59,192 nt of DNA. Origin: Bacteroidaceae bacterium. Its GTDB lineage: Bacteria; Bacteroidota; Bacteroidia; Bacteroidales; Bacteroidaceae. The notes below the pieces were generated by a model that had not been told where the DNA came from, ran no database searches, and saw nothing but the letters and a program-made list of their open reading frames with translations. Below are positions 1 through 59,192 of the stretch, piece by piece (within the stretch, counting starts at the first letter, position 1; every line of letters starts with the position of its first letter). A program made the translations under genes and the position numbers. The stretch spans positions 1 to 59,192 of the forward strand of contig JAFZSP010000014.1 in assembly GCA_017619335.1 (NCBI GenBank). Reading direction: 5' to 3'.

Positions 1-638
1 TCACTAATATCATGAATGGAATTACCTCTTGCGGCCAATGCCAAAACTTGTTTTTCTTCTGGTTTGAGAGTTATAAGTTCGCATCGTTCCCAACGATGAA
101 CCGCAAGAGAGTATTCCCAGTAGTAGCTTTGTCCAAGCATACGCATTTGAATATGCCCCGCATCTTTATGGGAAGATAGCGATATTGTACAGAGTGCTAA
201 CCAGACACGACCTTCATTTGTCATGACTAATGGAGTAATCTTGTGGTTAATAAGTGGTTTTCGATTATCATTTTCAATATGAAAGTCGTACGACATCATA
301 CACTGCCGACGTTTTTCCTTTGGCTGGTCATAGAATGCTCGAAAGCCAGAACGGTTCAGTTCAAGAAGCATTGGCACTTCCTCTTCAGGAACATAATTAA
401 GATAGAACCCGTAACCCATTTGCCGTACTTCCTCAGCTGTATGTCCACATAGAAAGAGTGGATTGTCAGATACATAGAGGAAGTTCTTCCTGTAGTAGTC
501 GATGATATAGATACTTTGATAGGTTGTTTGCGCAAAAGCCTGTGCAGCCTCTACATAAGGCTGTGCCCGCTGATAATCAGCATCGGTGATGCCTTCCACT
601 CGGTTCTCATACATAAAGAAATCATCTATCTGAGCCAT
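1..638 (-). CDS. LuxR-type HTH transcriptional regulator (3' truncated by window)
   Basis: Reading the minus strand from an ATG at 638 gives an open frame of about 212 codons running off the window start. The N-terminal ~190 residues look like a PAS-like sensory region. The last visible residues (LKPEEKQVLALAARGNSIHDI) match the beginning of a LuxR-family helix-turn-helix. It is therefore probably a PAS/LuxR regulator of the kind common in Bacteroides and Prevotella. A GGAA lies about 8 nt upstream of the ATG. It follows the HerA gene on the same strand after a 45-nt gap and could be co-transcribed with the defence genes, but nothing shows it controls them. The DNA-binding half is outside the window, so the assignment rests on a short motif. 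Confidence 0.6.
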   Translation of the reverse strand, partial: MAQIDDFFMYENRVEGITDADYQRAQPYVEAAQAFAQTTYQSIYIIDYYRKNFLYVSDNPLFLCGHTAEEVRQMGYGFYLNYVPEEEVPMLLELNRSGFRAFYDQPKEKRRQCMMSYDFHIENDNRKPLINHKITPLVMTNEGRVWLALCTISLSSHKDAGHIQMRMLGQSYYWEYSLAVHRWERCELITLKPEEKQVLALAARGNSIHDIS

Positions 639-683
639 ATAATTCCGTATTTGTGACACAAAGGTATCATTTATTTCAAGCTA

Positions 684-2738
684 TCATTCTGTTTGAGTAT
701 CTTCTTTCTTATTCTGCCACTCATCAGCAATCAGATCCCAGTTAATATTACGTTCCTTACATCCTGTCCAAACATCCCAATAGTCAGGGTCATCGGATTG
801 TGGACATTGCGATTTAGGTAGAGTCCTCATCTTCACCACGACAGGTAATTCAGATGCCCAACCTAGCAAAACTGCATATTGGGATGGAAGTGATGGCATC
901 TCACGCAGAATACCTCTCATATTGTCAGGTAATAGTCGATGTACTAATTCTTGATCTCGATCATTTGATATTCGGTGTAACAAAAACGAATTGCACTGAG
1001 AAAGTACTGTTGGAGATAATTCGGAAGGTCTTTGTGAAGAGAGTACTAATCCCAGACCAAATTTTCTTCCTTCTCGTGCTATCTTTTCAAATACTTTGCA
1101 GCATTGGGTGGTGGGACCTGTGTTCTCAGCATCGTCATTATAACGTTTCACGAAATAATGAGCTTCTTCCATAATCAATACAGTAGGTAAGCACTGCTTG
1201 TTTAATTTGAGGTAACGTTGTTGAGCTTCAAACACCATACGAGCAATTACAGCAGTTACTATACTTGTGACATCTGAGGGCAATAACGCAAGATTGATAA
1301 TAGTCAATGACTCCTTATTATCTGAACCTATATAATTACTCAACCACTCACTCAGATTCAGATTCTTGTTATCAATAACTTTTTTTACACGCACATCTGC
1401 CAATAGTGTCTTTATGCGTGGCATTAGAGTAACAATATAGTCCGTTGTATTTAGTATCTCCGCATTGGCTTCAATAGAACGTACAAAATTCTCTCCAGTG
1501 AATGGGATTGGACTGTCCTCGTCTATAGGTAGAAACTCTTCATCACGACCACCAGCTTTAGTAAAAACATCTCTCAGCAAAGTAATTAAGGCATCTACTT
1601 CGTCTCTTTTATAATCTTGATTGGAGTATTGAACAGATCTGACCCTTTCATACTCATTCACTTTTGAATTAAAAGCACTTATCGCTTCATTCAATTCTTG
1701 AGAATAACTATCGTCTGTAATTACACCTGTATTCCATTTCAGAAGTGATTCCCTGAAGTTCTTGGGAGCGGGAAAACTTCCCCAAGGTGCTCCTTTACTC
1801 TTATATACCTCAATCGTATTGATTAGTGTACGCACAAAAGATGCTAATTCGTGTTCTTTGCTTACAGACTCAAATACATTGCCACTTCTCACTGACTTCA
1901 GTGCGTGAACTATCGTCGTTCTATGTGTTTTAGGGGATGCTTTGGTAAAACCACACCATTCATCGGTATTCCAAAACCAAAGTGGGACTTGTAATTGTTT
2001 CTTCCCATCCCCTTCTTCTACATTAACCGTGTAGATGTTCGCATTCGCCTTATCTGCAAAAGCCTTGCAGTATTCCCCATTTGGATCTAATACTATAAAG
2101 CGGCTGTTAATGGATTCTCCTTCTTTAGCCAATTGTTGTCTAGCACTTTCAAGAGACCACCTTATTAAACCTGCTACAGAACAAGACTTTCCGCTACCAG
2201 TATTTCCAAGTATAGCAAGATGTCTCCCAAACAAACGGTCTGGATCAATCATTACTTTTGCATTACCCATAAGTGGGCTGTTACCAATATACACCCTTCG
2301 ATTCTCTCCTGATTCAATGATAGATTTTAACTGATCTTCCGTTGGTAAGATTACAATATCTCCTACAGATGGGAATGTTTCCAATCCGCGTTTAAACTTA
2401 TAGCCATTCTCTGTTCCCACAAGTGTCCCTAATGGCTGTAATTCCATTTTTCGTAGTGGAAAAGGCAAATCTATCAAGCCAAAGTCTTGAAAACCGCTAC
2501 GCTTAGGATATGGGGAGCGTTGTATTGTTATCCATGAAACTTGCCCTACTACAAAGCCTAAATCAATAGGAATCATCACGTATCCGTTTATACGTGGGAA
2601 GTTCCGTGGGGTACCTGTATTAAGAGCTACACTGTCTGGCGATTCTATATCAAGCAACACTTCAATCCTGTCTGGCGATATAAATTCCACCGTACCAACT
2701 CGAAGTGAGGATAACTGTTCAATGGGGGTTGTAATCAT
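684..2738 (-). CDS. herA: HerA-family ATPase, partner of SIR2 (defence)
   Basis: 684-residue HerA/FtsK-type ATPase. The N-terminal ~150 residues form the HAS-barrel-like region. A Walker A motif follows (AILGNTGSGKS, about residue 173), then a Walker B-type segment (TVLIMEEAHYF) and sensor/Arg-finger-like segments (SSQRPSELSP). HerA proteins form hexameric DNA translocases. In antiphage SIR2-HerA systems they assemble with a SIR2 protein into a large complex with NAD-consuming and nuclease activity. Here the gene starts 3 nt after the SIR2 stop codon, the tight coupling expected for such a pair. No NurA gene is adjacent, which argues against the DNA-repair HerA-NurA role. The family call is firm; the defence role is inferred from the neighbour. 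Confidence 0.85.
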   Translation of the reverse strand: MITTPIEQLSSLRVGTVEFISPDRIEVLLDIESPDSVALNTGTPRNFPRINGYVMIPIDLGFVVGQVSWITIQRSPYPKRSGFQDFGLIDLPFPLRKMELQPLGTLVGTENGYKFKRGLETFPSVGDIVILPTEDQLKSIIESGENRRVYIGNSPLMGNAKVMIDPDRLFGRHLAILGNTGSGKSCSVAGLIRWSLESARQQLAKEGESINSRFIVLDPNGEYCKAFADKANANIYTVNVEEGDGKKQLQVPLWFWNTDEWCGFTKASPKTHRTTIVHALKSVRSGNVFESVSKEHELASFVRTLINTIEVYKSKGAPWGSFPAPKNFRESLLKWNTGVITDDSYSQELNEAISAFNSKVNEYERVRSVQYSNQDYKRDEVDALITLLRDVFTKAGGRDEEFLPIDEDSPIPFTGENFVRSIEANAEILNTTDYIVTLMPRIKTLLADVRVKKVIDNKNLNLSEWLSNYIGSDNKESLTIINLALLPSDVTSIVTAVIARMVFEAQQRYLKLNKQCLPTVLIMEEAHYFVKRYNDDAENTGPTTQCCKVFEKIAREGRKFGLGLVLSSQRPSELSPTVLSQCNSFLLHRISNDRDQELVHRLLPDNMRGILREMPSLPSQYAVLLGWASELPVVVKMRTLPKSQCPQSDDPDYWDVWTGCKERNINWDLIADEWQNKKEDTQTE

Positions 2739-2741
2739 ATG

Positions 2742-4178
2742 CTATACGATTGGGGTTGTTGGAGTTGTTGAGGTAGAAGACGAAGGAGTGACGGGCGCGG
2801 ATGAAACTGAAGATATTGTTGCAGACGCGCTTGAATCAGCACCCATTCTGTGCTGTAACAGTTCTGCCATTCTAATAGTAGTCCTGTCAATAGCAGACTT
2901 AGGCAAGTAATCATTAGCCAAATTGGTAATGTCTCCCAAATCTTTACCAATTAGCATAGACATCTGTGCATAATGTGCCGATTCATAGTAAAACTTCAAT
3001 ATACGACCAATTGGATCATCATAAGAAATGACCACTAAGTGTGTTGAAGGTATAGTAAGCATATCATGAATAACACGGTTGATATGTTCATCTCCGAAAC
3101 CATATCCGTATGTCACTAATGTACTATTAGGCCTGCAAATAGCCGCAGCAAAATCACGGAATAACTCTACATAAGGATATTCAGCCGTTTCACGGTCTTT
3201 TGCAGAGTTGGGATATATCATCAACTTTAGCGGATCAGATCCTTTCAGTCCCGGTGCGTTCAAATATGGTCCAATATCATCAGCGCCAAACGGCAAACCT
3301 ACACGTCTTATTTCACTGCCATTTTGTATCCAATCAACAGAACCATGAAGTTTTGTCAACCTCGCAACGCCTTCAAGATAACGTGGTTCTCCTCGTATTC
3401 CTGGTGGATTGTAGTGGATGTCAAGATTTAATCTTGAAGACCGAAATACTGGCATCATAGTTCCAACAAACCTGTCCATCATGTGTACACCTGCTAATTC
3501 TGCTCCAACCTCAATCAGTCGGTCATAATTGGTTGTAAATATGTTCAGTCTTTCCCTATTTCCTGTACGACTTGCAAAACTAAGAAGGAAATTAACAAGC
3601 ACAGAATAAGCATTTTCCCGTTTATCCTCATCAGCTGTTGCTATTCTATTCTCAGATTTTAATATAGACATCGCAAATTCCGAGATAATTGTATTCAATT
3701 CCCTTTCCAATGCAGTTGCCTCAGTACCTTTCTTCAAGATTCTTAGTCCACGTAACAAATCATTTGCTGTCCTTATCTGATCTTCTATATTACCTTCCTC
3801 GCGTCCACTCGCTTTTGCTGAAGCCTCTGCGGCCTCTTGAATCTCATCCTTAAATTGGGTGAAAGTGGTTGTTCCCATCGTAGTGCTGCCAGCAGTTCCT
3901 GCCAAAAAACTGATAGCATTAGTAATACCAGAACCACAAAGAAGAGATAGATGCTCTGACTGGAATAGAGAAGTCAACCATGGTTCAATACGTTTACGAA
4001 ACACAGATTTATTTACCTCTCCATTATCATCGGGCAACCATCCACAACTGTCAGCATTCTGCACCTTTCCGTCCTTATCAACGAGAATTAATTCACGGTC
4101 ATCCCGTGTTTTTATTACATTACCTCCTTCTTTAAGCACCGTTTGGGCTTTTTCTATTTCTAGTTTTATATCCATCAT
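2742..4178 (-). CDS. SIR2-like NAD-hydrolase domain protein (SIR2-HerA defence)
   Basis: 478-residue SIR2_2-type protein. Visible family elements are a glycine-rich nucleotide segment (LLCGSGITNA, about residue 60), TTNYD, KLHGS and GYGFGDEHIN, the hallmarks of SIR2-like NADases in bacterial defence systems. The C-terminal ~35 residues are a Ser/Thr/Pro-rich tail. It precedes the HerA ATPase gene by 3 nt on the same strand, so the two are almost certainly translated together. In characterised SIR2-HerA systems the SIR2 subunit depletes NAD on phage infection. That activity is inferred here from family membership. An alternative is an orphan SIR2 effector, but the coupling to HerA makes this less likely. 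Confidence 0.85.
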   Translation of the reverse strand: MMDIKLEIEKAQTVLKEGGNVIKTRDDRELILVDKDGKVQNADSCGWLPDDNGEVNKSVFRKRIEPWLTSLFQSEHLSLLCGSGITNAISFLAGTAGSTTMGTTTFTQFKDEIQEAAEASAKASGREEGNIEDQIRTANDLLRGLRILKKGTEATALERELNTIISEFAMSILKSENRIATADEDKRENAYSVLVNFLLSFASRTGNRERLNIFTTNYDRLIEVGAELAGVHMMDRFVGTMMPVFRSSRLNLDIHYNPPGIRGEPRYLEGVARLTKLHGSVDWIQNGSEIRRVGLPFGADDIGPYLNAPGLKGSDPLKLMIYPNSAKDRETAEYPYVELFRDFAAAICRPNSTLVTYGYGFGDEHINRVIHDMLTIPSTHLVVISYDDPIGRILKFYYESAHYAQMSMLIGKDLGDITNLANDYLPKSAIDRTTIRMAELLQHRMGADSSASATISSVSSAPVTPSSSTSTTPTTPIV

Positions 4179-4264
4179 AGACCAAATTGTATAATATTAA
4201 ATAATACTTTTCTTTAACTTACCTATTCGCTTATTCGGTTAGTTTGTCACAATGTTTGATGGTT

Positions 4265-4978
4265 TTATGATTTTTTCTTCTGTTTCAAGATTTCCTTCTC
4301 TATGTTTGGCAACGAGGCTACGAATTTTTCAAAACGAACCTTGCCCATGCGTTCATAAAGTGCACGGCCCAACTGATAAACCTTTGTCTGTAGCAATTCT
4401 GGCATATAGCTGTCGGGATTCGTGTCGGCTTGCTGTGCATTCTCGATGGCATTGAGCATCAGGGGCAGGTACTTGATGTAGTAGTAACCACCTTTTTCTA
4501 TCTTGTCAAGCGCCTGTTTGGCATCGTGGGCAGTCTGAATACCAAGGTCTGTCAGGTCTGCCCGTTTGTGATAGAGTAGCCATATCTCAATGCTTGGGTT
4601 GCTGATGACCAGATGCCAGTTGTCCTTCTGGGCGCAGAAGGCATGAAGTTCCTCTATCTGCTCCTGCGGCCAACGGTCAACGTCGATGACACACCATAAG
4701 GAGTCGCCATCATCGGCGCTCAACTGGTTCTCGGCGATGTATGCCTTCACCTTTTCCAGTACTTTCGACGGAGAAGATGCCTTTCTCTTTTCTTGCGGGT
4801 TTTCTTCGTCAAAAACCTCTGGCTCAATGATGTCAACCTTGATACGGTCGATGCCGTCGAAAAGTCTGAAGTAGTCTGGCTCACGCTCAGTCCCTTCTGT
4901 AGCAATGGCAAATAAGGAATAGTCGCGAACCTTCTCCTGAGGGACGTCCCTCGTATAGCCTCTAACTTTGAATCCCAT
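4265..4978 (-). CDS. RloB-family nuclease-like protein (AbiL-type defence partner)
   Basis: 237-residue protein with the RloB/TOPRIM-like signature: an early acidic motif (ATEGTEREPDYF), an aspartate pair in CVIDVDRW, and SNPSIEIWLLYH. RloB proteins are encoded with ATPases like the one immediately upstream (gap 1 nt). The pair matches the two-gene abortive infection type AbiL (ATPase AbiLi plus RloB-domain AbiLii). The C terminus is a short lysine-rich tail. The gene ends 86 nt before the SIR2 gene, so the two defence modules may share one transcript. Metal-dependent nuclease activity is a family-level inference. Confidence 0.8.
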   Translation of the reverse strand: MGFKVRGYTRDVPQEKVRDYSLFAIATEGTEREPDYFRLFDGIDRIKVDIIEPEVFDEENPQEKRKASSPSKVLEKVKAYIAENQLSADDGDSLWCVIDVDRWPQEQIEELHAFCAQKDNWHLVISNPSIEIWLLYHKRADLTDLGIQTAHDAKQALDKIEKGGYYYIKYLPLMLNAIENAQQADTNPDSYMPELLQTKVYQLGRALYERMGKVRFEKFVASLPNIEKEILKQKKKS

Positions 4979-4979
4979 A

Positions 4980-6329
4980 TCACTCCCAGTTTAATTCGTT
5001 GAAACGTGCCAAGAAAGGAATGGCTCCGAAACGGCCATTGAGGTAACCTTTCTCCAAATCAAGATCTGCACGGGGCTTGAATTCGTCGAGCGTGTACAGA
5101 TGGGTACTCTGCGTCTCGCGGTCTTTCTCTGCAAACCAAATCTCATCGTTGCGGAACACTTTTCCGTCGAGCAGACCTGCATCGTGGGTGGTGAAAATCA
5201 GCTGGCCCTTCATGATCTTGTCATTGACAATACGTGAAACTAGTGAACGTACAAGGGTGGGATGCAGGCTGCGGTCCAATTCGTCAATGACGTATGTGCA
5301 AGCCTCGCTCTTGACATTCTGAACCATCGGCACAAAGTCGAAAATGCGCTGGGTGCCGTCCGACTCCTCCTTCAGTTCAAAGTCATAAAGGTTGTCGTTG
5401 ACCTTATGGAGAGCCTTTACACGGCGCACGAAATACTTGTTGCCTTCGCGGCGCATACTGACGGTGAAGGCACCCGTATCGATCATCACTTCTTCTGAAC
5501 CCTCGGGCGAACGTGAAAGTCGCTTGACAATGCCATCCACACCCTGCACCAGTTCGGGCCATTCGGAAATGCTTTGTTTGAACGACTCAATATCCTCATC
5601 CTTTAGGGTCAGCTCATCGATGCCGAGATCCAAGGCTGAGATAAGCGCTTCGGACTGGGACTTGAATCCTTCGTCGGAATACCTGTTGTCGAAAATGGAG
5701 GTCGAACGGGTCTCTGGGAAGATGACGTGCAATTTGGTGGTCAGCCAGAGGAACGCATCGGTCATCTGACTGTTCTTCACCACATCGTGCTTCGACAGCA
5801 TCAGTTCGCCCACCTTCAGCAGATTGTCTTCTAACAGAGAAATCAGCAGTTTGTTCTTTGCCTCGTCCTTTTTGCTTCCAGCCAATTTGATGTTGGTCTT
5901 GCCTGTCTGTGCATCGTATTTGCGCTCGAATACGCACACGGGTTTCTTAATGGTAGAATACAGCCATTCTTCCATACAGAGGTTGCCACGATAGCTCACC
6001 CCGTATGAATACTGGTCTGACTCTGTACCGAACTCCACTTCGATGGTAACAGGCATTTCTGGGTCGTTGTACTTGTTGGCATCCCTGAAGGCGGTGTGGG
6101 GCAGACTGCCAACAGCAACCATCGTCTGGAGTCGGCCAAGCGCCTTGACCAGACACGACTTTCCAGCACCATTGGCACCATAGATAACTGCCGTGCGCAA
6201 CACATTGGCACCACGGCCTTGGCTGTGAACATGCCAGTCCTTCCTGCGGACATTCGATGACGGCAACATATTGAACTCTGTTTCCTGTCCGTACGACTTA
6301 AAATTCGTTGTTACAATCCTAATTAGCAT
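4980..6329 (-). CDS. ABC-type AAA ATPase (AbiL-type defence partner)
   Basis: 449-residue ATPase of the AAA_15/AAA_21 class found in many anti-phage systems. It has Walker A GANGAGKS (about residue 53) and an ABC-like Walker B YVIDELDRSLHP (about residue 345), followed by the H-loop-like TTHD and a C-terminal region without membrane segments. The long insertion between the Walker motifs is typical of this family and probably forms the dimerisation/coiled-coil part. The gene is first in a run of four minus-strand defence genes. A -7 promoter box (TAACTTTGC on the minus strand) lies about 23 nt upstream. With the RloB gene it forms an AbiL-like pair. Function is inferred from this pairing. Confidence 0.82.
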   Translation of the reverse strand: MLIRIVTTNFKSYGQETEFNMLPSSNVRRKDWHVHSQGRGANVLRTAVIYGANGAGKSCLVKALGRLQTMVAVGSLPHTAFRDANKYNDPEMPVTIEVEFGTESDQYSYGVSYRGNLCMEEWLYSTIKKPVCVFERKYDAQTGKTNIKLAGSKKDEAKNKLLISLLEDNLLKVGELMLSKHDVVKNSQMTDAFLWLTTKLHVIFPETRSTSIFDNRYSDEGFKSQSEALISALDLGIDELTLKDEDIESFKQSISEWPELVQGVDGIVKRLSRSPEGSEEVMIDTGAFTVSMRREGNKYFVRRVKALHKVNDNLYDFELKEESDGTQRIFDFVPMVQNVKSEACTYVIDELDRSLHPTLVRSLVSRIVNDKIMKGQLIFTTHDAGLLDGKVFRNDEIWFAEKDRETQSTHLYTLDEFKPRADLDLEKGYLNGRFGAIPFLARFNELNWE

Positions 6330-6351
6330 AGTAAAATGTCTTTGATTTGGT

Positions 6352-6360
6352 GCAAAGTTA
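6352..6360 (-). promoter_or_regulatory. Bacteroidetes -7 promoter box for the defence operon
   Basis: On the minus strand the sequence TAACTTTGC fits the Bacteroidetes -7 consensus TAnnTTTG. It is about 23 nt upstream of the ATPase start codon. A clear -33 TTTG is not visible. Confidence 0.6.
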
Positions 6361-6709
6361 CGAAAAATTCGTCATATAACACTCGTTTTGCTTCATCTTT
6401 TTGAATTGTTTAACCGTTTTTCGCCGAAAATGTCGTTTTTTTATGTTTGAAGAGACATTTTGTACAGGAAATGGGGTGAATTAGCCCACCTTATACAGTT
6501 TTTCTAAAATTATTTTCAGAGTTACACCCTTGAAGGATTTGACTCGGGCCAGTTTTTTACGTTCTTACGAGTTTCTCCGGATGCTACCATTTATACCGTT
6601 GTTCTTTTTTTGATAGGAAAAGTCTCCACAATGCACAAATTCGCCATTTTTTGAGGTTTAATAAAGTTAAAAATGTTAAATCTAACTTTTCCCTCCTCTT
6701 TCAAGAATC
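6361..6709. other. AT-rich intergenic region, no gene seen
   Basis: About 350 bases between the defence block and the BspA-like remnant. It is AT-rich, with stop codons in all frames. I see no convincing gene, repeat or RNA beyond the promoter at its left edge. It may contain further decayed parts of the neighbouring pseudogene. Confidence 0.5.
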
Positions 6710-7518
6710 AGCAACATCACTTTTCTACCGTTTAATGCACAAGTCGTTGATATAAAGATATTTACAAATACTGGAACTGCTCTGGCCTGACTTCCGTTGT
6801 TATCGGTGGTGGTGTAAAAACAATCGACGTTGCTTCCTTTGCCAGTTGCATAGACCTGACTGATGTCACCTGCTATGCGGAGAATGTTCCATCGACAGCA
6901 AGCAATGCTTTCTATGACTCTTATATAGAATACGCAACGTTGCATGTGCCCACCGCCTCTATCGATGCATATAAGACGACAGAGCCCTGGAGTGGCTTCC
7001 AAACCTTCATGGGATTGGACGGCGAGGTAAAGAAGAAGTGCGCAACGCCTATCATCAGCTATTCCAATGGTAAGCTGAACTTCGACAGTGAGACGGAGGG
7101 AGCTGTTTGCCAGTCAACCATAACAGACACAGACATCACATCATTTAGCAGCAACGAGGTTCAACTTGGCGTGACCTACAACATCAGCGTCTATGCCACA
7201 AAGACAGGCTACGACAACAGTGACGTGGCGACAGCTACACTGTGCTGGATTGAGGCAGAGCCTCAGAAGGAAGGATTCACAGAGGAAAATGCTGTTGCAC
7301 AGATTAAGGCTAATCCTTTGCTGATACAGTGTCAAGCGAACCAACTGCATCTCAGCGGTGCACCTGCTGGTACACCCATCAGTGTCTTTGACCTCAGTGG
7401 AAGACTCATCACTTCTAGAACAGCCAACGAGGGTGAGACGCGGATGAGCGTTAATGCTTGCGGCGAGGCTGCCATTGTGAAGGTGGGGGAACGGAGTGTG
7501 AAGGTGTTGTTGAAGTAA
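6710..7518 (+). pseudogene. Remnant of a BspA-like leucine-rich surface protein
   Basis: Two pieces of one gene lie in different frames. At 6710-6786 a signal-peptide end and mature N terminus is readable (ITFLPFNAQVVDI). From 6751 in another frame begins a BspA/TpLRR leucine-rich repeat (CSGLTSVVIGGGVKTI, then CYAENVPSTASNAFYDS and LHVPTASIDAYK). This is followed by a chitobiase/fibronectin-like stretch and a C-terminal tail resembling a type IX sorting domain (ISVFDLSGRLI). The middle of the gene, where such proteins carry many LRRs, is missing and the frames do not join, so this is a deletion/frameshift remnant. The longest open piece (6940-7518) has only a TTG near its start and no proper start region. 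It ends in a good terminator. Confidence 0.65.
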
Positions 7519-7544
7519 AATAGCACACTTATCTATTTTTATGT

Positions 7545-7574
7545 AACCGCAGGGCGCTCGTCTTGCGGTTTTTC
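7545..7574 (+). terminator. Rho-independent terminator after the BspA-like remnant
   Basis: A 7-bp stem (AACCGCA / TGCGGTT) with a GC-rich 12-nt loop is followed by a T run, 26 nt after the pseudogene stop codon. Confidence 0.7.
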
Positions 7575-7649
7575 TTTAAAAGATGTGTGAATTTGTCCCT
7601 CATAAGCATCTTTTTTCTGTTTTTGTACTTGAAGAAGAGAAAAAATCAC

Positions 7650-7657
7650 TATCTTTG
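7650..7657 (+). promoter_or_regulatory. Bacteroidetes -7 box for the toxin-antitoxin pair
   Basis: TATCTTTG fits TAnnTTTG and is followed by GC and a 24-nt leader before the antitoxin ATG. A TTTG occurs at 7622-7625, 24 nt upstream of the box, slightly farther than the usual 19-21 nt. Confidence 0.55.
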
Positions 7658-7681
7658 CAGCAGAAAATAACACTTTTCGTT

Positions 7682-7969
7682 ATGGTAGACACAGTGACAA
7701 AGACATCTGCACCCCCTATGGACCTTTTCACCATAAAAGTTCCAGTGGCTGATGCAGCATTAATCAAGGCTATGGCTAAGAGAATGGGATGGAGTATTGA
7801 AATAGACATTCCTCAACAGGCCGAGGCTGAGACGGAACCAGTCATTACCTCAGACGACCTCGTTATTGACCCTGTTGTGGCTCGACTGTTTGCCAACGTT
7901 CCTCCATTGCCCAAGGATTTTGATGAGAAAGAAGCATACGGTAACTTTCTTATGGAGAAGTACAAATGA
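7682..7969 (+). CDS. Putative antitoxin of a PIN toxin pair
   Basis: 95-residue protein; the start at 7682 is chosen because it lies just downstream of the -7 box at 7650. The sequence is acidic in its C-terminal half (repeated Glu/Asp, then DFDEKEAYGNFLMEKYK), as is usual for antitoxins that wrap a PIN toxin. The N-terminal ~35 residues may fold into the DNA-binding part. It has no strong family signature that I recognise. Its stop overlaps the start of the PIN gene by 4 nt (ATGA), so the two are translationally coupled. The role is inferred from position and size. Confidence 0.65.
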   Translation: MVDTVTKTSAPPMDLFTIKVPVADAALIKAMAKRMGWSIEIDIPQQAEAETEPVITSDDLVIDPVVARLFANVPPLPKDFDEKEAYGNFLMEKYK

Positions 7970-8391
7970 AGAACGTTTTTATTGATACCAACGTTTTTGT
8001 GGATTTCATTGCCCACCGTGAAGAATTCTATGAGCCTGCTGCCCTGATTATCAGCCTTGCCAGTAGAAAGCGGATCAATTTACTAGTCTCTGCACTCTCT
8101 TTTGCGACTGCCAGTTACCTATTGGAACATCATTACAAAATGTCCTCCAATGAAATAATTGAGGACTATCAATGTTTTATTTCCCTCTGCAATGTCACTA
8201 CGGTTAATCAAGAGATAGTTAAATTGTCTGTCAATTCTAATTTTCTTGATTTTGAAGATGCTATGCAGCACTTCTCTGCAGTCATGGATGGAGCTGACTA
8301 CATCGTAACACGTAATAAACCAGATTTCGCCCTTTCAAAGATTCCTGTTTATGAGCCACAGGAGTTTCTTCAAATGCTCGTTCAAAGCTAA
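7966..8391 (+). CDS. PIN-domain ribonuclease toxin
   Basis: 141 residues with the PIN-domain acidic sites: D7 in FIDTNVFVDF near the N terminus, an acidic FEDAMQ segment in the middle and GADYIVTRNKPDF near the C terminus. PIN toxins are small metal-dependent ribonucleases held inactive by a cognate antitoxin, here the overlapping upstream gene. The length is normal for the family. The 22-nt repeat array begins about 60 nt after its stop codon. Confidence 0.85.
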   Translation: MKNVFIDTNVFVDFIAHREEFYEPAALIISLASRKRINLLVSALSFATASYLLEHHYKMSSNEIIEDYQCFISLCNVTTVNQEIVKLSVNSNFLDFEDAMQHFSAVMDGADYIVTRNKPDFALSKIPVYEPQEFLQMLVQS

Positions 8392-8449
8392 TTGGGTATT
8401 GAACCCGACAAGATGACGAAGGCGGGTTTGGATGAAATGGCACAAGACA

Positions 8450-8581
8450 TTGGACGCAAGTGACCATTCGTATATACGCAAGTGACCATTCGTATATACG
8501 CAAGTGCACTTGCGTCCATACGCTTGTGCTTCAGACACTGGACGCGTGTCGTTTAAGCAAAAGACGCGAGTCGTTCACGCA
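8450..8581. repeat. Degenerate 22-nt tandem array (six units), array 1
   Basis: Six units start at 8450, 8472, 8494, 8516, 8538 and 8560, exactly 22 nt apart. Each carries ACGC at positions 5-8, usually within the core ggACGCaaGTG. Units 1-3 are nearly identical, units 4-6 are diverged. Unit 3 also contains an inverted copy, making a perfect 18-bp palindrome (acgcaagtgcacttgcgt) at 8498-8515. The period is not a multiple of three and the array ends in the 3' end of ald. A second array with the same core and period lies at 29837. It is not a CRISPR because there are no spacers. Confidence 0.8.
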
Positions 8582-9687
8582 AAGGTGCAGGGCTCGTAGG
8601 GCAGGTGGAAGACATCGGCAACAGCCTTGAAGGTCACCTTTCCTTCCACGATGTTGAGGCCCTTGGCCAGTGCGGGGTCATCCTTGCAGGCCTGCTGCCA
8701 GCCTTTGTCGGCGAGTGCGATGGCATAGCGCAGGGTGGCGTTGGTGAGGGCGAGTGTGGAGGTGTTGGGAACAGCGCCTGGAATGTTTGCTACACAGTAA
8801 TGCAGGATGCCTTCCTCTGTATAGACGGGCTCGCTGTGGGTGGTGGGGCGTGAGGTCTCGAAGCAGCCGCCTTGGTCGATGGCTACGTCCACGAGCACCG
8901 TTCCGGGTTCCATCAGCGAAAGCATATTGCGGGTGATGAGGTGGGGCGTCTTGTCTCCTGGTACCAGGACGGAGCCAATGACAATATCCACTGTGGGCAG
9001 TTGCTGGCGGATGTTGTGCTCGGAGGAATAGAGCGTGTGGACGTTGGCTGGTGTCTCCAGGTCGAGCTGGCGCAGACGGGGCAGTGAGACATCAGTGATA
9101 GTCACCTCGGCTCCCATCCCGGCAGCCATCCGTGCAGCAGCTTCACCCACAACACCGCCGCCCAGCACGAGCACCCTCGTGGGTGACACACCCGGCACGC
9201 CGCTGATGAGCTTGCCCTTGCCGCCCTTGGTCTTCTGGAGGTAATAGGCGCCGTTGAGCGTGGCCATGCGTCCAGCCACCTCACTCATGGGTTGCAACAG
9301 GGGCAGTGAGCCGTTGGGCAACTGCACGGTCTCGTAGGCCAGGCAGACAGCGCCGCTCTGGAGCATCGCGTCCGTCAGCTCTTTCTCGCAGGCGAAATGG
9401 AAATAGGTGAACAGCAGTTGACCCTTGCGCACCAGTTTGTACTCCGGTTCGATGGGTTCTTTCACCTTCACAATCATGTCGGCTTCACGATAGACATCCT
9501 CGATGGCGGGCACAATCGTGGCGCCAGCCTTCACATAGTCTGCATCGCTGAATCCGCTGCCCTCGCCAGCGGTGTGCTGCACCAGGACTTCGTGTCCACG
9601 ACGGGTCAGTTCTGCCACACCGGCAGGTGTCATTCCGACGCGGTTTTCATTGTTCTTGATCTCTTTAGGAATTCCTACTTTACTCAT
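8575..9687 (-). CDS. ald: Alanine dehydrogenase
   Basis: 370 residues, full length for the family. It catalyses NAD-dependent oxidative deamination of L-alanine to pyruvate and ammonia and the reverse reaction. Visible are the N-terminal substrate region (MSKVGIPKEIKNNENRVGMTP), a catalytic-type segment around residue 95 (FTYFHFACEKELTDA), and the Rossmann glycine motif (VLVLGGGVVGEAAARMA, about residue 170). It is a single gene in the minus-strand block. Its 3' end overlaps the last repeat unit of array 1, so the array may lie in or near its mRNA tail. Confidence 0.95.
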   Translation of the reverse strand: MSKVGIPKEIKNNENRVGMTPAGVAELTRRGHEVLVQHTAGEGSGFSDADYVKAGATIVPAIEDVYREADMIVKVKEPIEPEYKLVRKGQLLFTYFHFACEKELTDAMLQSGAVCLAYETVQLPNGSLPLLQPMSEVAGRMATLNGAYYLQKTKGGKGKLISGVPGVSPTRVLVLGGGVVGEAAARMAAGMGAEVTITDVSLPRLRQLDLETPANVHTLYSSEHNIRQQLPTVDIVIGSVLVPGDKTPHLITRNMLSLMEPGTVLVDVAIDQGGCFETSRPTTHSEPVYTEEGILHYCVANIPGAVPNTSTLALTNATLRYAIALADKGWQQACKDDPALAKGLNIVEGKVTFKAVADVFHLPYEPCTFA

Positions 9688-9722
9688 AGTTCTTTGGTTT
9701 TTGGTCTGGTTATGAAAATATA

Positions 9723-10451
9723 CTAATCTTTCACGAAGGAGAAGCCGTTCCAGTGAAGTGTGAGGGGATGGAGGAGGGGGGTAATGGCCTCGCGCTCTTT
9801 GATGGAGAGGTAGGCGGGCTGGAGGGTGGCCGTGAGGATTGGAGCCTCTGGGGAGAGTGCAAGGCGGACGGGGTGGAAGTCCTGGAGGGAGCGGAGGGCG
9901 GCAGAGATGTTGGGGTCTGCGGCTGGGACTTCTTCCATGAATTCAGAGAGGGGAGGCAGGGAGAAGGGTAGGGTGCTGGTGCTGTCGCGGGGTGACCAGT
10001 CGGGCTTGAGGAAGCGTATGTTGCTATCCTCAAGGCGGCGAGGCGTGTCGGGTTCCCCGGTCTGAGCAGTGGTGACGAGGCAGAGAACCATCGTTGAGTC
10101 GTTGACAGGTAGGAGCTTCAGTTCCATCAGGGAGGAGGCGCTGGTGCGGAAGCGGGCGTAATCGGGGGTGAGGGCTTCCAGGGTGACATACTCGTCCAGA
10201 ATGTTCCGAACCTTGGCTTCCATATTATTCTCTATGAAGTCAATACAGTCCAGCCGGTTGTTCTTTGTGACCATCGGCAGGACAGAATCTGGCATAGCAG
10301 CGAAGACGTCGCGCATCAGCATCTGTGCCGTGGCGGGAGCCGCAGAGAGCAGGAAAGAAGAAATGATAAATGATAAATGATAAATGAAAGGTGATATATT
10401 TGGCACCTTGCTGTGAAATGAAAAGAGAGAATGTGCGAGTTTCATATTCAT
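9723..10451 (-). CDS. DUF3256 family exported protein
   Basis: 242 residues with an N-terminal signal-like hydrophobic region ending in SAAPATAQ, followed by a sequence that matches the Bacteroidales-specific DUF3256 family (QMLMRDVFAAMPDSVLPMVTKNNR, LDCIDFIENNMEAKV). The function is unknown; it is expected in the periplasm or envelope. The signal region is unusual because residues about 22-31 (YHLSFIISSF) are encoded by a low-complexity tandem repeat (aaatgat type) like those in nearby spacers. An alternative start at 10445 would remove two residues. Confidence 0.75.
   Translation of the reverse strand: MNMKLAHSLFSFHSKVPNISPFIYHLSFIISSFLLSAAPATAQMLMRDVFAAMPDSVLPMVTKNNRLDCIDFIENNMEAKVRNILDEYVTLEALTPDYARFRTSASSLMELKLLPVNDSTMVLCLVTTAQTGEPDTPRRLEDSNIRFLKPDWSPRDSTSTLPFSLPPLSEFMEEVPAADPNISAALRSLQDFHPVRLALSPEAPILTATLQPAYLSIKEREAITPLLHPLTLHWNGFSFVKD
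10361..10388. repeat. aaatgat tandem repeat inside coding sequence
   Basis: About four copies of the 7-mer aaatgat occur in the DUF3256 signal-peptide region. A related ca-ttt-at repeat fills the spacer 10455-10512, so spacer-type repeat DNA extends into the gene. Confidence 0.7.
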
Positions 10452-10454
10452 GAG

Positions 10455-10512
10455 AATTTATTATTTTTCATTTATCATTTATCATTATTCATTATTCATT
10501 TTTCATTCCTCA
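10455..10512. repeat. Low-complexity spacer repeat
   Basis: The spacer between the DUF3256 and transporter genes consists of tandem variants of cattt/atcattt (7-10 nt periods). I see no promoter box in it. Confidence 0.65.
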
Positions 10513-10516
10513 TTCC

Positions 10517-11428
10517 TCATTTACTTCCGAGATACAAGAAAACCATGCTGAGGAGGACGAGGGCGAGGTCAATGGCTTTGTAGCGGAGGTTCTTCTCGTG
10601 GAAGACGAGGGCGCCCACGAAGAAGGAGACAAGGACGCTGCCGCGACGAACCATGGAGACGACGGCTATCAAGGCTTCGGGCAGGCTGAGGGCATAGAAA
10701 TAGACGAAGTCGGCGGCGCAGAGGAAGATGGAAATCAAGGGAATGGACCATTTCCATGTTAGTTTTTGCTTCGGCAAAGCCGAAGCAAAAACTAACATCA
10801 CCACAGTCATCATCAGAAACTGATAAATCATGAAGAAACTCTGCACCACCATGGGATTCAGTCCTTTGCCGCCAGCCTCCACAGGCGCTAACAGGAACTT
10901 GTCGAAGAGGGCGCTGATGGCTCCGAGGGCGGAGGCCAGCACAGCCAGGATTATCCAGCGGTTGTGGCGGAAGTCAATGCCTTCTTTCTTTCCGCTGCGA
11001 CTGAGAAGGTAGAAGCCGAAGATGGCACACAGCACGCCCGTCCATTGCCAGAGGTTCAGCCGCTCGCCAAAGACAAAGATGGCACCCAACAGCACCATCA
11101 CAGGGCGAGTGGCATTGATGGGACCCACAATGGTCAGTGGCAGGTTCTTCAACGCGAAATAGCCGCAAAGCCACGAACCAAGGACAATGAATGCCTTGAG
11201 AACCACGTACTTGTGTACCTCCCATCCACAGACGGGGACAAAGAACAGGGAGTCGGCGGGGAGGCTGCCTGCGGCGGAGAGCAGCACGAAGGGCAGGAAG
11301 ATGAGAGACCCGAAGAGCGTGTTCAGCGTCAGCACTGCCACGACGTCGTTGGCCTTCAAGGCATGTTTCTTGAAGACATCATAGAAGCCGAGCAGAGCGG
11401 CGGAAGTGAAGGCAAGTACTAACCACAT
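10517..11428 (-). CDS. EamA/DMT-superfamily transporter
   Basis: 303-residue integral membrane protein with about ten hydrophobic segments in two halves, as expected for EamA drug/metabolite transporters. The substrate cannot be told from sequence. The start overlaps the end of truA by 10 nt, so the two are probably one transcript. Near the middle, the segment [14 protein letters not shown] is encoded by a perfect 20-bp inverted repeat (10756-10798) that keeps the frame; it falls in a loop between membrane segments. The C terminus ends with the last helix, and the length is normal. Confidence 0.85.
10756..10798. repeat. Perfect in-frame palindrome in transporter gene
   Basis: Two 20-bp arms with no mismatch are separated by AAA (10776-10778). 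The hairpin lies wholly in coding sequence with no T run after it, so it is not a simple terminator. Confidence 0.9.
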
Positions 11429-12168
11429 AAATCGTACTCAATATTTTGCAGGAACAATCCCCTCGCAGGTACACTGTCACCAGCGGCACAGCGATTCTTC
11501 TGTTCAATGACTTGACGGAAGCCGTCTAAGGAGAGCGTGCCACGTCCCACTTCCATCAGCGTTCCCACGATGGCGCGAACCATATTGCGCAGGAAGCGGT
11601 CGGCGGTGATTTCAAAACGCCACTCGTGGTCAGACAGTTGCACCCACTGGGCAGAACGGATGTGACAGATGTTGGTCTTGGCGTCTGTGTTCACCTTGGA
11701 GAAACTGGTGAAGTCCGTGTATTCCTTCAGGACGGCGGCGGCACGGTTCATCGCCTCAAAATCGGGCGTGCTGACGAGTCGCCAGGAACGGTCTCGCAGG
11801 AAGGGTGACTTGCGGGTGTGCACATAATAATAATAGGTACGCGCGCGAGCCGAGAAGCGTGCATGGGCGTCTGGCGGCACAGGAACGATGCGATGAATGG
11901 CGATATCGTGAGGCAAGATGGCATTGAGCCGATAGACGAGAGAGCCTATTCCGTCCTCACCAAGGGGGGCTTCCACATCGAAGTGTGCTACCATCAGCGC
12001 TGCATGCACTCCTGCATCTGTGCGCCCGGCTCCCGTGACAGCCACTTCCTGGTGCAATAAAGTGGCGAGGGCGCGCTGGAGGGTCTCCTGCACGCTCTCG
12101 CCGTTGGGCTGTATCTGCCAGCCGTGATAGGCAGTGCCGTCGTAACTGAGATAGATGAAATAGCGCAT
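11419..12168 (-). CDS. truA: tRNA pseudouridine(38-40) synthase
   Basis: 249 residues, normal TruA length. TruA isomerises uridines at positions 38-40 of the tRNA anticodon arm. The N terminus ([20 protein letters not shown]) and the catalytic aspartate motif ([11 protein letters not shown], Asp about residue 51) are clear, as is the C-terminal [17 protein letters not shown] segment. It sits between the secreted nuclease gene (1 nt away) and the transporter (10-nt overlap), all on the minus strand. Confidence 0.95.
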
Positions 12169-12169
12169 G

Positions 12170-13153
12170 TTACTTCACGACGCGCTTGGTAGTTGTGCCC
12201 CTGCGCCTCACTACCTGCACGCCACCTTTGTTCTGGCGGCGAGGTACGCGCCGTCCACTGACATCAAACACCTCTTCTTCGGCACCGACTGCACGCGGGG
12301 ATTTGACGTGTGTGGCAGGGATGTGGGACTGGGTGACATCAAAGGCGTAGGCCGTGCTGTCGCCCCAGATGAATTCTGCCAGTGTTGGGTAGTCAATGAA
12401 AGGATTGCGGTTGCCCTGAATCTTGTAAACGGCATCGTTGCGAGCTCGCTCGATGTCGTCCACAGGGTCTTCGCGCGACCATTTCAGGTAGAGTTGGTAG
12501 GCCCAGGGCTGGAGCTTCGGATAGGTGTTGGTCTGCATGGTGTTGGCGCCTTCGGTCTGCACCATATTCAGCTCCTGGTAGGCTGTCACCAAGTAAAAGT
12601 AAATGCGTGCGAAGTCACCTTTCCAATTGTCGGCAGGTTCCCAGAGGTTCACGGTGCCGTTGTTGCCTGCAGTGCCCTTGCCCACCTTAATGGAGCCGTT
12701 GGTCTTGCTGACCTTGGTGACGATGCCCATTCCGAAGTTGCTCTTGTCACTGTTGGCTTTAATGTCACTGGGCATGAGGTGATGAAGGTCGCTGTAGGCG
12801 GCGTTCTTGGTCTTGCCCCACCAGGAGTTGGCGATGCCGTGCTCCTTGTTCATGCCTGAAACGGCATTGTTGGACTTACCGGAGAAGTAACGCTTCTCGT
12901 TGCTGTAGCGGTCTCTGACCTGGTTGTCGGCCATACGGTCGGTATCATAGAAACCTGACCACAAGGCGCCATAGTCCAGCACCTTGGGAGAGCCGATAAT
13001 CTGGTACATGGCCGTCTTCAGTTCGGCTTTCTTCTTGCCGTCGGCACGGGAGTAATAGGTTCGGAGATTCACAGACTGCGCTGTGGCCCTCTCGGATTGA
13101 GGGCCACAGGCAATCAGTGACAAAGCCAATAAGAGGCGCGTCAGTATCTTCAT
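12170..13153 (-). CDS. Secreted endonuclease I family nuclease
   Basis: 327 residues with a lipoprotein-like signal (ALSLIAC, Cys about residue 17). The domain is of the EndA/endonuclease I (His-Me finger) type: [21 protein letters not shown] and [10 protein letters not shown] are the expected catalytic and metal-site segments. The C terminus ([11 protein letters not shown]...) resembles a type IX sorting tail, so the enzyme is probably exported to the surface or medium, where it could degrade extracellular DNA. Its start overlaps the stop of the upstream OB-fold gene by 4 nt (ATGA), indicating a two-gene unit. The signal region contains a perfect 11-bp hairpin (13081-13109). Confidence 0.85.
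13081..13109. repeat. Perfect hairpin in endonuclease signal region
   Basis: 11-bp arms (ctgtggccctc / gagggccacag) with a 7-nt loop, inside the coding sequence just after the lipobox cysteine. Confidence 0.85.
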
Positions 13154-15924
13154 TTCACGACCACTTTGCGGCCACCGACGACGTAGATACCAGGCTTGGC
13201 AACGTTGTTCACGCGCTGACCGTTGAGGTTGAAGACGTTCTTGCTGTCCGTGGCGATGCGGGTGAGGCTCTTGACGAGGGTGTTCAGCGTCTTGCCGTCG
13301 AAACTCCAGTCGTCCACGTTCTTCACACCCGGCACATTGAAGTACTTGATGAACTCACCGTGCAGCCAGATTTCCTTGCCCCAGTTCTCGGGCACATCCT
13401 TCAGGCTAAGTGCCTCGCGCATTCCCAACTTGTTGGCCAGCTGAACGGGCACGCAGAGGGCGGGCTGATCCTCCCCGGGCATGTCGGCAATGAGGATATT
13501 GGTGTTAGAAGGCTCGCTGGGGGTGCTACCCTGGCCGTTGATTTCATCAGCCATCATTTGGAGGTACGTGCGAATCATATCTTTCGTTGCTCCAGCCATA
13601 TAATCAGTCATGTCGTTGGTGATTACATTGCCGTTGATGGCATAGACGCCGGGATTCTCCTCGGGGTCAGCTTGCTGCTCGGCAAGCATCTCAGCGTAGA
13701 ATGCTTGTGCTATCTCTTCACTGGGGAAGGTGTAGGTAATGACGGACGACTTGATCGCATCACCTTCGAAGGTGCATACAAACTGTTCGGAGAGGACAAT
13801 ACCATTCATTTCTTCTGTTACATCGAGGATGAGCTGGTTGTCGGTCTCAGTAAGCTTTGCAGACATCTCTGGCAGAAGAGAGAATACACAGCCATTTGCA
13901 TAACTGGTGCCATCTACATAACCGACAATGTAACCGTGGGCCCAGCCAGTAGGACCATTCTCCTTCTCGCCGCCGATGTGGAGAATATCGGTGATGGTGT
14001 AGGGGTTCTCCAAGGTGCCTTCACCTTGTGGAGTATAGGGCTGGGGTGCTTCACCACCGAGGTCGGCAGCGTCACGCGGGAAGAGCTGGACGGTGCCATT
14101 GTAGATGCTGGCGAAGCCAGTGACGTCGTAGGTCTCGGACGTGTCGAAGGTCACGTCTGCCACCGTCTTGAAGTTGTCACGGACGGTGATTTCATTGTCG
14201 CTGTCGTCGGTGAAGATGACGTTGCGGTTTTCCCAAGCCTCTGCTGCAGGAGTCAGTTCCTGGATGGTTACCAGTTCGTTCTCGTAGGCCTTGTAGTTGC
14301 TGGTAATGTCAGCGATGGTCACCACCTGGGCAGTCACTGCATTGCCACTGCTGGCAACCTGTATCTCACTTACCTTGGAAACGGCGATTTCTGTCAGACC
14401 GTTATAGAGATAGAGCTGGCCAGTGATGTCTGCGTTGAACTTGTCACCAGCCTTCAACTCACCCTGCATATCATAGAGCAGCAGGCCGTCTGTGCCGTCA
14501 TATACATAGCAGCTCTTGCCGTTGATGTAGGTCACCAGCAGGTCTGCGGCCTTGAATTCCACATTCACTTTGTCAGCGGTGGCAGCCGTCTTCACATCGG
14601 CAATCTTGGTGTAAGCCTGAGGTCCAGGTGTGTCACCGCCGTCGGTCTTGCCGTTGAGGCTGTAGAGGTAGTTGGCCTTGTTGGCCATTTCCAACGTGCC
14701 GTTGTAGTTGGTCACGGTACCCTTGACAATGACTTCATCGCCCACAGCAATCTGGGTGTCGCCATCTGCCCAAGCGCGGTTGCCCAGGTAATAGGTGCCG
14801 TAGCAGAGGAACTCGTTCTCTGTCTTGCCGTCATCAGAGATGGAGAACTGAGCGGTGCCGTACTGAGCGCTGAAGGTGTACTTGATTTGTGAGATCTTGC
14901 CTTTCACAAACACATCCTGATCACTGCTGGCGCCCTTGTCCAGCTTGCCAGCCTTCTCTAGGACAGAAGCCACCGTCAGGGGAGCCTCGGCAGAGCTGGT
15001 CCAGTCAATCGTTTCGGGTTCGAAGTAGAGTTCCAGAGGGGTGTAACCGGAACCAGTGAAGAGCAGGTGCTGTTCGTCCAGAAAACCAACAATGGGATCG
15101 TCGCCGAAGTTAATTTCAATGTGGAATGTTCCGTCACCGTTGTCAATGATGCGTTCCGACATACTCCACGGGGCGATATCTTTGTCTGCTCCCAGCCACT
15201 GAGTGCTCCACCATCCTGTGGTGACGCGAATCATGTAGGAACCCGGGTCGGCGGCAGTGTACTTCATGCAGAAGGTGCCGGTCTTGATCTTGTTCCAGAT
15301 GTCGGCGGGTAAAGTGGCGATGCACTCGTTGTTGACGTCGGTACCTTCAAGGCCGAAGCGATATACGCCATTCCAGTTGGTGGCACCATTGGTGGCCGGA
15401 TCTGGATTTGTCCAAATGGTGTTCTTGTCTTTCTGATCGTCGGGACCGGGGCCGGGACCTGGACCGGGATTCTCGCCCATATAGACTGTCATGCTCTTGA
15501 GCTGTGTGTTGGCGGCAATCATAATCACCACAGCGGGAGCGTCACCTGTCCACTTTCCTGTTTCCAGCGTGCCGGAAGAGGCGGTGTTGTCGGCGCTCCA
15601 CTTGCTGGCGTTCACCTCGAACTCGATGGCAGTGATGTTCTTGCCGGTAGAAACGACAGACAGCGTGCCGCCATAGAGGCGGAGTGAACCGCTCCACATG
15701 CGGTTGGCGTTGGTCTTCTCTGACGGCGACACGACGATGGTCACATCTCCATACGTGAGGGACACGTCCTCTGTGAAGTCTCCATCGTGGGACTCATTGC
15801 TGGAAAAGCCTGCTAAGCCAAACTGCTCATAGGCATTGTCACCAGAGAAATCAAATTTTACTTGTGCTTGTGCCAGGCCGCAAACAGCCAGCAAAGCGAT
15901 GAGAAAAGAGTAGAATTTCTTCAT
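13150..15924 (-). CDS. Large secreted protein with OB-fold-like repeats and sorting tail
   Basis: 924 residues. A signal peptide (MKKFYSFLIALLAVCGLAQAQ) is followed by a lectin/carbohydrate-module-like N terminus, a Gly-Pro-rich linker (about residues 153-162), and at least two OB-fold-like modules of the DUF6359/DUF5689 type often found next to secreted nucleases in Bacteroidetes (KGTVTNYNGTLEMANK; LLVTYINGKSCYVYDGTDG). The C terminus (NVFNLNGQRVNNVAKPGIYV) is a typical type A sorting domain for the type IX secretion system. The overlap with the downstream endonuclease gene suggests the two work together, perhaps binding and cutting extracellular nucleic acid; this is inference. A -7 box lies 30 nt upstream. 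Confidence 0.75.
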   Translation of the reverse strand: MKKFYSFLIALLAVCGLAQAQVKFDFSGDNAYEQFGLAGFSSNESHDGDFTEDVSLTYGDVTIVVSPSEKTNANRMWSGSLRLYGGTLSVVSTGKNITAIEFEVNASKWSADNTASSGTLETGKWTGDAPAVVIMIAANTQLKSMTVYMGENPGPGPGPGPDDQKDKNTIWTNPDPATNGATNWNGVYRFGLEGTDVNNECIATLPADIWNKIKTGTFCMKYTAADPGSYMIRVTTGWWSTQWLGADKDIAPWSMSERIIDNGDGTFHIEINFGDDPIVGFLDEQHLLFTGSGYTPLELYFEPETIDWTSSAEAPLTVASVLEKAGKLDKGASSDQDVFVKGKISQIKYTFSAQYGTAQFSISDDGKTENEFLCYGTYYLGNRAWADGDTQIAVGDEVIVKGTVTNYNGTLEMANKANYLYSLNGKTDGGDTPGPQAYTKIADVKTAATADKVNVEFKAADLLVTYINGKSCYVYDGTDGLLLYDMQGELKAGDKFNADITGQLYLYNGLTEIAVSKVSEIQVASSGNAVTAQVVTIADITSNYKAYENELVTIQELTPAAEAWENRNVIFTDDSDNEITVRDNFKTVADVTFDTSETYDVTGFASIYNGTVQLFPRDAADLGGEAPQPYTPQGEGTLENPYTITDILHIGGEKENGPTGWAHGYIVGYVDGTSYANGCVFSLLPEMSAKLTETDNQLILDVTEEMNGIVLSEQFVCTFEGDAIKSSVITYTFPSEEIAQAFYAEMLAEQQADPEENPGVYAINGNVITNDMTDYMAGATKDMIRTYLQMMADEINGQGSTPSEPSNTNILIADMPGEDQPALCVPVQLANKLGMREALSLKDVPENWGKEIWLHGEFIKYFNVPGVKNVDDWSFDGKTLNTLVKSLTRIATDSKNVFNLNGQRVNNVAKPGIYVVGGRKVVVK

Positions 15925-15953
15925 AATTATTAAAGTTTAAAAGTGAATACGCT

Positions 15954-15962
15954 GCAAAGGTA
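15954..15962 (-). promoter_or_regulatory. Bacteroidetes -7 box for the secreted OB/nuclease unit
   Basis: TACCTTTGC on the minus strand, about 30 nt upstream of the start codon at 15924. No clear -33 TTTG. Confidence 0.65.
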
Positions 15963-16046
15963 CTCCTTTTTGTTTGAACGACAAAAAAAGAAGGCATTTT
16001 TTTTCTTAAAAGTGCAAGAAAAGTTCTATTTCAACGTCAGAAACAA

Positions 16047-16082
16047 GAAATGAACGCTATTCTCTCGAACGGCGTTCATTTC
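16047..16082 (-). terminator. Hairpin terminator after the Spy-like gene
   Basis: Perfect 11-bp arms (gaaatgaacgc / gcgttcatttc) with a 14-nt loop, about 80 nt past the stop of the Spy-like gene on the minus strand. The tail is T-rich but not a pure T run. Confidence 0.5.
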
Positions 16083-16163
16083 CTAATGTGCAATAAGAAG
16101 CACATTCAATCAACTAATCAATCTAAAAAATATGCATGTGAATGTCTAACCGATTTCTATGTA

Positions 16164-16721
16164 TTAAAAGTCGCCACCAGGGCCACCGAATCCACCGCCA
16201 CCAAATCCACCACCAGGGCCACCGAAGCCACCACGGTTTCCTCCGAATCCGCCGCGGTTACCACCTTGACGGTTGCCGCCTTGACGGTTCATCTGCTGAG
16301 GCTGGAACACGCGCAACAGCTGTTGGGGAGTGAGAACGCTGGAGAGTTCTGCGCAGTATTTCTTCTGGATGTCCAGACGGAGCTGCTGCTGCTGGATTTG
16401 TTCGGCCTGACGGGCAAACTGCTCATTGAGCTGTGCAGTAGCTTCCTCGTCTGTGAGGTCCTTTTCTTTCCTGTCTGCCTGACGTTCGCGGTTCTGCTGG
16501 GTCCGTGTGGCAGCCATCTCTTCGAGATAGCGGGCGTAGATGGGATCAAACTTTGCCTTCTGTTCGTCGGAGAGCTTCAGGTCTTTGACGAGTCGCTCCG
16601 TCTGACGGGCTTGCATTTCCTGGAACCGTGCGGCGCGGTCGTTATTGTCTTGGGCGTTTGTGTTGGTGAGGAAGCCAAAAAGCATGGCAACCATTGTGAG
16701 GAATTTTACGTGAGCTTTCAT
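16164..16721 (-). CDS. Spy/CpxP-like periplasmic protein with Gly-rich tail
   Basis: 185 residues from the start at 16721, chosen because it begins directly at a signal peptide (MKAHVKFLTMVAMLFGFLTNTNAQ). The mature part is helical and charged (LKLSDEQKAKFDPIYARYLEEM, LTPQQL), like the LTxxQ-containing Spy/CpxP/DUF4890 group of periplasmic chaperone-like proteins. The last ~40 residues are Gly/Asn/Arg/Phe repeats ending in GGDF, which is unusual for the group. No partner gene is adjacent. Confidence 0.7.
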   Translation of the reverse strand: MKAHVKFLTMVAMLFGFLTNTNAQDNNDRAARFQEMQARQTERLVKDLKLSDEQKAKFDPIYARYLEEMAATRTQQNRERQADRKEKDLTDEEATAQLNEQFARQAEQIQQQQLRLDIQKKYCAELSSVLTPQQLLRVFQPQQMNRQGGNRQGGNRGGFGGNRGGFGGPGGGFGGGGFGGPGGDF

Positions 16722-16841
16722 AATGTCTGTTATATTAAGAGTGTAACTTTCATTTGTTTGTTGTGTGATCACATTCTTATGACAGACAAGTCTCAATTGG
16801 GTTTAAAGGAAGTTGGAATTTTATGATTCGTTAACAAAAGA

Positions 16842-17636
16842 CTATCTCACGGTGATGTGGAAGCAACTCTGCTTGACCTCATATTTCACATAGCAGCGTC
16901 CTTCTGCCCGGACGTCCCGCAGCACCTCGGAAAGGATGAATTTGAGGGAGTCGTTGCGTACTGCTCGTCTGGCTGGTTCGTCGGGAGGACTCACCGTGTG
17001 GTAACGGTTATAGGAAATGTCAAAGGTGGTGCCAAAACGATGACAGCTCTGTTCCGAGGCATTACCATTGATGCGGCGCAGGCGGGCAACATCTTCCTCG
17101 GTCCGCAAGACGCTGGTAACAATGATTTTATGCAGTGGAATACCCTTCACAGCCAAGGAGTCTAAGAAGCGCTGGCCGATGTGCTGGAGCAGTGCGCTGG
17201 CCTTGGGCACTAAGTAGGGAATACTGCGGCTCATCGCGGGATCCATTTCATAATAGGGGTTCAGACCCACAAACAGCAAATCCTTCTTCCGATGTTCCGC
17301 CTCGGCACGGTCACGCACTGGTCGCACACCATTCCTCAGCGCAGCCGGGTACTGTACTTCCTGGAGGTCTGGGAAGCAGTCGTGATAGGACGGGACGCTG
17401 TAAATGGGATGTTTGTAGGAGAAATCCAGCAGCGGTACCCAGTCACTGCCCGGGGGCAAATCTTTCATCGGGCGCTCCTGCACCACGGCAGGTTCTGGCA
17501 CTAAAGACACCTCCTCCTGACGTTCATCAACGGATGTACGAGGATTCACTTCGGGATGACACAGGCGAAAGACGAAAAGAACGCACACTGTGACACCAAT
17601 TATGCGGATAAAAACCTTTTTCTTGAGTCTTTTCAA
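16842..17636 (-). CDS. DUF5715 family membrane-anchored protein
   Basis: 264 residues with one N-terminal membrane anchor (about residues 9-25), a Pro/Glu-rich linker and a C-terminal domain matching DUF5715 of Bacteroidales (VTSVLRTEEDVARLRRINGNAS, HRFGTTFDISYNRY). The conserved RxFGTxFDI-type His/Asp segment is reminiscent of DD-carboxypeptidase/peptidase M15-like folds, so a cell-wall role is possible but not shown. A -7 box lies about 23 nt upstream on the minus strand, divergent from phoH. Confidence 0.7.
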   Translation of the reverse strand: MKRLKKKVFIRIIGVTVCVLFVFRLCHPEVNPRTSVDERQEEVSLVPEPAVVQERPMKDLPPGSDWVPLLDFSYKHPIYSVPSYHDCFPDLQEVQYPAALRNGVRPVRDRAEAEHRKKDLLFVGLNPYYEMDPAMSRSIPYLVPKASALLQHIGQRFLDSLAVKGIPLHKIIVTSVLRTEEDVARLRRINGNASEQSCHRFGTTFDISYNRYHTVSPPDEPARRAVRNDSLKFILSEVLRDVRAEGRCYVKYEVKQSCFHITVR

Positions 17637-17658
17637 AGCGTTGTTGCATTAAATCGTG

Positions 17659-17667
17659 GCAAAGATA
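17659..17667 (-). promoter_or_regulatory. -7 box for DUF5715 gene
   Basis: TATCTTTGC on the minus strand, about 23 nt from the start codon at 17636, in the divergent region shared with phoH. Confidence 0.6.
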
Positions 17668-17710
17668 CAACAATTTTCGCAATTCTCGCGTTCTTTTCGC
17701 TAAAAAACAC

Positions 17711-17718
17711 TACTTTTG
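17711..17718 (+). promoter_or_regulatory. -7 box for the phoH-purC-menG operon
   Basis: TACTTTTG followed by CACC, 18 nt before the phoH ATG. It decides the phoH start, because longer in-frame starts lie upstream of it. Confidence 0.65.
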
Positions 17719-17735
17719 CACCCAGAAAACGTATT

Positions 17736-18704
17736 ATGACAGAAAAACATCTGATTTTAGAAGAGGCAGACCCTGTGATTTTCTATGGTGTGAACAACAC
17801 CAATATGCAAATGATCAAGGCGCTCTTCCCAAAATTGCGCATCGTGGCTCGTGGCAACGTCATCAAGGTGATGGGCGACGAGGAAGAGTTGGCAGCTTTC
17901 GATGAGAATATCGAAAAGCTGCAGCGCCACTGCGCCAAGTACAACAGCCTTACTGAGGAAGACATCCTCCATATTATTAAAGGTGAACGCACAGGTCGGG
18001 AGGGCATCGCAGGCGCCATTGTCTTCAGCGTCACAGGCAAGCCCATCACCGCCCGCAGCGAGAACCAGCAGCGGTTGGTGCAGGCGTTCGAGACGCATGA
18101 CATGGTTTTTGTGATCGGTCCTGCTGGTTCGGGAAAGACCTATACGAGTATCGCCCTTGCCGTGCGCGCATTAAAGAATAAGGAGGTGCGACGCATCATT
18201 CTCTCGCGTCCTGCAGTGGAAGCCGGCGAGAAGCTGGGTTTCCTGCCTGGTGATATGCGGGACAAAATCGACCCTTACCTGCAGCCGCTCTACGACGCGC
18301 TGGAGGATATGATTCCCCGTCAGAAACTCAACGAGATGATGGAACAGAACATCATCCAGATAGCACCGCTGGCCTTCATGCGAGGACGCACACTGAACGA
18401 TGCCATCGTGGTGCTGGATGAGGCGCAGAACACCACCCCTGCGCAAATCAAGATGTTCCTCACACGTATGGGTATGAATACCAAGATGATCATCACGGGT
18501 GATATGACTCAGATAGACCTTCCCGCCTCGCAGCGCAGCGGACTGCGGGAAGCCCTGACGATCCTCGATGGTGTCGAGGGTATTGCCCGCATAGAGATGT
18601 CACAGAAGGACATTGTCCGTCACCGTCTGGTTACTCGCATCGTCAAAGCATACGAAGAATACAATCAAAAGGATAAAAACAATGAAAGCATTAACAAAGA
18701 CTGA
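17736..18704 (+). CDS. phoH: PhoH-family ATPase
   Basis: 322 residues from the ATG at 17736, which follows the -7 box by 18 nt. A KH-like N-terminal region precedes a PhoH ATPase domain with Walker A GPAGSGKT (about residue 128) and a Walker B-like [30 protein letters not shown] is a family hallmark. PhoH proteins are cytosolic nucleotide-binding proteins implicated in RNA metabolism, and their exact role is not settled. The gene overlaps the start of purC by 23 nt. Confidence 0.92.
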
Positions 18705-19629
18705 ATTCAATTTCCCCGGACAGAAAAGTGTGTACCACGGTAAGGTGCGCGATGTCTATAACATCAACGACGACCTCATGGTGATGGTGGCTACCGACCG
18801 CATCTCGGCTTTCGATGTGGTGCTGCCCAAAGGCATTCCTTTCAAGGGACAGGTACTGAACCAAATAGCTGCTTCCTTCCTGGATGCCACAGCCGACATC
18901 GTTCCCAACTGGAAACTGGCTACGCCCGACCCGATGGTGACCGTGGGCCTGAAAGCCGAAGGCTTCCGTGTGGAGATGATTATCCGCGGCTATCTCACCG
19001 GCTCTGCCTGGCGCGAGTACAAGAACGGCTGCCGCGAGCTCTGTGGCGTGAAGCTGCCCGACGGTATGCGTGAGAATGAGCGCTTCCCGGAACCCATCAT
19101 CACTCCAACCACCAAGGCCGACGAGGGTCACGACGAGAATATCTCCCGTGAAGAGATTATCGCGCAGGGCATCGTCAGTGCCGAGGATTATGAGGTGATG
19201 GAACGTTACACCCGTGCGCTCTTCCAGCGCGGCACAGAGATTGCTGCCAAGAAAGGACTTATCCTGGTGGATACCAAATATGAGTTTGGCAAGCGCGACG
19301 GGAAGGTTATCCTCATCGATGAGATTCACACGCCCGACAGCAGCCGTTATTTCTATGCCGAAGGCTATGAAGAGCGCTTTGCCAAAGGTGAACCCCAGCG
19401 CCAGCTTTCCAAGGAGTTTGTGCGTCAGTGGCTCATCGACCACAACTTCATGAACCGTCCCGGTGATGTGATGCCGGAACTGACAGATGCGTTCGTCGAG
19501 AGCATCAGTGACCGTTACATTGAACTCTACGAGCACATTGTGGGACAGAAGTTTGAAAAAGCTGCTGTGGAAGCAGACGTGGCTGCTCGCATCGAAAAGA
19601 ATATCAGCGCATGGCTCGACGCCCAATGA
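18682..19629 (+). CDS. purC: SAICAR synthetase
   Basis: 315 residues; the start at 18682 fits the family N terminus ([26 protein letters not shown]). PurC joins CAIR and aspartate with ATP in de novo purine synthesis. Motifs: [29 protein letters not shown] and [11 protein letters not shown]. Length is that of the longer eukaryote-like/Bacteroidetes form. It is part of a tight plus-strand run (phoH, purC, menG), overlapping its neighbours at both ends. purM lies 3.4 kb downstream. Confidence 0.95.
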
Positions 19630-20411
19630 GAAGTTACTGCCAGGAGCCTGTAGAAGTAATCACCTCCGCTCAGCTGCAAAGACAGAAGGAGGAGGTCTCC
19701 ATACCGAATCGGCCAAAGGTGGAGAAGAAAAAGGTGGAAGCGATGTTCAACCGCATCGCACCCACCTACGACCGCCTGAACCACACGCTTTCCCTCGGCA
19801 TTGACCGTCGCTGGCGTCGCAAGGCCATCGATGCGTTGCGTCCCTTCGCTCCTGCCACGATTCTCGATGTGGCCACAGGCACAGGTGATTTCGCCATCCT
19901 GGCAGCACGACGGCTGGATCCTGACCGCATCATTGGTGTAGATATCAGTGAGAAGATGATGGAAATAGCGCAGGAGAAAGTCCGGAAGGCGGGGTTGGAA
20001 GGCACCATCTTCTTTGACCAGGACGACTGCACAGCCCTCTCCTTTGCCGACGAGACCTTTGACGCCGTGACAGTGGCCTACGGTGCACGTAACTTCGAAG
20101 ACCTGGAGGCAGGGTTGTGTGAGATGTGTCGTGTGCTCCAGAAGGGTGGACATCTGATGCTGGTGGAACTCACCACGCCCAACCGCTTTCCCATGAAGCA
20201 GCTCTTCAACTTCTATGCCCGAACGGTGATGCCTTTCATCGGACGTGCCATCAGCAAGGACGACAGCGCCTACACCTACCTCCCACAGTCGATGGCAGCC
20301 TTCCCGCAAGCAGAGGTGCTGAAACCGCTCCTGCTGCGATGCGGCTTCAAGGATGTCACCTTCCGCCGCTTCACCTTCGGACTCTCAACCATGTATCTGG
20401 CAACAAAGTAG
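19626..20411 (+). CDS. menG: Demethylmenaquinone methyltransferase
   Basis: 261 residues from the ATG at 19626, which overlaps the purC stop as ATGA. An alternative ATG at 19611 would add five residues. SAM-binding motif I ([13 protein letters not shown], about residue 80), [18 protein letters not shown] and the family segments [17 protein letters not shown] and [28 protein letters not shown] are clear for UbiE/MenG. Bacteroidales use menaquinone, so the methylation of demethylmenaquinone is the expected reaction. Confidence 0.92.
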
Positions 20412-20537
20412 CCTCACCCCCGCCTCCTCTCCGAATGGCGAGGGGAGTATATACCAACAAAGAATGAAAGGAATCAATAATCAACAGTCACAAGTATCTA
20501 CTACCATCTCCATTCGGAGAGGGGTCTGGGGTGAGGC
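20411..20537. repeat. MITE-like inverted repeat at the menG-aroE junction
   Basis: Imperfect terminal inverted repeats of about 31-33 bp (20411-20443 and 20507-20537; both arms share GCCTCACCCC and CTCTCCGAATGG) enclose about 63 nt. The left arm begins on the last base of the menG stop codon. The right arm lies inside the aroE reading frame. Confidence 0.75.
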
Positions 20538-21357
20538 TGCTCTCTACGGTCTCATAGGCCATCCCCTTGGCCACTCTTTCTCACGCACGTTCTTTAATAA
20601 TAGGTTCGCGCGCGAAGGAATCGATGCGGAATACCTCAACTTCGACCTTCCCTCCATCGACCTCCTGCCCCAGGTGCTTGCCGAGCACCCCAGCCTCCGA
20701 GGTCTCAACGTGACCATCCCCTATAAGCAGGCTGTCATCCCTTTCCTGGATGAACTGAGTGATGAAGCCCGAGCCATCGGAGCCGTCAACGTGATCAGGA
20801 TAAGCCACAAGGATGGAGTGGGAGAGGGGTTCCACCTCAAGGGCTTCAATTCCGATATCATCGGCTTCATGGACAGCATCCGTCCTCTCCTGCAGCCTCA
20901 TCATCGGAAAGCCCTCGTCCTCGGTACAGGCGGCGCCTCCAAAGCCATCTGCCGGGGATTGGAAAAGCTTGGTATAGAGTGGCGTTACGTCAGTCGCCAG
21001 CGTCCCTCTGCTGCTGTTCCCCCTTCATCTGTTTCCCCTTCATCTGGTTCAGTGCTCGGCGGTTTGTCCGCCGAGAATGTCTTCACCTACTCCGACCTCA
21101 CTCCCTCCGTCCTCGCCGAGTACACCGTCATCGTCAACTGCACCCCCCTGGGAATGTTTCCGAATGTGGATGCTGCTCCTCCTTTGGCATACGCAGCCCT
21201 CTCCCCGCGTCACCTGCTTTATGACCTCGTCTATAACCCCGAGGAAACCCTCTTCATGCGGCAGGGACGCCGCTTCGGTGCCACCGTCAAGGGCGGACTG
21301 GAAATGCTGCACCTTCAGGCACTTGCCAGTTGGGAGTTCTGGAACGGCAAAGATTAA
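20464..21357 (+). CDS. aroE: Shikimate dehydrogenase
   Basis: 297 residues from ATG 20464. AroE reduces 3-dehydroshikimate to shikimate with NADPH in aromatic amino-acid synthesis. The usual N terminus starts at YGLIGHPLGHSFS (about residue 28), with the catalytic Lys/Asp in NVTIPYKQAVIP and GFNSDIIGFM, NADP-binding VLGTGGASKA and a C-terminal KGGLEMLHLQALASWEFW. Unusually, the first ~26 residues and the start codon come from a MITE-like repeat. Residues about 180-200 are a Ser/Pro-rich insertion that includes a perfect 8-bp hairpin (21055-21075). Confidence 0.93.
   Translation: MKGINNQQSQVSTTISIRRGVWGEAALYGLIGHPLGHSFSRTFFNNRFAREGIDAEYLNFDLPSIDLLPQVLAEHPSLRGLNVTIPYKQAVIPFLDELSDEARAIGAVNVIRISHKDGVGEGFHLKGFNSDIIGFMDSIRPLLQPHHRKALVLGTGGASKAICRGLEKLGIEWRYVSRQRPSAAVPPSSVSPSSGSVLGGLSAENVFTYSDLTPSVLAEYTVIVNCTPLGMFPNVDAAPPLAYAALSPRHLLYDLVYNPEETLFMRQGRRFGATVKGGLEMLHLQALASWEFWNGKD
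21055..21075. repeat. Perfect 8-bp hairpin in aroE
   Basis: ctcggcgg / ccgccgag with a 5-nt loop, in the part of aroE that encodes the extra Ser/Pro/Gly loop. Confidence 0.7.
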
Positions 21358-21463
21358 AGAATGTGAAAAGAAGGTCACCTTCTGCCTCACATGACATAAA
21401 AGGAAAAAGCTTCAAAGGATATAAAAAGGAAAAGCTTCGAAAGACATTAAAACAAGAAAGCCA

Positions 21464-22402
21464 ATGAGAAAGAAAATTGTTCTCCTCCTCCTGTTGGGTG
21501 TAGCGCATATTTGCGCGTTCACCACCCTCCTCGCTGCCACCTACACCCCCGATAATCTCCCCATTCCCTACCTTCAGGACAAGACTCAGTACGTCTCCAA
21601 CCCCGATGGCATCCTCTCCCAGACAGCGGTAGATTCCTTGAATCTCTGGCTCGGACAGATGGAAACTGAGCACGGAGTGCAGACCGTCTTGGCTGTGGTG
21701 GAACGCATCAAGGGCGGAGAGACCTACGACTTCTGTATGGCGCTTGCCCGCAAGTATGGCATTGGCAGCAAGGAACAGAACAGTGGACTTGTCATCCTCC
21801 TTTCTACAGGAGACCGAGCCTACACCATCCTCACGGGGCGCGGCATGGAAGGAACCCTCCCGGATGCCATCTGCAAACGCATCGAGAACCGGCAGATGTT
21901 GCCTTCCCTCCGTGAAGGAGACTGGGACCAGGCCATGCTGAACACCGTCCGTGCCGTCAAGGCTTACATTGATGGCGACGACTCCCTCGTAGGTTCCTCA
22001 GACTTCGATGATGATGATGACATTGGAGCACTCATCGGCTTCTGTGTAGCCATGTTTCTGGGAATCGCACTCATTTTCTTTGCCATCTGGTTAGACCAGC
22101 GCAAGAAAGCCTATTGCCCCAGCTGCCATCAGCATAAGATGAAGAAAATCAGCAGCTACACCACCACGAACAAACGTCTTGGCATCCGCACTCACCATGA
22201 TACCTACCGCTGCACCCACTGCTTCTTTACCAAGGAATTGCATTGGGACGAGGATCTGAACAGCCACAATGGCGCAGCCGCAGCCGGCGGTGCTCTCGGA
22301 GGTAGCTTCTTCGGTGCCGGTGGCCGTTCGTTTGGCGGCGGTTTCGGCGGCAGCTTCGGTGGCGGCTCCTTCGGTGGTGGCGGTGCCAGCGGACACTTCT
22401 AA
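21464..22402 (+). CDS. TPM-domain membrane protein (YgcG-like)
   Basis: 312 residues. A signal peptide is followed by a TPM (TLP18.3/Psb32/MOLO-1) domain (VSNPDGILSQTAVDSLNLWL, YTILTGRGMEGTLPDAI), an acidic stretch (DFDDDDD), a transmembrane segment (about residues 187-210), and a zinc-ribbon-like part (CPSCHQHK ... CTHCFF). The C-terminal tail is Gly/Phe/Ser-rich (SFGGG repeats). TPM proteins of this type are encoded next to LemA, as here (60 nt downstream); their molecular role is unknown. Confidence 0.85.
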   Translation: MRKKIVLLLLLGVAHICAFTTLLAATYTPDNLPIPYLQDKTQYVSNPDGILSQTAVDSLNLWLGQMETEHGVQTVLAVVERIKGGETYDFCMALARKYGIGSKEQNSGLVILLSTGDRAYTILTGRGMEGTLPDAICKRIENRQMLPSLREGDWDQAMLNTVRAVKAYIDGDDSLVGSSDFDDDDDIGALIGFCVAMFLGIALIFFAIWLDQRKKAYCPSCHQHKMKKISSYTTTNKRLGIRTHHDTYRCTHCFFTKELHWDEDLNSHNGAAAAGGALGGSFFGAGGRSFGGGFGGSFGGGSFGGGGASGHF

Positions 22403-22403
22403 A

Positions 22404-22460
22404 GACCCAAAACGCCCATAAATCCCATTAAACCCATTAAACCCATCAAATAAATACACA
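22404..22460. repeat. Low-complexity spacer repeat before lemA
   Basis: Tandem variants of cccattaaa (9-10 nt period) fill most of the spacer between the TPM gene and lemA. Confidence 0.6.
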
Positions 22461-22462
22461 CA

Positions 22463-23041
22463 ATGAAAACAATCAAATCAATCCTCCTTGCCCTCGTGGC
22501 AACCCTCAGCTTCACCAGCTGCACCTACAACAAACTCGTTGAACAAGAAGAAGTTGTTGCACAGAAGTGGGCCGACGTCCAGACACAGTATCAGCGTCGT
22601 GCCGACCTCATTCCCAACCTCGTGAACACTGTCAAGGGTTATGCCGCTCACGAGAGCGAGACCCTGCAAGCCGTCGTGGAAGCACGCACCAAGGCTACGC
22701 AGATCACCATCGACCCCGCCAACGCCACCCCTGAACAGATTGCTGCCTTCCAGGCTGCACAGGGCGAAGTCAGCCAGGCACTGGGTCGTCTGCTGGCCAT
22801 CACCGAAGCCTATCCCGACCTGAAAGCCAACGAGCAGTTCAGCGAACTGCAGGCTCAGTTGGAAGGCACCGAGAACCGCATTGCCGAGTCTCGTCGCATC
22901 TACAACGACGCCGTTCAGACCTACAACGTCAGCGTGCGCAAGTTCCCCAACAACATCTGGGCCTTGATCTTCGGCTTCGAGAAGAAGACACCGTTTGCAG
23001 CTGAGGCTGGCGCAGAGAAAGCACCCGAAGTACAGTTCTGA
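22463..23041 (+). CDS. lemA: LemA family lipoprotein
   Basis: 192 residues. The signal ends in a lipobox (LSFTSC, Cys about 20), so it is probably an inner- or outer-membrane lipoprotein. The LemA helical domain is clear (YNKLVEQEEVVAQKWADVQ, QYQRRADLIPNLVNTVKGYA, and a C-terminal YNVSVRKFPNNIWA). It is paired with the TPM gene upstream, the usual arrangement. Its stop overlaps the purM start by one base (TGATG). Confidence 0.93.
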   Translation: MKTIKSILLALVATLSFTSCTYNKLVEQEEVVAQKWADVQTQYQRRADLIPNLVNTVKGYAAHESETLQAVVEARTKATQITIDPANATPEQIAAFQAAQGEVSQALGRLLAITEAYPDLKANEQFSELQAQLEGTENRIAESRRIYNDAVQTYNVSVRKFPNNIWALIFGFEKKTPFAAEAGAEKAPEVQF

Positions 23042-24213
23042 TGGACAGCAAGCAACGTTATATGGCGCGTGGCGTCTCTGCCGCCAAGGAGGACGTCCAC
23101 GCCGCCATCAAGAACATCGACAAGGGTATCTTCCCGCAGGCCTTCTGCAAGATTATCCCCGACATCTTGGGTGGCGACCCAGAGTACTGCAACATCATGC
23201 ACGCCGACGGTGCCGGCACCAAGTCCAGTCTGGCATACGCCTACTGGCGTGAGACGGGCGACCTCAGCGTGTGGAAAGGCATCGCGCAGGACGCCCTCAT
23301 CATGAACACCGACGACCTGCTGTGCGTGGGCGCTGTGGATAACATCCTCGTCAGCAGCACCATAGGTCGCAACAAGATGCTCATTCCGGGCGAAGTCATC
23401 TCTGCCATCATCAATGGCACCGATGAACTGCTGGCAGAACTGCGCGCCATGGGCATCGGTATCTATGCCACTGGCGGCGAGACAGCAGACGTGGGTGACC
23501 TCGTGCGCACCATCATTGTTGACAGCACCGTCACCTGCCGCATGAGGCGCAGCGACGTCATTGACAATGCCAACATCCGTCCGGGTGATGTCATTGTGGG
23601 ACTCGCCAGCTTCGGGCAGGCCACCTACGAGAAGGAGTACAACGGCGGCATGGGGAGCAATGGTCTCACCTCTGCCCGTCACGATGTCTTCGGCAAGTAC
23701 CTGGCAGAGAAATACCCTGAGACCTACGACCACGCCGTGCCCGAAGAACTGGTGTATAGCGGAAAGTACGAGTTGACCAATCGTCTTTCCGCCGCCGGCG
23801 GAAAGACGATTGGTCAACTCGTACTTTCTCCTACCCGCACCTACGCTCCTGTGGTTAAGAAACTTCTCGACGCCCTGCGTCCCCGCATTCACGGTATGGT
23901 ACACTGCACTGGTGGCGCACAGACCAAGGTGTTGCACTTCGTGGGCGACAACTGCCGCGTCATCAAGGACAATATGTTCCCCGTGCCGCCCCTCTTCCGC
24001 ATCATTGCAGAGGAGAGCGGTGCCGACTGGAGTGAGATGTATAAGGTCTTCAACTGCGGTCACCGTCTGGAGGTATATGTCGCTCCCGAGGACGCCCAGG
24101 TCGTCATTGACATCAGCCGCAGCTTCAACATTGATGCACAGGTCGTTGGCCACATCGAGGAAGGTCCCCGCAGCCTCACCATTCGCAGCGAATTCGGCGA
24201 ATTCAACTATTAA
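23041..24213 (+). CDS. purM: AIR synthetase (PurM-like, Bacteroidetes type)
   Basis: 390-residue PurM-superfamily protein of the Bacteroidetes form. PurM closes FGAM to AIR with ATP in purine synthesis. Visible are the N-terminal MHADGAGTKSSLAY segment, DALIMNTDDLLCVGA, ATGGETADVGDLVRTI and the C-terminal MYKVFNCGHRLEVYV. A perfect 32-bp inverted repeat (23762-23828) is built into the gene in frame and encodes GKYELTNRLSAAGGKTIGQ before the conserved LSPTRTYAP. Two mirror-image copies encoding different peptides suggest a template-switch change in a tolerant loop. The 3' end overlaps the serpin stop by 4 nt. Confidence 0.88.
   Translation: MDSKQRYMARGVSAAKEDVHAAIKNIDKGIFPQAFCKIIPDILGGDPEYCNIMHADGAGTKSSLAYAYWRETGDLSVWKGIAQDALIMNTDDLLCVGAVDNILVSSTIGRNKMLIPGEVISAIINGTDELLAELRAMGIGIYATGGETADVGDLVRTIIVDSTVTCRMRRSDVIDNANIRPGDVIVGLASFGQATYEKEYNGGMGSNGLTSARHDVFGKYLAEKYPETYDHAVPEELVYSGKYELTNRLSAAGGKTIGQLVLSPTRTYAPVVKKLLDALRPRIHGMVHCTGGAQTKVLHFVGDNCRVIKDNMFPVPPLFRIIAEESGADWSEMYKVFNCGHRLEVYVAPEDAQVVIDISRSFNIDAQVVGHIEEGPRSLTIRSEFGEFNY
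23762..23828. repeat. Perfect 32-bp inverted repeat inside purM
   Basis: Arms 23762-23793 and 23797-23828 are exact reverse complements, separated only by GCC. The frame is kept. No T run follows. Confidence 0.95.
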
Positions 24214-25592
24214 TTTCTGAATTGCAACTTCCCGTCCTGCACGTAGAATCCTTTCTGCGGTGGGGCGGGTAGTTGTCTGCCTTGCAGGTCATAACAAGGG
24301 CTGGAACAGCGAGCGGCTTTCGTGTTAGCCAGTCCGTCCTGTAACTTGCTGCGGACGCCATCGAACTGGGTTACACGTCCGGTGAAGAGGATGGCTCCTG
24401 TGTCGCGGTTCTGGATGGTGAAGTAGAACGGGCGATCCACGCGGAAGTCGATGTAGTTGTCCGGGTCTGGTATCATGCCCTCTGCATAATCTATCACCGT
24501 GATGGCAGCTGCCTCTGTGCCTTTCTCATCCACGAGAATCTTACTCAGCTGGAAGATGCGGTTGATGCTGCGGTTCACCTCGCACATCTTGGTGAAATCG
24601 GCCAACTCGTTATCGAAGGCATCTGTCACGCCCAGCTTCTTCATCACATCTTCAAGGTCGTAGTTCCCTTCAATCTGGAAACGTGGCACATACAGGTTCA
24701 TGGGTTGATGGCGTCCCTGCATGGCAGCACTCCAGTCCTCGAATGTGAGCGGAGCCAGTGCCGTGCCTTCCTGGGGGATGAACAGCGTCATGGAGAAATC
24801 TCCCATCACACCATATTGAAGGGTGACAGCATAGAACGAGGGCGTCACGCCCATTTGGAACTCTTCACGGATGAACATCATATTCACGTCCACGTAGCTC
24901 TCGTCGTCCAGGAGGAACGGCTGCTGGCTGGTGTCCTCGCTGTTGAATTCATATAACCAACTGCCCTTGAAATAGAGCGCATTGGCCAGCACGACGGCCA
25001 GCTCACTGGACTGTGGCTGCTGGTAGATGTAGGGAATGAGTCCGTGTGTCTTTTCGTTGGCCCAGGCATTGATTTTCCCGATGCCCTCCCAGGTGTCGAA
25101 CCACACGGTGTCCACACCAGCCTCATAGCTGGTGCGCAGTGCCTGAACGAAGTCATCGTAGAGCTGCACATTCGGTCGTGTCCACAGGCTGTTGGCCAAC
25201 TCGCACAAAGGATACCATCCATCGTATATCTCCTTGGGATTCTCTACATCCATCCATGCCAATGCTTCTGGATTGTAGGGCGGACGGGTGGTCAGCTGCT
25301 GGGTGAGCTGGCTGTTGAATTGTCCGATTTCCTCATTGCTGAACCCTTGTGTGCCCAGGGCGTGTTGCAACTGCTTGAGGGTGTTCCCTCCGGCACCATT
25401 CTGCGCCATAGACAGTGCCATCTGGACAGAGAGGGGTGAGAAGCACACGTTGTCTGTCTGTTCCAGCAAGAGTGTATTGAACAGGTCGAAAGCCGACTGC
25501 TGATAGGCCTTCGTCAGTTCCTGCGAAAGTGTCTGTGCCTGCACCGTCAGGGAGCAAGCCGTCAAGAGCAAGGGAAGTAAAAGCTTTTTCAT
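24210..25592 (-). CDS. Serpin-family serine protease inhibitor
   Basis: 460 residues from ATG 25592; a longer frame would start upstream of the promoter. The signal (MKKLLLPLLLTACSLTVQAQ) has both a lipobox-like LLTAC and a possible AxA cleavage site. The serpin fold is evident: FSPLSVQMALSMAQNGAGGNT, the hinge of the reactive loop (VDEKGTEAAAITV), and DRPFYFTIQNRDTGAILFTGRV. The reactive loop (about residues 378-396) reads VIDYAEGMIPDPDNY; its specificity cannot be predicted. Secreted serpins in gut and oral Bacteroidetes may block host proteases. The C-terminal extension of ~45 residues has a type IX-like character (YDLQGRQLP). Confidence 0.9.
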   Translation of the reverse strand: MKKLLLPLLLTACSLTVQAQTLSQELTKAYQQSAFDLFNTLLLEQTDNVCFSPLSVQMALSMAQNGAGGNTLKQLQHALGTQGFSNEEIGQFNSQLTQQLTTRPPYNPEALAWMDVENPKEIYDGWYPLCELANSLWTRPNVQLYDDFVQALRTSYEAGVDTVWFDTWEGIGKINAWANEKTHGLIPYIYQQPQSSELAVVLANALYFKGSWLYEFNSEDTSQQPFLLDDESYVDVNMMFIREEFQMGVTPSFYAVTLQYGVMGDFSMTLFIPQEGTALAPLTFEDWSAAMQGRHQPMNLYVPRFQIEGNYDLEDVMKKLGVTDAFDNELADFTKMCEVNRSINRIFQLSKILVDEKGTEAAAITVIDYAEGMIPDPDNYIDFRVDRPFYFTIQNRDTGAILFTGRVTQFDGVRSKLQDGLANTKAARCSSPCYDLQGRQLPAPPQKGFYVQDGKLQFRN

Positions 25593-25638
25593 AGGCCGAA
25601 AATGGGTAGATGAAGTCAGATAAAGTCGTTTTGATGCC

Positions 25639-25647
25639 GCAAAAGTA
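25639..25647 (-). promoter_or_regulatory. -7 box for the serpin gene
   Basis: TACTTTTGC on the minus strand about 47 nt upstream of the serpin start codon; it supports the start at 25592. Confidence 0.6.
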
Positions 25648-25717
25648 CAACAAGATGCGTATTTGGACAAGTTTTTTCAGAAAAAAATGGTTGAAACCGC
25701 AAAAAAACGTGATTATT

Positions 25718-25749
25718 TTTGGCCATTTCAAAAGAATGTAGTACCTTTG
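25718..25749 (+). promoter_or_regulatory. Complete Bacteroidetes promoter for tRNA-Val
   Basis: -33 TTTG (25718-25721), exactly 20 nt spacer, -7 TACCTTTG (25742-25749), 17 nt before the tRNA. It is the best match to the phylum consensus in the window. Confidence 0.85.
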
Positions 25750-25766
25750 CACCCGCAAACAAGGAT

Positions 25767-25841
25767 AGGAGCATAGCTCAGTTGGTTCAGAGCGCTTCAG
25801 TCACATTGAAGAGGTCATCGGTTCGAGCCCGATTGTTCCTA
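25767..25841 (+). tRNA. tRNA-Val (anticodon CAC)
   Basis: 75-nt cloverleaf: acceptor AGGAGCA pairs with TGTTCCT (one G-T), D arm GCTCAGTTGGTTCAGAGC, anticodon stem CTTCA/TGAAG around loop GTCACAT (U33 then CAC), T arm ATCGG/CCGAT around TTCGAGC, discriminator A. CCA is not encoded. It reads GTG codons. Flanked by its own promoter and a terminator hairpin. Confidence 0.9.
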
Positions 25842-25847
25842 CAGAAA

Positions 25848-25870
25848 AGGGCTGCCACAACGGCAGCCCT
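25848..25870 (+). terminator. Terminator hairpin after tRNA-Val
   Basis: 9-bp stem (agggctgcc / ggcagccct) with a 5-nt loop and a T-rich tail. It lies between convergent tRNA and GH92 transcripts and could serve both. Confidence 0.8.
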
Positions 25871-25881
25871 TATTCTTTGTT

Positions 25882-28128
25882 TCACATATCGAATTCCAGA
25901 GTTCCTCCAGCCATCAGTTGCTGGTGGGTGATGGTGAACCCGTCGAGTGGCTTTCCATTCAGCTTCACGCCTTTCACATGGATGCGCTCGGGTGTCTTGT
26001 TGGGAGCGCTGATGGTGAAGTCCTTGCCGCCCAGATGCAGCGTGGCTCTGGTGAAGAGGGGCGTACCCAGCACATATTCGGCACTGCCCGCGTGGAAGGG
26101 ATAGAAACCCAGGGCGGAGAAGATGTACCAAGCCGACATCTGTCCGCAGTCGTCGTTGCCGGCATAGCCGCAGGGCGTGGCGCGGTAGAACTCTGTACGC
26201 ACCTGTTCCACAAGCTCTTGCGTGCGCTCGGGACGTCCTGCGAAGTTGTAGAGATAGACCGTGTGGTGACTGGGCTCGTTGCCGTGGGCATACTGCCCGA
26301 TGAAGCCGCTGGCGTTGCCGTTGACTTCGCCGCTGGTGGCGGTGAGGGAGAAGTTCTCGTCGAGCTTCTGCAGGAACGCTTCTTTGCTGCCGAAGAGGTC
26401 AATCAGTCCCTGCGGGTCTTGTGGCACGAACCACATATACTGCCAGGCGTTGCCCTCCACGAAGCACGGTTGCTCGTAAGAGAGCGGGTCGAAGCCTTCC
26501 ATCCAGTTGCCGTTCTCGTCCTTGGGACGGAAGAAACCTGTCTCTGGGTCGAAGAGGTTCTTGTAGAAGAGGCTGCGACGGTGGAAGCGTTCGTAATCCT
26601 CGGAGCGTCCGAGTTTCTTGGCCACAGCAGCCACGCAGGCATCGTCGAAGCACTGCTCCATGGTGATGCTGACGCTCTCTCCCTGCAGCGTTTGCGGCAT
26701 ATAGCCGTATTGTTCCCAGACCTCAAAAGGCGAGTTGGGATGGCTGCGCGTGCTGCTCTCCACCATTGCCTGATAGGCTGCTTCCACATCGATGCCGGGG
26801 AGCTCTGCCATGATGGCGTCGGCAATGACGGGGATGGCGTGGTTGCCAATCATGCAGTAGTTGTCCTGTCCCCAGAGGTCCCAGATGGGCAGGTATCCGT
26901 AGGTCTGGTGGTGCAGAATCATGTCGCGGACGAACTGGGCGGCAAGGTCGGGAGCGATGAGTGTGTAGAGCGGGTGGGCGGCACGGAAGGTGTCCCAAAG
27001 GCTGAAGGTGCTGTGGTAGGTCTGTGAGCACGGGAGCTGCTTGATTTCAAAGTTGGTGTCCATGTAACGGCCATCCACGTCGCTCATCGTGTTGGGCTGC
27101 ATCAGGACGTGGTAGAGGCCTGTGTAGAAGATGGTCTTCTGCTCGTCGGTGCCTTCCACGTCGATGCGGCTGAGTTCCTGCTGCCAGGTGTCGTGGGCGG
27201 CTTGGACGTAGGCATCGAAGTCCCAACCCTGTGCCTCGGCTTCCATATTCTTCCTCGCACCCTCATTATCCACGGGGGAGATACTGACTTTCACCGTCAG
27301 CTGCTGTCCCTCTTCGGGGTTGAAACTGAGGGCGGTGCGCAGGCAGCGACCGTTCACGACCTCGCTCTTTCCGGCATTGCGCCCGCCGTCCATCAGCAGT
27401 CGCTCTGTGAACGGTCGCGAGAACTCTGCTCGGAAATAGACTTTGCGCAGTTTGGCCCAGCCGGTGATGACGCGGTAGCCTTCCACGGTGTGGTCGTCCA
27501 CGATGCGTAACTGGCTCTGAATGATGTCGTAGGCACGGCGTCCGGAGTAGTATGCCTCACCACGGTAGGTGCCGCGATCCAGGTCCAGCACCACGGTCTG
27601 CGGCTGTCCCTCGGGGAAGGTGTAGCGATGGATGCCTGTGCGGACGGTGGCAGAGAGTTCCACGTTCACACCGCTCTCCTGCAGCAGCACCTGGTAGTAG
27701 CCTGGGCGTGCCGATTCGGCCTCATGGGTGAAGTGCTGACTGAAGTCGGCTGCGCGCAGTTGTTCGGGCGTGACGGCGCCGCATAATGGCATGAGACTCA
27801 CGTCGATGAGGTCTGTGCAGCCTGTGCCGCTGAGGTGGGTGTGGGTGAAGCCGTAGATGCGGTCTTTGTTGTAGTCATAGCCACAGCAGGGGTCCCAGGT
27901 GACCATCTGTTCGGTCTCGGGGCTGAGCTGTACCATGCCTTGTGGCATTGTGGCTCCGGGGAAGGTGCTGCCGCTGAGGGCGCCCGTCTCATCAGTCTGG
28001 GTACCGATGAAGGGGTTCACATACACGGTGTAGTCGGGCGTTTCAGAGTGTGTCTTCTGCTCCTTCTGTCCGCAGGCTGCCAAGAGAAGAGGCAGCGTCA
28101 ATAGGGTGATTTTCAAGATCTTCTTCAT
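25882..28128 (-). CDS. GH92 alpha-mannosidase lipoprotein
   Basis: 748 residues from ATG 28128, giving a lipoprotein signal (LPLLLAAC). Glycoside hydrolase family 92: N-terminal DYTVYVNPFIGTQ and FPGATMPQGMVQLSP, then the (alpha/alpha)6 barrel with DFDTFRAAHP-type (LWDTFRAAHPLYTL) and catalytic-region GNDDCGQMSAWYIFS segments. GH92 enzymes are calcium-dependent exo-alpha-mannosidases, mostly alpha-1,2, that trim host or fungal N-glycans in Bacteroidetes. No SusC/SusD pair is adjacent, so it is a stand-alone enzyme. The first ~85 bases overlap the 3' end of rmuC in a different frame. Confidence 0.95.
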   Translation of the reverse strand: MKKILKITLLTLPLLLAACGQKEQKTHSETPDYTVYVNPFIGTQTDETGALSGSTFPGATMPQGMVQLSPETEQMVTWDPCCGYDYNKDRIYGFTHTHLSGTGCTDLIDVSLMPLCGAVTPEQLRAADFSQHFTHEAESARPGYYQVLLQESGVNVELSATVRTGIHRYTFPEGQPQTVVLDLDRGTYRGEAYYSGRRAYDIIQSQLRIVDDHTVEGYRVITGWAKLRKVYFRAEFSRPFTERLLMDGGRNAGKSEVVNGRCLRTALSFNPEEGQQLTVKVSISPVDNEGARKNMEAEAQGWDFDAYVQAAHDTWQQELSRIDVEGTDEQKTIFYTGLYHVLMQPNTMSDVDGRYMDTNFEIKQLPCSQTYHSTFSLWDTFRAAHPLYTLIAPDLAAQFVRDMILHHQTYGYLPIWDLWGQDNYCMIGNHAIPVIADAIMAELPGIDVEAAYQAMVESSTRSHPNSPFEVWEQYGYMPQTLQGESVSITMEQCFDDACVAAVAKKLGRSEDYERFHRRSLFYKNLFDPETGFFRPKDENGNWMEGFDPLSYEQPCFVEGNAWQYMWFVPQDPQGLIDLFGSKEAFLQKLDENFSLTATSGEVNGNASGFIGQYAHGNEPSHHTVYLYNFAGRPERTQELVEQVRTEFYRATPCGYAGNDDCGQMSAWYIFSALGFYPFHAGSAEYVLGTPLFTRATLHLGGKDFTISAPNKTPERIHVKGVKLNGKPLDGFTITHQQLMAGGTLEFDM

Positions 28129-29374
28129 AAGGGTCGTTATTGATTGGCAATGGATTTTTGTCGGACTGTTTGGCACCGAGTTTCTGTAGCTTGGTGCAGG
28201 TCTGTAGGATACTTTGTCCGGAGGGCTGTAGCTTGCGTTCTCCTTCTTCGTAGGCTTTCTGTGCCTGTTCCAGGGCTTTGCCTACGGTCTGGTACTTCTT
28301 GATGAACTGTCCCACGCGGTCCATCATCTCGCCAGCCAGCGCATAGACCTTCTCGTGGTTCTGTGCCTGGACGATCTGTGTCCATGTGAGGCTGATGATG
28401 CGCAGTGCGGCGAAGAGTGTCTGCTCGTCGGCGATATACACGCCTCGTTCCATGGCCTTGCGCCAGAGGTCGGGCTGGGCGTTTAGCGCTGTCCAGAGGG
28501 CTCCCGCGTGTGGTACGAACATGATGACATAGTCCATTTTCACCTTCGGCGGCTGGATGTAGGCGCTGTAGTCCTTGGTTGCCAGGATGTTGACTTGGTC
28601 GCGGAGGCTCTTGATGAGGGCTGTGAGACTTCGCTGCTTTTCCACTTCGTCGGTGGCGTTGACATAGTCCATATAGGCAGCCAGTGAGACCTTGGAGTCA
28701 ATGATAATCTCCCGTCGCTGGTCCAAGTGGAGGATGACGTCGGGTCTCAATCTGGCACCGCCCTCGTTTGTCACGGTGGTGCCTGTGGCGTCGCGGATGG
28801 AGGACTGTACATCATAATGTATCCCGCGCGTGAGGCCCTGTGATTCCAGTAGTTCGTCCAGCACGGTCTCTCCCCACGTGCCCTGGACGGTGTTGCTCCT
28901 GCGGAAGACGCGTGTGAGTTCGTCGGTGCTCTTGCGGGCTTCGGCGCTCTGCTGCATCATCTGCTGGATGAGGGTCTTCATGGCACCGTTGTCCTGGCTC
29001 TGCTGGTGCTGCGTCTCGGCCATGGCGCGTTGCATTTTGTCGATGGTCTCTCGCAGTGGGTTGACAATCAGTCCGATGCTGCTGCCGGAGCTCTCCTGAA
29101 ACTCCTTCTGCCGCTGGCGCAGCATCTCGCCTGTGGCGTCCTTCATCTGTGCCGCCACCTTCTGCATGGTCTCGTCGAAGCGAGTTTGCTGTGCCGCCAT
29201 GGCTTCGGCGTGCATTTTCTGCTGTGCCGCCATGGCTTCCCGGTGCATCTGTTGCTGGGCTGCCGTCCGCTCTTCCAGAATGGTCTTGGCGACGTTCAGC
29301 TTCCCGTGCATGACGAGCCACATGACGAGTGCGCCCAGGACAGCACCAGCGATGATATAAAGAATGATGTTCAT
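28043..29374 (-). CDS. rmuC: RmuC family DNA recombination protein
   Basis: 443 residues from ATG 29374. One N-terminal membrane segment (MNIILYIIAGAVLGALVMWLV) precedes a long coiled coil (about residues 30-150, Gln/Ala/Met-rich with a repeated AMAAQQ unit) and a nuclease-like core (QGTWGETVLDELLESQGL, RLRPDVILHLDQRREIIIDSKV). RmuC limits inversions at short inverted repeats in E. coli, which is notable given the perfect palindromes in this window. The stop lies inside the GH92 gene; the 86-nt overlap is longer than usual. Confidence 0.93.
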   Translation of the reverse strand: MNIILYIIAGAVLGALVMWLVMHGKLNVAKTILEERTAAQQQMHREAMAAQQKMHAEAMAAQQTRFDETMQKVAAQMKDATGEMLRQRQKEFQESSGSSIGLIVNPLRETIDKMQRAMAETQHQQSQDNGAMKTLIQQMMQQSAEARKSTDELTRVFRRSNTVQGTWGETVLDELLESQGLTRGIHYDVQSSIRDATGTTVTNEGGARLRPDVILHLDQRREIIIDSKVSLAAYMDYVNATDEVEKQRSLTALIKSLRDQVNILATKDYSAYIQPPKVKMDYVIMFVPHAGALWTALNAQPDLWRKAMERGVYIADEQTLFAALRIISLTWTQIVQAQNHEKVYALAGEMMDRVGQFIKKYQTVGKALEQAQKAYEEGERKLQPSGQSILQTCTKLQKLGAKQSDKNPLPINNDPYEEDLENHPIDAASSLGSLRTEGAEDTL

Positions 29375-29401
29375 GCCTTTTCTTTTTTCTTGATTTCTGC
29401 T

Positions 29402-29410
29402 GCAAAGGTA
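29402..29410 (-). promoter_or_regulatory. -7 box for rmuC
   Basis: TACCTTTGC on the minus strand 27 nt upstream of the chosen rmuC start; it rules out the longer upstream frame. Confidence 0.65.
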
Positions 29411-29504
29411 CGCATTTTTTCTGGAATACACAACTTTTTCGAAGATTATTTTGCGGCAGAGGTGCATATTAGTATTAAGGTACGCGCGAGCTTAACGTGA
29501 CACA

Positions 29505-29730
29505 GGGCGCAACAGCGCAACATGCAACATGCAACATTTATGTTTTTCACTATGAATATATAGAAGCCACAAATATGTCATATTGAATTTTATATTATAA
29601 TATATTATAATATAAAATTATATAACAACATAAATAACTATATGTTGCTCTCTCTGTCCCCTGTTACACACCCACCAAAAGTAAACATAATGCAAAATGT
29701 TGCATGTTGCATGTTGCGCATGTTGCGCCC
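29505..29730. mobile_element. MITE-like non-coding element with terminal inverted repeats
   Basis: Terminal inverted repeats of about 38-45 nt (29505-29542 and 29686-29730) share GGGCGCAACA and GCGCAACATGCAACATGCAA, with a few mismatches. The ~140-nt interior is AT-rich (tandem tatattataa) and has no gene. Length about 226 bp. This is the shape of a miniature inverted-repeat element. A target-site duplication is not obvious, so mobility is inferred. The left arm starts 94 nt upstream of the rmuC -7 box, and the right arm ends 55 nt before the T6SS promoter. Confidence 0.6.
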
Positions 29731-29785
29731 CACGGGCACCCCATTTTAACACTTCAAAAATAGTTCCCAAATAATCTCCGAAAAG

Positions 29786-29817
29786 CTTGCAGGAGTCAGA
29801 AAAAAGCAGTATCTTTG
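29786..29817 (+). promoter_or_regulatory. Probable main promoter of the T6SS cluster
   Basis: -33-like CTTG at 29786-29789, 20-nt spacer, -7 TATCTTTG at 29810-29817. Transcription from here would give a leader of about 365 nt before clpV that contains the second 22-nt repeat array. Confidence 0.65.
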
Positions 29818-29836
29818 CACCGTGAAAGAGAGAGGT

Positions 29837-29946
29837 CTGGACGCAAGCGTCGAAGGGGCTGGACGCAAGTGCCGAAAGGGCTGGCCGTATGCGTCGAAGG
29901 GGCTGGACGCATGTGCCCGCGACACGGGACGCAGGTGGCGATGTGA
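29837..29946. repeat. Degenerate 22-nt tandem array (five units), array 2
   Basis: Units start at 29837, 29859, 29881, 29903 and 29925, exactly 22 nt apart, with core ctggACGCaaGTG and tail gncgaaggg. It shares period and core with array 1 at 8450. It lies right after the T6SS promoter, inside the predicted leader, and does not encode a repeat peptide because 22 is not a multiple of three. Confidence 0.8.
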
Positions 29947-30169
29947 ATCGGCTGCTGGCAGCGAGGAACTCTCTCTCTGGAGAATCGTTGTGAAACGAAG
30001 TGGAAAAGGGAACAAAAAGACAGAAGAAGTGGCAAAAACGCAGAAAAATGCAAGGTTTTGAGGGGGCTGTGAAGCTGTCAGAGGCGCAAAAAAATGCAAA
30101 TAGTGTTAAAATCGTAGGTTTGCCGTGAAAAAAACGCGTTTGGAGCACTCTTTTCACAACACTTTTCTT

Positions 30170-30177
30170 TAATTTTG
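30170..30177 (+). promoter_or_regulatory. Possible second -7 box close to clpV
   Basis: TAATTTTG fits TAnnTTTG, 10 nt before the ATG at 30188 and 28 nt before an in-frame ATG at 30206. If active it favours the later start. No well-spaced -33. Confidence 0.4.
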
Positions 30178-30187
30178 TCCGCTGGAA

Positions 30188-32437
30188 ATGCAAAATGAAC
30201 CTTATATGACAGAACAACTAAAGACAATTGCTAATTCCTACGCGGAAGAGTATTGCAGTGATGCCATTTATCCGGCACACCTTTTCAAGGCCGTCCTTCA
30301 CAAGGAAGCCGGCCTGATTCACTTCCTTGAGACCGAGTTGGACAAGGACTACTACTACCTCCAAGACTGGGCAGATGTGCAGATGCAGCTGGCTCCGCGT
30401 GCCGTGCGTCCCATGCGTGACTTGGAGCTGAGTGACGAGAGTGTGGCTGTGATGGAAGAGGCCGAGAGTTACATGGTGAAGTTCAACCTGGACGAGGTCA
30501 CTCCCGTCTGTATTTTAGCCTCACTGGTTACACCTGGAGTCGGTTTCTCTTTTGATCAGTTGAAGACGCTGCCGCTGACGCCCTCCGACATCAGTGCCAA
30601 GATGGGAGGCGGAGCCAACGTGGAAGCGCCTAACATGACGAATGAAAAATTAAAAGGGAAAAATGAAAAATTCGTCGGCAAGGGCGCACTGGCCAAGTAC
30701 TGCACCGACAAGACCGCCATCGCGCGTGCTGGCAACTTGGACAATGTGGTGGGCTTCGAGAAAGAGATTGGTATCATCTATGAGATTCTGGGTCGCAAGA
30801 CCAAGGCCAACCTGCTCATCACGGGTGAGGCTGGTGTGGGCAAGACCTCGCTGGTGAACGGCTTCGTGCGTGAGCTGGCAGCCGACAAGGTTCCCGGTTT
30901 CCTCAGCGGTGCCATCGCCTACGAGCTGGAGACCGCCATCCTGGGGGCCGACGCACAGTACAAGGGCGAGGTGGAAGACCGCTTCAAGAACGTTATCAAC
31001 GAGGTGGAAGCACTGCCCAACGCCGTGCTCATCATTGAGAAGATTGACAAGCTCTTCGACAAGCAGGGCTCCCTCTACGGCTGCTCCACATTGCTGAAGA
31101 ACGAGCTCTCCAAAGGCCGCCTGCAACTGCTCTGCACCTCCAGCATCGACGGCTACACGAAGAATATTGAGACCGACAAGGAAATGGTCTCCAACCTGGA
31201 GAAAATCACCGTGGAAGAACCCACCGCCGACCAGACGATGGAGATTCTCCGAGGCATCATGCCTGCCTACGAGGAGTACCACGGACTGACCATCGACGAG
31301 GCTGTGATGGAAGAATCCATCCGCCTGGCCAAGCGTTACCTCACCGAGAAATCCCTGCCCGCCTCCGCCATTGACCTCATTGACCGCACGATGGCCCACG
31401 TGAAGGTGGAGAACGACCTGGGCGAGGAGGAGAAGAAACACACCGAGCTGACCACCGATGACCTCAGCGCCGTGGTGGCCAAGCAGACGGGCATACCTTT
31501 GGGTAAGGTGCAGACGGGCGAGCGCGAGCGACTGATGGGTGGAGAAGAGACGCTGAAGAAGCGCGTCGTGGGACAGGATCACGCCGTGAAGAAGGTGCTG
31601 GATGCCGTCTATGAAGCCCGCTCCGGACTGAGCAAGAAGGGACAGCCCATGGGCTCGTTCTTCTTCCTGGGTCCCACGGGAACCGGTAAGACCGAGCTCT
31701 CCAAGGCACTGGCAGAGTTCCTCTTTGGCGACGAGAGCGCCCTGCTGCGCTTCGATATGTCGGAGTTCAAGGAGGAGCACTCCGTGGCGCTGCTCTATGG
31801 CGCACCTCCGGGATACGTGGGTTACGAGGAAGGTGGCCTGCTGGTGAACAAGATTCGTCAGACACCCTACAGCGTGGTGCTCTTCGATGAAATTGAGAAA
31901 GCCCACAAGAGCGTCTTCGACCTCTTCCTGCAAATCCTGGACGAAGGCAAGTTGCATGACCGCCTGGGTCGCGTGGGAGACTTCTCCAACGCCCTCATCC
32001 TCTTCACCTCCAACATCGGAGCCAAGCAGATTGTGGAGAAGTTCAACAGCGGTGTCATCCCCGAGAACAACGAACTGATGGACATCATGCAAGACTTCTT
32101 CCGTCCTGAGTTCCTGGCTCGCCTGACGGAGATAGTGCCCTTCTCGCCCATCACCGACAAGACCGTCACCGCCATCTTCGACATCCACATGAAGGGCCTC
32201 CTGAAGCTGCTGAAGGAACAGGACATCACCCTGGAACTCACCCCCGAAGCCCGCCAGACCATCGCCTTGCGCGGCTACAACCAGCAGTATGGTGCCCGTC
32301 CCGTTCTGGGCATCATCCGCAAGGAGCTGCGCCATCCCATCTCCAAGATGATGATTGCTGGCAAGATCAAGCCCGGAGACCACATCGTCGTGGGAATCAA
32401 TGGCGAAGAAGTCACGTTTGATGTGAAAAGTAAGTAA
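30188..32437 (+). CDS. tssH: ClpV-type AAA+ ATPase (TssH)
   Basis: 749 residues with a Clp N-domain (1-135), D1 (about 190-400) and D2 (about 470-749). In type VI systems ClpV strips and recycles the contracted TssB/TssC sheath. D2 is intact: Walker A GPTGTGKTEL, Walker B VVLFDEIEKAH, Arg finger FRPEFLARL and sensor 2 GARPVLG. D1 keeps Walker A (GEAGVGKT, 213-220), but its Walker B reads LIIEK (282-285) instead of hhhDE and the usual ERRF finger is replaced by VSNLEK, so D1 probably does not hydrolyse ATP. The N-D1 linker (about 150-163) is encoded by a spacer-like A-rich repeat. First gene of the cluster; an alternative start is 30206. Confidence 0.92.
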   Translation: MQNEPYMTEQLKTIANSYAEEYCSDAIYPAHLFKAVLHKEAGLIHFLETELDKDYYYLQDWADVQMQLAPRAVRPMRDLELSDESVAVMEEAESYMVKFNLDEVTPVCILASLVTPGVGFSFDQLKTLPLTPSDISAKMGGGANVEAPNMTNEKLKGKNEKFVGKGALAKYCTDKTAIARAGNLDNVVGFEKEIGIIYEILGRKTKANLLITGEAGVGKTSLVNGFVRELAADKVPGFLSGAIAYELETAILGADAQYKGEVEDRFKNVINEVEALPNAVLIIEKIDKLFDKQGSLYGCSTLLKNELSKGRLQLLCTSSIDGYTKNIETDKEMVSNLEKITVEEPTADQTMEILRGIMPAYEEYHGLTIDEAVMEESIRLAKRYLTEKSLPASAIDLIDRTMAHVKVENDLGEEEKKHTELTTDDLSAVVAKQTGIPLGKVQTGERERLMGGEETLKKRVVGQDHAVKKVLDAVYEARSGLSKKGQPMGSFFFLGPTGTGKTELSKALAEFLFGDESALLRFDMSEFKEEHSVALLYGAPPGYVGYEEGGLLVNKIRQTPYSVVLFDEIEKAHKSVFDLFLQILDEGKLHDRLGRVGDFSNALILFTSNIGAKQIVEKFNSGVIPENNELMDIMQDFFRPEFLARLTEIVPFSPITDKTVTAIFDIHMKGLLKLLKEQDITLELTPEARQTIALRGYNQQYGARPVLGIIRKELRHPISKMMIAGKIKPGDHIVVGINGEEVTFDVKSK

Positions 32438-32484
32438 AATATTTATGTCTTAAGCCAAATATTAACTTTTAAACAATTACAATT

Positions 32485-32949
32485 ATGGCAATGAAAGAAA
32501 ATTTCATTTCGATGGCTCCCGATGAGGAGAGCAGTGCGAAAGTCAGTCTGATCGACCAGAACAAAACCCTGATGATTGATCAGTACACCACCGACGTGGA
32601 TGCAGGTAACCCCGAGTTCGTGGAGGACATCCAGAACATCGGCGACGCCTTTGAACACTTCAAACCCAAAGTGGACGTGACCTTCACCGACGAGGAAGGC
32701 GGTGCCGTGGAAGAGACCCTGAAGTTCGGAGAACTCCGTGACTTCGAGGCCAATGGCGGTAAGGGACGCCTCGTGGAGAACAGCCCGTTCCTCTCTGGCG
32801 TGAAGATGAAGATCGAGACCAACACCAAGATCCGCAAGAGCATCGAGCAGAACCGCAAACTGCGCGACATCCTCAAGGAAGCCGGCAGCCGCGAAGAACT
32901 CAAGACCGTGCTGGAATCCATGCTGGCAGAACTCAAAGCAGCAGAGTAG
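32485..32949 (+). CDS. tssB: T6SS sheath small subunit TssB
   Basis: 154 residues, the usual size for the VipA-like sheath protein. The Bacteroidetes TssB pattern is present: an extended N terminus, VDVTFTDEEGG, LKFGELRDFEANGGKGRLVENSPFL and a helical C terminus (KIRKSIEQNRKLRDIL). TssB pairs with TssC to form the contractile cytoplasmic sheath around the Hcp tube. The gene lies between clpV and tssC, the order seen in other Bacteroidetes T6SS loci. Confidence 0.93.
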   Translation: MAMKENFISMAPDEESSAKVSLIDQNKTLMIDQYTTDVDAGNPEFVEDIQNIGDAFEHFKPKVDVTFTDEEGGAVEETLKFGELRDFEANGGKGRLVENSPFLSGVKMKIETNTKIRKSIEQNRKLRDILKEAGSREELKTVLESMLAELKAAE

Positions 32950-33000
32950 AGACTAAATCGATAAATCGTAAATAGTAAATTGTCAAATAGTAAATCAATT
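32950..33000. repeat. Low-complexity spacer repeat tssB-tssC
   Basis: Tandem variants of aaatcgtaaat/aatagtaaat; a related unit recurs before the E1-like gene at 44963-44985. Confidence 0.55.
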
Positions 33001-34365
33001 ATGGCAGATACAGAAATGCAGAAAGCCCAGGCCGCCGCACAAGCCGGTGCCGAGCTTCAAGAGAAAGGTAAAGATCCCGGTCAGTTGCTGAAAGCCTTTG
33101 GCGGATTCAACGCTATCCGCGGCTTCATGCCCGATGCCGACAATATGAACCCTGCCCGCAAGGCCGCCAAGGACGTGTTCCTCAAGGACAAACGCTTCAA
33201 GGACAAGAGAGCCGCCCTCACCCGCGAGATCACCCGCTGGCTGGAACTCCTGGACGAGACAGGCATCGAGGGAGCCACGGGCTATGCCGATGCTTGCAAG
33301 CAGCAGGAAGAGAAATACACCGAAGTCCTCAAGCAGGGCATCACCGACGCCCTCTATGCCACGAAGGACCTGGAGCGCAGCTATCGTGAGCTGGACTCCT
33401 TCTTCAAGACCTGCGGCAGTGACAAGGTCAAGAACCTCCGCATCATCAATGTACTGAAGGAAGACATCGCCGATGCCGACTCCGGTTTTGCACAGGAAGT
33501 GGAGGACATCCTCCGCAACGGCTTCGACCGCCTCAGCCTCAAGGATGCCTACAGCCTCGTCTGCATCCCCGGTGGCGTGCTCAATGACAAGGTGGACCTC
33601 CTGCAGTGGGCCAAGATGGCTTTCAAGTACAAAGTCATGCTCCTCACCGACCACGCCGATGAATACTCCTTCGACGACCTGCAGGCCAACACCGAGGGCT
33701 ATCGCGACAGCGACCAGGAACTGATGAACGTCGTCATGTGCGCCAACTGGCTCGTGGGACGTGAGGCAGAGAAGATGTCTGCCGACGAAGAGGACGCCAA
33801 GGCCTTCTACATCGCTCCCTCCGCTGCACTCTGCGGCAAGCTCTACAACGAGACTGCCAACATGGCACAGGGCGCCGGTGGCAAGAAGTATGGTACACTG
33901 GACGGCGTCAAGGGCGTCAAGAGTGACCTCCTCAAGAGCGAAATCGCTTCCCTCATGGACAACCAGGTGATTCCCATGGTCTATAGCGAGGGACGTGTGA
34001 TGGCTTTCAACAACACCACGCTCTACAATGGCGACCTCGATGCCATGAAGGAGTATCCCATCGTCCGCGTCTTTGACTGGGTGAAGAAAGTGCTCATGAA
34101 CTTCGTGCATGAAGTGGCGCTCGAAAACTGGGATCCCTACAACAGCCCCAAGAACCTGAAAGCCAAGATTCAGGAGTTCCTGAATATGTACAAGGGTTAT
34201 GGCAACCTCTTCCAAAACTACGAGATCGGCGAACCCCGTCAGGATCCCGTCACCAAGCAGATCACCTGTGACGTCACCCTCACTCCCTTCTACGCTGCCA
34301 AAAACTTCATCATCAAGGTGGCTGCCGACAAGAAGGACAAGGAGGCCGCACTGGCAAGTGCCTGA
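33001..34365 (+). CDS. tssC: T6SS sheath large subunit TssC
   Basis: 454 residues from ATG 33001. Matches the Bacteroidetes TssC/VipB family: KIRIINVLKEDIADADSG-like helical core, MAFKYKVMLLTDHADEYSFDDLQ, MNVVMCANWLVGREAEKMSADEEDAKAF, and a C-terminal handshake segment (VTLTPFYAAKNFIIKVAADK). It forms the sheath with TssB. It lies 51 nt downstream of tssB and is followed by the Hcp genes. Confidence 0.92.
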   Translation: MADTEMQKAQAAAQAGAELQEKGKDPGQLLKAFGGFNAIRGFMPDADNMNPARKAAKDVFLKDKRFKDKRAALTREITRWLELLDETGIEGATGYADACKQQEEKYTEVLKQGITDALYATKDLERSYRELDSFFKTCGSDKVKNLRIINVLKEDIADADSGFAQEVEDILRNGFDRLSLKDAYSLVCIPGGVLNDKVDLLQWAKMAFKYKVMLLTDHADEYSFDDLQANTEGYRDSDQELMNVVMCANWLVGREAEKMSADEEDAKAFYIAPSAALCGKLYNETANMAQGAGGKKYGTLDGVKGVKSDLLKSEIASLMDNQVIPMVYSEGRVMAFNNTTLYNGDLDAMKEYPIVRVFDWVKKVLMNFVHEVALENWDPYNSPKNLKAKIQEFLNMYKGYGNLFQNYEIGEPRQDPVTKQITCDVTLTPFYAAKNFIIKVAADKKDKEAALASA

Positions 34366-34446
34366 GTAATGGACAATTGAAAATTCACAATTGAATATAA
34401 GCTGTTTTAATTACCTTATTGTCTCACAAACAAAAAATTAACAACT

Positions 34447-34839
34447 ATGGCAAAGACACCCGTGTCAATGAAAATTGATGGTTACAAGGATCGTGAAGTC
34501 CTCATGGTAACCTATGAGTTCGACCAGGCCACAGACGTGGAAGGTCAGATGGCTGGCATCCCACGTGGCGGCAAAATCCAAGTCCGCGTGAAAGCCCTCA
34601 ACGACGGTACTCCCGACCTCCTCGCATGGATGGTGGAGCGCAACCTCCCCAAGAACGGAACTATCGAGTTTCTGGAGACCAAGACTGGTAAGGCAATGAA
34701 GACCATTGAGTTCACCAATGGCTACTGTGTCAACTTCGAAGAGAAGTGGGAAGACAAAGTCGGACACTTCGAGGAGATTACCATCACCTGCAAGGAATTC
34801 GCCATTGGCTCCGTGAAGTTCGAGAACGAGTGGGCTTGA
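34447..34839 (+). CDS. tssD: Hcp tube protein 1 (TssD)
   Basis: 130-residue Bacteroidetes-type Hcp. The beta-barrel signature is clear: YEFDQATDVEGQMAGIPRGGKIQVRVKAL, LLAWMVERNLPKNGTIEF, and FTNGYCVNFEEKWEDKVGHFEEITITC. Hcp hexamers stack into the inner tube that is expelled on sheath contraction. It is closely related to the next gene (same core, RxGQxxGIPRGGK), so the pair is a tandem duplication that has diverged. Confidence 0.92.
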   Translation: MAKTPVSMKIDGYKDREVLMVTYEFDQATDVEGQMAGIPRGGKIQVRVKALNDGTPDLLAWMVERNLPKNGTIEFLETKTGKAMKTIEFTNGYCVNFEEKWEDKVGHFEEITITCKEFAIGSVKFENEWA

Positions 34840-34914
34840 ACCCCTTGAACCCCTTAAACCCCTTGAACTTCTTAAACCCTTAAACTTTATTCATTAAACT
34901 TTAAACTTTACAAG
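34840..34914. repeat. Low-complexity spacer repeat between hcp genes
   Basis: Tandem ccttgaacc/ccttaaacc units (9 nt) then aaactttaaact, directly before the hcp2 start. Confidence 0.65.
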
Positions 34915-34916
34915 AT

Positions 34917-35315
34917 ATGGCAGCAAACGTAACACCTGTAACCCTGCAGGTTAAGGATTTTGAACCACGCGAAGTCATGATGATTGACTACAAGTTTGAC
35001 CAGGCCACAGACCGCGAAGGTCAGATTTCCGGCATTCCCCGCGGTGGCAAAGTAACCATCCGTGTGAAAGCCATGAACGATGGCAACACGCAGCTTCTCC
35101 AGTGGATGCTGGCTCCCAACGACCCACGCGACTTCACCGTCACTTTCTACAACACCGTAGATGGTAGTACCATGAAGGAACTCAAGGGCACTGGTTGCTA
35201 CTGCATCAACTACAAGGAAAAGTGGGAAGACGGTCAGGAACACTTCGAGGAATTGGAAATCGTGTGCCAGAAACTCGAGAACGGTCCCGTGGCCTACGAC
35301 AACCCCTGGAAATAA
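34917..35315 (+). CDS. tssD: Hcp tube protein 2 (TssD)
   Basis: 132 residues, second Bacteroidetes-type Hcp, similar along its length to the preceding gene (FDQATDREGQISGIPRGGK, LLQWMLAPNDPRDFTVTF, CINYKEKWEDGQEHFEELEIVC). One copy may form the tube while the other is a cap, a variant subunit or a carrier. A strong terminator hairpin follows 13 nt after the stop, so the genes up to here may be made in larger amount than those after it. Confidence 0.92.
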   Translation: MAANVTPVTLQVKDFEPREVMMIDYKFDQATDREGQISGIPRGGKVTIRVKAMNDGNTQLLQWMLAPNDPRDFTVTFYNTVDGSTMKELKGTGCYCINYKEKWEDGQEHFEELEIVCQKLENGPVAYDNPWK

Positions 35316-35327
35316 CACTCTTCATCT

Positions 35328-35370
35328 GCCGCGCTCCTGAGATTTTGGCTCTCAGGAGCCGGCTTTTTTC
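35328..35370 (+). terminator. Strong intrinsic terminator inside the T6SS cluster
   Basis: 9-bp perfect stem (gctcctgag / ctcaggagc) extended by an outer GCCG/CGGC, 9-nt loop, followed by TTTTTT. It lies between hcp2 and the Hcp-Hcp gene on the same strand and should lower read-through into the spike and baseplate genes. Confidence 0.8.
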
Positions 35371-35394
35371 TAACACTGAAGCATCCAAGACCAC

Positions 35395-36321
35395 ATGGCA
35401 CTCATTGCGTATCTTCAATTCGGCGACGACAATTCCACTACCCCCATCTACAACGTCTGTGACTACCATTATCATGCCACCCGTCCACACAACAACAAGC
35501 GGCCAGACGGCGATGCACGGTGTGAGCAGATACAGATCACCGTCTATGTTCCACAGAAGTCCGATCCCACATTCTATGAGTGGTTCATCAAGGGTGAGTC
35601 ATTGAGCGGCAAAATACTCATTCAGTTGTCATCGTCTGTTACGGATAATGTAACCACTTATTTCTATAAAAAGGTGGCTTTCTCCGATGCCTTCTGTGAA
35701 TCCATCACAGAGAACTACAGTGCCGCGGAAGGTCAGCTGCGCAAGCTCACACTCTCCATTGTGGCCTCAAAAGTGGAGATGAAGGATATTTCTGGCTCCG
35801 AAATCAAGGCAACAAACGAGGCCTGCATCGCTTTCTATGGAGAAGTCGTTGAACTCGATCTCAATACTAATGTGAAGCCAATTAGTGGCATCACACAATT
35901 CCTCTCATTGGAGACGTTCCACTATGATTGCAAGAGAGCACGCAACTATGAAGGCATACCCTTCGGTGCCCCAGAGACTGCCACATTGGACTTCAGCTTC
36001 AAACTCGAAAAAGCCAGCAAGGGAGCACCTTTCTATTCATCCCTTACAAGCAACGATCCCGTCACATTCTCCTTCCTCTTTGATACAAACTTCGATTCTA
36101 CGAAGGTGTACTTGCATGACTGCGCTTTCGGAGTCGTTGCCAGAGGATACGTCATCGATGTCCGGGAAACATACGACAAAGACACAGGAAGCGAGGGAAA
36201 ACCACAGCTCATGATGATGACTGTCACACTCCTGATAGCCAACATCCTTTTCATCAAAGGACTAGCGACGAATTCGACATCCAAATATGAGAGTTCTGTC
36301 CTGGCAATTACGAACGATTGA
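35395..36321 (+). CDS. Tandem Hcp-Hcp fusion protein
   Basis: 308 residues with two Hcp-like barrels in one chain. Residues about 1-140 contain TFYEWFIKGESLSGKI and FSDAFCESITENYSAAEGQ; residues about 145-295 contain PFYSSLTSNDPVTFSFLF and LHDCAFGVVARGYVIDVRE. Both halves are more diverged than the two single Hcp proteins. Such a double Hcp could form a trimeric ring (pseudo-hexamer) that adapts the trimeric VgrG spike to the hexameric tube, like tail-tube initiators in phages. That role is inferred from its position directly before vgrG (13-nt gap). Confidence 0.7.
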   Translation: MALIAYLQFGDDNSTTPIYNVCDYHYHATRPHNNKRPDGDARCEQIQITVYVPQKSDPTFYEWFIKGESLSGKILIQLSSSVTDNVTTYFYKKVAFSDAFCESITENYSAAEGQLRKLTLSIVASKVEMKDISGSEIKATNEACIAFYGEVVELDLNTNVKPISGITQFLSLETFHYDCKRARNYEGIPFGAPETATLDFSFKLEKASKGAPFYSSLTSNDPVTFSFLFDTNFDSTKVYLHDCAFGVVARGYVIDVRETYDKDTGSEGKPQLMMMTVTLLIANILFIKGLATNSTSKYESSVLAITND

Positions 36322-36334
36322 AAACACTGGAGTT

Positions 36335-39300
36335 ATGGATCAGATAAGAGTAAAGAACTATACGCTCATTATTGACAACTATAATGTTGATTATAATAAC
36401 GTAGATTCAAACAAAAAGACCACAGGAACAGTAAAAATCACGGCCGCGGAAAAGACCAAGGTCGGATATTACCAAACCATCTCGAATGGTACAATAACCA
36501 TCGAAAACATCAACGTCACCCTCGTGGGACTCTCCTTCTACCGGAAAATCTATGAGCCAGGATACATTCAAGCCGAAATACAGATCACAATGTCCGATGG
36601 TCAGGCCGCACCATCCTTCTCCAAGCTGAAATCGGCTTTCCTGAGAAAGAAAGTAGCGCTCACCCTCACTATACAGCCAGTCAATAAATCCTACACACTG
36701 GCAGACAACTACTATATCCATGAAATCTCTCCGCGGTATGAGAAAAGCGGAAAGGCAACCTCCATCTACCTCACATTGTCCATTTACAGCATGGACAACC
36801 TCATGCGACTGGACAAGTACAGTGAAGCCTTCCTGGGACGTCGCCTATGCAGCGATATCTTGACTTTGGGAGCCCCAGATTTCACGTTGAATCCCGATGG
36901 GAAAATGACCTCCCCATATACCATTACAACCCAAGTGGAAAGACTGCAGTACCTGGCTGTAACAGACGATGATGGCCTACAAATAGAATTCATGCAACCC
37001 TATCTGGTGCAGTATAATGAGTCCTTCTACGATTTCCTGATCCGCACCGCCAACCGATGCGGAGAGTTCCTGTATTTTGAGAACGGAGTGCTCCACACGG
37101 GACTGGAACAGAAAAAACTGGACGAATATAAAAAAATTGAGAACTACACCCGACTCACCTTCCAGTCCATCTCCGAGGGAGCTGTCACGGTGACCCAGCA
37201 CACCCACGATAGCCGCAAAAATTCATCTTGGACAGAACCATCTACAAAATCCACAGGAACCTTTAACACCACTAAATGGGACAAACTGAGTAATCCAACT
37301 GCCATTGACGAACCCTTCACGAATAGCAAGGTCTATAATGCCGAGGTGACCTCCGACGAGTTCTATATGCCCCTCTATATGGACCAGTTCTCTAAGGGGA
37401 CCGTGGCAGAGATGTTCAGAGACGAGAAAGCAGGAGAGCAGCTCACCAGTTTCTTCACCGCTGCCGTCAGCATGACAAGCCTCTTTGATGCGATTGAGGC
37501 GTATGGATTGAAAATGGCAACCGCACTCATTCAGGCGGCACAATCCAAAGAAAAGCTCAACTCGGCTGGCAATAAAACCATTAAAACTTATGCACCCTTA
37601 AAGTATGATGGTACACAAGAGGACACCATCACCGCTGCCGTCCCCTACGCCAGTGCATGGCTTGACAAGAAAAATTGGATTACACTGGAATACTATAAGG
37701 ATGTCAAAGCCAAGCAAGAAAAACAGCAACGGCAGATGGCATGTGCCGAGTTAGGAACAGAATACCAAGACCTCAAGTTGGGAGACATCGTGACATTTGA
37801 TTCTGACACCACCCGTTACGTGGTCATACAGATTGATATGCCGTCTGATCAGACCATGACCATTCACGCCATCCCCGCTATTGACAGCGTTGAGAATTCC
37901 AATACTGTTTACAACTATTATCCACCAGTACTCCCCCAGGCTCCCTTCCGACTCTCAGAGCCTCAACATGCTATTATTTATGAAAATAGCGATCCCAATC
38001 AACAGGGACGTGTGAGGATCAAATACCCGTGGCAGTTGCCACAACAACCCGACCCCGAAAAAGATGATCTCAGTAATACAAAGTTCGGTTTAGCGAAAAC
38101 TAATTATGAAACTTTGAAAGGAACTGCTAAAAAAGACAAAAATGATGCATTGGATGCAATAAAGAATATCAGTTCAGATTTGAAAAAGAAGGAGGATGAA
38201 TTGGAGCATCTCTTAGCGGTGAAGAGAGCGCTCGAAAATAATGATATAACCTTCTTAAGGAAAGAATATAGTCTGGAAGATGACGAGACTCTATCTGCAG
38301 ATCAAATAAAAGAAAAATTAAAAGATTTACAGGGTGAAGATGGTAAAGGTGGTACAATTGCCACGAAAAAAAATGAAATCGCAGAAGAGAAAAAGAAATT
38401 ATCCGCAACTCAACTAAAAACCATCTCAGAACAAGAAGGAATAATTACAGAGAAAAACCTTCAAATCATACAATATGACAGGGAAATCTATTTCATGACC
38501 CTGAACACTTATATGGCGGATGCTGCCTCACCATGGATCAGGATGGTCACACCCATGGCAACCCCTGGAGGAGGAATGTTCTTCAAACCAGAGAAGGGAG
38601 ATGAGGTGCTGGTCAACTTTGAAGCAGGTAATGTGGAGAGACCCTACGTCGTGGGTACGCTTTACAACAAACACGCCTTGGCACCAAACGCAGGGAGAAT
38701 CATCAAGTCACCCAATGGGCACGTCATCAAGATGGACGACCCCATAGATGGTGTCAAATTCCTTGGAGGTATGCTCCCTGCCATCAAGTTTATGTCTGAC
38801 TATTCTTGGTTTGGCGATAGCAAATTGGACGCCACCGACGGCTCCTTTGACAGGCACCTGCTCGGAGGTATTACGCTGACAGATGCCTACGGACTCTACA
38901 AAATCAGCATGTCTTCCCACGACCGCAAGATTGCCATCTCATCACCGCTTGGAGATGTCAAGATTGATGCCTTCACCGGAATCACCATCAATGCGCCCAA
39001 TGGCAATATCAAGATAACGGGAAAGAATGTTGATATTACTGCCAACAACCGTCTGACACTCACCTCGGGAAAGAATATTAGAAAGGGATTGTTGGGTACA
39101 GCCTTGGTCGAAAATGGAAAAACACTGGGACAAAAGGCCACTGTCGGAGCAGCAGAAATGTTGAATGATGCGGTCAACCAAACACTGGGCTCCTTCATCG
39201 ACTTGTCATTCATCCGCTCTCTACTTGAGGTCGTTTTCAGGCCTGTCAACGGCACACTGGAAATCAAGTCCAACAGCTTCCTACTCCTGGAGGCGGGAGG

Positions 39301-40615
39301 CAAATCGGCACAGATTCCAACCACTGCTTACACCTCTTTTTATGATAATTGGCACGGAAGAATATCCAAGGCCGTTAACAGGCACTACAATCGGTACAAA
39401 CTGCTGGAGAAGATGGCCGCAACCATCTCTCAGGCCGACATAGCGAAGAAAGCACGCAAATACCAAGATTTGTTTAATAAGACATGTAGTGCGCTGGCTG
39501 GACTGGCAGTTGAATCTTTTGATGTTCATGGTACATTGCATAAGAAATCTATTTTTTCTGAGGGCCATCGATTTGTTTCAAACAAGTCCTCAGACGATTT
39601 CGTGCAACTCTGTTTTGATCATGACAAATTTACTGATGTTAAGAGTAATTTGACTTGGCCCCATAATTATGATCTCTTTTATGAGGGAAACGTCAAGAAA
39701 GCCTTTAAGGCCATATACGAATTGAGGACCTATTGTGATGATTTCCGAAACCACATTTTTAAAGACTATTCATCGAATAAGAAACTCTACACTACATTGG
39801 ATTCCTGTGTCTCAAAGGTTTTTGATGATGCTACGATAAAAACAATAGCTTGGGTTCAAGAAATTGATGATATTAAAGATAAAGCCGCCCGTGTAAAGCA
39901 GTATTCTCATTATGTGACCGTGGCTGGTGAAACTTTCACGCCCAACACGGACAATACAGTCAAGGATGCTAATCTTACGGAAGAAATTAAGAAGTTCAAA
40001 CGAAGCCTCATTTATTATTTGTTGGTAAAACCTGTAGGTGGAGGTGAAGCGCCTATCAATCAGTGTGAGTTATTTAAACAGAATAGTGATGGAAGTCAAA
40101 GAATAACAGTCACAGTAGATAAAGATCATGGTACGTCTCCTGCACAGGTTAAACTGGCAGCAGAAGTGACACAACATGCACTTATGGCAGCAAAAGCAGC
40201 TGGTAATTTGGATACTACCTTAGACGCTTCGCACACTAAAACTGCTCCTGTCCTTGATTTGACCACAGATCAGATTATCAAAAATGAGAATGACCAATGG
40301 GCTGCTTTTATCAATACACTTACAATAGCAGACACTACAGAAACACACCTATTCAAAGATACTCTGTTTACTACCGCCATGACCAATTTCGAAAATAGGG
40401 GAATCATTTTTGATGATTTCGATGTGTGGAGAGCCGATGTCAAACCACAGATCCTGATGAGTGAAGGATCCACGACCCTTTCCTTCGACCAGACCAGTGG
40501 CGGCACACCAGAAGTGGTGGCAACGCCCAATCCTCCTATAAAGAAAGCAGCGGACGGTTCAACCACTGATGTCGCCAACTATTTGAAAAATCTTTTAATC
40601 AAAGTAGGACTATAA
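36335..40615 (+). CDS. vgrG: Giant VgrG spike protein (TssI)
   Basis: 1426 residues from ATG 36335 (a GGAG-like site just upstream; the longer frame overlaps the previous gene). gp27-like base in residues 1-540 (FYRKIYEPGYIQAEIQITM, YNESFYDFLIRTANRCGEFLYFENG), then a gp5 OB fold (GRVRIKYPW ... SPWIRMVTP ... GDEVLVNFEAGNVERPYVVGTLYN). The OB fold is split by a ~140-residue Lys/Glu-rich coiled-coil insertion (about residues 580-720). A beta-helix needle follows (about 790-930; VKIDAFTGITINAPNGNIKITGKNVDI). The last ~480 residues are a non-spike extension of lower GC with no domain I recognise; it may be an effector or adaptor. It should sharpen the tip and carry the DUF4280 protein. Confidence 0.88.
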   Translation: MDQIRVKNYTLIIDNYNVDYNNVDSNKKTTGTVKITAAEKTKVGYYQTISNGTITIENINVTLVGLSFYRKIYEPGYIQAEIQITMSDGQAAPSFSKLKSAFLRKKVALTLTIQPVNKSYTLADNYYIHEISPRYEKSGKATSIYLTLSIYSMDNLMRLDKYSEAFLGRRLCSDILTLGAPDFTLNPDGKMTSPYTITTQVERLQYLAVTDDDGLQIEFMQPYLVQYNESFYDFLIRTANRCGEFLYFENGVLHTGLEQKKLDEYKKIENYTRLTFQSISEGAVTVTQHTHDSRKNSSWTEPSTKSTGTFNTTKWDKLSNPTAIDEPFTNSKVYNAEVTSDEFYMPLYMDQFSKGTVAEMFRDEKAGEQLTSFFTAAVSMTSLFDAIEAYGLKMATALIQAAQSKEKLNSAGNKTIKTYAPLKYDGTQEDTITAAVPYASAWLDKKNWITLEYYKDVKAKQEKQQRQMACAELGTEYQDLKLGDIVTFDSDTTRYVVIQIDMPSDQTMTIHAIPAIDSVENSNTVYNYYPPVLPQAPFRLSEPQHAIIYENSDPNQQGRVRIKYPWQLPQQPDPEKDDLSNTKFGLAKTNYETLKGTAKKDKNDALDAIKNISSDLKKKEDELEHLLAVKRALENNDITFLRKEYSLEDDETLSADQIKEKLKDLQGEDGKGGTIATKKNEIAEEKKKLSATQLKTISEQEGIITEKNLQIIQYDREIYFMTLNTYMADAASPWIRMVTPMATPGGGMFFKPEKGDEVLVNFEAGNVERPYVVGTLYNKHALAPNAGRIIKSPNGHVIKMDDPIDGVKFLGGMLPAIKFMSDYSWFGDSKLDATDGSFDRHLLGGITLTDAYGLYKISMSSHDRKIAISSPLGDVKIDAFTGITINAPNGNIKITGKNVDITANNRLTLTSGKNIRKGLLGTALVENGKTLGQKATVGAAEMLNDAVNQTLGSFIDLSFIRSLLEVVFRPVNGTLEIKSNSFLLLEAGGKSAQIPTTAYTSFYDNWHGRISKAVNRHYNRYKLLEKMAATISQADIAKKARKYQDLFNKTCSALAGLAVESFDVHGTLHKKSIFSEGHRFVSNKSSDDFVQLCFDHDKFTDVKSNLTWPHNYDLFYEGNVKKAFKAIYELRTYCDDFRNHIFKDYSSNKKLYTTLDSCVSKVFDDATIKTIAWVQEIDDIKDKAARVKQYSHYVTVAGETFTPNTDNTVKDANLTEEIKKFKRSLIYYLLVKPVGGGEAPINQCELFKQNSDGSQRITVTVDKDHGTSPAQVKLAAEVTQHALMAAKAAGNLDTTLDASHTKTAPVLDLTTDQIIKNENDQWAAFINTLTIADTTETHLFKDTLFTTAMTNFENRGIIFDDFDVWRADVKPQILMSEGSTTLSFDQTSGGTPEVVATPNPPIKKAADGSTTDVANYLKNLLIKVGL

Positions 40616-40618
40616 ACT

Positions 40619-42415
40619 ATGAGTGCCTTTACAGACGATTGGAAACAGGTGCTGGAAGATTTCCAGAACAGCGTCACCAAAGACTTGGAAGAAATACGCC
40701 AGCACAAGGCCGAAGTACAGGCCTTGAGACAAGAGATACAGAAGGAGATTCGACAGGGCCTCTACTACCGTGACAGTCAGCGGCTTATCCTCTCTGCCCC
40801 AGAAGTCATCATCGGCAATGTGGATGAGACGGGGATGCTGTTGCCTGGCTACTCCACCGTGACCTTGCGAGGCAACGAGGTGAATTTGCAAGGCGTGGGC
40901 AGCGGAGGCAGTGTACACACTCGGGCTTCCAGCATCCGGCAGACGGCTGTGGATCCGGGAGTTGATGGAAAGGAAGAAGTGGTCCGAGGCGTGTCAGAGG
41001 TGGTCAGTCAAGCCACCAACATCGTGCTGGAAAGTCATGATGCCTCAGATGTGTTCTCCCGACTTCCTCGAAGCGCTGCAAGCGGTGGTATCATCATCCA
41101 TGCAGACAGTCAGTTGCAACTGGAGGCTGCTGTCACAGCCGAACAGCAAAAAGCCGAGGTGGAAGGCAAAATCAAGAGCCTGGAAGCATCCAAGAAATCG
41201 CTGGAGACCCTCATTGACGACTATAAGAAGAACTTCCAGTCGTTGTCAGAAAAAGTGGAGAACCTGATGGACGCCCAAGACGCACTGTCACAGGACGAAA
41301 TAGGAATCCGTGCGGTTTATAATGACCTGGATGAAGTCCAGGAACAGTTCACCCTGTGGTCACAAGCGCTGGCAAAGATTACAGACAACTGGGTCGGAGC
41401 CATCTCCTCACTGGCAGAAGTCAACAGACAGATAAAAGTTCTCAACGCAGAGAAGAGCACCATCACCACTGGCGATAACTTTAAGAAAAAAGGTACGGGC
41501 GCGCGCGTGAGTATCACAGGTGAACGCATCGACCTCACCTCTGCCGATGGAGAAGGTAACCTCCGGGATAACGAGGGTTCTGGCATCAACCTCACTGCCA
41601 ACGAAGTGACTGTAAAAGCCATTGAGGCCGACCAGTCCCTGAAGAAGAAGGGAAGCGTCAGTATTTCTGCCAAGACACTGAACTTCAACACCATCAATCC
41701 TTCGGGGCAGGAGACCGACGACAAAGGCGTGCTCAAGAAAGGGAAATATCCCGTGGAAGGAGACGTCTTCATCCGCTCCAAGAACATCACCATGGAGGCT
41801 GTCGATAACGAGATAGAAGACGGCAAACCCAAGGAGACCGCTCTCACCTCAAAAGGAAAGATCTCTATGCGTGCAGAGACCATGGATTTCTCTGCCACAG
41901 ACACCGCGGGCAAGGCCACTGGCTCCATCGGACTCAACAGCAAAGCCCTTAACATCCGTTCCATGGATGTTGACAAGGATAGTCGAGCCGACAACAAGCT
42001 GGCAGCGGGCAGTACGATGCTACTCCTTTCAGAAAAGATGTACGTGGGTGCGAGCGATAACAAGAACAAGTCCAAGAACCTGCAAGCCGTGGCTGAGGAG
42101 ATGGGACTCTTTGCCGACAATACATTGGAGGCTCAACAGGGCAATGGCAAGGCAGTGATGCAATTGGCAGGTGGAGATGCAGCCCTCGCTGGCAGCAAGA
42201 CACAGATCTACGGCGAAACCACCATCAACGCCAAGACCGAAGTCAAGGACGAGCTCAAGGCCCCCAAGGCTACGATCGACAACCTGGAAGCCAAGACCTC
42301 CTTCAAGTCCTCCAACATCAGCGATGGCATTGCCATTCCTGTTCCAGCCACCCCTGCCAAGCTAAGCACCAAGCTGAAAACGGAGGATGCTCCCAAGCCA
42401 AAAAAGCAAGAGTGA
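40619..42415 (+). CDS. Spike/needle-like protein with coiled coils and beta-helix repeats
   Basis: 598 residues, 3 nt after vgrG. Residues 1-45 and about 170-290 are predicted coiled coil; between and after them are repeated short beta-strand units typical of VgrG needles (STVTLRGNEVNLQG, ARVSITGERIDLTSA, GSVSISAKTLNFNT, GKISMRAETMDFSA, GSIGLNSKALNIRS). The C terminus is Ala/Pro/Lys-rich. It lacks the gp27 and OB domains, so it is not a complete VgrG. A needle extension, a tip adaptor for the DUF4280 protein encoded next, or a secreted cargo are all possible. No family name recognised. Confidence 0.6.
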   Translation: MSAFTDDWKQVLEDFQNSVTKDLEEIRQHKAEVQALRQEIQKEIRQGLYYRDSQRLILSAPEVIIGNVDETGMLLPGYSTVTLRGNEVNLQGVGSGGSVHTRASSIRQTAVDPGVDGKEEVVRGVSEVVSQATNIVLESHDASDVFSRLPRSAASGGIIIHADSQLQLEAAVTAEQQKAEVEGKIKSLEASKKSLETLIDDYKKNFQSLSEKVENLMDAQDALSQDEIGIRAVYNDLDEVQEQFTLWSQALAKITDNWVGAISSLAEVNRQIKVLNAEKSTITTGDNFKKKGTGARVSITGERIDLTSADGEGNLRDNEGSGINLTANEVTVKAIEADQSLKKKGSVSISAKTLNFNTINPSGQETDDKGVLKKGKYPVEGDVFIRSKNITMEAVDNEIEDGKPKETALTSKGKISMRAETMDFSATDTAGKATGSIGLNSKALNIRSMDVDKDSRADNKLAAGSTMLLLSEKMYVGASDNKNKSKNLQAVAEEMGLFADNTLEAQQGNGKAVMQLAGGDAALAGSKTQIYGETTINAKTEVKDELKAPKATIDNLEAKTSFKSSNISDGIAIPVPATPAKLSTKLKTEDAPKPKKQE

Positions 42416-42469
42416 CAATACTAATAATGTTACAACCTAAACTCTCAACCCTCAACTATCAACTGAACA

Positions 42470-42859
42470 ATGGGCAACTTCGTATGTATGGGCGCAATGC
42501 TGCAATGCAGTTTCGGGATGGCACCGTCGTCACTGATGGTCACCGTTCCCCTGCGACCTAAATGTGGTAATATGTTGATGGCGAATATCATGGACATCAT
42601 TCCAATGTCAAATGTCATGCCCTTCGGTATGTGTCAGTCACTGGCCAATCCTACGGTGGCAGCTGCCACTGCTGCGGCTTGGGGAACGCTGACTCCGATG
42701 CCTTGTATTCCCGTGATCACTGCACCGTGGGCACCGCCGGGACAGGTGAAAGTTATGAATATGCCAGCCCTCATCAACAACGCCAAGTGCATGTGTGCCT
42801 GGGGAGGTGTCATCTCTGTGAATAATCCCAGCGGTTGTCTGATGACGCAGGGCAAGTGA
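42470..42859 (+). CDS. DUF4280 PAAR-like spike tip protein
   Basis: 129 residues rich in Cys, Met and Pro, matching DUF4280 (MGNFVCMGAMLQCSFGMAPS at the start, MCAWGGVISVNNPSGC near the end). DUF4280 proteins are PAAR-like tips that cap spikes of contractile systems, and are found next to vgrG in Bacteroidetes T6SS and eCIS loci. Conserved Cys residues at both ends may hold a metal, as His/Cys do in PAAR. The protein is only the tip domain, with no fused toxin. Confidence 0.85.
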   Translation: MGNFVCMGAMLQCSFGMAPSSLMVTVPLRPKCGNMLMANIMDIIPMSNVMPFGMCQSLANPTVAAATAAAWGTLTPMPCIPVITAPWAPPGQVKVMNMPALINNAKCMCAWGGVISVNNPSGCLMTQGK

Positions 42860-42902
42860 AAAAACGGAAAAGTAACGGAAAAGTAACGGAAAAAACGGAA
42901 AA
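42860..42902. repeat. Low-complexity spacer repeat before PEGA gene
   Basis: Four tandem variants of acggaaaagta/acggaaaa lead into the start codon at 42903. Confidence 0.6.
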
Positions 42903-44228
42903 ATGAAAAAGGAAAGGTTCCTGATAATGTTGCTCTGCTGCTGTTGGATGCTCCACGTGGGTGCCCAGCAGATGTGGGTGGAAGATTTCTCCCGCCAGAA
43001 GCGTTACATCTGGAACCGCTCCAGCGTGAAGGTGGAAAAGAAACTGGCGTTGCTGGATTTCATCACCAAGGAAAAAGGCTTCACCTTCACAGCAGATGGA
43101 CAGCAACCCGCAGCGTTCGAGGAAGGCGATGGCGTCATCACCGTCAAGCTGCCAGCCAAGACACGCTTCGTGACCATACAACATCCTGACTACGGACAGA
43201 AGATGTGGCGTGTGCCTGTGAAATACCTCAAACGAAAGAAGCATTATCAAGCCACCCTGCAGACCATCAACGGAGAGAAGGACTACCAGCTGCAGAAGCA
43301 GTGGGTGGTGATGAATATCTCACCGGACAACGCCGTTCTCAAGCTGGATACCACTGTGCAGAGGGTGCGGCAGCAGACGTCCTCCTTCTACCTGCCGTTG
43401 GGTATGCACACCTATCAGGTGGAGGCACCCTTCTATGAGGCTGTGAAAGATTCTTTCCTGCTGACCGACGATGAAAAGGTGCAGTTAGACATCAATCTCC
43501 AGCCCGTTTATTCCTACTTGACAGTGAAGACACCTTGGAAGAAGGCAGAAATCTTTGTCGATGGACAGCACGTAGCCAAGCAGGAAGGCACCAGTCAGAA
43601 ACTGATGGCGGGACGCCACCGTGTCACTGTTTTCAAAGGGAAGGAATGTTGTGTGGATACTTCCATCGTTCTGTCTCCGTCAGAGAAGAAAGTCATCGCG
43701 TTCAACGCCCCCTCTGTGGCTGTCCCCGTCCCGTCAGCAGAGGTTCAGCCTGTCTCCGTTCCCTCTTCCCCTGCTTCCGTCACAGCTGCCCCGCTGTCTG
43801 CCCGCGTCACCCTGTCCACCACCGACTCCATCGCAGAGATACTCGTGGATCGTGTGAAAGTGGGGAAGGGCTCTTGGAGTGGGCAGTTGGCACAAGGTTA
43901 TCACCAGGCGGCCACCCGCAAGGATGGGATAGAGTCTGTCCCCACCGACCTCTGGATCAGAGATTCCTTCCCGCAGGAAGTGCAGTTGGCAGCCCCTCTG
44001 ACGGGTTGTGGAATGTTGAATATCACCAGCAATGTCCAGGGAGCCAAGGTCTTCATTGACAGCGTCTGTGTGGGTGAGACACCTCTCATCACAGCCTGTC
44101 TGCCCACCCGTCGCAACTATGTGGTGCGGCTGGAGAAACCCGGGTATCGGGAAGCACAGCTGACCTCGCAGCCCAAGAGCAACGACTTGCTGGACGTGTA
44201 TATAAAACTCAAAAGAAAGAAAAAATAA
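42903..44228 (+). CDS. Exported PEGA-domain protein of the T6SS cluster
   Basis: 441 residues with a signal peptide (LLCCCWMLHVGAQ) and no later membrane segment, so it is probably periplasmic or outer-membrane associated. Several beta-rich repeats follow; the best are PEGA-like (VYSYLTVKTPWKKAEIFVDG about 195-215; LNITSNVQGAKVFIDSVCVG about 375-395 with RLEKPGYREA). A Pro/Ser/Val-rich linker lies at about 270-300. PEGA modules often bind cell wall or envelope partners, so it could hold the machine in the envelope. No known T6SS family recognised. Its stop overlaps the next start by one base. Confidence 0.6.
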   Translation: MKKERFLIMLLCCCWMLHVGAQQMWVEDFSRQKRYIWNRSSVKVEKKLALLDFITKEKGFTFTADGQQPAAFEEGDGVITVKLPAKTRFVTIQHPDYGQKMWRVPVKYLKRKKHYQATLQTINGEKDYQLQKQWVVMNISPDNAVLKLDTTVQRVRQQTSSFYLPLGMHTYQVEAPFYEAVKDSFLLTDDEKVQLDINLQPVYSYLTVKTPWKKAEIFVDGQHVAKQEGTSQKLMAGRHRVTVFKGKECCVDTSIVLSPSEKKVIAFNAPSVAVPVPSAEVQPVSVPSSPASVTAAPLSARVTLSTTDSIAEILVDRVKVGKGSWSGQLAQGYHQAATRKDGIESVPTDLWIRDSFPQEVQLAAPLTGCGMLNITSNVQGAKVFIDSVCVGETPLITACLPTRRNYVVRLEKPGYREAQLTSQPKSNDLLDVYIKLKRKKK

Positions 44229-44962
44229 TGAAAAGGAGTATTGCGGTCCTTCTGGACGAAGCCAAGAACAAAATGAGCGCCTTCGTGGCACTGGCCAATT
44301 ACAGATTTATGAATCTCTGTGTGGATGCAGAACCTGCGTCGCTGCTGTGTATCACGATTGAGGCCGGTGATGCCAAATTGGATTTGGAAGATGTGGCAGA
44401 CGTGAGCAGCCCGCAGAAGGATCAGTTCGCATTGTTTCCCAAGGAGAACAATCCCGCCCTGATTTTTGCCATCTGCAAAGCGGTGAAGACCGCTCATCCG
44501 GAGTTCAAGGTGGAAGTGAAAGGACAGAACGAGGAAGATGGTGACAACAGCGATGAAAATGATGAAGGCAATGATAGCGATGAAGAAACAGAGAAATACA
44601 TCCTGTTGACAATGCCTGAGATCAATAAGGACCGTCGGGATTTCATTATCAATGGAGTGGATATACTGCAGAAAGCCTGTCAGATGAAACTGGATGCCAT
44701 TTCCGAGGAGTATGTGGTAAAGATTACTGCTAAGTTGGCCCTTGACAAACCAGAAGAGCTGGACGAGGCAAAAGATAACCTCCAGGGTTTGTATGACAAG
44801 CATAAAGATATGCTGGTTGGCTTTACCGACAACAAGAAACAAGCCGTGGAGGAAGCCTACCAACGCTACCTCGCAGAACAGGAGGAGAAGCAGGCCCAGC
44901 AGCAGGAACTCGATGAGGCCCACGGCACAGACAAAGGCTTGAGTATGAACATGGAAGAATAA
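44228..44962 (+). CDS. Acidic cytoplasmic protein of unknown function
   Basis: 244 residues, no signal or membrane segment. A very acidic low-complexity stretch (about residues 98-122, Glu/Asp/Asn/Ser) divides two halves; the C-terminal third is helical, probably coiled coil (residues about 175-230, Lys/Glu/Gln-rich). I recognise no family and see no peptidase motif. It starts on the last base of the PEGA gene's stop and precedes the E1-like gene by 23 nt, so it is a candidate substrate, scaffold or chaperone of the conjugation step, which is speculation. Lysine-rich and cytoplasmic, it could accept a ubiquitin-like tag. Confidence 0.5.
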   Translation: MKRSIAVLLDEAKNKMSAFVALANYRFMNLCVDAEPASLLCITIEAGDAKLDLEDVADVSSPQKDQFALFPKENNPALIFAICKAVKTAHPEFKVEVKGQNEEDGDNSDENDEGNDSDEETEKYILLTMPEINKDRRDFIINGVDILQKACQMKLDAISEEYVVKITAKLALDKPEELDEAKDNLQGLYDKHKDMLVGFTDNKKQAVEEAYQRYLAEQEEKQAQQQELDEAHGTDKGLSMNMEE

Positions 44963-44985
44963 AATAGTAAATCGTCCAATAGTAA

Positions 44986-46155
44986 ATGATTAGTCCCTTC
45001 AATCAGCAAATGGTTTCCGAAGCTCGCGTGATGGTCGTGGGTTGTGGAGCATTGGGTAACGAGGTGGTGAAGCACCTCGCGCTGCTGGAGGTGGGACTGT
45101 TGGTGTTGGTGGATTTCGATAGGGTAGAGCAGGACAACCTCAGCCGCTCTGTCTGGTTTACCAGTGACGATGCACAGGCTGGACGCTTCAAGGTGGAGGC
45201 AATGGCTGAGAGAATCAGGCAGTTACATCCATCCATGAAGGTACTTCCCATCTGTGGAGATGTTGCCTACGATGTCGGCCTTGGACTCATCAGGACGATG
45301 GATGTGGTCATCGGTTGCGTGGATAACCGCTGGGCACGCTATTGTATCAACCGCCTCTGCATGAGGGCTGGCGTCCCTTGGGTGGACGGCGGAATAGACG
45401 GACTGGAAGGCACTGCGCGAGTCTTCGTTCCTGGCGTGAACTGTTACGCCTGCAACTTAGGTCCCGAGGGCCTGAAAGATATGGCGCGTCGCCAGCCGTG
45501 TGCGGGTGTTATCCGCAGGAATGTGGAAGCCGGGAAAGCCCCAACGACCTCCATTGTGGCATCAATCATTGGTGCCATTGAAGTGCAGGAAGCACTGAAA
45601 TTGATTCAGGATTCAAGATCCAAGTTTCATGTTTCAAGTTTCAAGTGCCAGGATGAAGAGTTTACTTCCCTGTGTGGCAAGATGTTCTACTACGAAGGTC
45701 AGCATCTGACCACCAAGCTTGTCGATTTCCAGGCGTGGGACGAAGACTGTCCGGTACACGAACGCTGGGAACCCATTCAGCAGACTGTATTGACAGCAGA
45801 GACAACAGTCTCTAGTGCCCTCCAGCAGTTGCAGATGGAATTGCAAGCACAGGAGATAACCATCTGTCTCACAGATGACTGCTTCGTGGACTATGTGTTG
45901 CGTCGTGACAACGATAGTCGCCACGAGGTCATGCTGCCCGGACGGGCTGTGGCATCCTTCGTGGAACAAGACAAGGAACTCTGCGGAATACCCTTCAGCG
46001 GGCTCTACCAGCACGAGTGGAGAGAGATTACCGCGTCTTTCCCCTATCAGCACCTGACGTTATCAGCCTTGGGCGTGCCTCGGCAGGCTGTGCTACAGGT
46101 GCAGACAGAGCGGGGAGAATGCTTTGTTGAACTGAATGATAAATATGAAAAATAA
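44986..46155 (+). CDS. ThiF/E1-like ubiquitin-activating enzyme homologue
   Basis: 389 residues. The adenylation domain has the nucleotide motif VVGCGALGNEV (Gly19, 21, 24), the ATP/Mg segment VDFDRVEQDNLSR (Asp43-Arg54), GCVDN (Asp113) and a C-terminal PTTSIVASIIGAIEVQEALK. A CxxC pair (Cys153, Cys156) is followed by Cys172 (QPCAGV), in the position of the E1 thioester cysteine. After about residue 210 comes a ~180-residue extension not usual in ThiF/MoeB, perhaps an E2/Ub docking domain; part of the junction (45604-45650) is encoded by spacer-like repeats. E1 enzymes adenylate the C-terminal glycine of a ubiquitin-like protein and pass it to an E2. Matching Ub-like and E2 genes are in the same cluster. 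Confidence 0.88.
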   Translation: MISPFNQQMVSEARVMVVGCGALGNEVVKHLALLEVGLLVLVDFDRVEQDNLSRSVWFTSDDAQAGRFKVEAMAERIRQLHPSMKVLPICGDVAYDVGLGLIRTMDVVIGCVDNRWARYCINRLCMRAGVPWVDGGIDGLEGTARVFVPGVNCYACNLGPEGLKDMARRQPCAGVIRRNVEAGKAPTTSIVASIIGAIEVQEALKLIQDSRSKFHVSSFKCQDEEFTSLCGKMFYYEGQHLTTKLVDFQAWDEDCPVHERWEPIQQTVLTAETTVSSALQQLQMELQAQEITICLTDDCFVDYVLRRDNDSRHEVMLPGRAVASFVEQDKELCGIPFSGLYQHEWREITASFPYQHLTLSALGVPRQAVLQVQTERGECFVELNDKYEK

Positions 46156-46164
46156 TATAGAAGG

Positions 46165-46950
46165 TTGAAAAGAGACAATAACATAAGCCAAGCGAGCGCA
46201 GAACTGCTGCTGAACTATCTCTTTCCCGAGCTGGCAGAGGAGTGGATTGCTGATGACAAAGGCAGCTTCTATCGCAACTACAATCGTGATATTCTGGCCC
46301 TGTATCCCGACGAGAAGCGGGTGATACTGTCGCGTGACGGTTTTCTGAAGCTTCTGCCTCAAGGACTGCTCTCTGGCGAAGAAGACCTAAAGGACTCGAA
46401 GGATGTTGTTGCCAAGTCCAAGGAACTGGAGCGGCACATCCATCGGCTCTGTGAGGCGTTTCTCCCCATAGACAGCTTGCATTTCCGTCGGAAACTGAAG
46501 ATAGAACAGCAGGTGTCTGAACTGCTGAGTACCCGGCTGGAATACCTCTTGAAGCATTACTTCGGCTTAGACTTGACAGCCGAACAGAACCCCTTCATCA
46601 GGGCCCTGGCTGTGGTGCTTCCTTTCGCTCAACAGTGGAGAGGAGATTTTCCCCTGTTGCGCAGCATGATAGAAAAGCTCTTTGGATGTGAAGTGGTGAT
46701 GACGCAGGGTCGCTGGAGCGAGTCCGACTCCACGCTGAGTTGGCTTCCCTTGGTGCGCTTTGACCTGCAGATTCCCGACTTGTCTCCAGAGGCCTACAGA
46801 ACGTTAATGGCTCAGGTTCAACCCTTTGCCGACTTCATCCGTGAGTGGTTTGTTCCTGCAGAGGTCGTCTGTCAGATGAATATCAAGGAATCTGGACAGC
46901 CTCAACGCACAGATACTCGCCTCACGCTGGACTATAATACACAATTATAA
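46165..46950 (+). CDS. tssG: T6SS baseplate protein TssG
   Basis: 261 residues resembling Bacteroidetes TssG (ILALYPDEKRVILSRDGFLKLLPQGLL; LRSMIEKLFGCEVVM; a C-terminal PFADFIREWFVPAEVVCQMNI). TssG and two TssF form the baseplate wedge. The start is taken as TTG 46165, because no ATG or GTG occurs in the frame until well inside the conserved region; a GAAGG overlaps the start. It lies 9 nt after the E1-like gene and 7 nt before tssK, so the conjugation enzyme is embedded in the baseplate gene run. Confidence 0.75.
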   Translation: MKRDNNISQASAELLLNYLFPELAEEWIADDKGSFYRNYNRDILALYPDEKRVILSRDGFLKLLPQGLLSGEEDLKDSKDVVAKSKELERHIHRLCEAFLPIDSLHFRRKLKIEQQVSELLSTRLEYLLKHYFGLDLTAEQNPFIRALAVVLPFAQQWRGDFPLLRSMIEKLFGCEVVMTQGRWSESDSTLSWLPLVRFDLQIPDLSPEAYRTLMAQVQPFADFIREWFVPAEVVCQMNIKESGQPQRTDTRLTLDYNTQL

Positions 46951-46957
46951 AAGATAT

Positions 46958-48100
46958 ATGTTGGACATCAATTCAAGAATCAAATGGATGCCAGGAATGG
47001 AACTCACCGCCCAGACGTTTCGCAGTCTGAGTGAGGATCTTGATTTCCGCCAACAGCTGGCCTTGCAAGCCGCCTTAGGCAACCATCGTATGGGGCTGTT
47101 GCCTGGTGCAGAATTCATCAACACCGGCTGCTTCGTCAAGAATCGGTTTGAGATGGAACGCTTCCGTTGCTTGGCTGTGCTGCCCTCTGGTCGTCTGGTG
47201 GACGCTGATGAGTCTGTGGCTATTGACATTCCAATGCTCTATGGCACAGAGTATTATCTGACGGTTAGCATCGGACGGAATGTGGTGGAGTTCGAGAAGG
47301 AAGGCATTCCCTATGTGCGTCCGCAGTATGAGTACGCCATCAACACGCTGGAAGAAGTGGAGCAGGCCGACGTCCTGCCCGTGGTGCGTTTCCGTGCAGA
47401 CAATGGTGTCTTCTCGGTGGAAACAGACTTCATTCCGCCCTGTCTGATGCTCAGCGCAGACGCCCGTTTCCAGACCTATATAGGCCGTTATGCAGAGCAG
47501 CTGCAAGCACTGATTGCTCATGCCAACCTGGAAGAAGGGGAGGGGAAACGTGCCCTCCTTCGCTACCTCTTCCGCCTGAAGAGCTATGGGCAGAACAATG
47601 CTGTTCACGACTTCGTCCTTCTCTTGCAGGAAATGGTACAAGCCATTGATTATTATATCGTGACGCCTCATGTGGAAGAGCCAAAGCCTGTCCCGGAACC
47701 CTCGCCCGCAGATGTGGAACGCTGGCTACGGTGGGTGGAAGACTATCTGACTGGAGCGTCCAGCGTGCTGGATCATGTGGTGCTGGAAGACAACACCATC
47801 GATTACTTCGCCTTGCTGGAGCAGGCCAAGAAGGAACTCTATGAGCGCCTCAATCCAGAACTCTATGAGAAATTGCTCCTGAAGATCAAGGGCGAACTGC
47901 GTGAGGAACTCCAGACGCACCTCACCGCAGCCCTGCAGTCCTATGTGGATGATAATGCCAAACCCGAGTTGGGAAGCTTGCTCAGCACAGAACTGCATGA
48001 GAAGCTCCACGGGCAACTCTATCCGGAACTCTACGAGGCACTCTTCAACGCGCTCTATGTTCCCACCCCGGAAGAGGAAGAGTTTATACCTATTATTTAA
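46958..48100 (+). CDS. tssK: T6SS baseplate-membrane adaptor TssK
   Basis: 380 residues with the TssK N-terminal pattern (IKWMPGMELTAQTFRSL, LALQAALGNHRMGLLPGAEF), the shoulder strand DFIPPCLML and a helical middle. TssK trimers link the baseplate wedges to the membrane complex. The last ~110 residues are an acidic helical segment with repeated LYERLNPELYEKLL-type units (three variants), a repeat not usual for the family, in the region that would contact the membrane proteins. Confidence 0.88.
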   Translation: MLDINSRIKWMPGMELTAQTFRSLSEDLDFRQQLALQAALGNHRMGLLPGAEFINTGCFVKNRFEMERFRCLAVLPSGRLVDADESVAIDIPMLYGTEYYLTVSIGRNVVEFEKEGIPYVRPQYEYAINTLEEVEQADVLPVVRFRADNGVFSVETDFIPPCLMLSADARFQTYIGRYAEQLQALIAHANLEEGEGKRALLRYLFRLKSYGQNNAVHDFVLLLQEMVQAIDYYIVTPHVEEPKPVPEPSPADVERWLRWVEDYLTGASSVLDHVVLEDNTIDYFALLEQAKKELYERLNPELYEKLLLKIKGELREELQTHLTAALQSYVDDNAKPELGSLLSTELHEKLHGQLYPELYEALFNALYVPTPEEEEFIPII

Positions 48101-48112
48101 TTACGCGCGCGC

Positions 48113-48571
48113 ATGAATAGCATAGCCATTCCTTTGAAGATTTCTGCCCATGGGCTGGAGAGGCTGACAGACACACGTCAGTCCATCGACAACGCCTTGT
48201 CACTGCTGATGAGTACTCCCTGTTACAGCAGCGTGGCAGACCCTCAGTTCGGTTTCATCTTTAACAACATGCGCTTCGAGATTTTCAATGAGAACGAGGG
48301 CGTGGTCTTCAATTCCTCCGATTCCCCCAACATCTTTGAGGGACCAGAGGGGCTCTATAACAAGAAGATAACGGGTTCTTCCAAGAACCTCAACACGTTC
48401 GCTTCTGAGCTCAAGGAAACCATCCGTCGCTATGAGAAGCGACTGCGGGACATCGAGGTGTCGATGACTTATTTCCGTGAACAACAGCGCATTAATGTGA
48501 CCGTTCGTGGGGTTATCATCGAGACCAAAGCCCCTTATCTCTACCAATCCACAATCAACGTATGGAAATGA
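48113..48571 (+). CDS. tssE: T6SS baseplate gp25-like protein TssE
   Basis: 152 residues of the gp25/TssE family (DTRQSIDNALSLLMSTPCYSSVADPQFGFIF; ELKETIRRYEKRLRDIEVSM). TssE joins the wedge to the first sheath ring. Starts 12 nt after tssK, directly behind a short CG alternation (acgcgcgcgc), and ends 4 nt before tssF. Confidence 0.9.
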   Translation: MNSIAIPLKISAHGLERLTDTRQSIDNALSLLMSTPCYSSVADPQFGFIFNNMRFEIFNENEGVVFNSSDSPNIFEGPEGLYNKKITGSSKNLNTFASELKETIRRYEKRLRDIEVSMTYFREQQRINVTVRGVIIETKAPYLYQSTINVWK

Positions 48572-48575
48572 CCCT

Positions 48576-50282
48576 ATGAAACAAACGATACTTGAAACCC
48601 GCCAACGCGCCAAGGATTTGCTGCAGCAGGCTATCGCCATCTGGCGACAGAGTGACCAGAGTGACTTCTTGGAAGGACTGGAAGACGACCCCGTCTTCTC
48701 ACTTCTGATGATGGCCATTGCCTACCAGGGCAGTGAGATAGACAATGAGATAGCACGCCTGAAGGAAGAGGTGCTGGACGAGTTTGCCCGCAACCTGGCG
48801 CCCTACGAGATGGGACACGCCACACCGGCCACACTGGTGGTACAGACGGCAACGCAAAAGGCTGTGCCAGAGGTGGAATTGAACGCTTCCTCTGTCTTCC
48901 GCCTGGCGTCTTCGCATCCGTTTATTCCGCTGTTACACAGTCGTGTGCTCGGTATCAAGCAGTTCTCAGTGGTGCGCGTGGACGGTCGCCGCTGGAAGGT
49001 GACGCTGGATTTCAGTCAGCCTGTGCGTGACCTCTCTGGTTTCACCTTTGCTGTGGAGGGGCTGGACTTCCGTGACCTGACGGTGACGGTGGGCAAGCAC
49101 CTGGTGCCGCTGATCCGGCCTTGGGATTATTCCGAGCTGCCTTTCAATGAGTGCTTTGCACCTCACAATATTATCTACACCCGCCAGCAGATCTGTAATA
49201 TGTCCATGCTGCCGCTGGAACTGTTTGCACGGCACAACGTCCGCCTCTACTGCATCGACAAGCATCGTCCTGCGCTGTTACTGCCCCAGGAGACAGAGCG
49301 CCTGGAGCTGATGTTTGAGTTCTCTGGCATTACAGACAATTTCCTCTTCGACAAGACCCGCCTCCTGCTGAACACCCTCATTCTGGTCAACGCCCAGCAG
49401 CAGGAAGTAACCCTCTCTGCCCAGCAGCCGCTGGCTCGCATCGCTGGCTTTGACGATGCCGGTGAGAAGAGAGAACTCACCTCCCGCCAATTTATGCAAC
49501 TGCTGCAACCCTCAGAGAACCAAATATATGGAAATGCAGAGCTGATGGTCAGACAGGTGTCGGCAGACCGCTTTAACCAGGGAAGCTTAGTGAAGCTCCT
49601 CAACTGCGTTCTCAATAAATATCATTCCGACTTCTATGCCTTCCGCAACCTCCGTGGAATGACCACAGACCAGATGGTGTATAACCTGCAGGAAGCAATG
49701 ACGGCCCTTGTCAACGTCAGCACAGAAGACGTGATGCGCAGTGTGCCAGGCGTTTATCTGATGCTGAGAGACAAGAGTCAGATGCACAACAAGGACTTCA
49801 GCGTCAGCGTCAGATACCTGACCACAGCCGGAGCTGCCATTAACCAGTTCCTCAATGACACCATCAAGCTGGAGGCACCGTCTGGGTTGGACAATTCAGA
49901 GACAATAGTCATCAAGCAGCCCGTGCAAGGCACTGATGACATCAAGAGCAGAACAGAAATTGACTCACTGCTGCGCTATTACATGCTGACGGGTGACCGC
50001 ATCGTCACTCCAGCAGATATCAAAGTGTTCTGTTTTAAGGAGTTGACCACTCGTTACGGCCTCAGCGAGAGCATGATTAATCGCATCCGTGTGAGTCGTC
50101 GTCAGACCAACAGCCGCAGGGATTGTGGTTACGAGATTGTGGTGGAAATCACCTTGGAGGACAATAGTTTTGTCAAGCGCATCTTTTCCAACAGCCTGCC
50201 CACAGCGGCCATCCTCATGGAGAAAATGCTGGAGATACGCTCTGCCGGCATCTATCCTATCAGCGTCAGTATCAACCTATAA
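48576..50282 (+). CDS. tssF: T6SS baseplate wedge protein TssF
   Basis: 568 residues from ATG 48576 (the longer frame runs into tssE). TssF pattern: DPVFSLLMMAIAYQGSEIDNEI, FARNLAPYEMGHATPATLVV, a central LAPYDWSEL-like IRPWDYSELPFNECF and a C-terminal RVSRRQTNSRRDCGYEIVVEI. It forms the core of the baseplate wedge with TssG and TssE. The ubiquitin-like gene follows after 36 nt. Confidence 0.9.
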   Translation: MKQTILETRQRAKDLLQQAIAIWRQSDQSDFLEGLEDDPVFSLLMMAIAYQGSEIDNEIARLKEEVLDEFARNLAPYEMGHATPATLVVQTATQKAVPEVELNASSVFRLASSHPFIPLLHSRVLGIKQFSVVRVDGRRWKVTLDFSQPVRDLSGFTFAVEGLDFRDLTVTVGKHLVPLIRPWDYSELPFNECFAPHNIIYTRQQICNMSMLPLELFARHNVRLYCIDKHRPALLLPQETERLELMFEFSGITDNFLFDKTRLLLNTLILVNAQQQEVTLSAQQPLARIAGFDDAGEKRELTSRQFMQLLQPSENQIYGNAELMVRQVSADRFNQGSLVKLLNCVLNKYHSDFYAFRNLRGMTTDQMVYNLQEAMTALVNVSTEDVMRSVPGVYLMLRDKSQMHNKDFSVSVRYLTTAGAAINQFLNDTIKLEAPSGLDNSETIVIKQPVQGTDDIKSRTEIDSLLRYYMLTGDRIVTPADIKVFCFKELTTRYGLSESMINRIRVSRRQTNSRRDCGYEIVVEITLEDNSFVKRIFSNSLPTAAILMEKMLEIRSAGIYPISVSINL

Positions 50283-50318
50283 AGTGAAATATCATCGTCA
50301 ATAACGTCAAATAAAGAT

Positions 50319-50636
50319 ATGGAAGAATTCTTTTTGGACATTGTGTATAAGAACAAGACAGTGAGGTTCCGGGTGATGAACCCGGAAGCCCCGCTGGCAC
50401 AACTGATGACCAACCTCCGTCACGCCATCGGCAACGACGGCAAGCTCATCTTCGACTTCCCGTCCATTGATTCCACAGGCGCTCCCCTGGACTATTTCTT
50501 TGGGAAGGAAGACCCCGAGGTGCACGAGATTCGCGTCCTGCGTCCCCGCATCGGACAGACAGACCAGACCCTGGCAGATTATCAGGTCAAGAATGGTGAC
50601 ACGCTCTGCTTGGTGCCAGACCCGTTTCCTGGATAA
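50319..50636 (+). CDS. Ubiquitin-like beta-grasp protein ending in Gly
   Basis: 105 residues. It is predicted to have the beta-grasp order beta-beta-alpha-beta: FFLDIVYKNKTVRFRV, a helix (LAQLMTNLRHAI), GKLIFDFP, IRVLRPR. The C-terminal part (QTLADYQVKNGDTLCLV) matches the last strands of ubiquitin (TL-DY----TL-LV) closely. The chain stops at DPFPG with glycine as the last residue, so it would be ready for activation without processing. A YukD/EsaB-type (type VII) ubiquitin-like protein is the main alternative, but those do not sit with E1 and E2 genes. The stop overlaps the E2 start by one base (TAATG), so the two are co-translated. Confidence 0.85.
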   Translation: MEEFFLDIVYKNKTVRFRVMNPEAPLAQLMTNLRHAIGNDGKLIFDFPSIDSTGAPLDYFFGKEDPEVHEIRVLRPRIGQTDQTLADYQVKNGDTLCLVPDPFPG

Positions 50637-51193
50637 TGAAAGTGGAGGAGTTCGATAGCAGCAAGCTCCGTGGACGTGCCCGTCGGCTGTTCCACGAGTG
50701 GCAGACACTGGAAGAGGGCCTGCGAGGCCGTTCAGATATCCAGTGGCACGTGCAGAAGACCAGTGCCGAAGGGCTGCCCGTCTGCTATCTCATTGACTAT
50801 CACATCCGCAGCATCTGTGGCGTCACCAACGTGGAACACCTGAATGAACCTGGCGTGGACAACGAACCGCTCTATGCAGACCATTTCCGGATGCTGCTGG
50901 AACTGCCTCCCAACTACCCCCAGGTGGATGCGCCGCCGCGGCTGCATTTCCTCACGGCCGACGAGCAGGGACAGCCGATTCCGCACCCTTGGCATCCCAA
51001 TATCCGTTACTTCGGAGAGATGGCTGGACGGGTCTGCATCAATATGGCCGACACCTATACCGACCTCCTTTGGGGCGTTCGCCGTGTGGCGTCCTACCTC
51101 CGTTATGAGACCTTTCACGCCACCCTGGAACCGCCCTATCCCGAGGACCTTCAGGTGGCAGCCTGGGTGAGGAGAGGAGAGTTGAGAGTTTAG
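50636..51193 (+). CDS. E2 ubiquitin-conjugating enzyme homologue
   Basis: 185 residues with a UBC fold: helix 1 (residues 10-30), beta meander with FRMLLELPPNYPQVDAPPRLHF, the catalytic HPN motif (His120-Pro121-Asn122), the active-site cysteine Cys134 in GRVCINM, and the following tryptophan (Trp146) and helix. The HPN-Cys spacing is a few residues longer than in eukaryotic E2s. The C-terminal PYPEDLQVAAWV corresponds to the NP-DPL segment. This is a canonical, apparently active E2, unlike many diverged bacterial ones. It overlaps the ubiquitin-like gene and lies in the T6SS baseplate region. Confidence 0.9.
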   Translation: MKVEEFDSSKLRGRARRLFHEWQTLEEGLRGRSDIQWHVQKTSAEGLPVCYLIDYHIRSICGVTNVEHLNEPGVDNEPLYADHFRMLLELPPNYPQVDAPPRLHFLTADEQGQPIPHPWHPNIRYFGEMAGRVCINMADTYTDLLWGVRRVASYLRYETFHATLEPPYPEDLQVAAWVRRGELRV

Positions 51194-51246
51194 AGTTTAG
51201 AGTTTATAGATTATTGTATAGAAGTATCGCAAGTATGCTAACAAGC

Positions 51247-51309
51247 TTTAATATAAAGCCCCTTAGGGGCGTAATAAGGGCGGCCAGCCATTTCAATGGC
51301 TGGTATGCA
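51247..51309. promoter_or_regulatory. Two small hairpins before the 51310 gene
   Basis: A gcccc/ggggc hairpin (51258-51270) and a perfect 9-bp hairpin ccagccatt/aatggctgg with a 2-nt loop (51284-51303) lie in the 116-nt gap after the E2 gene. The second ends 6 nt before the chosen ATG and could mask the ribosome site. No T run follows. Confidence 0.45.
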
Positions 51310-52476
51310 ATGGCGGGGAAAACGCGTGCCTTTAGGTACGCGACAATGTGTTTCTTGGCCCTCTGCCTGCCGCTGTTGTCGCAGGCGCAGACCGTCAAAC
51401 AGGTGAGCGTCTCTGCCGACGAGCCGTTCACAGATCACCTCACCCTGCAGCAGGACTCCAAGGACACCGACCTGATGGTGAAGTTCCAGTTTGACGAGGC
51501 CAACAACACGCTGACTGTCTCCCTCGTCTCCTACCGCAGCCTCTTCGTCTTCCAGGACGACACGCGCTACCGTCAGGTGGTGCGTCACAAGCGGCTCCGT
51601 CCAGAACGCTTCCCCTACGTGGTCACCGCAGCTGACCACCAGCAGTTCCGCCTCTCCAAGCCGCTGCGCAAGACCATCAGTCACCCCCGTCGGAAGCACA
51701 TCTTCCGGCAGTGGCTCACCACAGAAGGCCTCCTGCCCCGTCCTGCTGAGTTCCAGATGGTCAACGATTTCATCGAGCAGCAGTTTGACATCAAGAACCA
51801 CCAGAGCGTCGTCACCGTCACTCTGCGGGACGTCTTCCTGATGGAGCGTGACACCAAGCACACCAACAAGTGGCAACTGCTGTGCGGCAGGGACTTCAAC
51901 ACCAGATACCAGGTCGCCATCCGTCGCAATCCTTGTTTCGGACTGGAGGCAGACCTGCAGACGGCCTCCCAGAGCTTGACAGACCTCCAGAAGAGTTACA
52001 AATCCTTCCGTGCCAAGTATGGTGGCGGGAAAGTCACCTCACAGGAGGCTATGACGCTTTTCCAGAAGACCCAGAACACCCTGCTCCAGCAGTTCCCTCG
52101 TCGCACAGTCACTTCTGCCTGTCCCGACCTGCAGGGCAGCTGGGACAGCTACAACCTTCTGCTGGATTCCATTTCCATGATGCAGTGTAAACTGGAACTC
52201 CCGCCTGTCCTCACCCCAGAAGAGGAGGCCGTCGGAGGCGGTACCATCGATGCCACCAACATCTGCAGCCGCGCTCGCCAGATTGACGAACTCGTGGGAC
52301 GATGGCTGCTCACCACCGACGAGATTGAGCGGCGCGATATCAAAGCGCAGTGTGCCAAAATCCTCAAGGACACCAACGCCCTGATACGCATCCGTGGGAT
52401 GCAGACCGAGGAGCAGCGCCGCGCCGTCAAGGTGTTCCGCGAGGCAGAACGCTATTATTACAAAACCATTCATTAG
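51310..52476 (+). CDS. Exported protein of the T6SS membrane module
   Basis: 388 residues from ATG 51310, chosen because it begins a signal peptide (MAGKTRAFRYATMCFLALCL ending in SQAQ). No later membrane segment, so it is probably periplasmic. N-terminal half beta-rich (VKFQFDEANNTLTVSLVSYRSLFVF), C-terminal half helical with several Cys. I recognise no family. In position it could stand in for the Bacteroidetes T6SS periplasmic subunits (TssP/TssQ), which cannot be told from sequence by eye. It lies 3 nt upstream of the next exported gene. Confidence 0.6.
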   Translation: MAGKTRAFRYATMCFLALCLPLLSQAQTVKQVSVSADEPFTDHLTLQQDSKDTDLMVKFQFDEANNTLTVSLVSYRSLFVFQDDTRYRQVVRHKRLRPERFPYVVTAADHQQFRLSKPLRKTISHPRRKHIFRQWLTTEGLLPRPAEFQMVNDFIEQQFDIKNHQSVVTVTLRDVFLMERDTKHTNKWQLLCGRDFNTRYQVAIRRNPCFGLEADLQTASQSLTDLQKSYKSFRAKYGGGKVTSQEAMTLFQKTQNTLLQQFPRRTVTSACPDLQGSWDSYNLLLDSISMMQCKLELPPVLTPEEEAVGGGTIDATNICSRARQIDELVGRWLLTTDEIERRDIKAQCAKILKDTNALIRIRGMQTEEQRRAVKVFREAERYYYKTIH

Positions 52477-52479
52477 CCC

Positions 52480-53301
52480 ATGAGCAGAATCCGTTACACC
52501 CTTCTCCTGCTGGTGCTGCCCCTCCTGCTGTCTGCCCAGGGCACACCGCCTGCCGAACAGGACGAACTCTATCTGCTGGAGATGCAGTCCCGTCTGCAGC
52601 TGTTCCTGGACGCCTGGCAGGGACTGGCCTCAGACCTTCAATACAGTTCGTTGGACAGCTTGAAGAGCATGGAGCAGCGCCTGAAACAGTTGGATGCCAA
52701 ATGGCAACTCTACAGTCAGGCACAGCAGATGGACATTGCAGGCGACGAGACCCTGCTGGAAATTGTGGGCAAGATCCAGGTGGCTAAGCAGTCGGCGCAG
52801 GAAAGTCTGGAGAAACAGCAGTCTGCACAGCAGATGCTGAAGGACTTCAGGGACGCCGAGACTTTCATCTCCTCACAGGATACCGTCTATCGGCGACTGG
52901 TGGAGACGACCGCCAAGATGGCGCTTGTCAAGCAGTTGGCGGCACGCTTAGATAAGTTGAAGGGACAGGAACAACTGCGTTTCACCGAGATTCAGAACCA
53001 TTATGATGCCGCCAAGAAAGCCGCAGAGGCCATTCCTGCCCTTCAGGACAGGATGAACAAGCTCCAGGAGCGCTACATCAGCCTCAAGACAGCGTCCGAC
53101 AAGATACAGCAAACCGTCTATCAGCCTTGGATCACGCGCATCAAGGACTACCTCTTGGGAACGGCTGCGGTGGCGGTGATACTGATGTTCTTCAGCATGA
53201 TAACTGCCAAAATCAAGGCCGCCAAGCAGGCGCGCCAGCAGGCCAAGAAACTGAGGGATATGCTCCCGCAAGGGACAGACCGGCAGTATCCGGTGATTTG
53301 A
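52480..53301 (+). CDS. Periplasmic coiled-coil protein with C-terminal membrane anchor
   Basis: 273 residues. Signal-like N terminus (residues 1-20, LLLLVLPLLLSAQ), a long helical, probably coiled-coil, periplasmic part (about 25-215), one transmembrane segment (about 224-243) and a basic cytoplasmic tail (KIKAAKQARQQAKKLRDML). The topology and length resemble the stalk proteins of the Bacteroidetes T6SS membrane complex (TssO-like), but I cannot assign it to a family. It lies between the other exported genes at the end of the cluster. Confidence 0.6.
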   Translation: MSRIRYTLLLLVLPLLLSAQGTPPAEQDELYLLEMQSRLQLFLDAWQGLASDLQYSSLDSLKSMEQRLKQLDAKWQLYSQAQQMDIAGDETLLEIVGKIQVAKQSAQESLEKQQSAQQMLKDFRDAETFISSQDTVYRRLVETTAKMALVKQLAARLDKLKGQEQLRFTEIQNHYDAAKKAAEAIPALQDRMNKLQERYISLKTASDKIQQTVYQPWITRIKDYLLGTAAVAVILMFFSMITAKIKAAKQARQQAKKLRDMLPQGTDRQYPVI

Positions 53302-53344
53302 GGGAATTTAAAATACAAAGAGAAAAATTATTCATCATAGTAGA

Positions 53345-55720
53345 ATGAAGAAGCTATTATTCATATCCGCCCTTGTGGCCCTTTGCCTGACAGGCTGTGA
53401 CCAGGGCCTTCCCCAAGAAGAATTGGATGTCTTCCTGCAGGAGGCCGGCTTCCTGCACGAGAAAGCACCCGCTATGGAAGTTACCAGCCTGGACTTCTCA
53501 CCAGATGACAAGACCTTCACACTGGCCACACGCATGGTCAACGACGTCGGCCCCTACAACCTCGCAGACAGCAACGCCGTTCGCATCGTCGTCAAGGAGA
53601 CGGTGAACAGCATTCAGCAACATCGCTTCCTGCCGCAGCTCACTGCCGTGCGCAACACCGAGGCACAGAAGCTGGCCGCCTCGGGCATCAGCGTGCTCGC
53701 CCTCGTGGATCTCACGCTGCCGCCGACCGCCATAGACCTCCAGCACACCGCTGTGACAGAGATGCTGACCAGCTTCCGTCCAGAGAACCTCTACGTCTCC
53801 TTCTTCTATGGAGACAGCATCTCTGCGCCCCTGCAGGCCACCAACTATGTGATGCGCAATTACTTCCAGCGGAAGGAGACAGACCACAAGTTCCTCTATC
53901 GCGCCATCCTTCAGCAGAAGCAGACGATGGAATCTGGGCTGGCACCGTGGGACCAGGCGGCAGGCCGGATTCTGGTGGTGTTCTCCGATGAGCAGGTCTA
54001 TTTGGACGACGATGCCCCCATGGATTCCGAACACTTTGACCTCCAGCAGCAGCTCCTGCTGCCCGATGCAGGCGCGGTGGAAGCCTTCTACGTCAGCATG
54101 AACCAGGACGCTGAGTCACAGGACGATAACGCCGCCAGCATACTGCAGCTCTTCTGCCAGAACCATCAGGGCCTCTTCCTCCACGGCTTCAACTGGGTGA
54201 CCATCAAGAACGCCTTCTTCGGACGTCACGGCTTGGACGTCTGCACCTATGAGTTTGACTTCGTTAATCCCGACTACAAGGTCTATCGCGGCAACCGCCA
54301 CCACCTCACCCTGGACTTCTTCTCCACCGCCGCAGACAGCCTCGTCTCCAGCGTCACGGCACAGATTCGCAAGGGCACCATCTATGATCCCGTCATCGTC
54401 CACGGGCGGCCCATCGGACTCGTCATCGTGCAGGGTTGTGTCCTGGCGTTCCTGATCTTGGCCCTCGTCTGGCTGATTCTTCAGTTCCTCGTGCCCTTCA
54501 TCCGTTACCGCCTCTTCCTGCGTCACCATGTGGTCACCTATCGGGGGCCTCTCATGAGCACCCAGAACCACTTGCTCAGCCAGACCTGTTACCTCTGCAA
54601 GGCACCCTTCCAGGAAGGAGACCGTGTGGTGGTCAAGTGCCGTCACAGCATGCACAAGCACTGCTGGGACGAGAACGACTATCACTGCCCCGAGTTCGGT
54701 TCGCAGTGTCCCGAGGGCAGTCATTTCTATAATCACCGCAACCTCCTGGACGTCCGCAATGCCACCTTCTATCTCCCCTGGCTGCTCGGAGCCATCGGCG
54801 CGGCACTCCTCGCCTGGATCGCCTTCCTCCTCTGGGCCCATTTCTCTTCCTCTGCCCTTCTGGAGGACATCCTGCGCTGGATGAACCTGATAACCGATGC
54901 AGATAGCCAGCAGTATATCAACGAGTTTGCGGAGCACGAGAAACTGCTGCCGGCCTTCGGCCTCTTCATCAGTTTCTTCCTCACCCTGGTCTTTGCCGCA
55001 CTGGCCATGTACAGTCGCAACGTCCGTCGCAAGTGGCTCTCCATTCTCCTGCGCGCCATCCTGGCAGGACTGTGTTCCATGATGCTGTTCGTCATCACGG
55101 CGGGCGTGGAAGCCGTCTTTAGTTTTGAGGCCTTCTTCTTCCTCCTGGAGTGGATTCCCTGGATTCTGACCGCCTTCATCATTGCCTACGCCAGCACCAT
55201 CCACACCCGCATCCATCTGAAGTTCCGCCGTCTGCTCCTGGCAGCTGTCATTGCCCTGCTGACCATGCATGCCTGGTCCTTCTTCATCTTGGATGCACGC
55301 ATAGACTTCCGCGTCTTCCTGCTCATCAGCTTCCTCGTCTTCGCCGTGGGTCTGGCCATCTGTGTGGCACAGCCCGTCTCCCGTTCCCACCGTTACTTCC
55401 TGCGCGTGGAAGGCCCCGTGAAGACCATGGAGATTGCCCTCTACAAGTGGTTCGCTGCCGACCCCACCAGTGTCGTCACCATCGGCAAGTCCGTAGATTG
55501 CCACCTCCAGCTCTCCTGGGACATCATTGGATTGGTGGCTCCCGTGCATGCAGAGATTCGCAAGAAACAGGACGCCCTCTATCTCATCCCCTTGGAGCCC
55601 GGCGTCACCGCTGCCGGCCAGTCCCTCCCCGTCGGTCGCTGCACATGGCTCTATCAGGACCGCTCATTCACCATCGGCAACACCACCTTCACCTACATCG
55701 AGAAAGACTTCCGCCACTGA
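53345..55720 (+). CDS. Polytopic lipoprotein with RING-H2-like and FHA domains (candidate E3)
   Basis: 791 residues. A lipobox (LCLTGC, Cys18) is followed by a periplasmic part (20-355) with a vWA-like look (VLALVDLTLPP, GRILVVFSDEQVYLDDD). After TM1 (about 358-384) comes a zinc-binding loop with ligands Cys415, Cys418, Cys432, His434, His437, Cys440, Cys448 and Cys455: C-x2-C-x13-C-x-H-x2-H-x2-C, then C-x7-C-x6-C spacing, a RING-H2 order except for the wide last pair. Six more TMs (about 473-675) follow. The C terminus (about 687-787) is an FHA-like domain (VVTIGKSVDCHLQLS, VAPVHAEIRKK, RSFTIGNTTFTYI). Positive-inside loops put RING and FHA in the cytoplasm with Ub, E1 and E2. Ligase activity is inferred. 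Last gene of the cluster. Confidence 0.75.
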   Translation: MKKLLFISALVALCLTGCDQGLPQEELDVFLQEAGFLHEKAPAMEVTSLDFSPDDKTFTLATRMVNDVGPYNLADSNAVRIVVKETVNSIQQHRFLPQLTAVRNTEAQKLAASGISVLALVDLTLPPTAIDLQHTAVTEMLTSFRPENLYVSFFYGDSISAPLQATNYVMRNYFQRKETDHKFLYRAILQQKQTMESGLAPWDQAAGRILVVFSDEQVYLDDDAPMDSEHFDLQQQLLLPDAGAVEAFYVSMNQDAESQDDNAASILQLFCQNHQGLFLHGFNWVTIKNAFFGRHGLDVCTYEFDFVNPDYKVYRGNRHHLTLDFFSTAADSLVSSVTAQIRKGTIYDPVIVHGRPIGLVIVQGCVLAFLILALVWLILQFLVPFIRYRLFLRHHVVTYRGPLMSTQNHLLSQTCYLCKAPFQEGDRVVVKCRHSMHKHCWDENDYHCPEFGSQCPEGSHFYNHRNLLDVRNATFYLPWLLGAIGAALLAWIAFLLWAHFSSSALLEDILRWMNLITDADSQQYINEFAEHEKLLPAFGLFISFFLTLVFAALAMYSRNVRRKWLSILLRAILAGLCSMMLFVITAGVEAVFSFEAFFFLLEWIPWILTAFIIAYASTIHTRIHLKFRRLLLAAVIALLTMHAWSFFILDARIDFRVFLLISFLVFAVGLAICVAQPVSRSHRYFLRVEGPVKTMEIALYKWFAADPTSVVTIGKSVDCHLQLSWDIIGLVAPVHAEIRKKQDALYLIPLEPGVTAAGQSLPVGRCTWLYQDRSFTIGNTTFTYIEKDFRH

Positions 55721-55730
55721 CCCCACCGTC

Positions 55731-55760
55731 TTTGCCCCCGGAAGGCAAATTCCATTTTTT
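55731..55760 (+). terminator. Terminator at the end of the T6SS cluster
   Basis: Stem tttgcc/ggcaaa with a short loop, followed by ttccatttttt, 10 nt after the last stop codon. Confidence 0.6.
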
Positions 55761-55864
55761 CTCTGATGAATTTGACTATGCCGTCACCTTGCCGTCACCA
55801 TTTCTCATCAAAAAAACTTTTTTTCTTCAAGAAACACTACACTCTACACTAAATGGGGTTCATG

Positions 55865-56287
55865 CTATTTTCCCGTATCAATCAATTCGCCACAAAGAAC
55901 ATTGACAAAATCAGAGGGAGAAATAACTCTTGGCGAATTGGGATAATGCTTTAAATTGCCTGTCACAAGGAATGATTCATCCATACTCAATGAAACTTCA
56001 TAAAACACTCTGTCGTCTTCATCGGGCATTGACTCCATTGAATTCACCCTTGATGCCTCCACACCATTCTCTATGATATGAGCAATAAGCGAATCGGCAA
56101 CCTCTCGCTGGATGGGAAACTTTGGACGATGAAGCACATCTCCATATTCCGCAATGATGTCTGCATTGAAAATCGGGACAAAGGTCTTCTCTAAAAGAAG
56201 TCTCACCACTTTGGCAGTAGCTGCGTCCGGATGGTGAGTTATCAATGCAGATACAAGGACGTTGGTATCAATCACTGCATATATCAT
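55865..56287 (-). CDS. PIN-domain toxin
   Basis: 140 residues of the PIN family usually labelled toxin component. AVIDTNVLVSALI holds the first Asp, then a mid Glu region (AEYGDVLHRPKF), MPDEDDRVFYEV and ESFLVTGNLKHYP complete the acidic site. It is convergent with the T6SS cluster and overlaps its antitoxin start by 4 nt. It probably cleaves RNA when freed from the RelB-like partner. Confidence 0.88.
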   Translation of the reverse strand: MIYAVIDTNVLVSALITHHPDAATAKVVRLLLEKTFVPIFNADIIAEYGDVLHRPKFPIQREVADSLIAHIIENGVEASRVNSMESMPDEDDRVFYEVSLSMDESFLVTGNLKHYPNSPRVISPSDFVNVLCGELIDTGK

Positions 56288-56592
56288 ACGGACTCTTGTC
56301 TTTTACGTCTTTCTTCCCTTGCGGCACATATCTCTGCATTGATTTCTTCAAGTGTCAGTTCCGCTTCCTGACTGGCCTCTACTGCTCTGCGCTGCTGCAA
56401 AAACAAATCCAGAGCACTGGACTCAGCTGGCCTGCTAACCCTAATAGCAAAAGGAATGCTGCGACTCCTGATGACAGCTTTCACAAAGATATTGAAAGCC
56501 GTGTTTGCACTCATGCCAAACTGTTCACAAAGTTCGTCAAACTGAGACTTCATCTGCGAGTCTAACCTAACTGTAACTGCCGACTGCGACAT
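56284..56592 (-). CDS. RelB/DinJ-family antitoxin
   Basis: 102 residues with the RelB/DinJ ribbon-helix-helix N terminus (AVTVRLDSQMKSQFDELCEQFGMSANTAFNIFV) and a charged C-terminal tail that should neutralise the PIN toxin. RelB antitoxins repress their own operon: a ggcattttgcc palindrome (56623-56633) and a -7-like TTATTTTGC (minus strand, 56646-56654) lie upstream and could be the operator and promoter. PIN rather than RelE as partner is a known mixed pairing. Confidence 0.88.
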   Translation of the reverse strand: MSQSAVTVRLDSQMKSQFDELCEQFGMSANTAFNIFVKAVIRSRSIPFAIRVSRPAESSALDLFLQQRRAVEASQEAELTLEEINAEICAAREERRKRQESV

Positions 56593-56654
56593 AATCTAAT
56601 CCTTTCTTTTTATCATTTTGACGGCATTTTGCCATCTATTTGACCGCAAAATAA

Positions 56655-56960
56655 CGACAATTTATTGATGCTGCCAAACTTTTCCGATACTTTTTTCAAG
56701 AAACATGATTATTTTCCTCACTTTTCTGTCATTTCAGCGTCTTTTCCACTGCTTTTTCCTGTTTTGATGACAGAATCAGTGTTACGCTGCTGTCCTTTTG
56801 GAAGGCTGCGCTCTTCCTTTTCAATAGTTCTTTGCGACATGAGCTGGAGGAAACATTGAGAACACCCTCCTAACTCATACGCGAGTGCTGAAAAGAGGAG
56901 AACTATAGTTAAATAATGTGTATTTTTCTCTCTGAAGTGAAAAGTTTCAGATAATTGTTG
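56655..56960. other. AT-rich intergenic region, no gene seen
   Basis: About 300 bases upstream of the structured RNA. A minus-strand open frame of 134 codons crosses it and the RNA, but it has no family signature, start site or codon pattern that I trust. Nothing else supported. Confidence 0.4.
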
Positions 56961-56968
56961 TATCTTTG
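56961..56968 (+). promoter_or_regulatory. -7 box for the structured RNA
   Basis: TATCTTTG followed by CGGCG; 20 nt upstream there is GTGA rather than TTTG. It could start the RNA below. Confidence 0.5.
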
Positions 56969-56969
56969 C

Positions 56970-57275
56970 GGCGTCTAACCCACCTCCTTGGGATGTTGGG
57001 CGCGACACGACATATTGGAAAAGTGACACTAACGCTTTGTTTTTGACCCTTGAACGTAGGAAATTCAAATTACCAGTCAAAGACAACTTGCAGAGGTGTC
57101 TCACGGGGTATGGTATATCCACTCCCGTTGGTGTGCCGAGGCTCTTGTAGCCTCACGCACACCTTAACGGGTGAATTAATATACATACGACGTGGGTATC
57201 AAACTCTGTTCGTTCTACTGGTAAGGCATCCTACGGCCCAAGGGGGAACGGCAGCAGTAGGATACCCCGTTTTTC
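56970..57275 (+). ncRNA. Candidate structured non-coding RNA, family not identified
   Basis: A long imperfect hairpin has stems 57113-57118/57179-57184 (GTATAT), 57120-57129/57166-57173 (CAC-CCCGTT with one bulge), 57130-57136/57157-57163 (GGTGTGC) and an apical 57138-57143/57149-57154 (GAGGCT). A second hairpin (57228-57234/57257-57263, ATCCTAC) follows. An outer stem CGGGGTAT/ATACCCCG (57104-57111/57262-57269) closes the domain and is followed by TTTTT, like a terminator. It lacks the hallmarks of RNase P, tmRNA or SRP RNA that I can check by eye. 6S-like or Bacteroidales-specific RNA families remain possible. It ends about 110 nt before the methylase gene. Confidence 0.55.
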
Positions 57276-57387
57276 GTTTGTCGTAGAACAACCTTACAAA
57301 CCTGCTAACGGTCGGCACTTGGGTATCAGTCGGCACTTGTTTCTCAGACCGATGCTTCATCATAAGTCTATCGATTTATTTGGAGAA

Positions 57388-58284
57388 ATGCCTGCAAGAC
57401 AGGTACATGCTAAGCCATTTGTTAAATGGGCTGGCGGCAAAGGTAATTTGCTAAATCTTTTGGAAACTCGGCTGCCGTCTGACTTTGATACCCACACTAA
57501 GGTCACTTATATAGAACCTTTTGTTGGCGGTGGTGCAATGCTGTTCCACATGCTGACAAGACATCCGAATATCCATCGCATCGTGATTAACGATATAAAT
57601 ATGGACCTGATTCGGAGCTACCAATTGGTAAAAGATAATCCAGAGTCATTGATAGAACTCCTGCGACCATTTGAACAGAAGTACTACAAATTGAACGAGG
57701 ATGAGAGGCGGCAATATTTCTATGAAGTACGCCATGAATATAATACATCATTACTGACAGAAAACCAAAGAGCGGCCTACCTTATTTTCCTGAATCACAC
57801 ATGTTTCAATGGTTTGTATCGTGAGAACGGAAGTGGAAGCTTTAATGTTCCCTTTGGACGCTACAAGAAACCTAAGATTTGCAACGCTGAGGTCATCATG
57901 GCAGACCACGAAGTACTCACAAAAGTTGACATTATATGTGGGGACTACAAACATATTATCTCGCATTTAGGCAAGGGGTATAACTTCATCTATTTAGACC
58001 CTCCTTACAGGCCTTTGATGGGTTCATGTAACTTTAATCAGTATTCCAAGAGTGGCTTTGGCGATCCTGAACAGGTAGAATTGAAAACTTTTTGCGACAG
58101 ACTAACAGGCAGAGGCTGTCATCTGATGCTAAGTAACTCTGACAGCACTAATGCAGATGGTACTTCATACTTCGAGACTCTCTATGAGGGTTATTTCTTC
58201 GAAAAAATACTTGCTCCACGCTTCATCAATGCTTATGCTGAAAAACGTAAGAAGCAGACGGAGGTGCTCATCAAGAACTATTAA
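57388..58284 (+). CDS. dam: DpnM-type DNA adenine methyltransferase
   Basis: 298 residues from ATG 57388, preceded by GGAG; ATG 57352 would add 12 residues. N6-adenine methylase of the D12/Dam class: KPFVKWAGGKGNLL (SAM site), YIEPFVGGGAMLFHM, FNVPFGRYKKP, and catalytic DPPY in FIYLDPPYRPL. The last part (SNSDSTNADGTSYFETLYEGY) matches M.DpnII-like enzymes that modify GATC. It is followed after 11 nt by a nuclease-helicase gene, so it is probably the protecting part of a restriction-like unit rather than a lone Dam. GATC specificity is inferred. Confidence 0.9.
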   Translation: MPARQVHAKPFVKWAGGKGNLLNLLETRLPSDFDTHTKVTYIEPFVGGGAMLFHMLTRHPNIHRIVINDINMDLIRSYQLVKDNPESLIELLRPFEQKYYKLNEDERRQYFYEVRHEYNTSLLTENQRAAYLIFLNHTCFNGLYRENGSGSFNVPFGRYKKPKICNAEVIMADHEVLTKVDIICGDYKHIISHLGKGYNFIYLDPPYRPLMGSCNFNQYSKSGFGDPEQVELKTFCDRLTGRGCHLMLSNSDSTNADGTSYFETLYEGYFFEKILAPRFINAYAEKRKKQTEVLIKNY

Positions 58285-58295
58285 AATGGTTGCCT

Positions 58296-59192
58296 ATGTT
58301 GAATAAACGAAAATATCAACCAATATATAGAACTCATAAAGATTCTATTGATCAGGATTTTTATGTGCCCTGCTTTTCAGAAAGTATAAGGTTGGATAGA
58401 GCTGCTGGTTACTTTTCATTGCACTCATTAACATTATCTATAGATGGAATAATTCGGTTTGTTCGCAAAGGTGGTCAAATAAATCTAATCTGTAGTCCTG
58501 ACATTTCACAAGAAGATGCAGAACTTATAGATGCTTGTGTCAGCTTGGATAAAGAACATATTACCAAATCATTATTAGAGGAAATAATAGACAAGAAACT
58601 TTCAGACGAGGAGTTGGCTCAACTCGATATTATTTGTAATATGTTGTCGGAAGGCAAAATGACAATAAAGATTGCATACCAGCCTTTGGGCATCTTTCAT
58701 GAAAAATTCGGCATCTTCATTGACGAGAGCGATAATAAAGTTTACTTTAACGGTTCATTAAATGAAACCAAGCGTGCTTTTGTTCACAACCAAGAAAGTA
58801 TTCGAGTGAATTATTCTTGGCAAAGTGCATTTACCTCACAATTCATAGATAGCGAACAACGCTATTTTGATAGTCTGTGGAATGACCAAGAAGAATCTGT
58901 CGTAGTGATAGATTTCCCGGAAGCTGTTGAAAAAGAGCTTTTAAACTACTATAAAAGGAGTGAAACTCTTGAAGCCGCAATAGACAATTATATCTCCAGC
59001 CACATAACGAAAGGGAAGAAGACACTTTATTCTTATCAAGAAGATGCCATTAAACAGTTTTGTGAAAACGGCTACCAGCATTTCTATGAGATGGCAACAG
59101 GTACCGGAAAAACCTTCACTTCCGTCAAGACAATTCAGACTTTAGAAAAGAAGTGCGAAGAGAATTTGTTTGTTGTTGTCTGCGTTCCCCAA
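58296..59192 (+). CDS. PLD-nuclease / DEAD-like helicase (3' truncated by window)
   Basis: 299 codons visible, running off the window. The N-terminal ~200 residues form a phospholipase D-type nuclease (FHEKFGIFIDE ... FNGSLNETK, the HxK-N-S pattern, about residues 130-155). A superfamily 2 helicase begins at YSYQEDAIKQF with Walker A MATGTGKT (about residue 267). Such PLD-helicase proteins are restriction/defence effectors (HsdR-like). It lies 11 nt behind the adenine methylase in the same AT-rich block. The rest of the gene and any further partners are outside the window. Confidence 0.85.
   Translation, partial: MLNKRKYQPIYRTHKDSIDQDFYVPCFSESIRLDRAAGYFSLHSLTLSIDGIIRFVRKGGQINLICSPDISQEDAELIDACVSLDKEHITKSLLEEIIDKKLSDEELAQLDIICNMLSEGKMTIKIAYQPLGIFHEKFGIFIDESDNKVYFNGSLNETKRAFVHNQESIRVNYSWQSAFTSQFIDSEQRYFDSLWNDQEESVVVIDFPEAVEKELLNYYKRSETLEAAIDNYISSHITKGKKTLYSYQEDAIKQFCENGYQHFYEMATGTGKTFTSVKTIQTLEKKCEENLFVVVCVPQ

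What the first reader, a model, noticed from the sequence alone, without database searches (positions are those of the whole stretch)
44986..55720. Complete ubiquitin-like conjugation cascade inside a type VI secretion cluster
Within one plus-strand run of T6SS genes lie an E1-like enzyme (44986-46155), a ubiquitin-like protein (50319-50636), a canonical E2 (50636-51193) and a membrane protein with a RING-H2-like site (53345-55720). The E1 gene sits 9 nt before tssG, and the Ub/E2 pair follows tssF, so the enzymes are built into the baseplate gene order rather than lying beside it. Bacterial E1-E2-Ub operons and T6SS are each known; I am not aware of a characterised T6SS with a full cascade and a candidate E3. 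Inference: tagging of a baseplate, tube or effector subunit controls assembly, loading or disassembly.
Basis: partly seen in the sequence, partly recalled or inferred. Interest (0 to 1): 0.95.

Follow-up and report, generated by a model that had tools for sequence, protein, structure and literature searches.

The report
Ubiquitin cascade wired into T6SS
In Prevotella-like gut bacteria, the gene cluster for a protein-injection machine (type VI secretion) also encodes a ubiquitin-like protein, E1 and E2 enzymes and a RING-bearing membrane protein, in an order kept in all 34 close relatives read (two of them cut short), so these bacteria likely tag a part of their own injection machine much as our cells tag proteins with ubiquitin.

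Summary
E1 (ThiF 1.6e-44), a single-domain ubiquitin-like protein (UBL), an E2 (HPN plus Cys134) and a lipobox-vWA-TM-RING-TM-FHA membrane protein lie inside one plus-strand run of 21 genes, a T6SS cluster. The order E1-TssG-TssK-TssE-TssF-UBL-E2-g51214-g52480-RING is the same in 34 of 34 named loci (two cut by contig ends); there the catalytic residues, zinc ligands and the UBL's terminal glycine are invariant. A second, diverged T6SS clade carries the same four genes in another order, again with E1 beside tssG, plus a JAB-domain protein. In 301 family genomes, all 9 with this E2 have TssC. TssN, of the published Bacteroidota membrane complex, was found in none of 11 genomes whose only T6SS is of this type. 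Cousin cassettes occur in three genomes without TssC. My searches found no paper on a T6SS with such a cascade, but the library is incomplete and a recalled 2011 survey was not held. That the enzymes act, what they tag, and that the RING protein is the E3 are inferred. Most likely: UBL is conjugated to a baseplate or tail-tip part at the membrane dock. New variant of a known kind; interest high.

The parts
30188..32437 (+). ClpV/TssH-type AAA+ ATPase, first gene of the run
   Evidence: AAA_2 9.9e-59, AAA_lid_9, ClpB_D2-small; the ClpV name by position
32485..32949 (+). TssB (sheath small subunit), by position
   Evidence: no Pfam hit; hits the gene before tssC in other T6SS loci
32980..34365 (+). 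TssC sheath subunit
   Evidence: PF17541 TssC 1e-100
34447..36321 (+). three Hcp/TssD genes (34447-34839, 34917-35315, 35395-36321)
   Evidence: PF17642 TssD 2.1e-29, 4e-23, 8.9e-13
36287..40615 (+). VgrG, 1442 aa
   Evidence: Phage_base_V 5.3e-17
42470..42859 (+). DUF4280 protein (PAAR-like by recall)
   Evidence: PF14107 3.8e-29
44986..46155 (+). E1-like enzyme, 389 aa: ThiF adenylation domain, C153xxC156...C255xxH258 as likely zinc ligands, candidate catalytic C172, C-terminal extension
   Evidence: ThiF 1.6e-44; residues invariant in 33 of 33; PDB profile best hits UBA7/UBA6/UBA1, 6.3e-30
46165..46950 (+). TssG (baseplate), by position
   Evidence: profile hits genes at the same place in other T6SS loci at 7.9e-12 and 6.4e-10; no Pfam hit
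46958..48100 (+). TssK (baseplate)
   Evidence: NCBIfam VI_chp_4 2e-11, under its cut-off
48113..48571 (+). TssE (baseplate, gp25-like)
   Evidence: GPW_gp25 2e-8
48573..50282 (+). TssF (baseplate)
   Evidence: hhalign 96.9% to a canonical-locus protein that itself hits T6SS_TssF at 0.0031
50319..50636 (+). ubiquitin-like protein, 105 aa, ends ...PDPFPG with Gly105 as last residue
50636..51193 (+). E2, 185 aa: W119-H120-P121-N122 and candidate catalytic C134
   Evidence: UQ_con 2.6e-5, 29 of 31 members at E<=0.1; combined profile to UBE2K 6.9e-9; residues invariant in 35 of 35
51214..52476 (+). g51214, protein of unknown fold, conserved member of the block
   Evidence: tblastn hit in 34 of 34 loci; no convincing family
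52480..53301 (+). g52480, coiled coil with a C-terminal TM by eye; shares one reading frame with the RING gene in L021 and L028
   Evidence: tblastn hit in 34 of 34 loci; one continuous frame in two loci
53345..55720 (+). candidate E3 and membrane hub, 791 aa: lipobox C18, vWA-like 104-298, TM about 365-383, RING-H2 C415-C455, six further TMs, FHA-like 684-786

Best explanation
This is a type VI secretion system variant that carries genes for its own ubiquitin-type conjugation cascade, which likely attaches the 105-residue ubiquitin-like protein by its terminal glycine to a baseplate or tail-tip part of the same machine, probably under the control of the membrane-anchored RING protein. Shown by sequence: the four components, their invariant active-site or zinc residues, a UBL whose last residue is already glycine, and their fixed place among the baseplate genes. 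Inferred: E1 (C172) adenylates and charges the UBL, E2 (C134) receives it, and the RING on the cytoplasmic side of the vWA-TM-RING-TM-FHA protein holds E2~UBL where the baseplate docks, so that tagging marks a docked or mis-assembled baseplate and gates assembly or firing. In the second clade a membrane JAB protein would remove the tag; none was found in the window's cluster.
For: Gene order fixed in 34 of 34 close relatives, 32 with all ten genes and two cut by contig ends. Catalytic residues, zinc ligands and terminal Gly invariant. UBL is the best conserved of the ten block genes (mean column identity 0.86; the other nine 0.55-0.74). A second T6SS clade (L050-L055) has UBL, E2 and RING protein in 6 of 6 loci and E1 in 5 of 6 (the sixth starts at a contig end), in a different order but with E1 next to the tssG-like gene in the 4 of 4 genomes where both were labelled. 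In 301 family genomes, E2 in 9 and TssC in 22, all 9 within the 22. All 5 TssC copies of clade A and 4 of 5 of clade B are in E2+ genomes; of the 13 other copies 12 are in E2- genomes and one in G318, which has both types. Charges put RING and FHA in the cytoplasm and the vWA outside. g52480 shares a reading frame with the RING gene in 2 of 34 loci. Precedent: a bacterial ISG15-like system covalently attaches UBLs to a phage central tail fibre (passage in PMC11364771); that T6SS tails are kin of phage tails is established knowledge.
Against: No conjugate, interaction or substrate is shown; nothing here is an experiment. Cousin cassettes in genomes without TssC (L083 with SrfB; L096, L097) show that the cascade can serve something else. 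In L096/L097 the RING zinc site is largely lost although E1, UBL and E2 are kept. G197 has a clade B TssC but no such E2 was found (its T6SS contig ends before the UBL place). The window-clade E2 profile alone finds no E2 in the PDB at E<=0.01 (at E<=10 the best hit was unrelated and one E2 came at 0.77). No lysine stands out as target: TssG and DUF4280 have no invariant lysine, TssE, TssF and TssK one or two each. The FHA lacks the usual phosphothreonine residues (alignment; motif by recall), so it may only be structural.
Confidence: 0.6

Rival explanations
1. The UBL is conjugated to cargo, such as an effector, Hcp or VgrG, as a loading or delivery tag, so the tag leaves the cell with the payload.
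For: The cassette shares its run with Hcp, VgrG and DUF4280 genes, and in clade B UBL-E2 come after VgrG and DUF4280. The window VgrG is very long (1442 aa).
Against: In clade A the UBL/E2 pair follows TssF and E1 precedes TssG, not the cargo genes. The candidate E3 is a membrane protein, placed for docking rather than loading.
Confidence: 0.15
2. The cascade is an independent tagging system (defence or membrane stress) that sits in the T6SS cluster without acting on it.
For: Related cassettes lie beside SrfB (L083) or other genes (L096, L097) in genomes where no TssC was found. Bacterial E1-E2 systems of known role are mostly antiviral (recalled; for CBASS the title of PMC10097602, listing).
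Against: 34 of 34 fixed order among the baseplate genes; the four genes are kept in two T6SS clades with different order; 9 of 9 E2+ family genomes have TssC. PADLOC has no model at E<=0.01 for the UBL, E2 or RING protein.
Confidence: 0.15
3. E1, UBL and E2 conjugate, but the RING protein is only a structural part of the membrane complex whose zinc site is not an E3.
For: Its layout (lipobox and vWA; multi-TM and cytoplasmic domain) parallels TssR and TssN as described in PMC10781749, and TssN/O/R were not found in genomes with only this T6SS type. L096/L097 lost most zinc ligands. The last ligand pair is C-x6-C, wider than the canonical C-x2-C.
Against: All eight ligands are invariant in 35 of 35 clade A proteins and present in 6 of 6 clade B, together with E1, E2 and UBL. 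RING families are the most frequent Pfam hits and the top PDB hit, though at E 0.063 only. Wider last pairs are described for bacterial RINGs (passage in PMC11354881).
Confidence: 0.2
4. The UBL is a non-covalent scaffold, like the Ub-like domain of EccD or of TssN, and the E1/E2 serve something else.
Against: The last residue is Gly in 35 of 35 and in the 120 homologues listed, also in 6 of 6 clade B UBLs next to E2; in the window the gene overlaps the E2 gene by one base.
Confidence: 0.1

Closest known systems
T6SS-iii of Bacteroidota (GA1-GA3; TssNQOPR membrane complex)
   Same: TssC, Hcp, VgrG, ClpV-type ATPase and baseplate genes; Bacteroidales hosts
   Different: Carries E1, UBL, E2 and a RING protein; TssN, TssO and TssR were not found in the genome, which is 88.9% complete
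Archaeal Ca. Caldiarchaeum E1/E2/RING ubiquitin operon (PMC5654768, passages)
   Same: Ub, E1, E2 and a RING-H2 E3 in one gene block
   Different: There the RING is a small protein and pro-Ub is cut by Rpn11 to diglycine; here the RING is part of a 791-aa membrane protein, the UBL ends in a single Gly and no JAB was found in the cluster
BilABCD (bacterial ISG15-like antiviral system)
   Same: E1, E2, UBL; reported to tag a phage tail part (passage in PMC11364771)
   Different: BilA has two Ub-like domains and BilD two adenylation halves (passages in PMC11354881); here one of each, no JAB found, T6SS context
Type II CBASS Cap2 and Bub E1-E2 systems
   Same: E1 adenylation domain; PADLOC E1-E2 models hit the E1 at 2e-21, BubCD in the PDB at 5.2e-12
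   Different: E1 and E2 are separate genes here, with a UBL and a RING protein and no cGAS-like enzyme among the cluster's Pfam hits
Eukaryotic FHA-RING ligases RNF8 and CHFR (recalled)
   Same: FHA and RING in one protein
   Different: Domain order, membrane anchoring and vWA differ; the FHA here lacks the usual phosphothreonine residues

Membership tests
Ubiquitin-type conjugation cascade | E1 with adenylation domain and catalytic Cys | tested here: met
   ThiF 1.6e-44; D43, D45, N51, K69, D113 and C172 invariant in 33 of 33. Activity untested
Ubiquitin-type conjugation cascade | E2 with UBC fold, HPN and catalytic Cys | tested here: met
   Sequence only: UQ_con in 29 of 31 at E<=0.1; UBE2K 6.9e-9 with the combined profile; HPN and C134 in 35 of 35. 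Not folded: the two predictions went to UBL and RING protein
Ubiquitin-type conjugation cascade | Beta-grasp modifier with exposed C-terminal Gly | tested here: met
   AF2 and fold search; Gly last in 35 of 35. Single Gly, not GG
Ubiquitin-type conjugation cascade | RING E3 | tested here: inconclusive
   RING-H2 ligands invariant but Pfam hits sub-threshold in the window protein; the RING part itself was not tested by fold search; activity untested
Ubiquitin-type conjugation cascade | Deconjugating JAB in the system | tested here: inconclusive
   No JAB among Pfam hits of the cluster and no JAMM-like motif in window frames over 100 aa; none at E<=0.001 in 5 other clade A genomes, one RadC-sized hit on another contig of G000. 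But that genome search found the cluster JAB in only 2 of 6 clade B genomes, so it is insensitive
Ubiquitin-type conjugation cascade | Covalent conjugates in cells | not testable with these tools
   needs biochemistry
T6SS | Sheath, tube, spike, baseplate and ClpV genes | tested here: met
   TssB and TssG by position
T6SS-iii as defined in PMC10781749 | TssNQOPR membrane complex | tested here: not met
   TssN over cut-off in 9 of 25 genomes searched, 0 of 11 whose only T6SS is the Ub type (G340 had one sub-threshold match, 3.3e-5); TssR and TssO in 0 of 5 Ub genomes tested, 4 of 4 canonical. TssP and TssQ not searched genome-wide
BilABCD | Tandem-Ub BilA, two-half E1, JAB | tested here: not met
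   105-aa single domain; one ThiF stretch 6-255; no JAB found in the cluster
Type II CBASS | E1-E2 fusion with a cGAS-like enzyme | tested here: not met
   separate E1 and E2 genes; no such enzyme among Pfam hits of the 20 cluster proteins scanned or of g44228

The most novel reading that the evidence does not exclude
A ubiquitin-gated secretion machine: the inner-membrane dock of this T6SS is itself a RING E3 ligase (vWA-TM-RING-TM-FHA) that took the place of the TssNQOPR complex, and a baseplate is licensed to fire, or is cleared, by ubiquitin-like tagging at the dock, with a JAB protein resetting it in the sister clade.
Probability: 0.3. Interest if true: 0.96.

Novelty: new variant of a known kind. 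Interest (0 to 1): 0.86.

Why it matters
Bacterial ubiquitin-like cascades with a known role are mostly antiviral (recalled). One that is part of a contractile injection machine would be a self-directed use with a large, assayable substrate, and would give a genetic model for what early E1-E2-RING systems did before eukaryotes. It would also mean that Bacteroidota hold T6SSs outside the single TssN-based type reported for the phylum (PMC10781749, passage), which surveys keyed on TssN would miss.

Tried and rejected
RING protein as a sequence homologue of TssN or TssR: hhalign of the RING, g51214 and g52480 profiles against 26 proteins of one canonical stretch (L106, L107) gave no match (best RING probability 1.5%, best g51214 15.2%). 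g52480 as the JAB protein minus its JAB domain: not supported (0.2%).

TssN loss as a mark of the Ub type alone: rejected, since 5 T6SS-positive genomes in which this E2 was not found (G113, G265, G291, G141, G197) also gave no TssN; G291 has kinase and FHA domains instead. The genome-level association (Fisher p 0.011) ignores kinship.

Looking for a target lysine by conservation: uninformative. Profiles of TssF and TssG alone against the PDB: no T6SS hit. The window-clade E2 profile alone against the PDB: no E2 at E<=0.01; adding clade B and L056 rows gave UBE2K 6.9e-9. Rows left out of the tool alignments as near-duplicates: A1 holds 34 of 35, A2 32 of 35, A3 31 of 35, A4 31 of 33; the residue counts use all. 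For L021 and L028 the RING row starts at an inner start codon of the longer frame. The trees use 13 clade A rows (of 40 loci), 5-6 of clade B and 3 others, some rows read from stop to stop before column trimming.

Papers: searches listed none whose title, shown abstract or passages read describe a T6SS with an E1-UBL-E2 cascade; lists 69, 90 and 91 were capped at 15, 15 and 20 of far more. I recall a 2011 survey of bacterial RING/E2/YukD-like operons (Burroughs and colleagues) that may have listed some of these genes; it is not held. Two 2024 Nature papers on Bil were not held; one is cited only through a passage in another paper.

My notebook calls G076 'other order'; one search shows same order, another family, and the report follows.
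Full report
What is there. The window lies in an unnamed 3.59-Mb genome, 88.9% complete (G000); the nearest named records at this locus are Prevotella, Prevotellaceae, Bacteroidaceae and Bacteroidales, mostly rumen and gut assemblies by title. From 30188 to 55720 there are 21 genes on the plus strand with no gap over 81 nt: ClpV, TssB, TssC, three Hcp, VgrG, g40619, DUF4280, a PEGA protein, g44228, E1, TssG, TssK, TssE, TssF, UBL, E2, g51214, g52480 and the RING protein (TssB and TssG by position).

Is it conserved with the T6SS? A scan of the GTDB species contigs gave 34 loci with 58-74% identical E2. All 34 keep the order E1-TssG-TssK-TssE-TssF-UBL-E2-g51214-g52480-RING; L023 and L028 begin at TssE and TssK because the contig ends. 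UBL has the highest mean column identity of the block (0.86; E2 0.74, E1 0.72, TssK and TssE 0.67, TssF 0.65, TssG 0.63, g51214 0.60, g52480 and RING 0.55). Six loci (L050-L055) form a second clade; in the four genomes where it was measured the TssC is 41-42% identical. There the order is UBL-E2-three membrane proteins-RING-E1-TssG-TssK. The E2 and RING residues hold there in 6 of 6, those of E1 in the 5 read, and the UBL beside E2 ends ...VPIAG in 6 of 6. L054 has a second UBL without the terminal Gly. The third membrane protein of clade B carries a JAB domain with a JAMM motif (Prok-JAB 0.002-0.004, sub-threshold, in 4 of 4 scanned; motif). None was found in the window cluster.

How specific is the link? 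In the same 301 genomes of the family, this E2 occurs in 9 and TssC in 22, and all 9 are among the 22. The 23 TssC copies fall into clade A (5, all in E2+ genomes), clade B (5, four in E2+ genomes; in G197 no E2 was found, and its T6SS contig ends before the UBL place) and 13 others, of which only one, in G318, lies in an E2+ genome; G318 also holds a clade A copy. The three further E2+ genomes of the genus (G060, G032, G022) have TssC on the same contigs as the cascade. In 395 genomes drawn across the phylum 3 had such an E2: G000 itself and two with cassettes outside T6SS. Those two (L096, L097; another order) and L083 (same order, another family) carry E1-UBL-E2, a JAB-motif protein and the vWA/RING-type protein. 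They have no T6SS gene in the stretches read and no TssC anywhere in the genome. L083 continues into SrfB (1e-213) and a Virul_Fac protein (1.8e-139; SrfC by recall). So the cascade is a module that T6SS clusters recruited or share. Unrooted trees of E1, E2 and RING separate clade A, clade B and the non-T6SS cassettes with support of 95-100 for the deep splits; one recruitment is possible but not shown.

What replaced the membrane complex? The published T6SS-iii of Bacteroidota uses TssNQOPR and is called the only type in the phylum (PMC10781749: section 6 and passages read). TssN is over its cut-off in 9 of 25 genomes searched: 8 in which this E2 was not found, and G318, which has both T6SS types. 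It is in none of the 11 whose TssC copies are of the Ub type only (G340 has one sub-threshold match), nor in 5 others. TssR and TssO: 4 of 4 canonical genomes, 0 of 5 Ub genomes, 0 in G291. The RING protein has a lipobox and a vWA, as TssR has, and a TM bundle with a cytoplasmic domain, as TssN has, but no sequence homology was found. That it is the new dock is inference.

How it likely works. E1 would charge the UBL, which needs no processing since Gly is last; E2 would take it; the RING, on the cytoplasmic face, would bring E2~UBL to a baseplate or tail tip docked at the membrane. Modifying such parts has a precedent: an ISG15-like bacterial system attaches UBLs to a phage central tail fibre (passage in PMC11364771). 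Whether the tag licenses, blocks or clears the machine is open. In clade B genome G032 a Ser/Thr kinase (Pkinase 1.8e-45) and a PP2C (4.7e-17) lie in the same region, and G133 has two kinase-like frames there by eye, so phosphorylation may also act; the FHA of both clades lacks the usual phosphothreonine residues, so I do not lean on it.

Novelty. The enzyme kinds and T6SS are known; their union in one conserved cluster is in none of the papers that my searches listed (8, 17, 18, 19, 69, 90, 91, 102, 103, 113; open-licence papers only, some lists capped). The human-gut T6SS survey PMC4714493 does not mention ubiquitin or ThiF and left out all Prevotella but P. copri and P. stercorea. I file it as a new variant of T6SS with a built-in ubiquitin-type cascade, not as a Bil, CBASS or T6SS-iii member, since defining features of those were tested and not met.

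Noticed in passing
window 684-4178 (-): HerA helicase (PADLOC HerA 5.5e-245) next to a SIR2 protein (6.1e-166): a HerA-SIR2 type defence pair.
   Followed up: partly
window 4265-6329 (-): A pair matching PADLOC AbiLii (1.6e-19) and AbiLi (4.7e-79) directly beside HerA-SIR2: a small defence island.
   Followed up: partly
   Followed up: partly
   Followed up: partly
L021:11803-14928 and L028:5732-8974: g52480 and the RING gene form one open reading frame in these two loci; fusion or assembly error not told apart.
   Followed up: no
L054:11108-11539 (-): Second UBL copy in a clade B cluster without the terminal glycine.
   Followed up: no
   Followed up: no
window 44228-44962: g44228 gives a sub-threshold ribosome-recycling-factor hit (1.3e-6); a shared helical pattern may explain it.
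   Followed up: no
window 55865-56592 (-): Right after the cluster, a small pair that looks by eye like a PIN toxin and RelB/DinJ-type antitoxin; no family search was run.
   Followed up: no
window 36287-40615: VgrG of 1442 aa with a long extension after the spike part; possible built-in effector, not examined.
   Followed up: no
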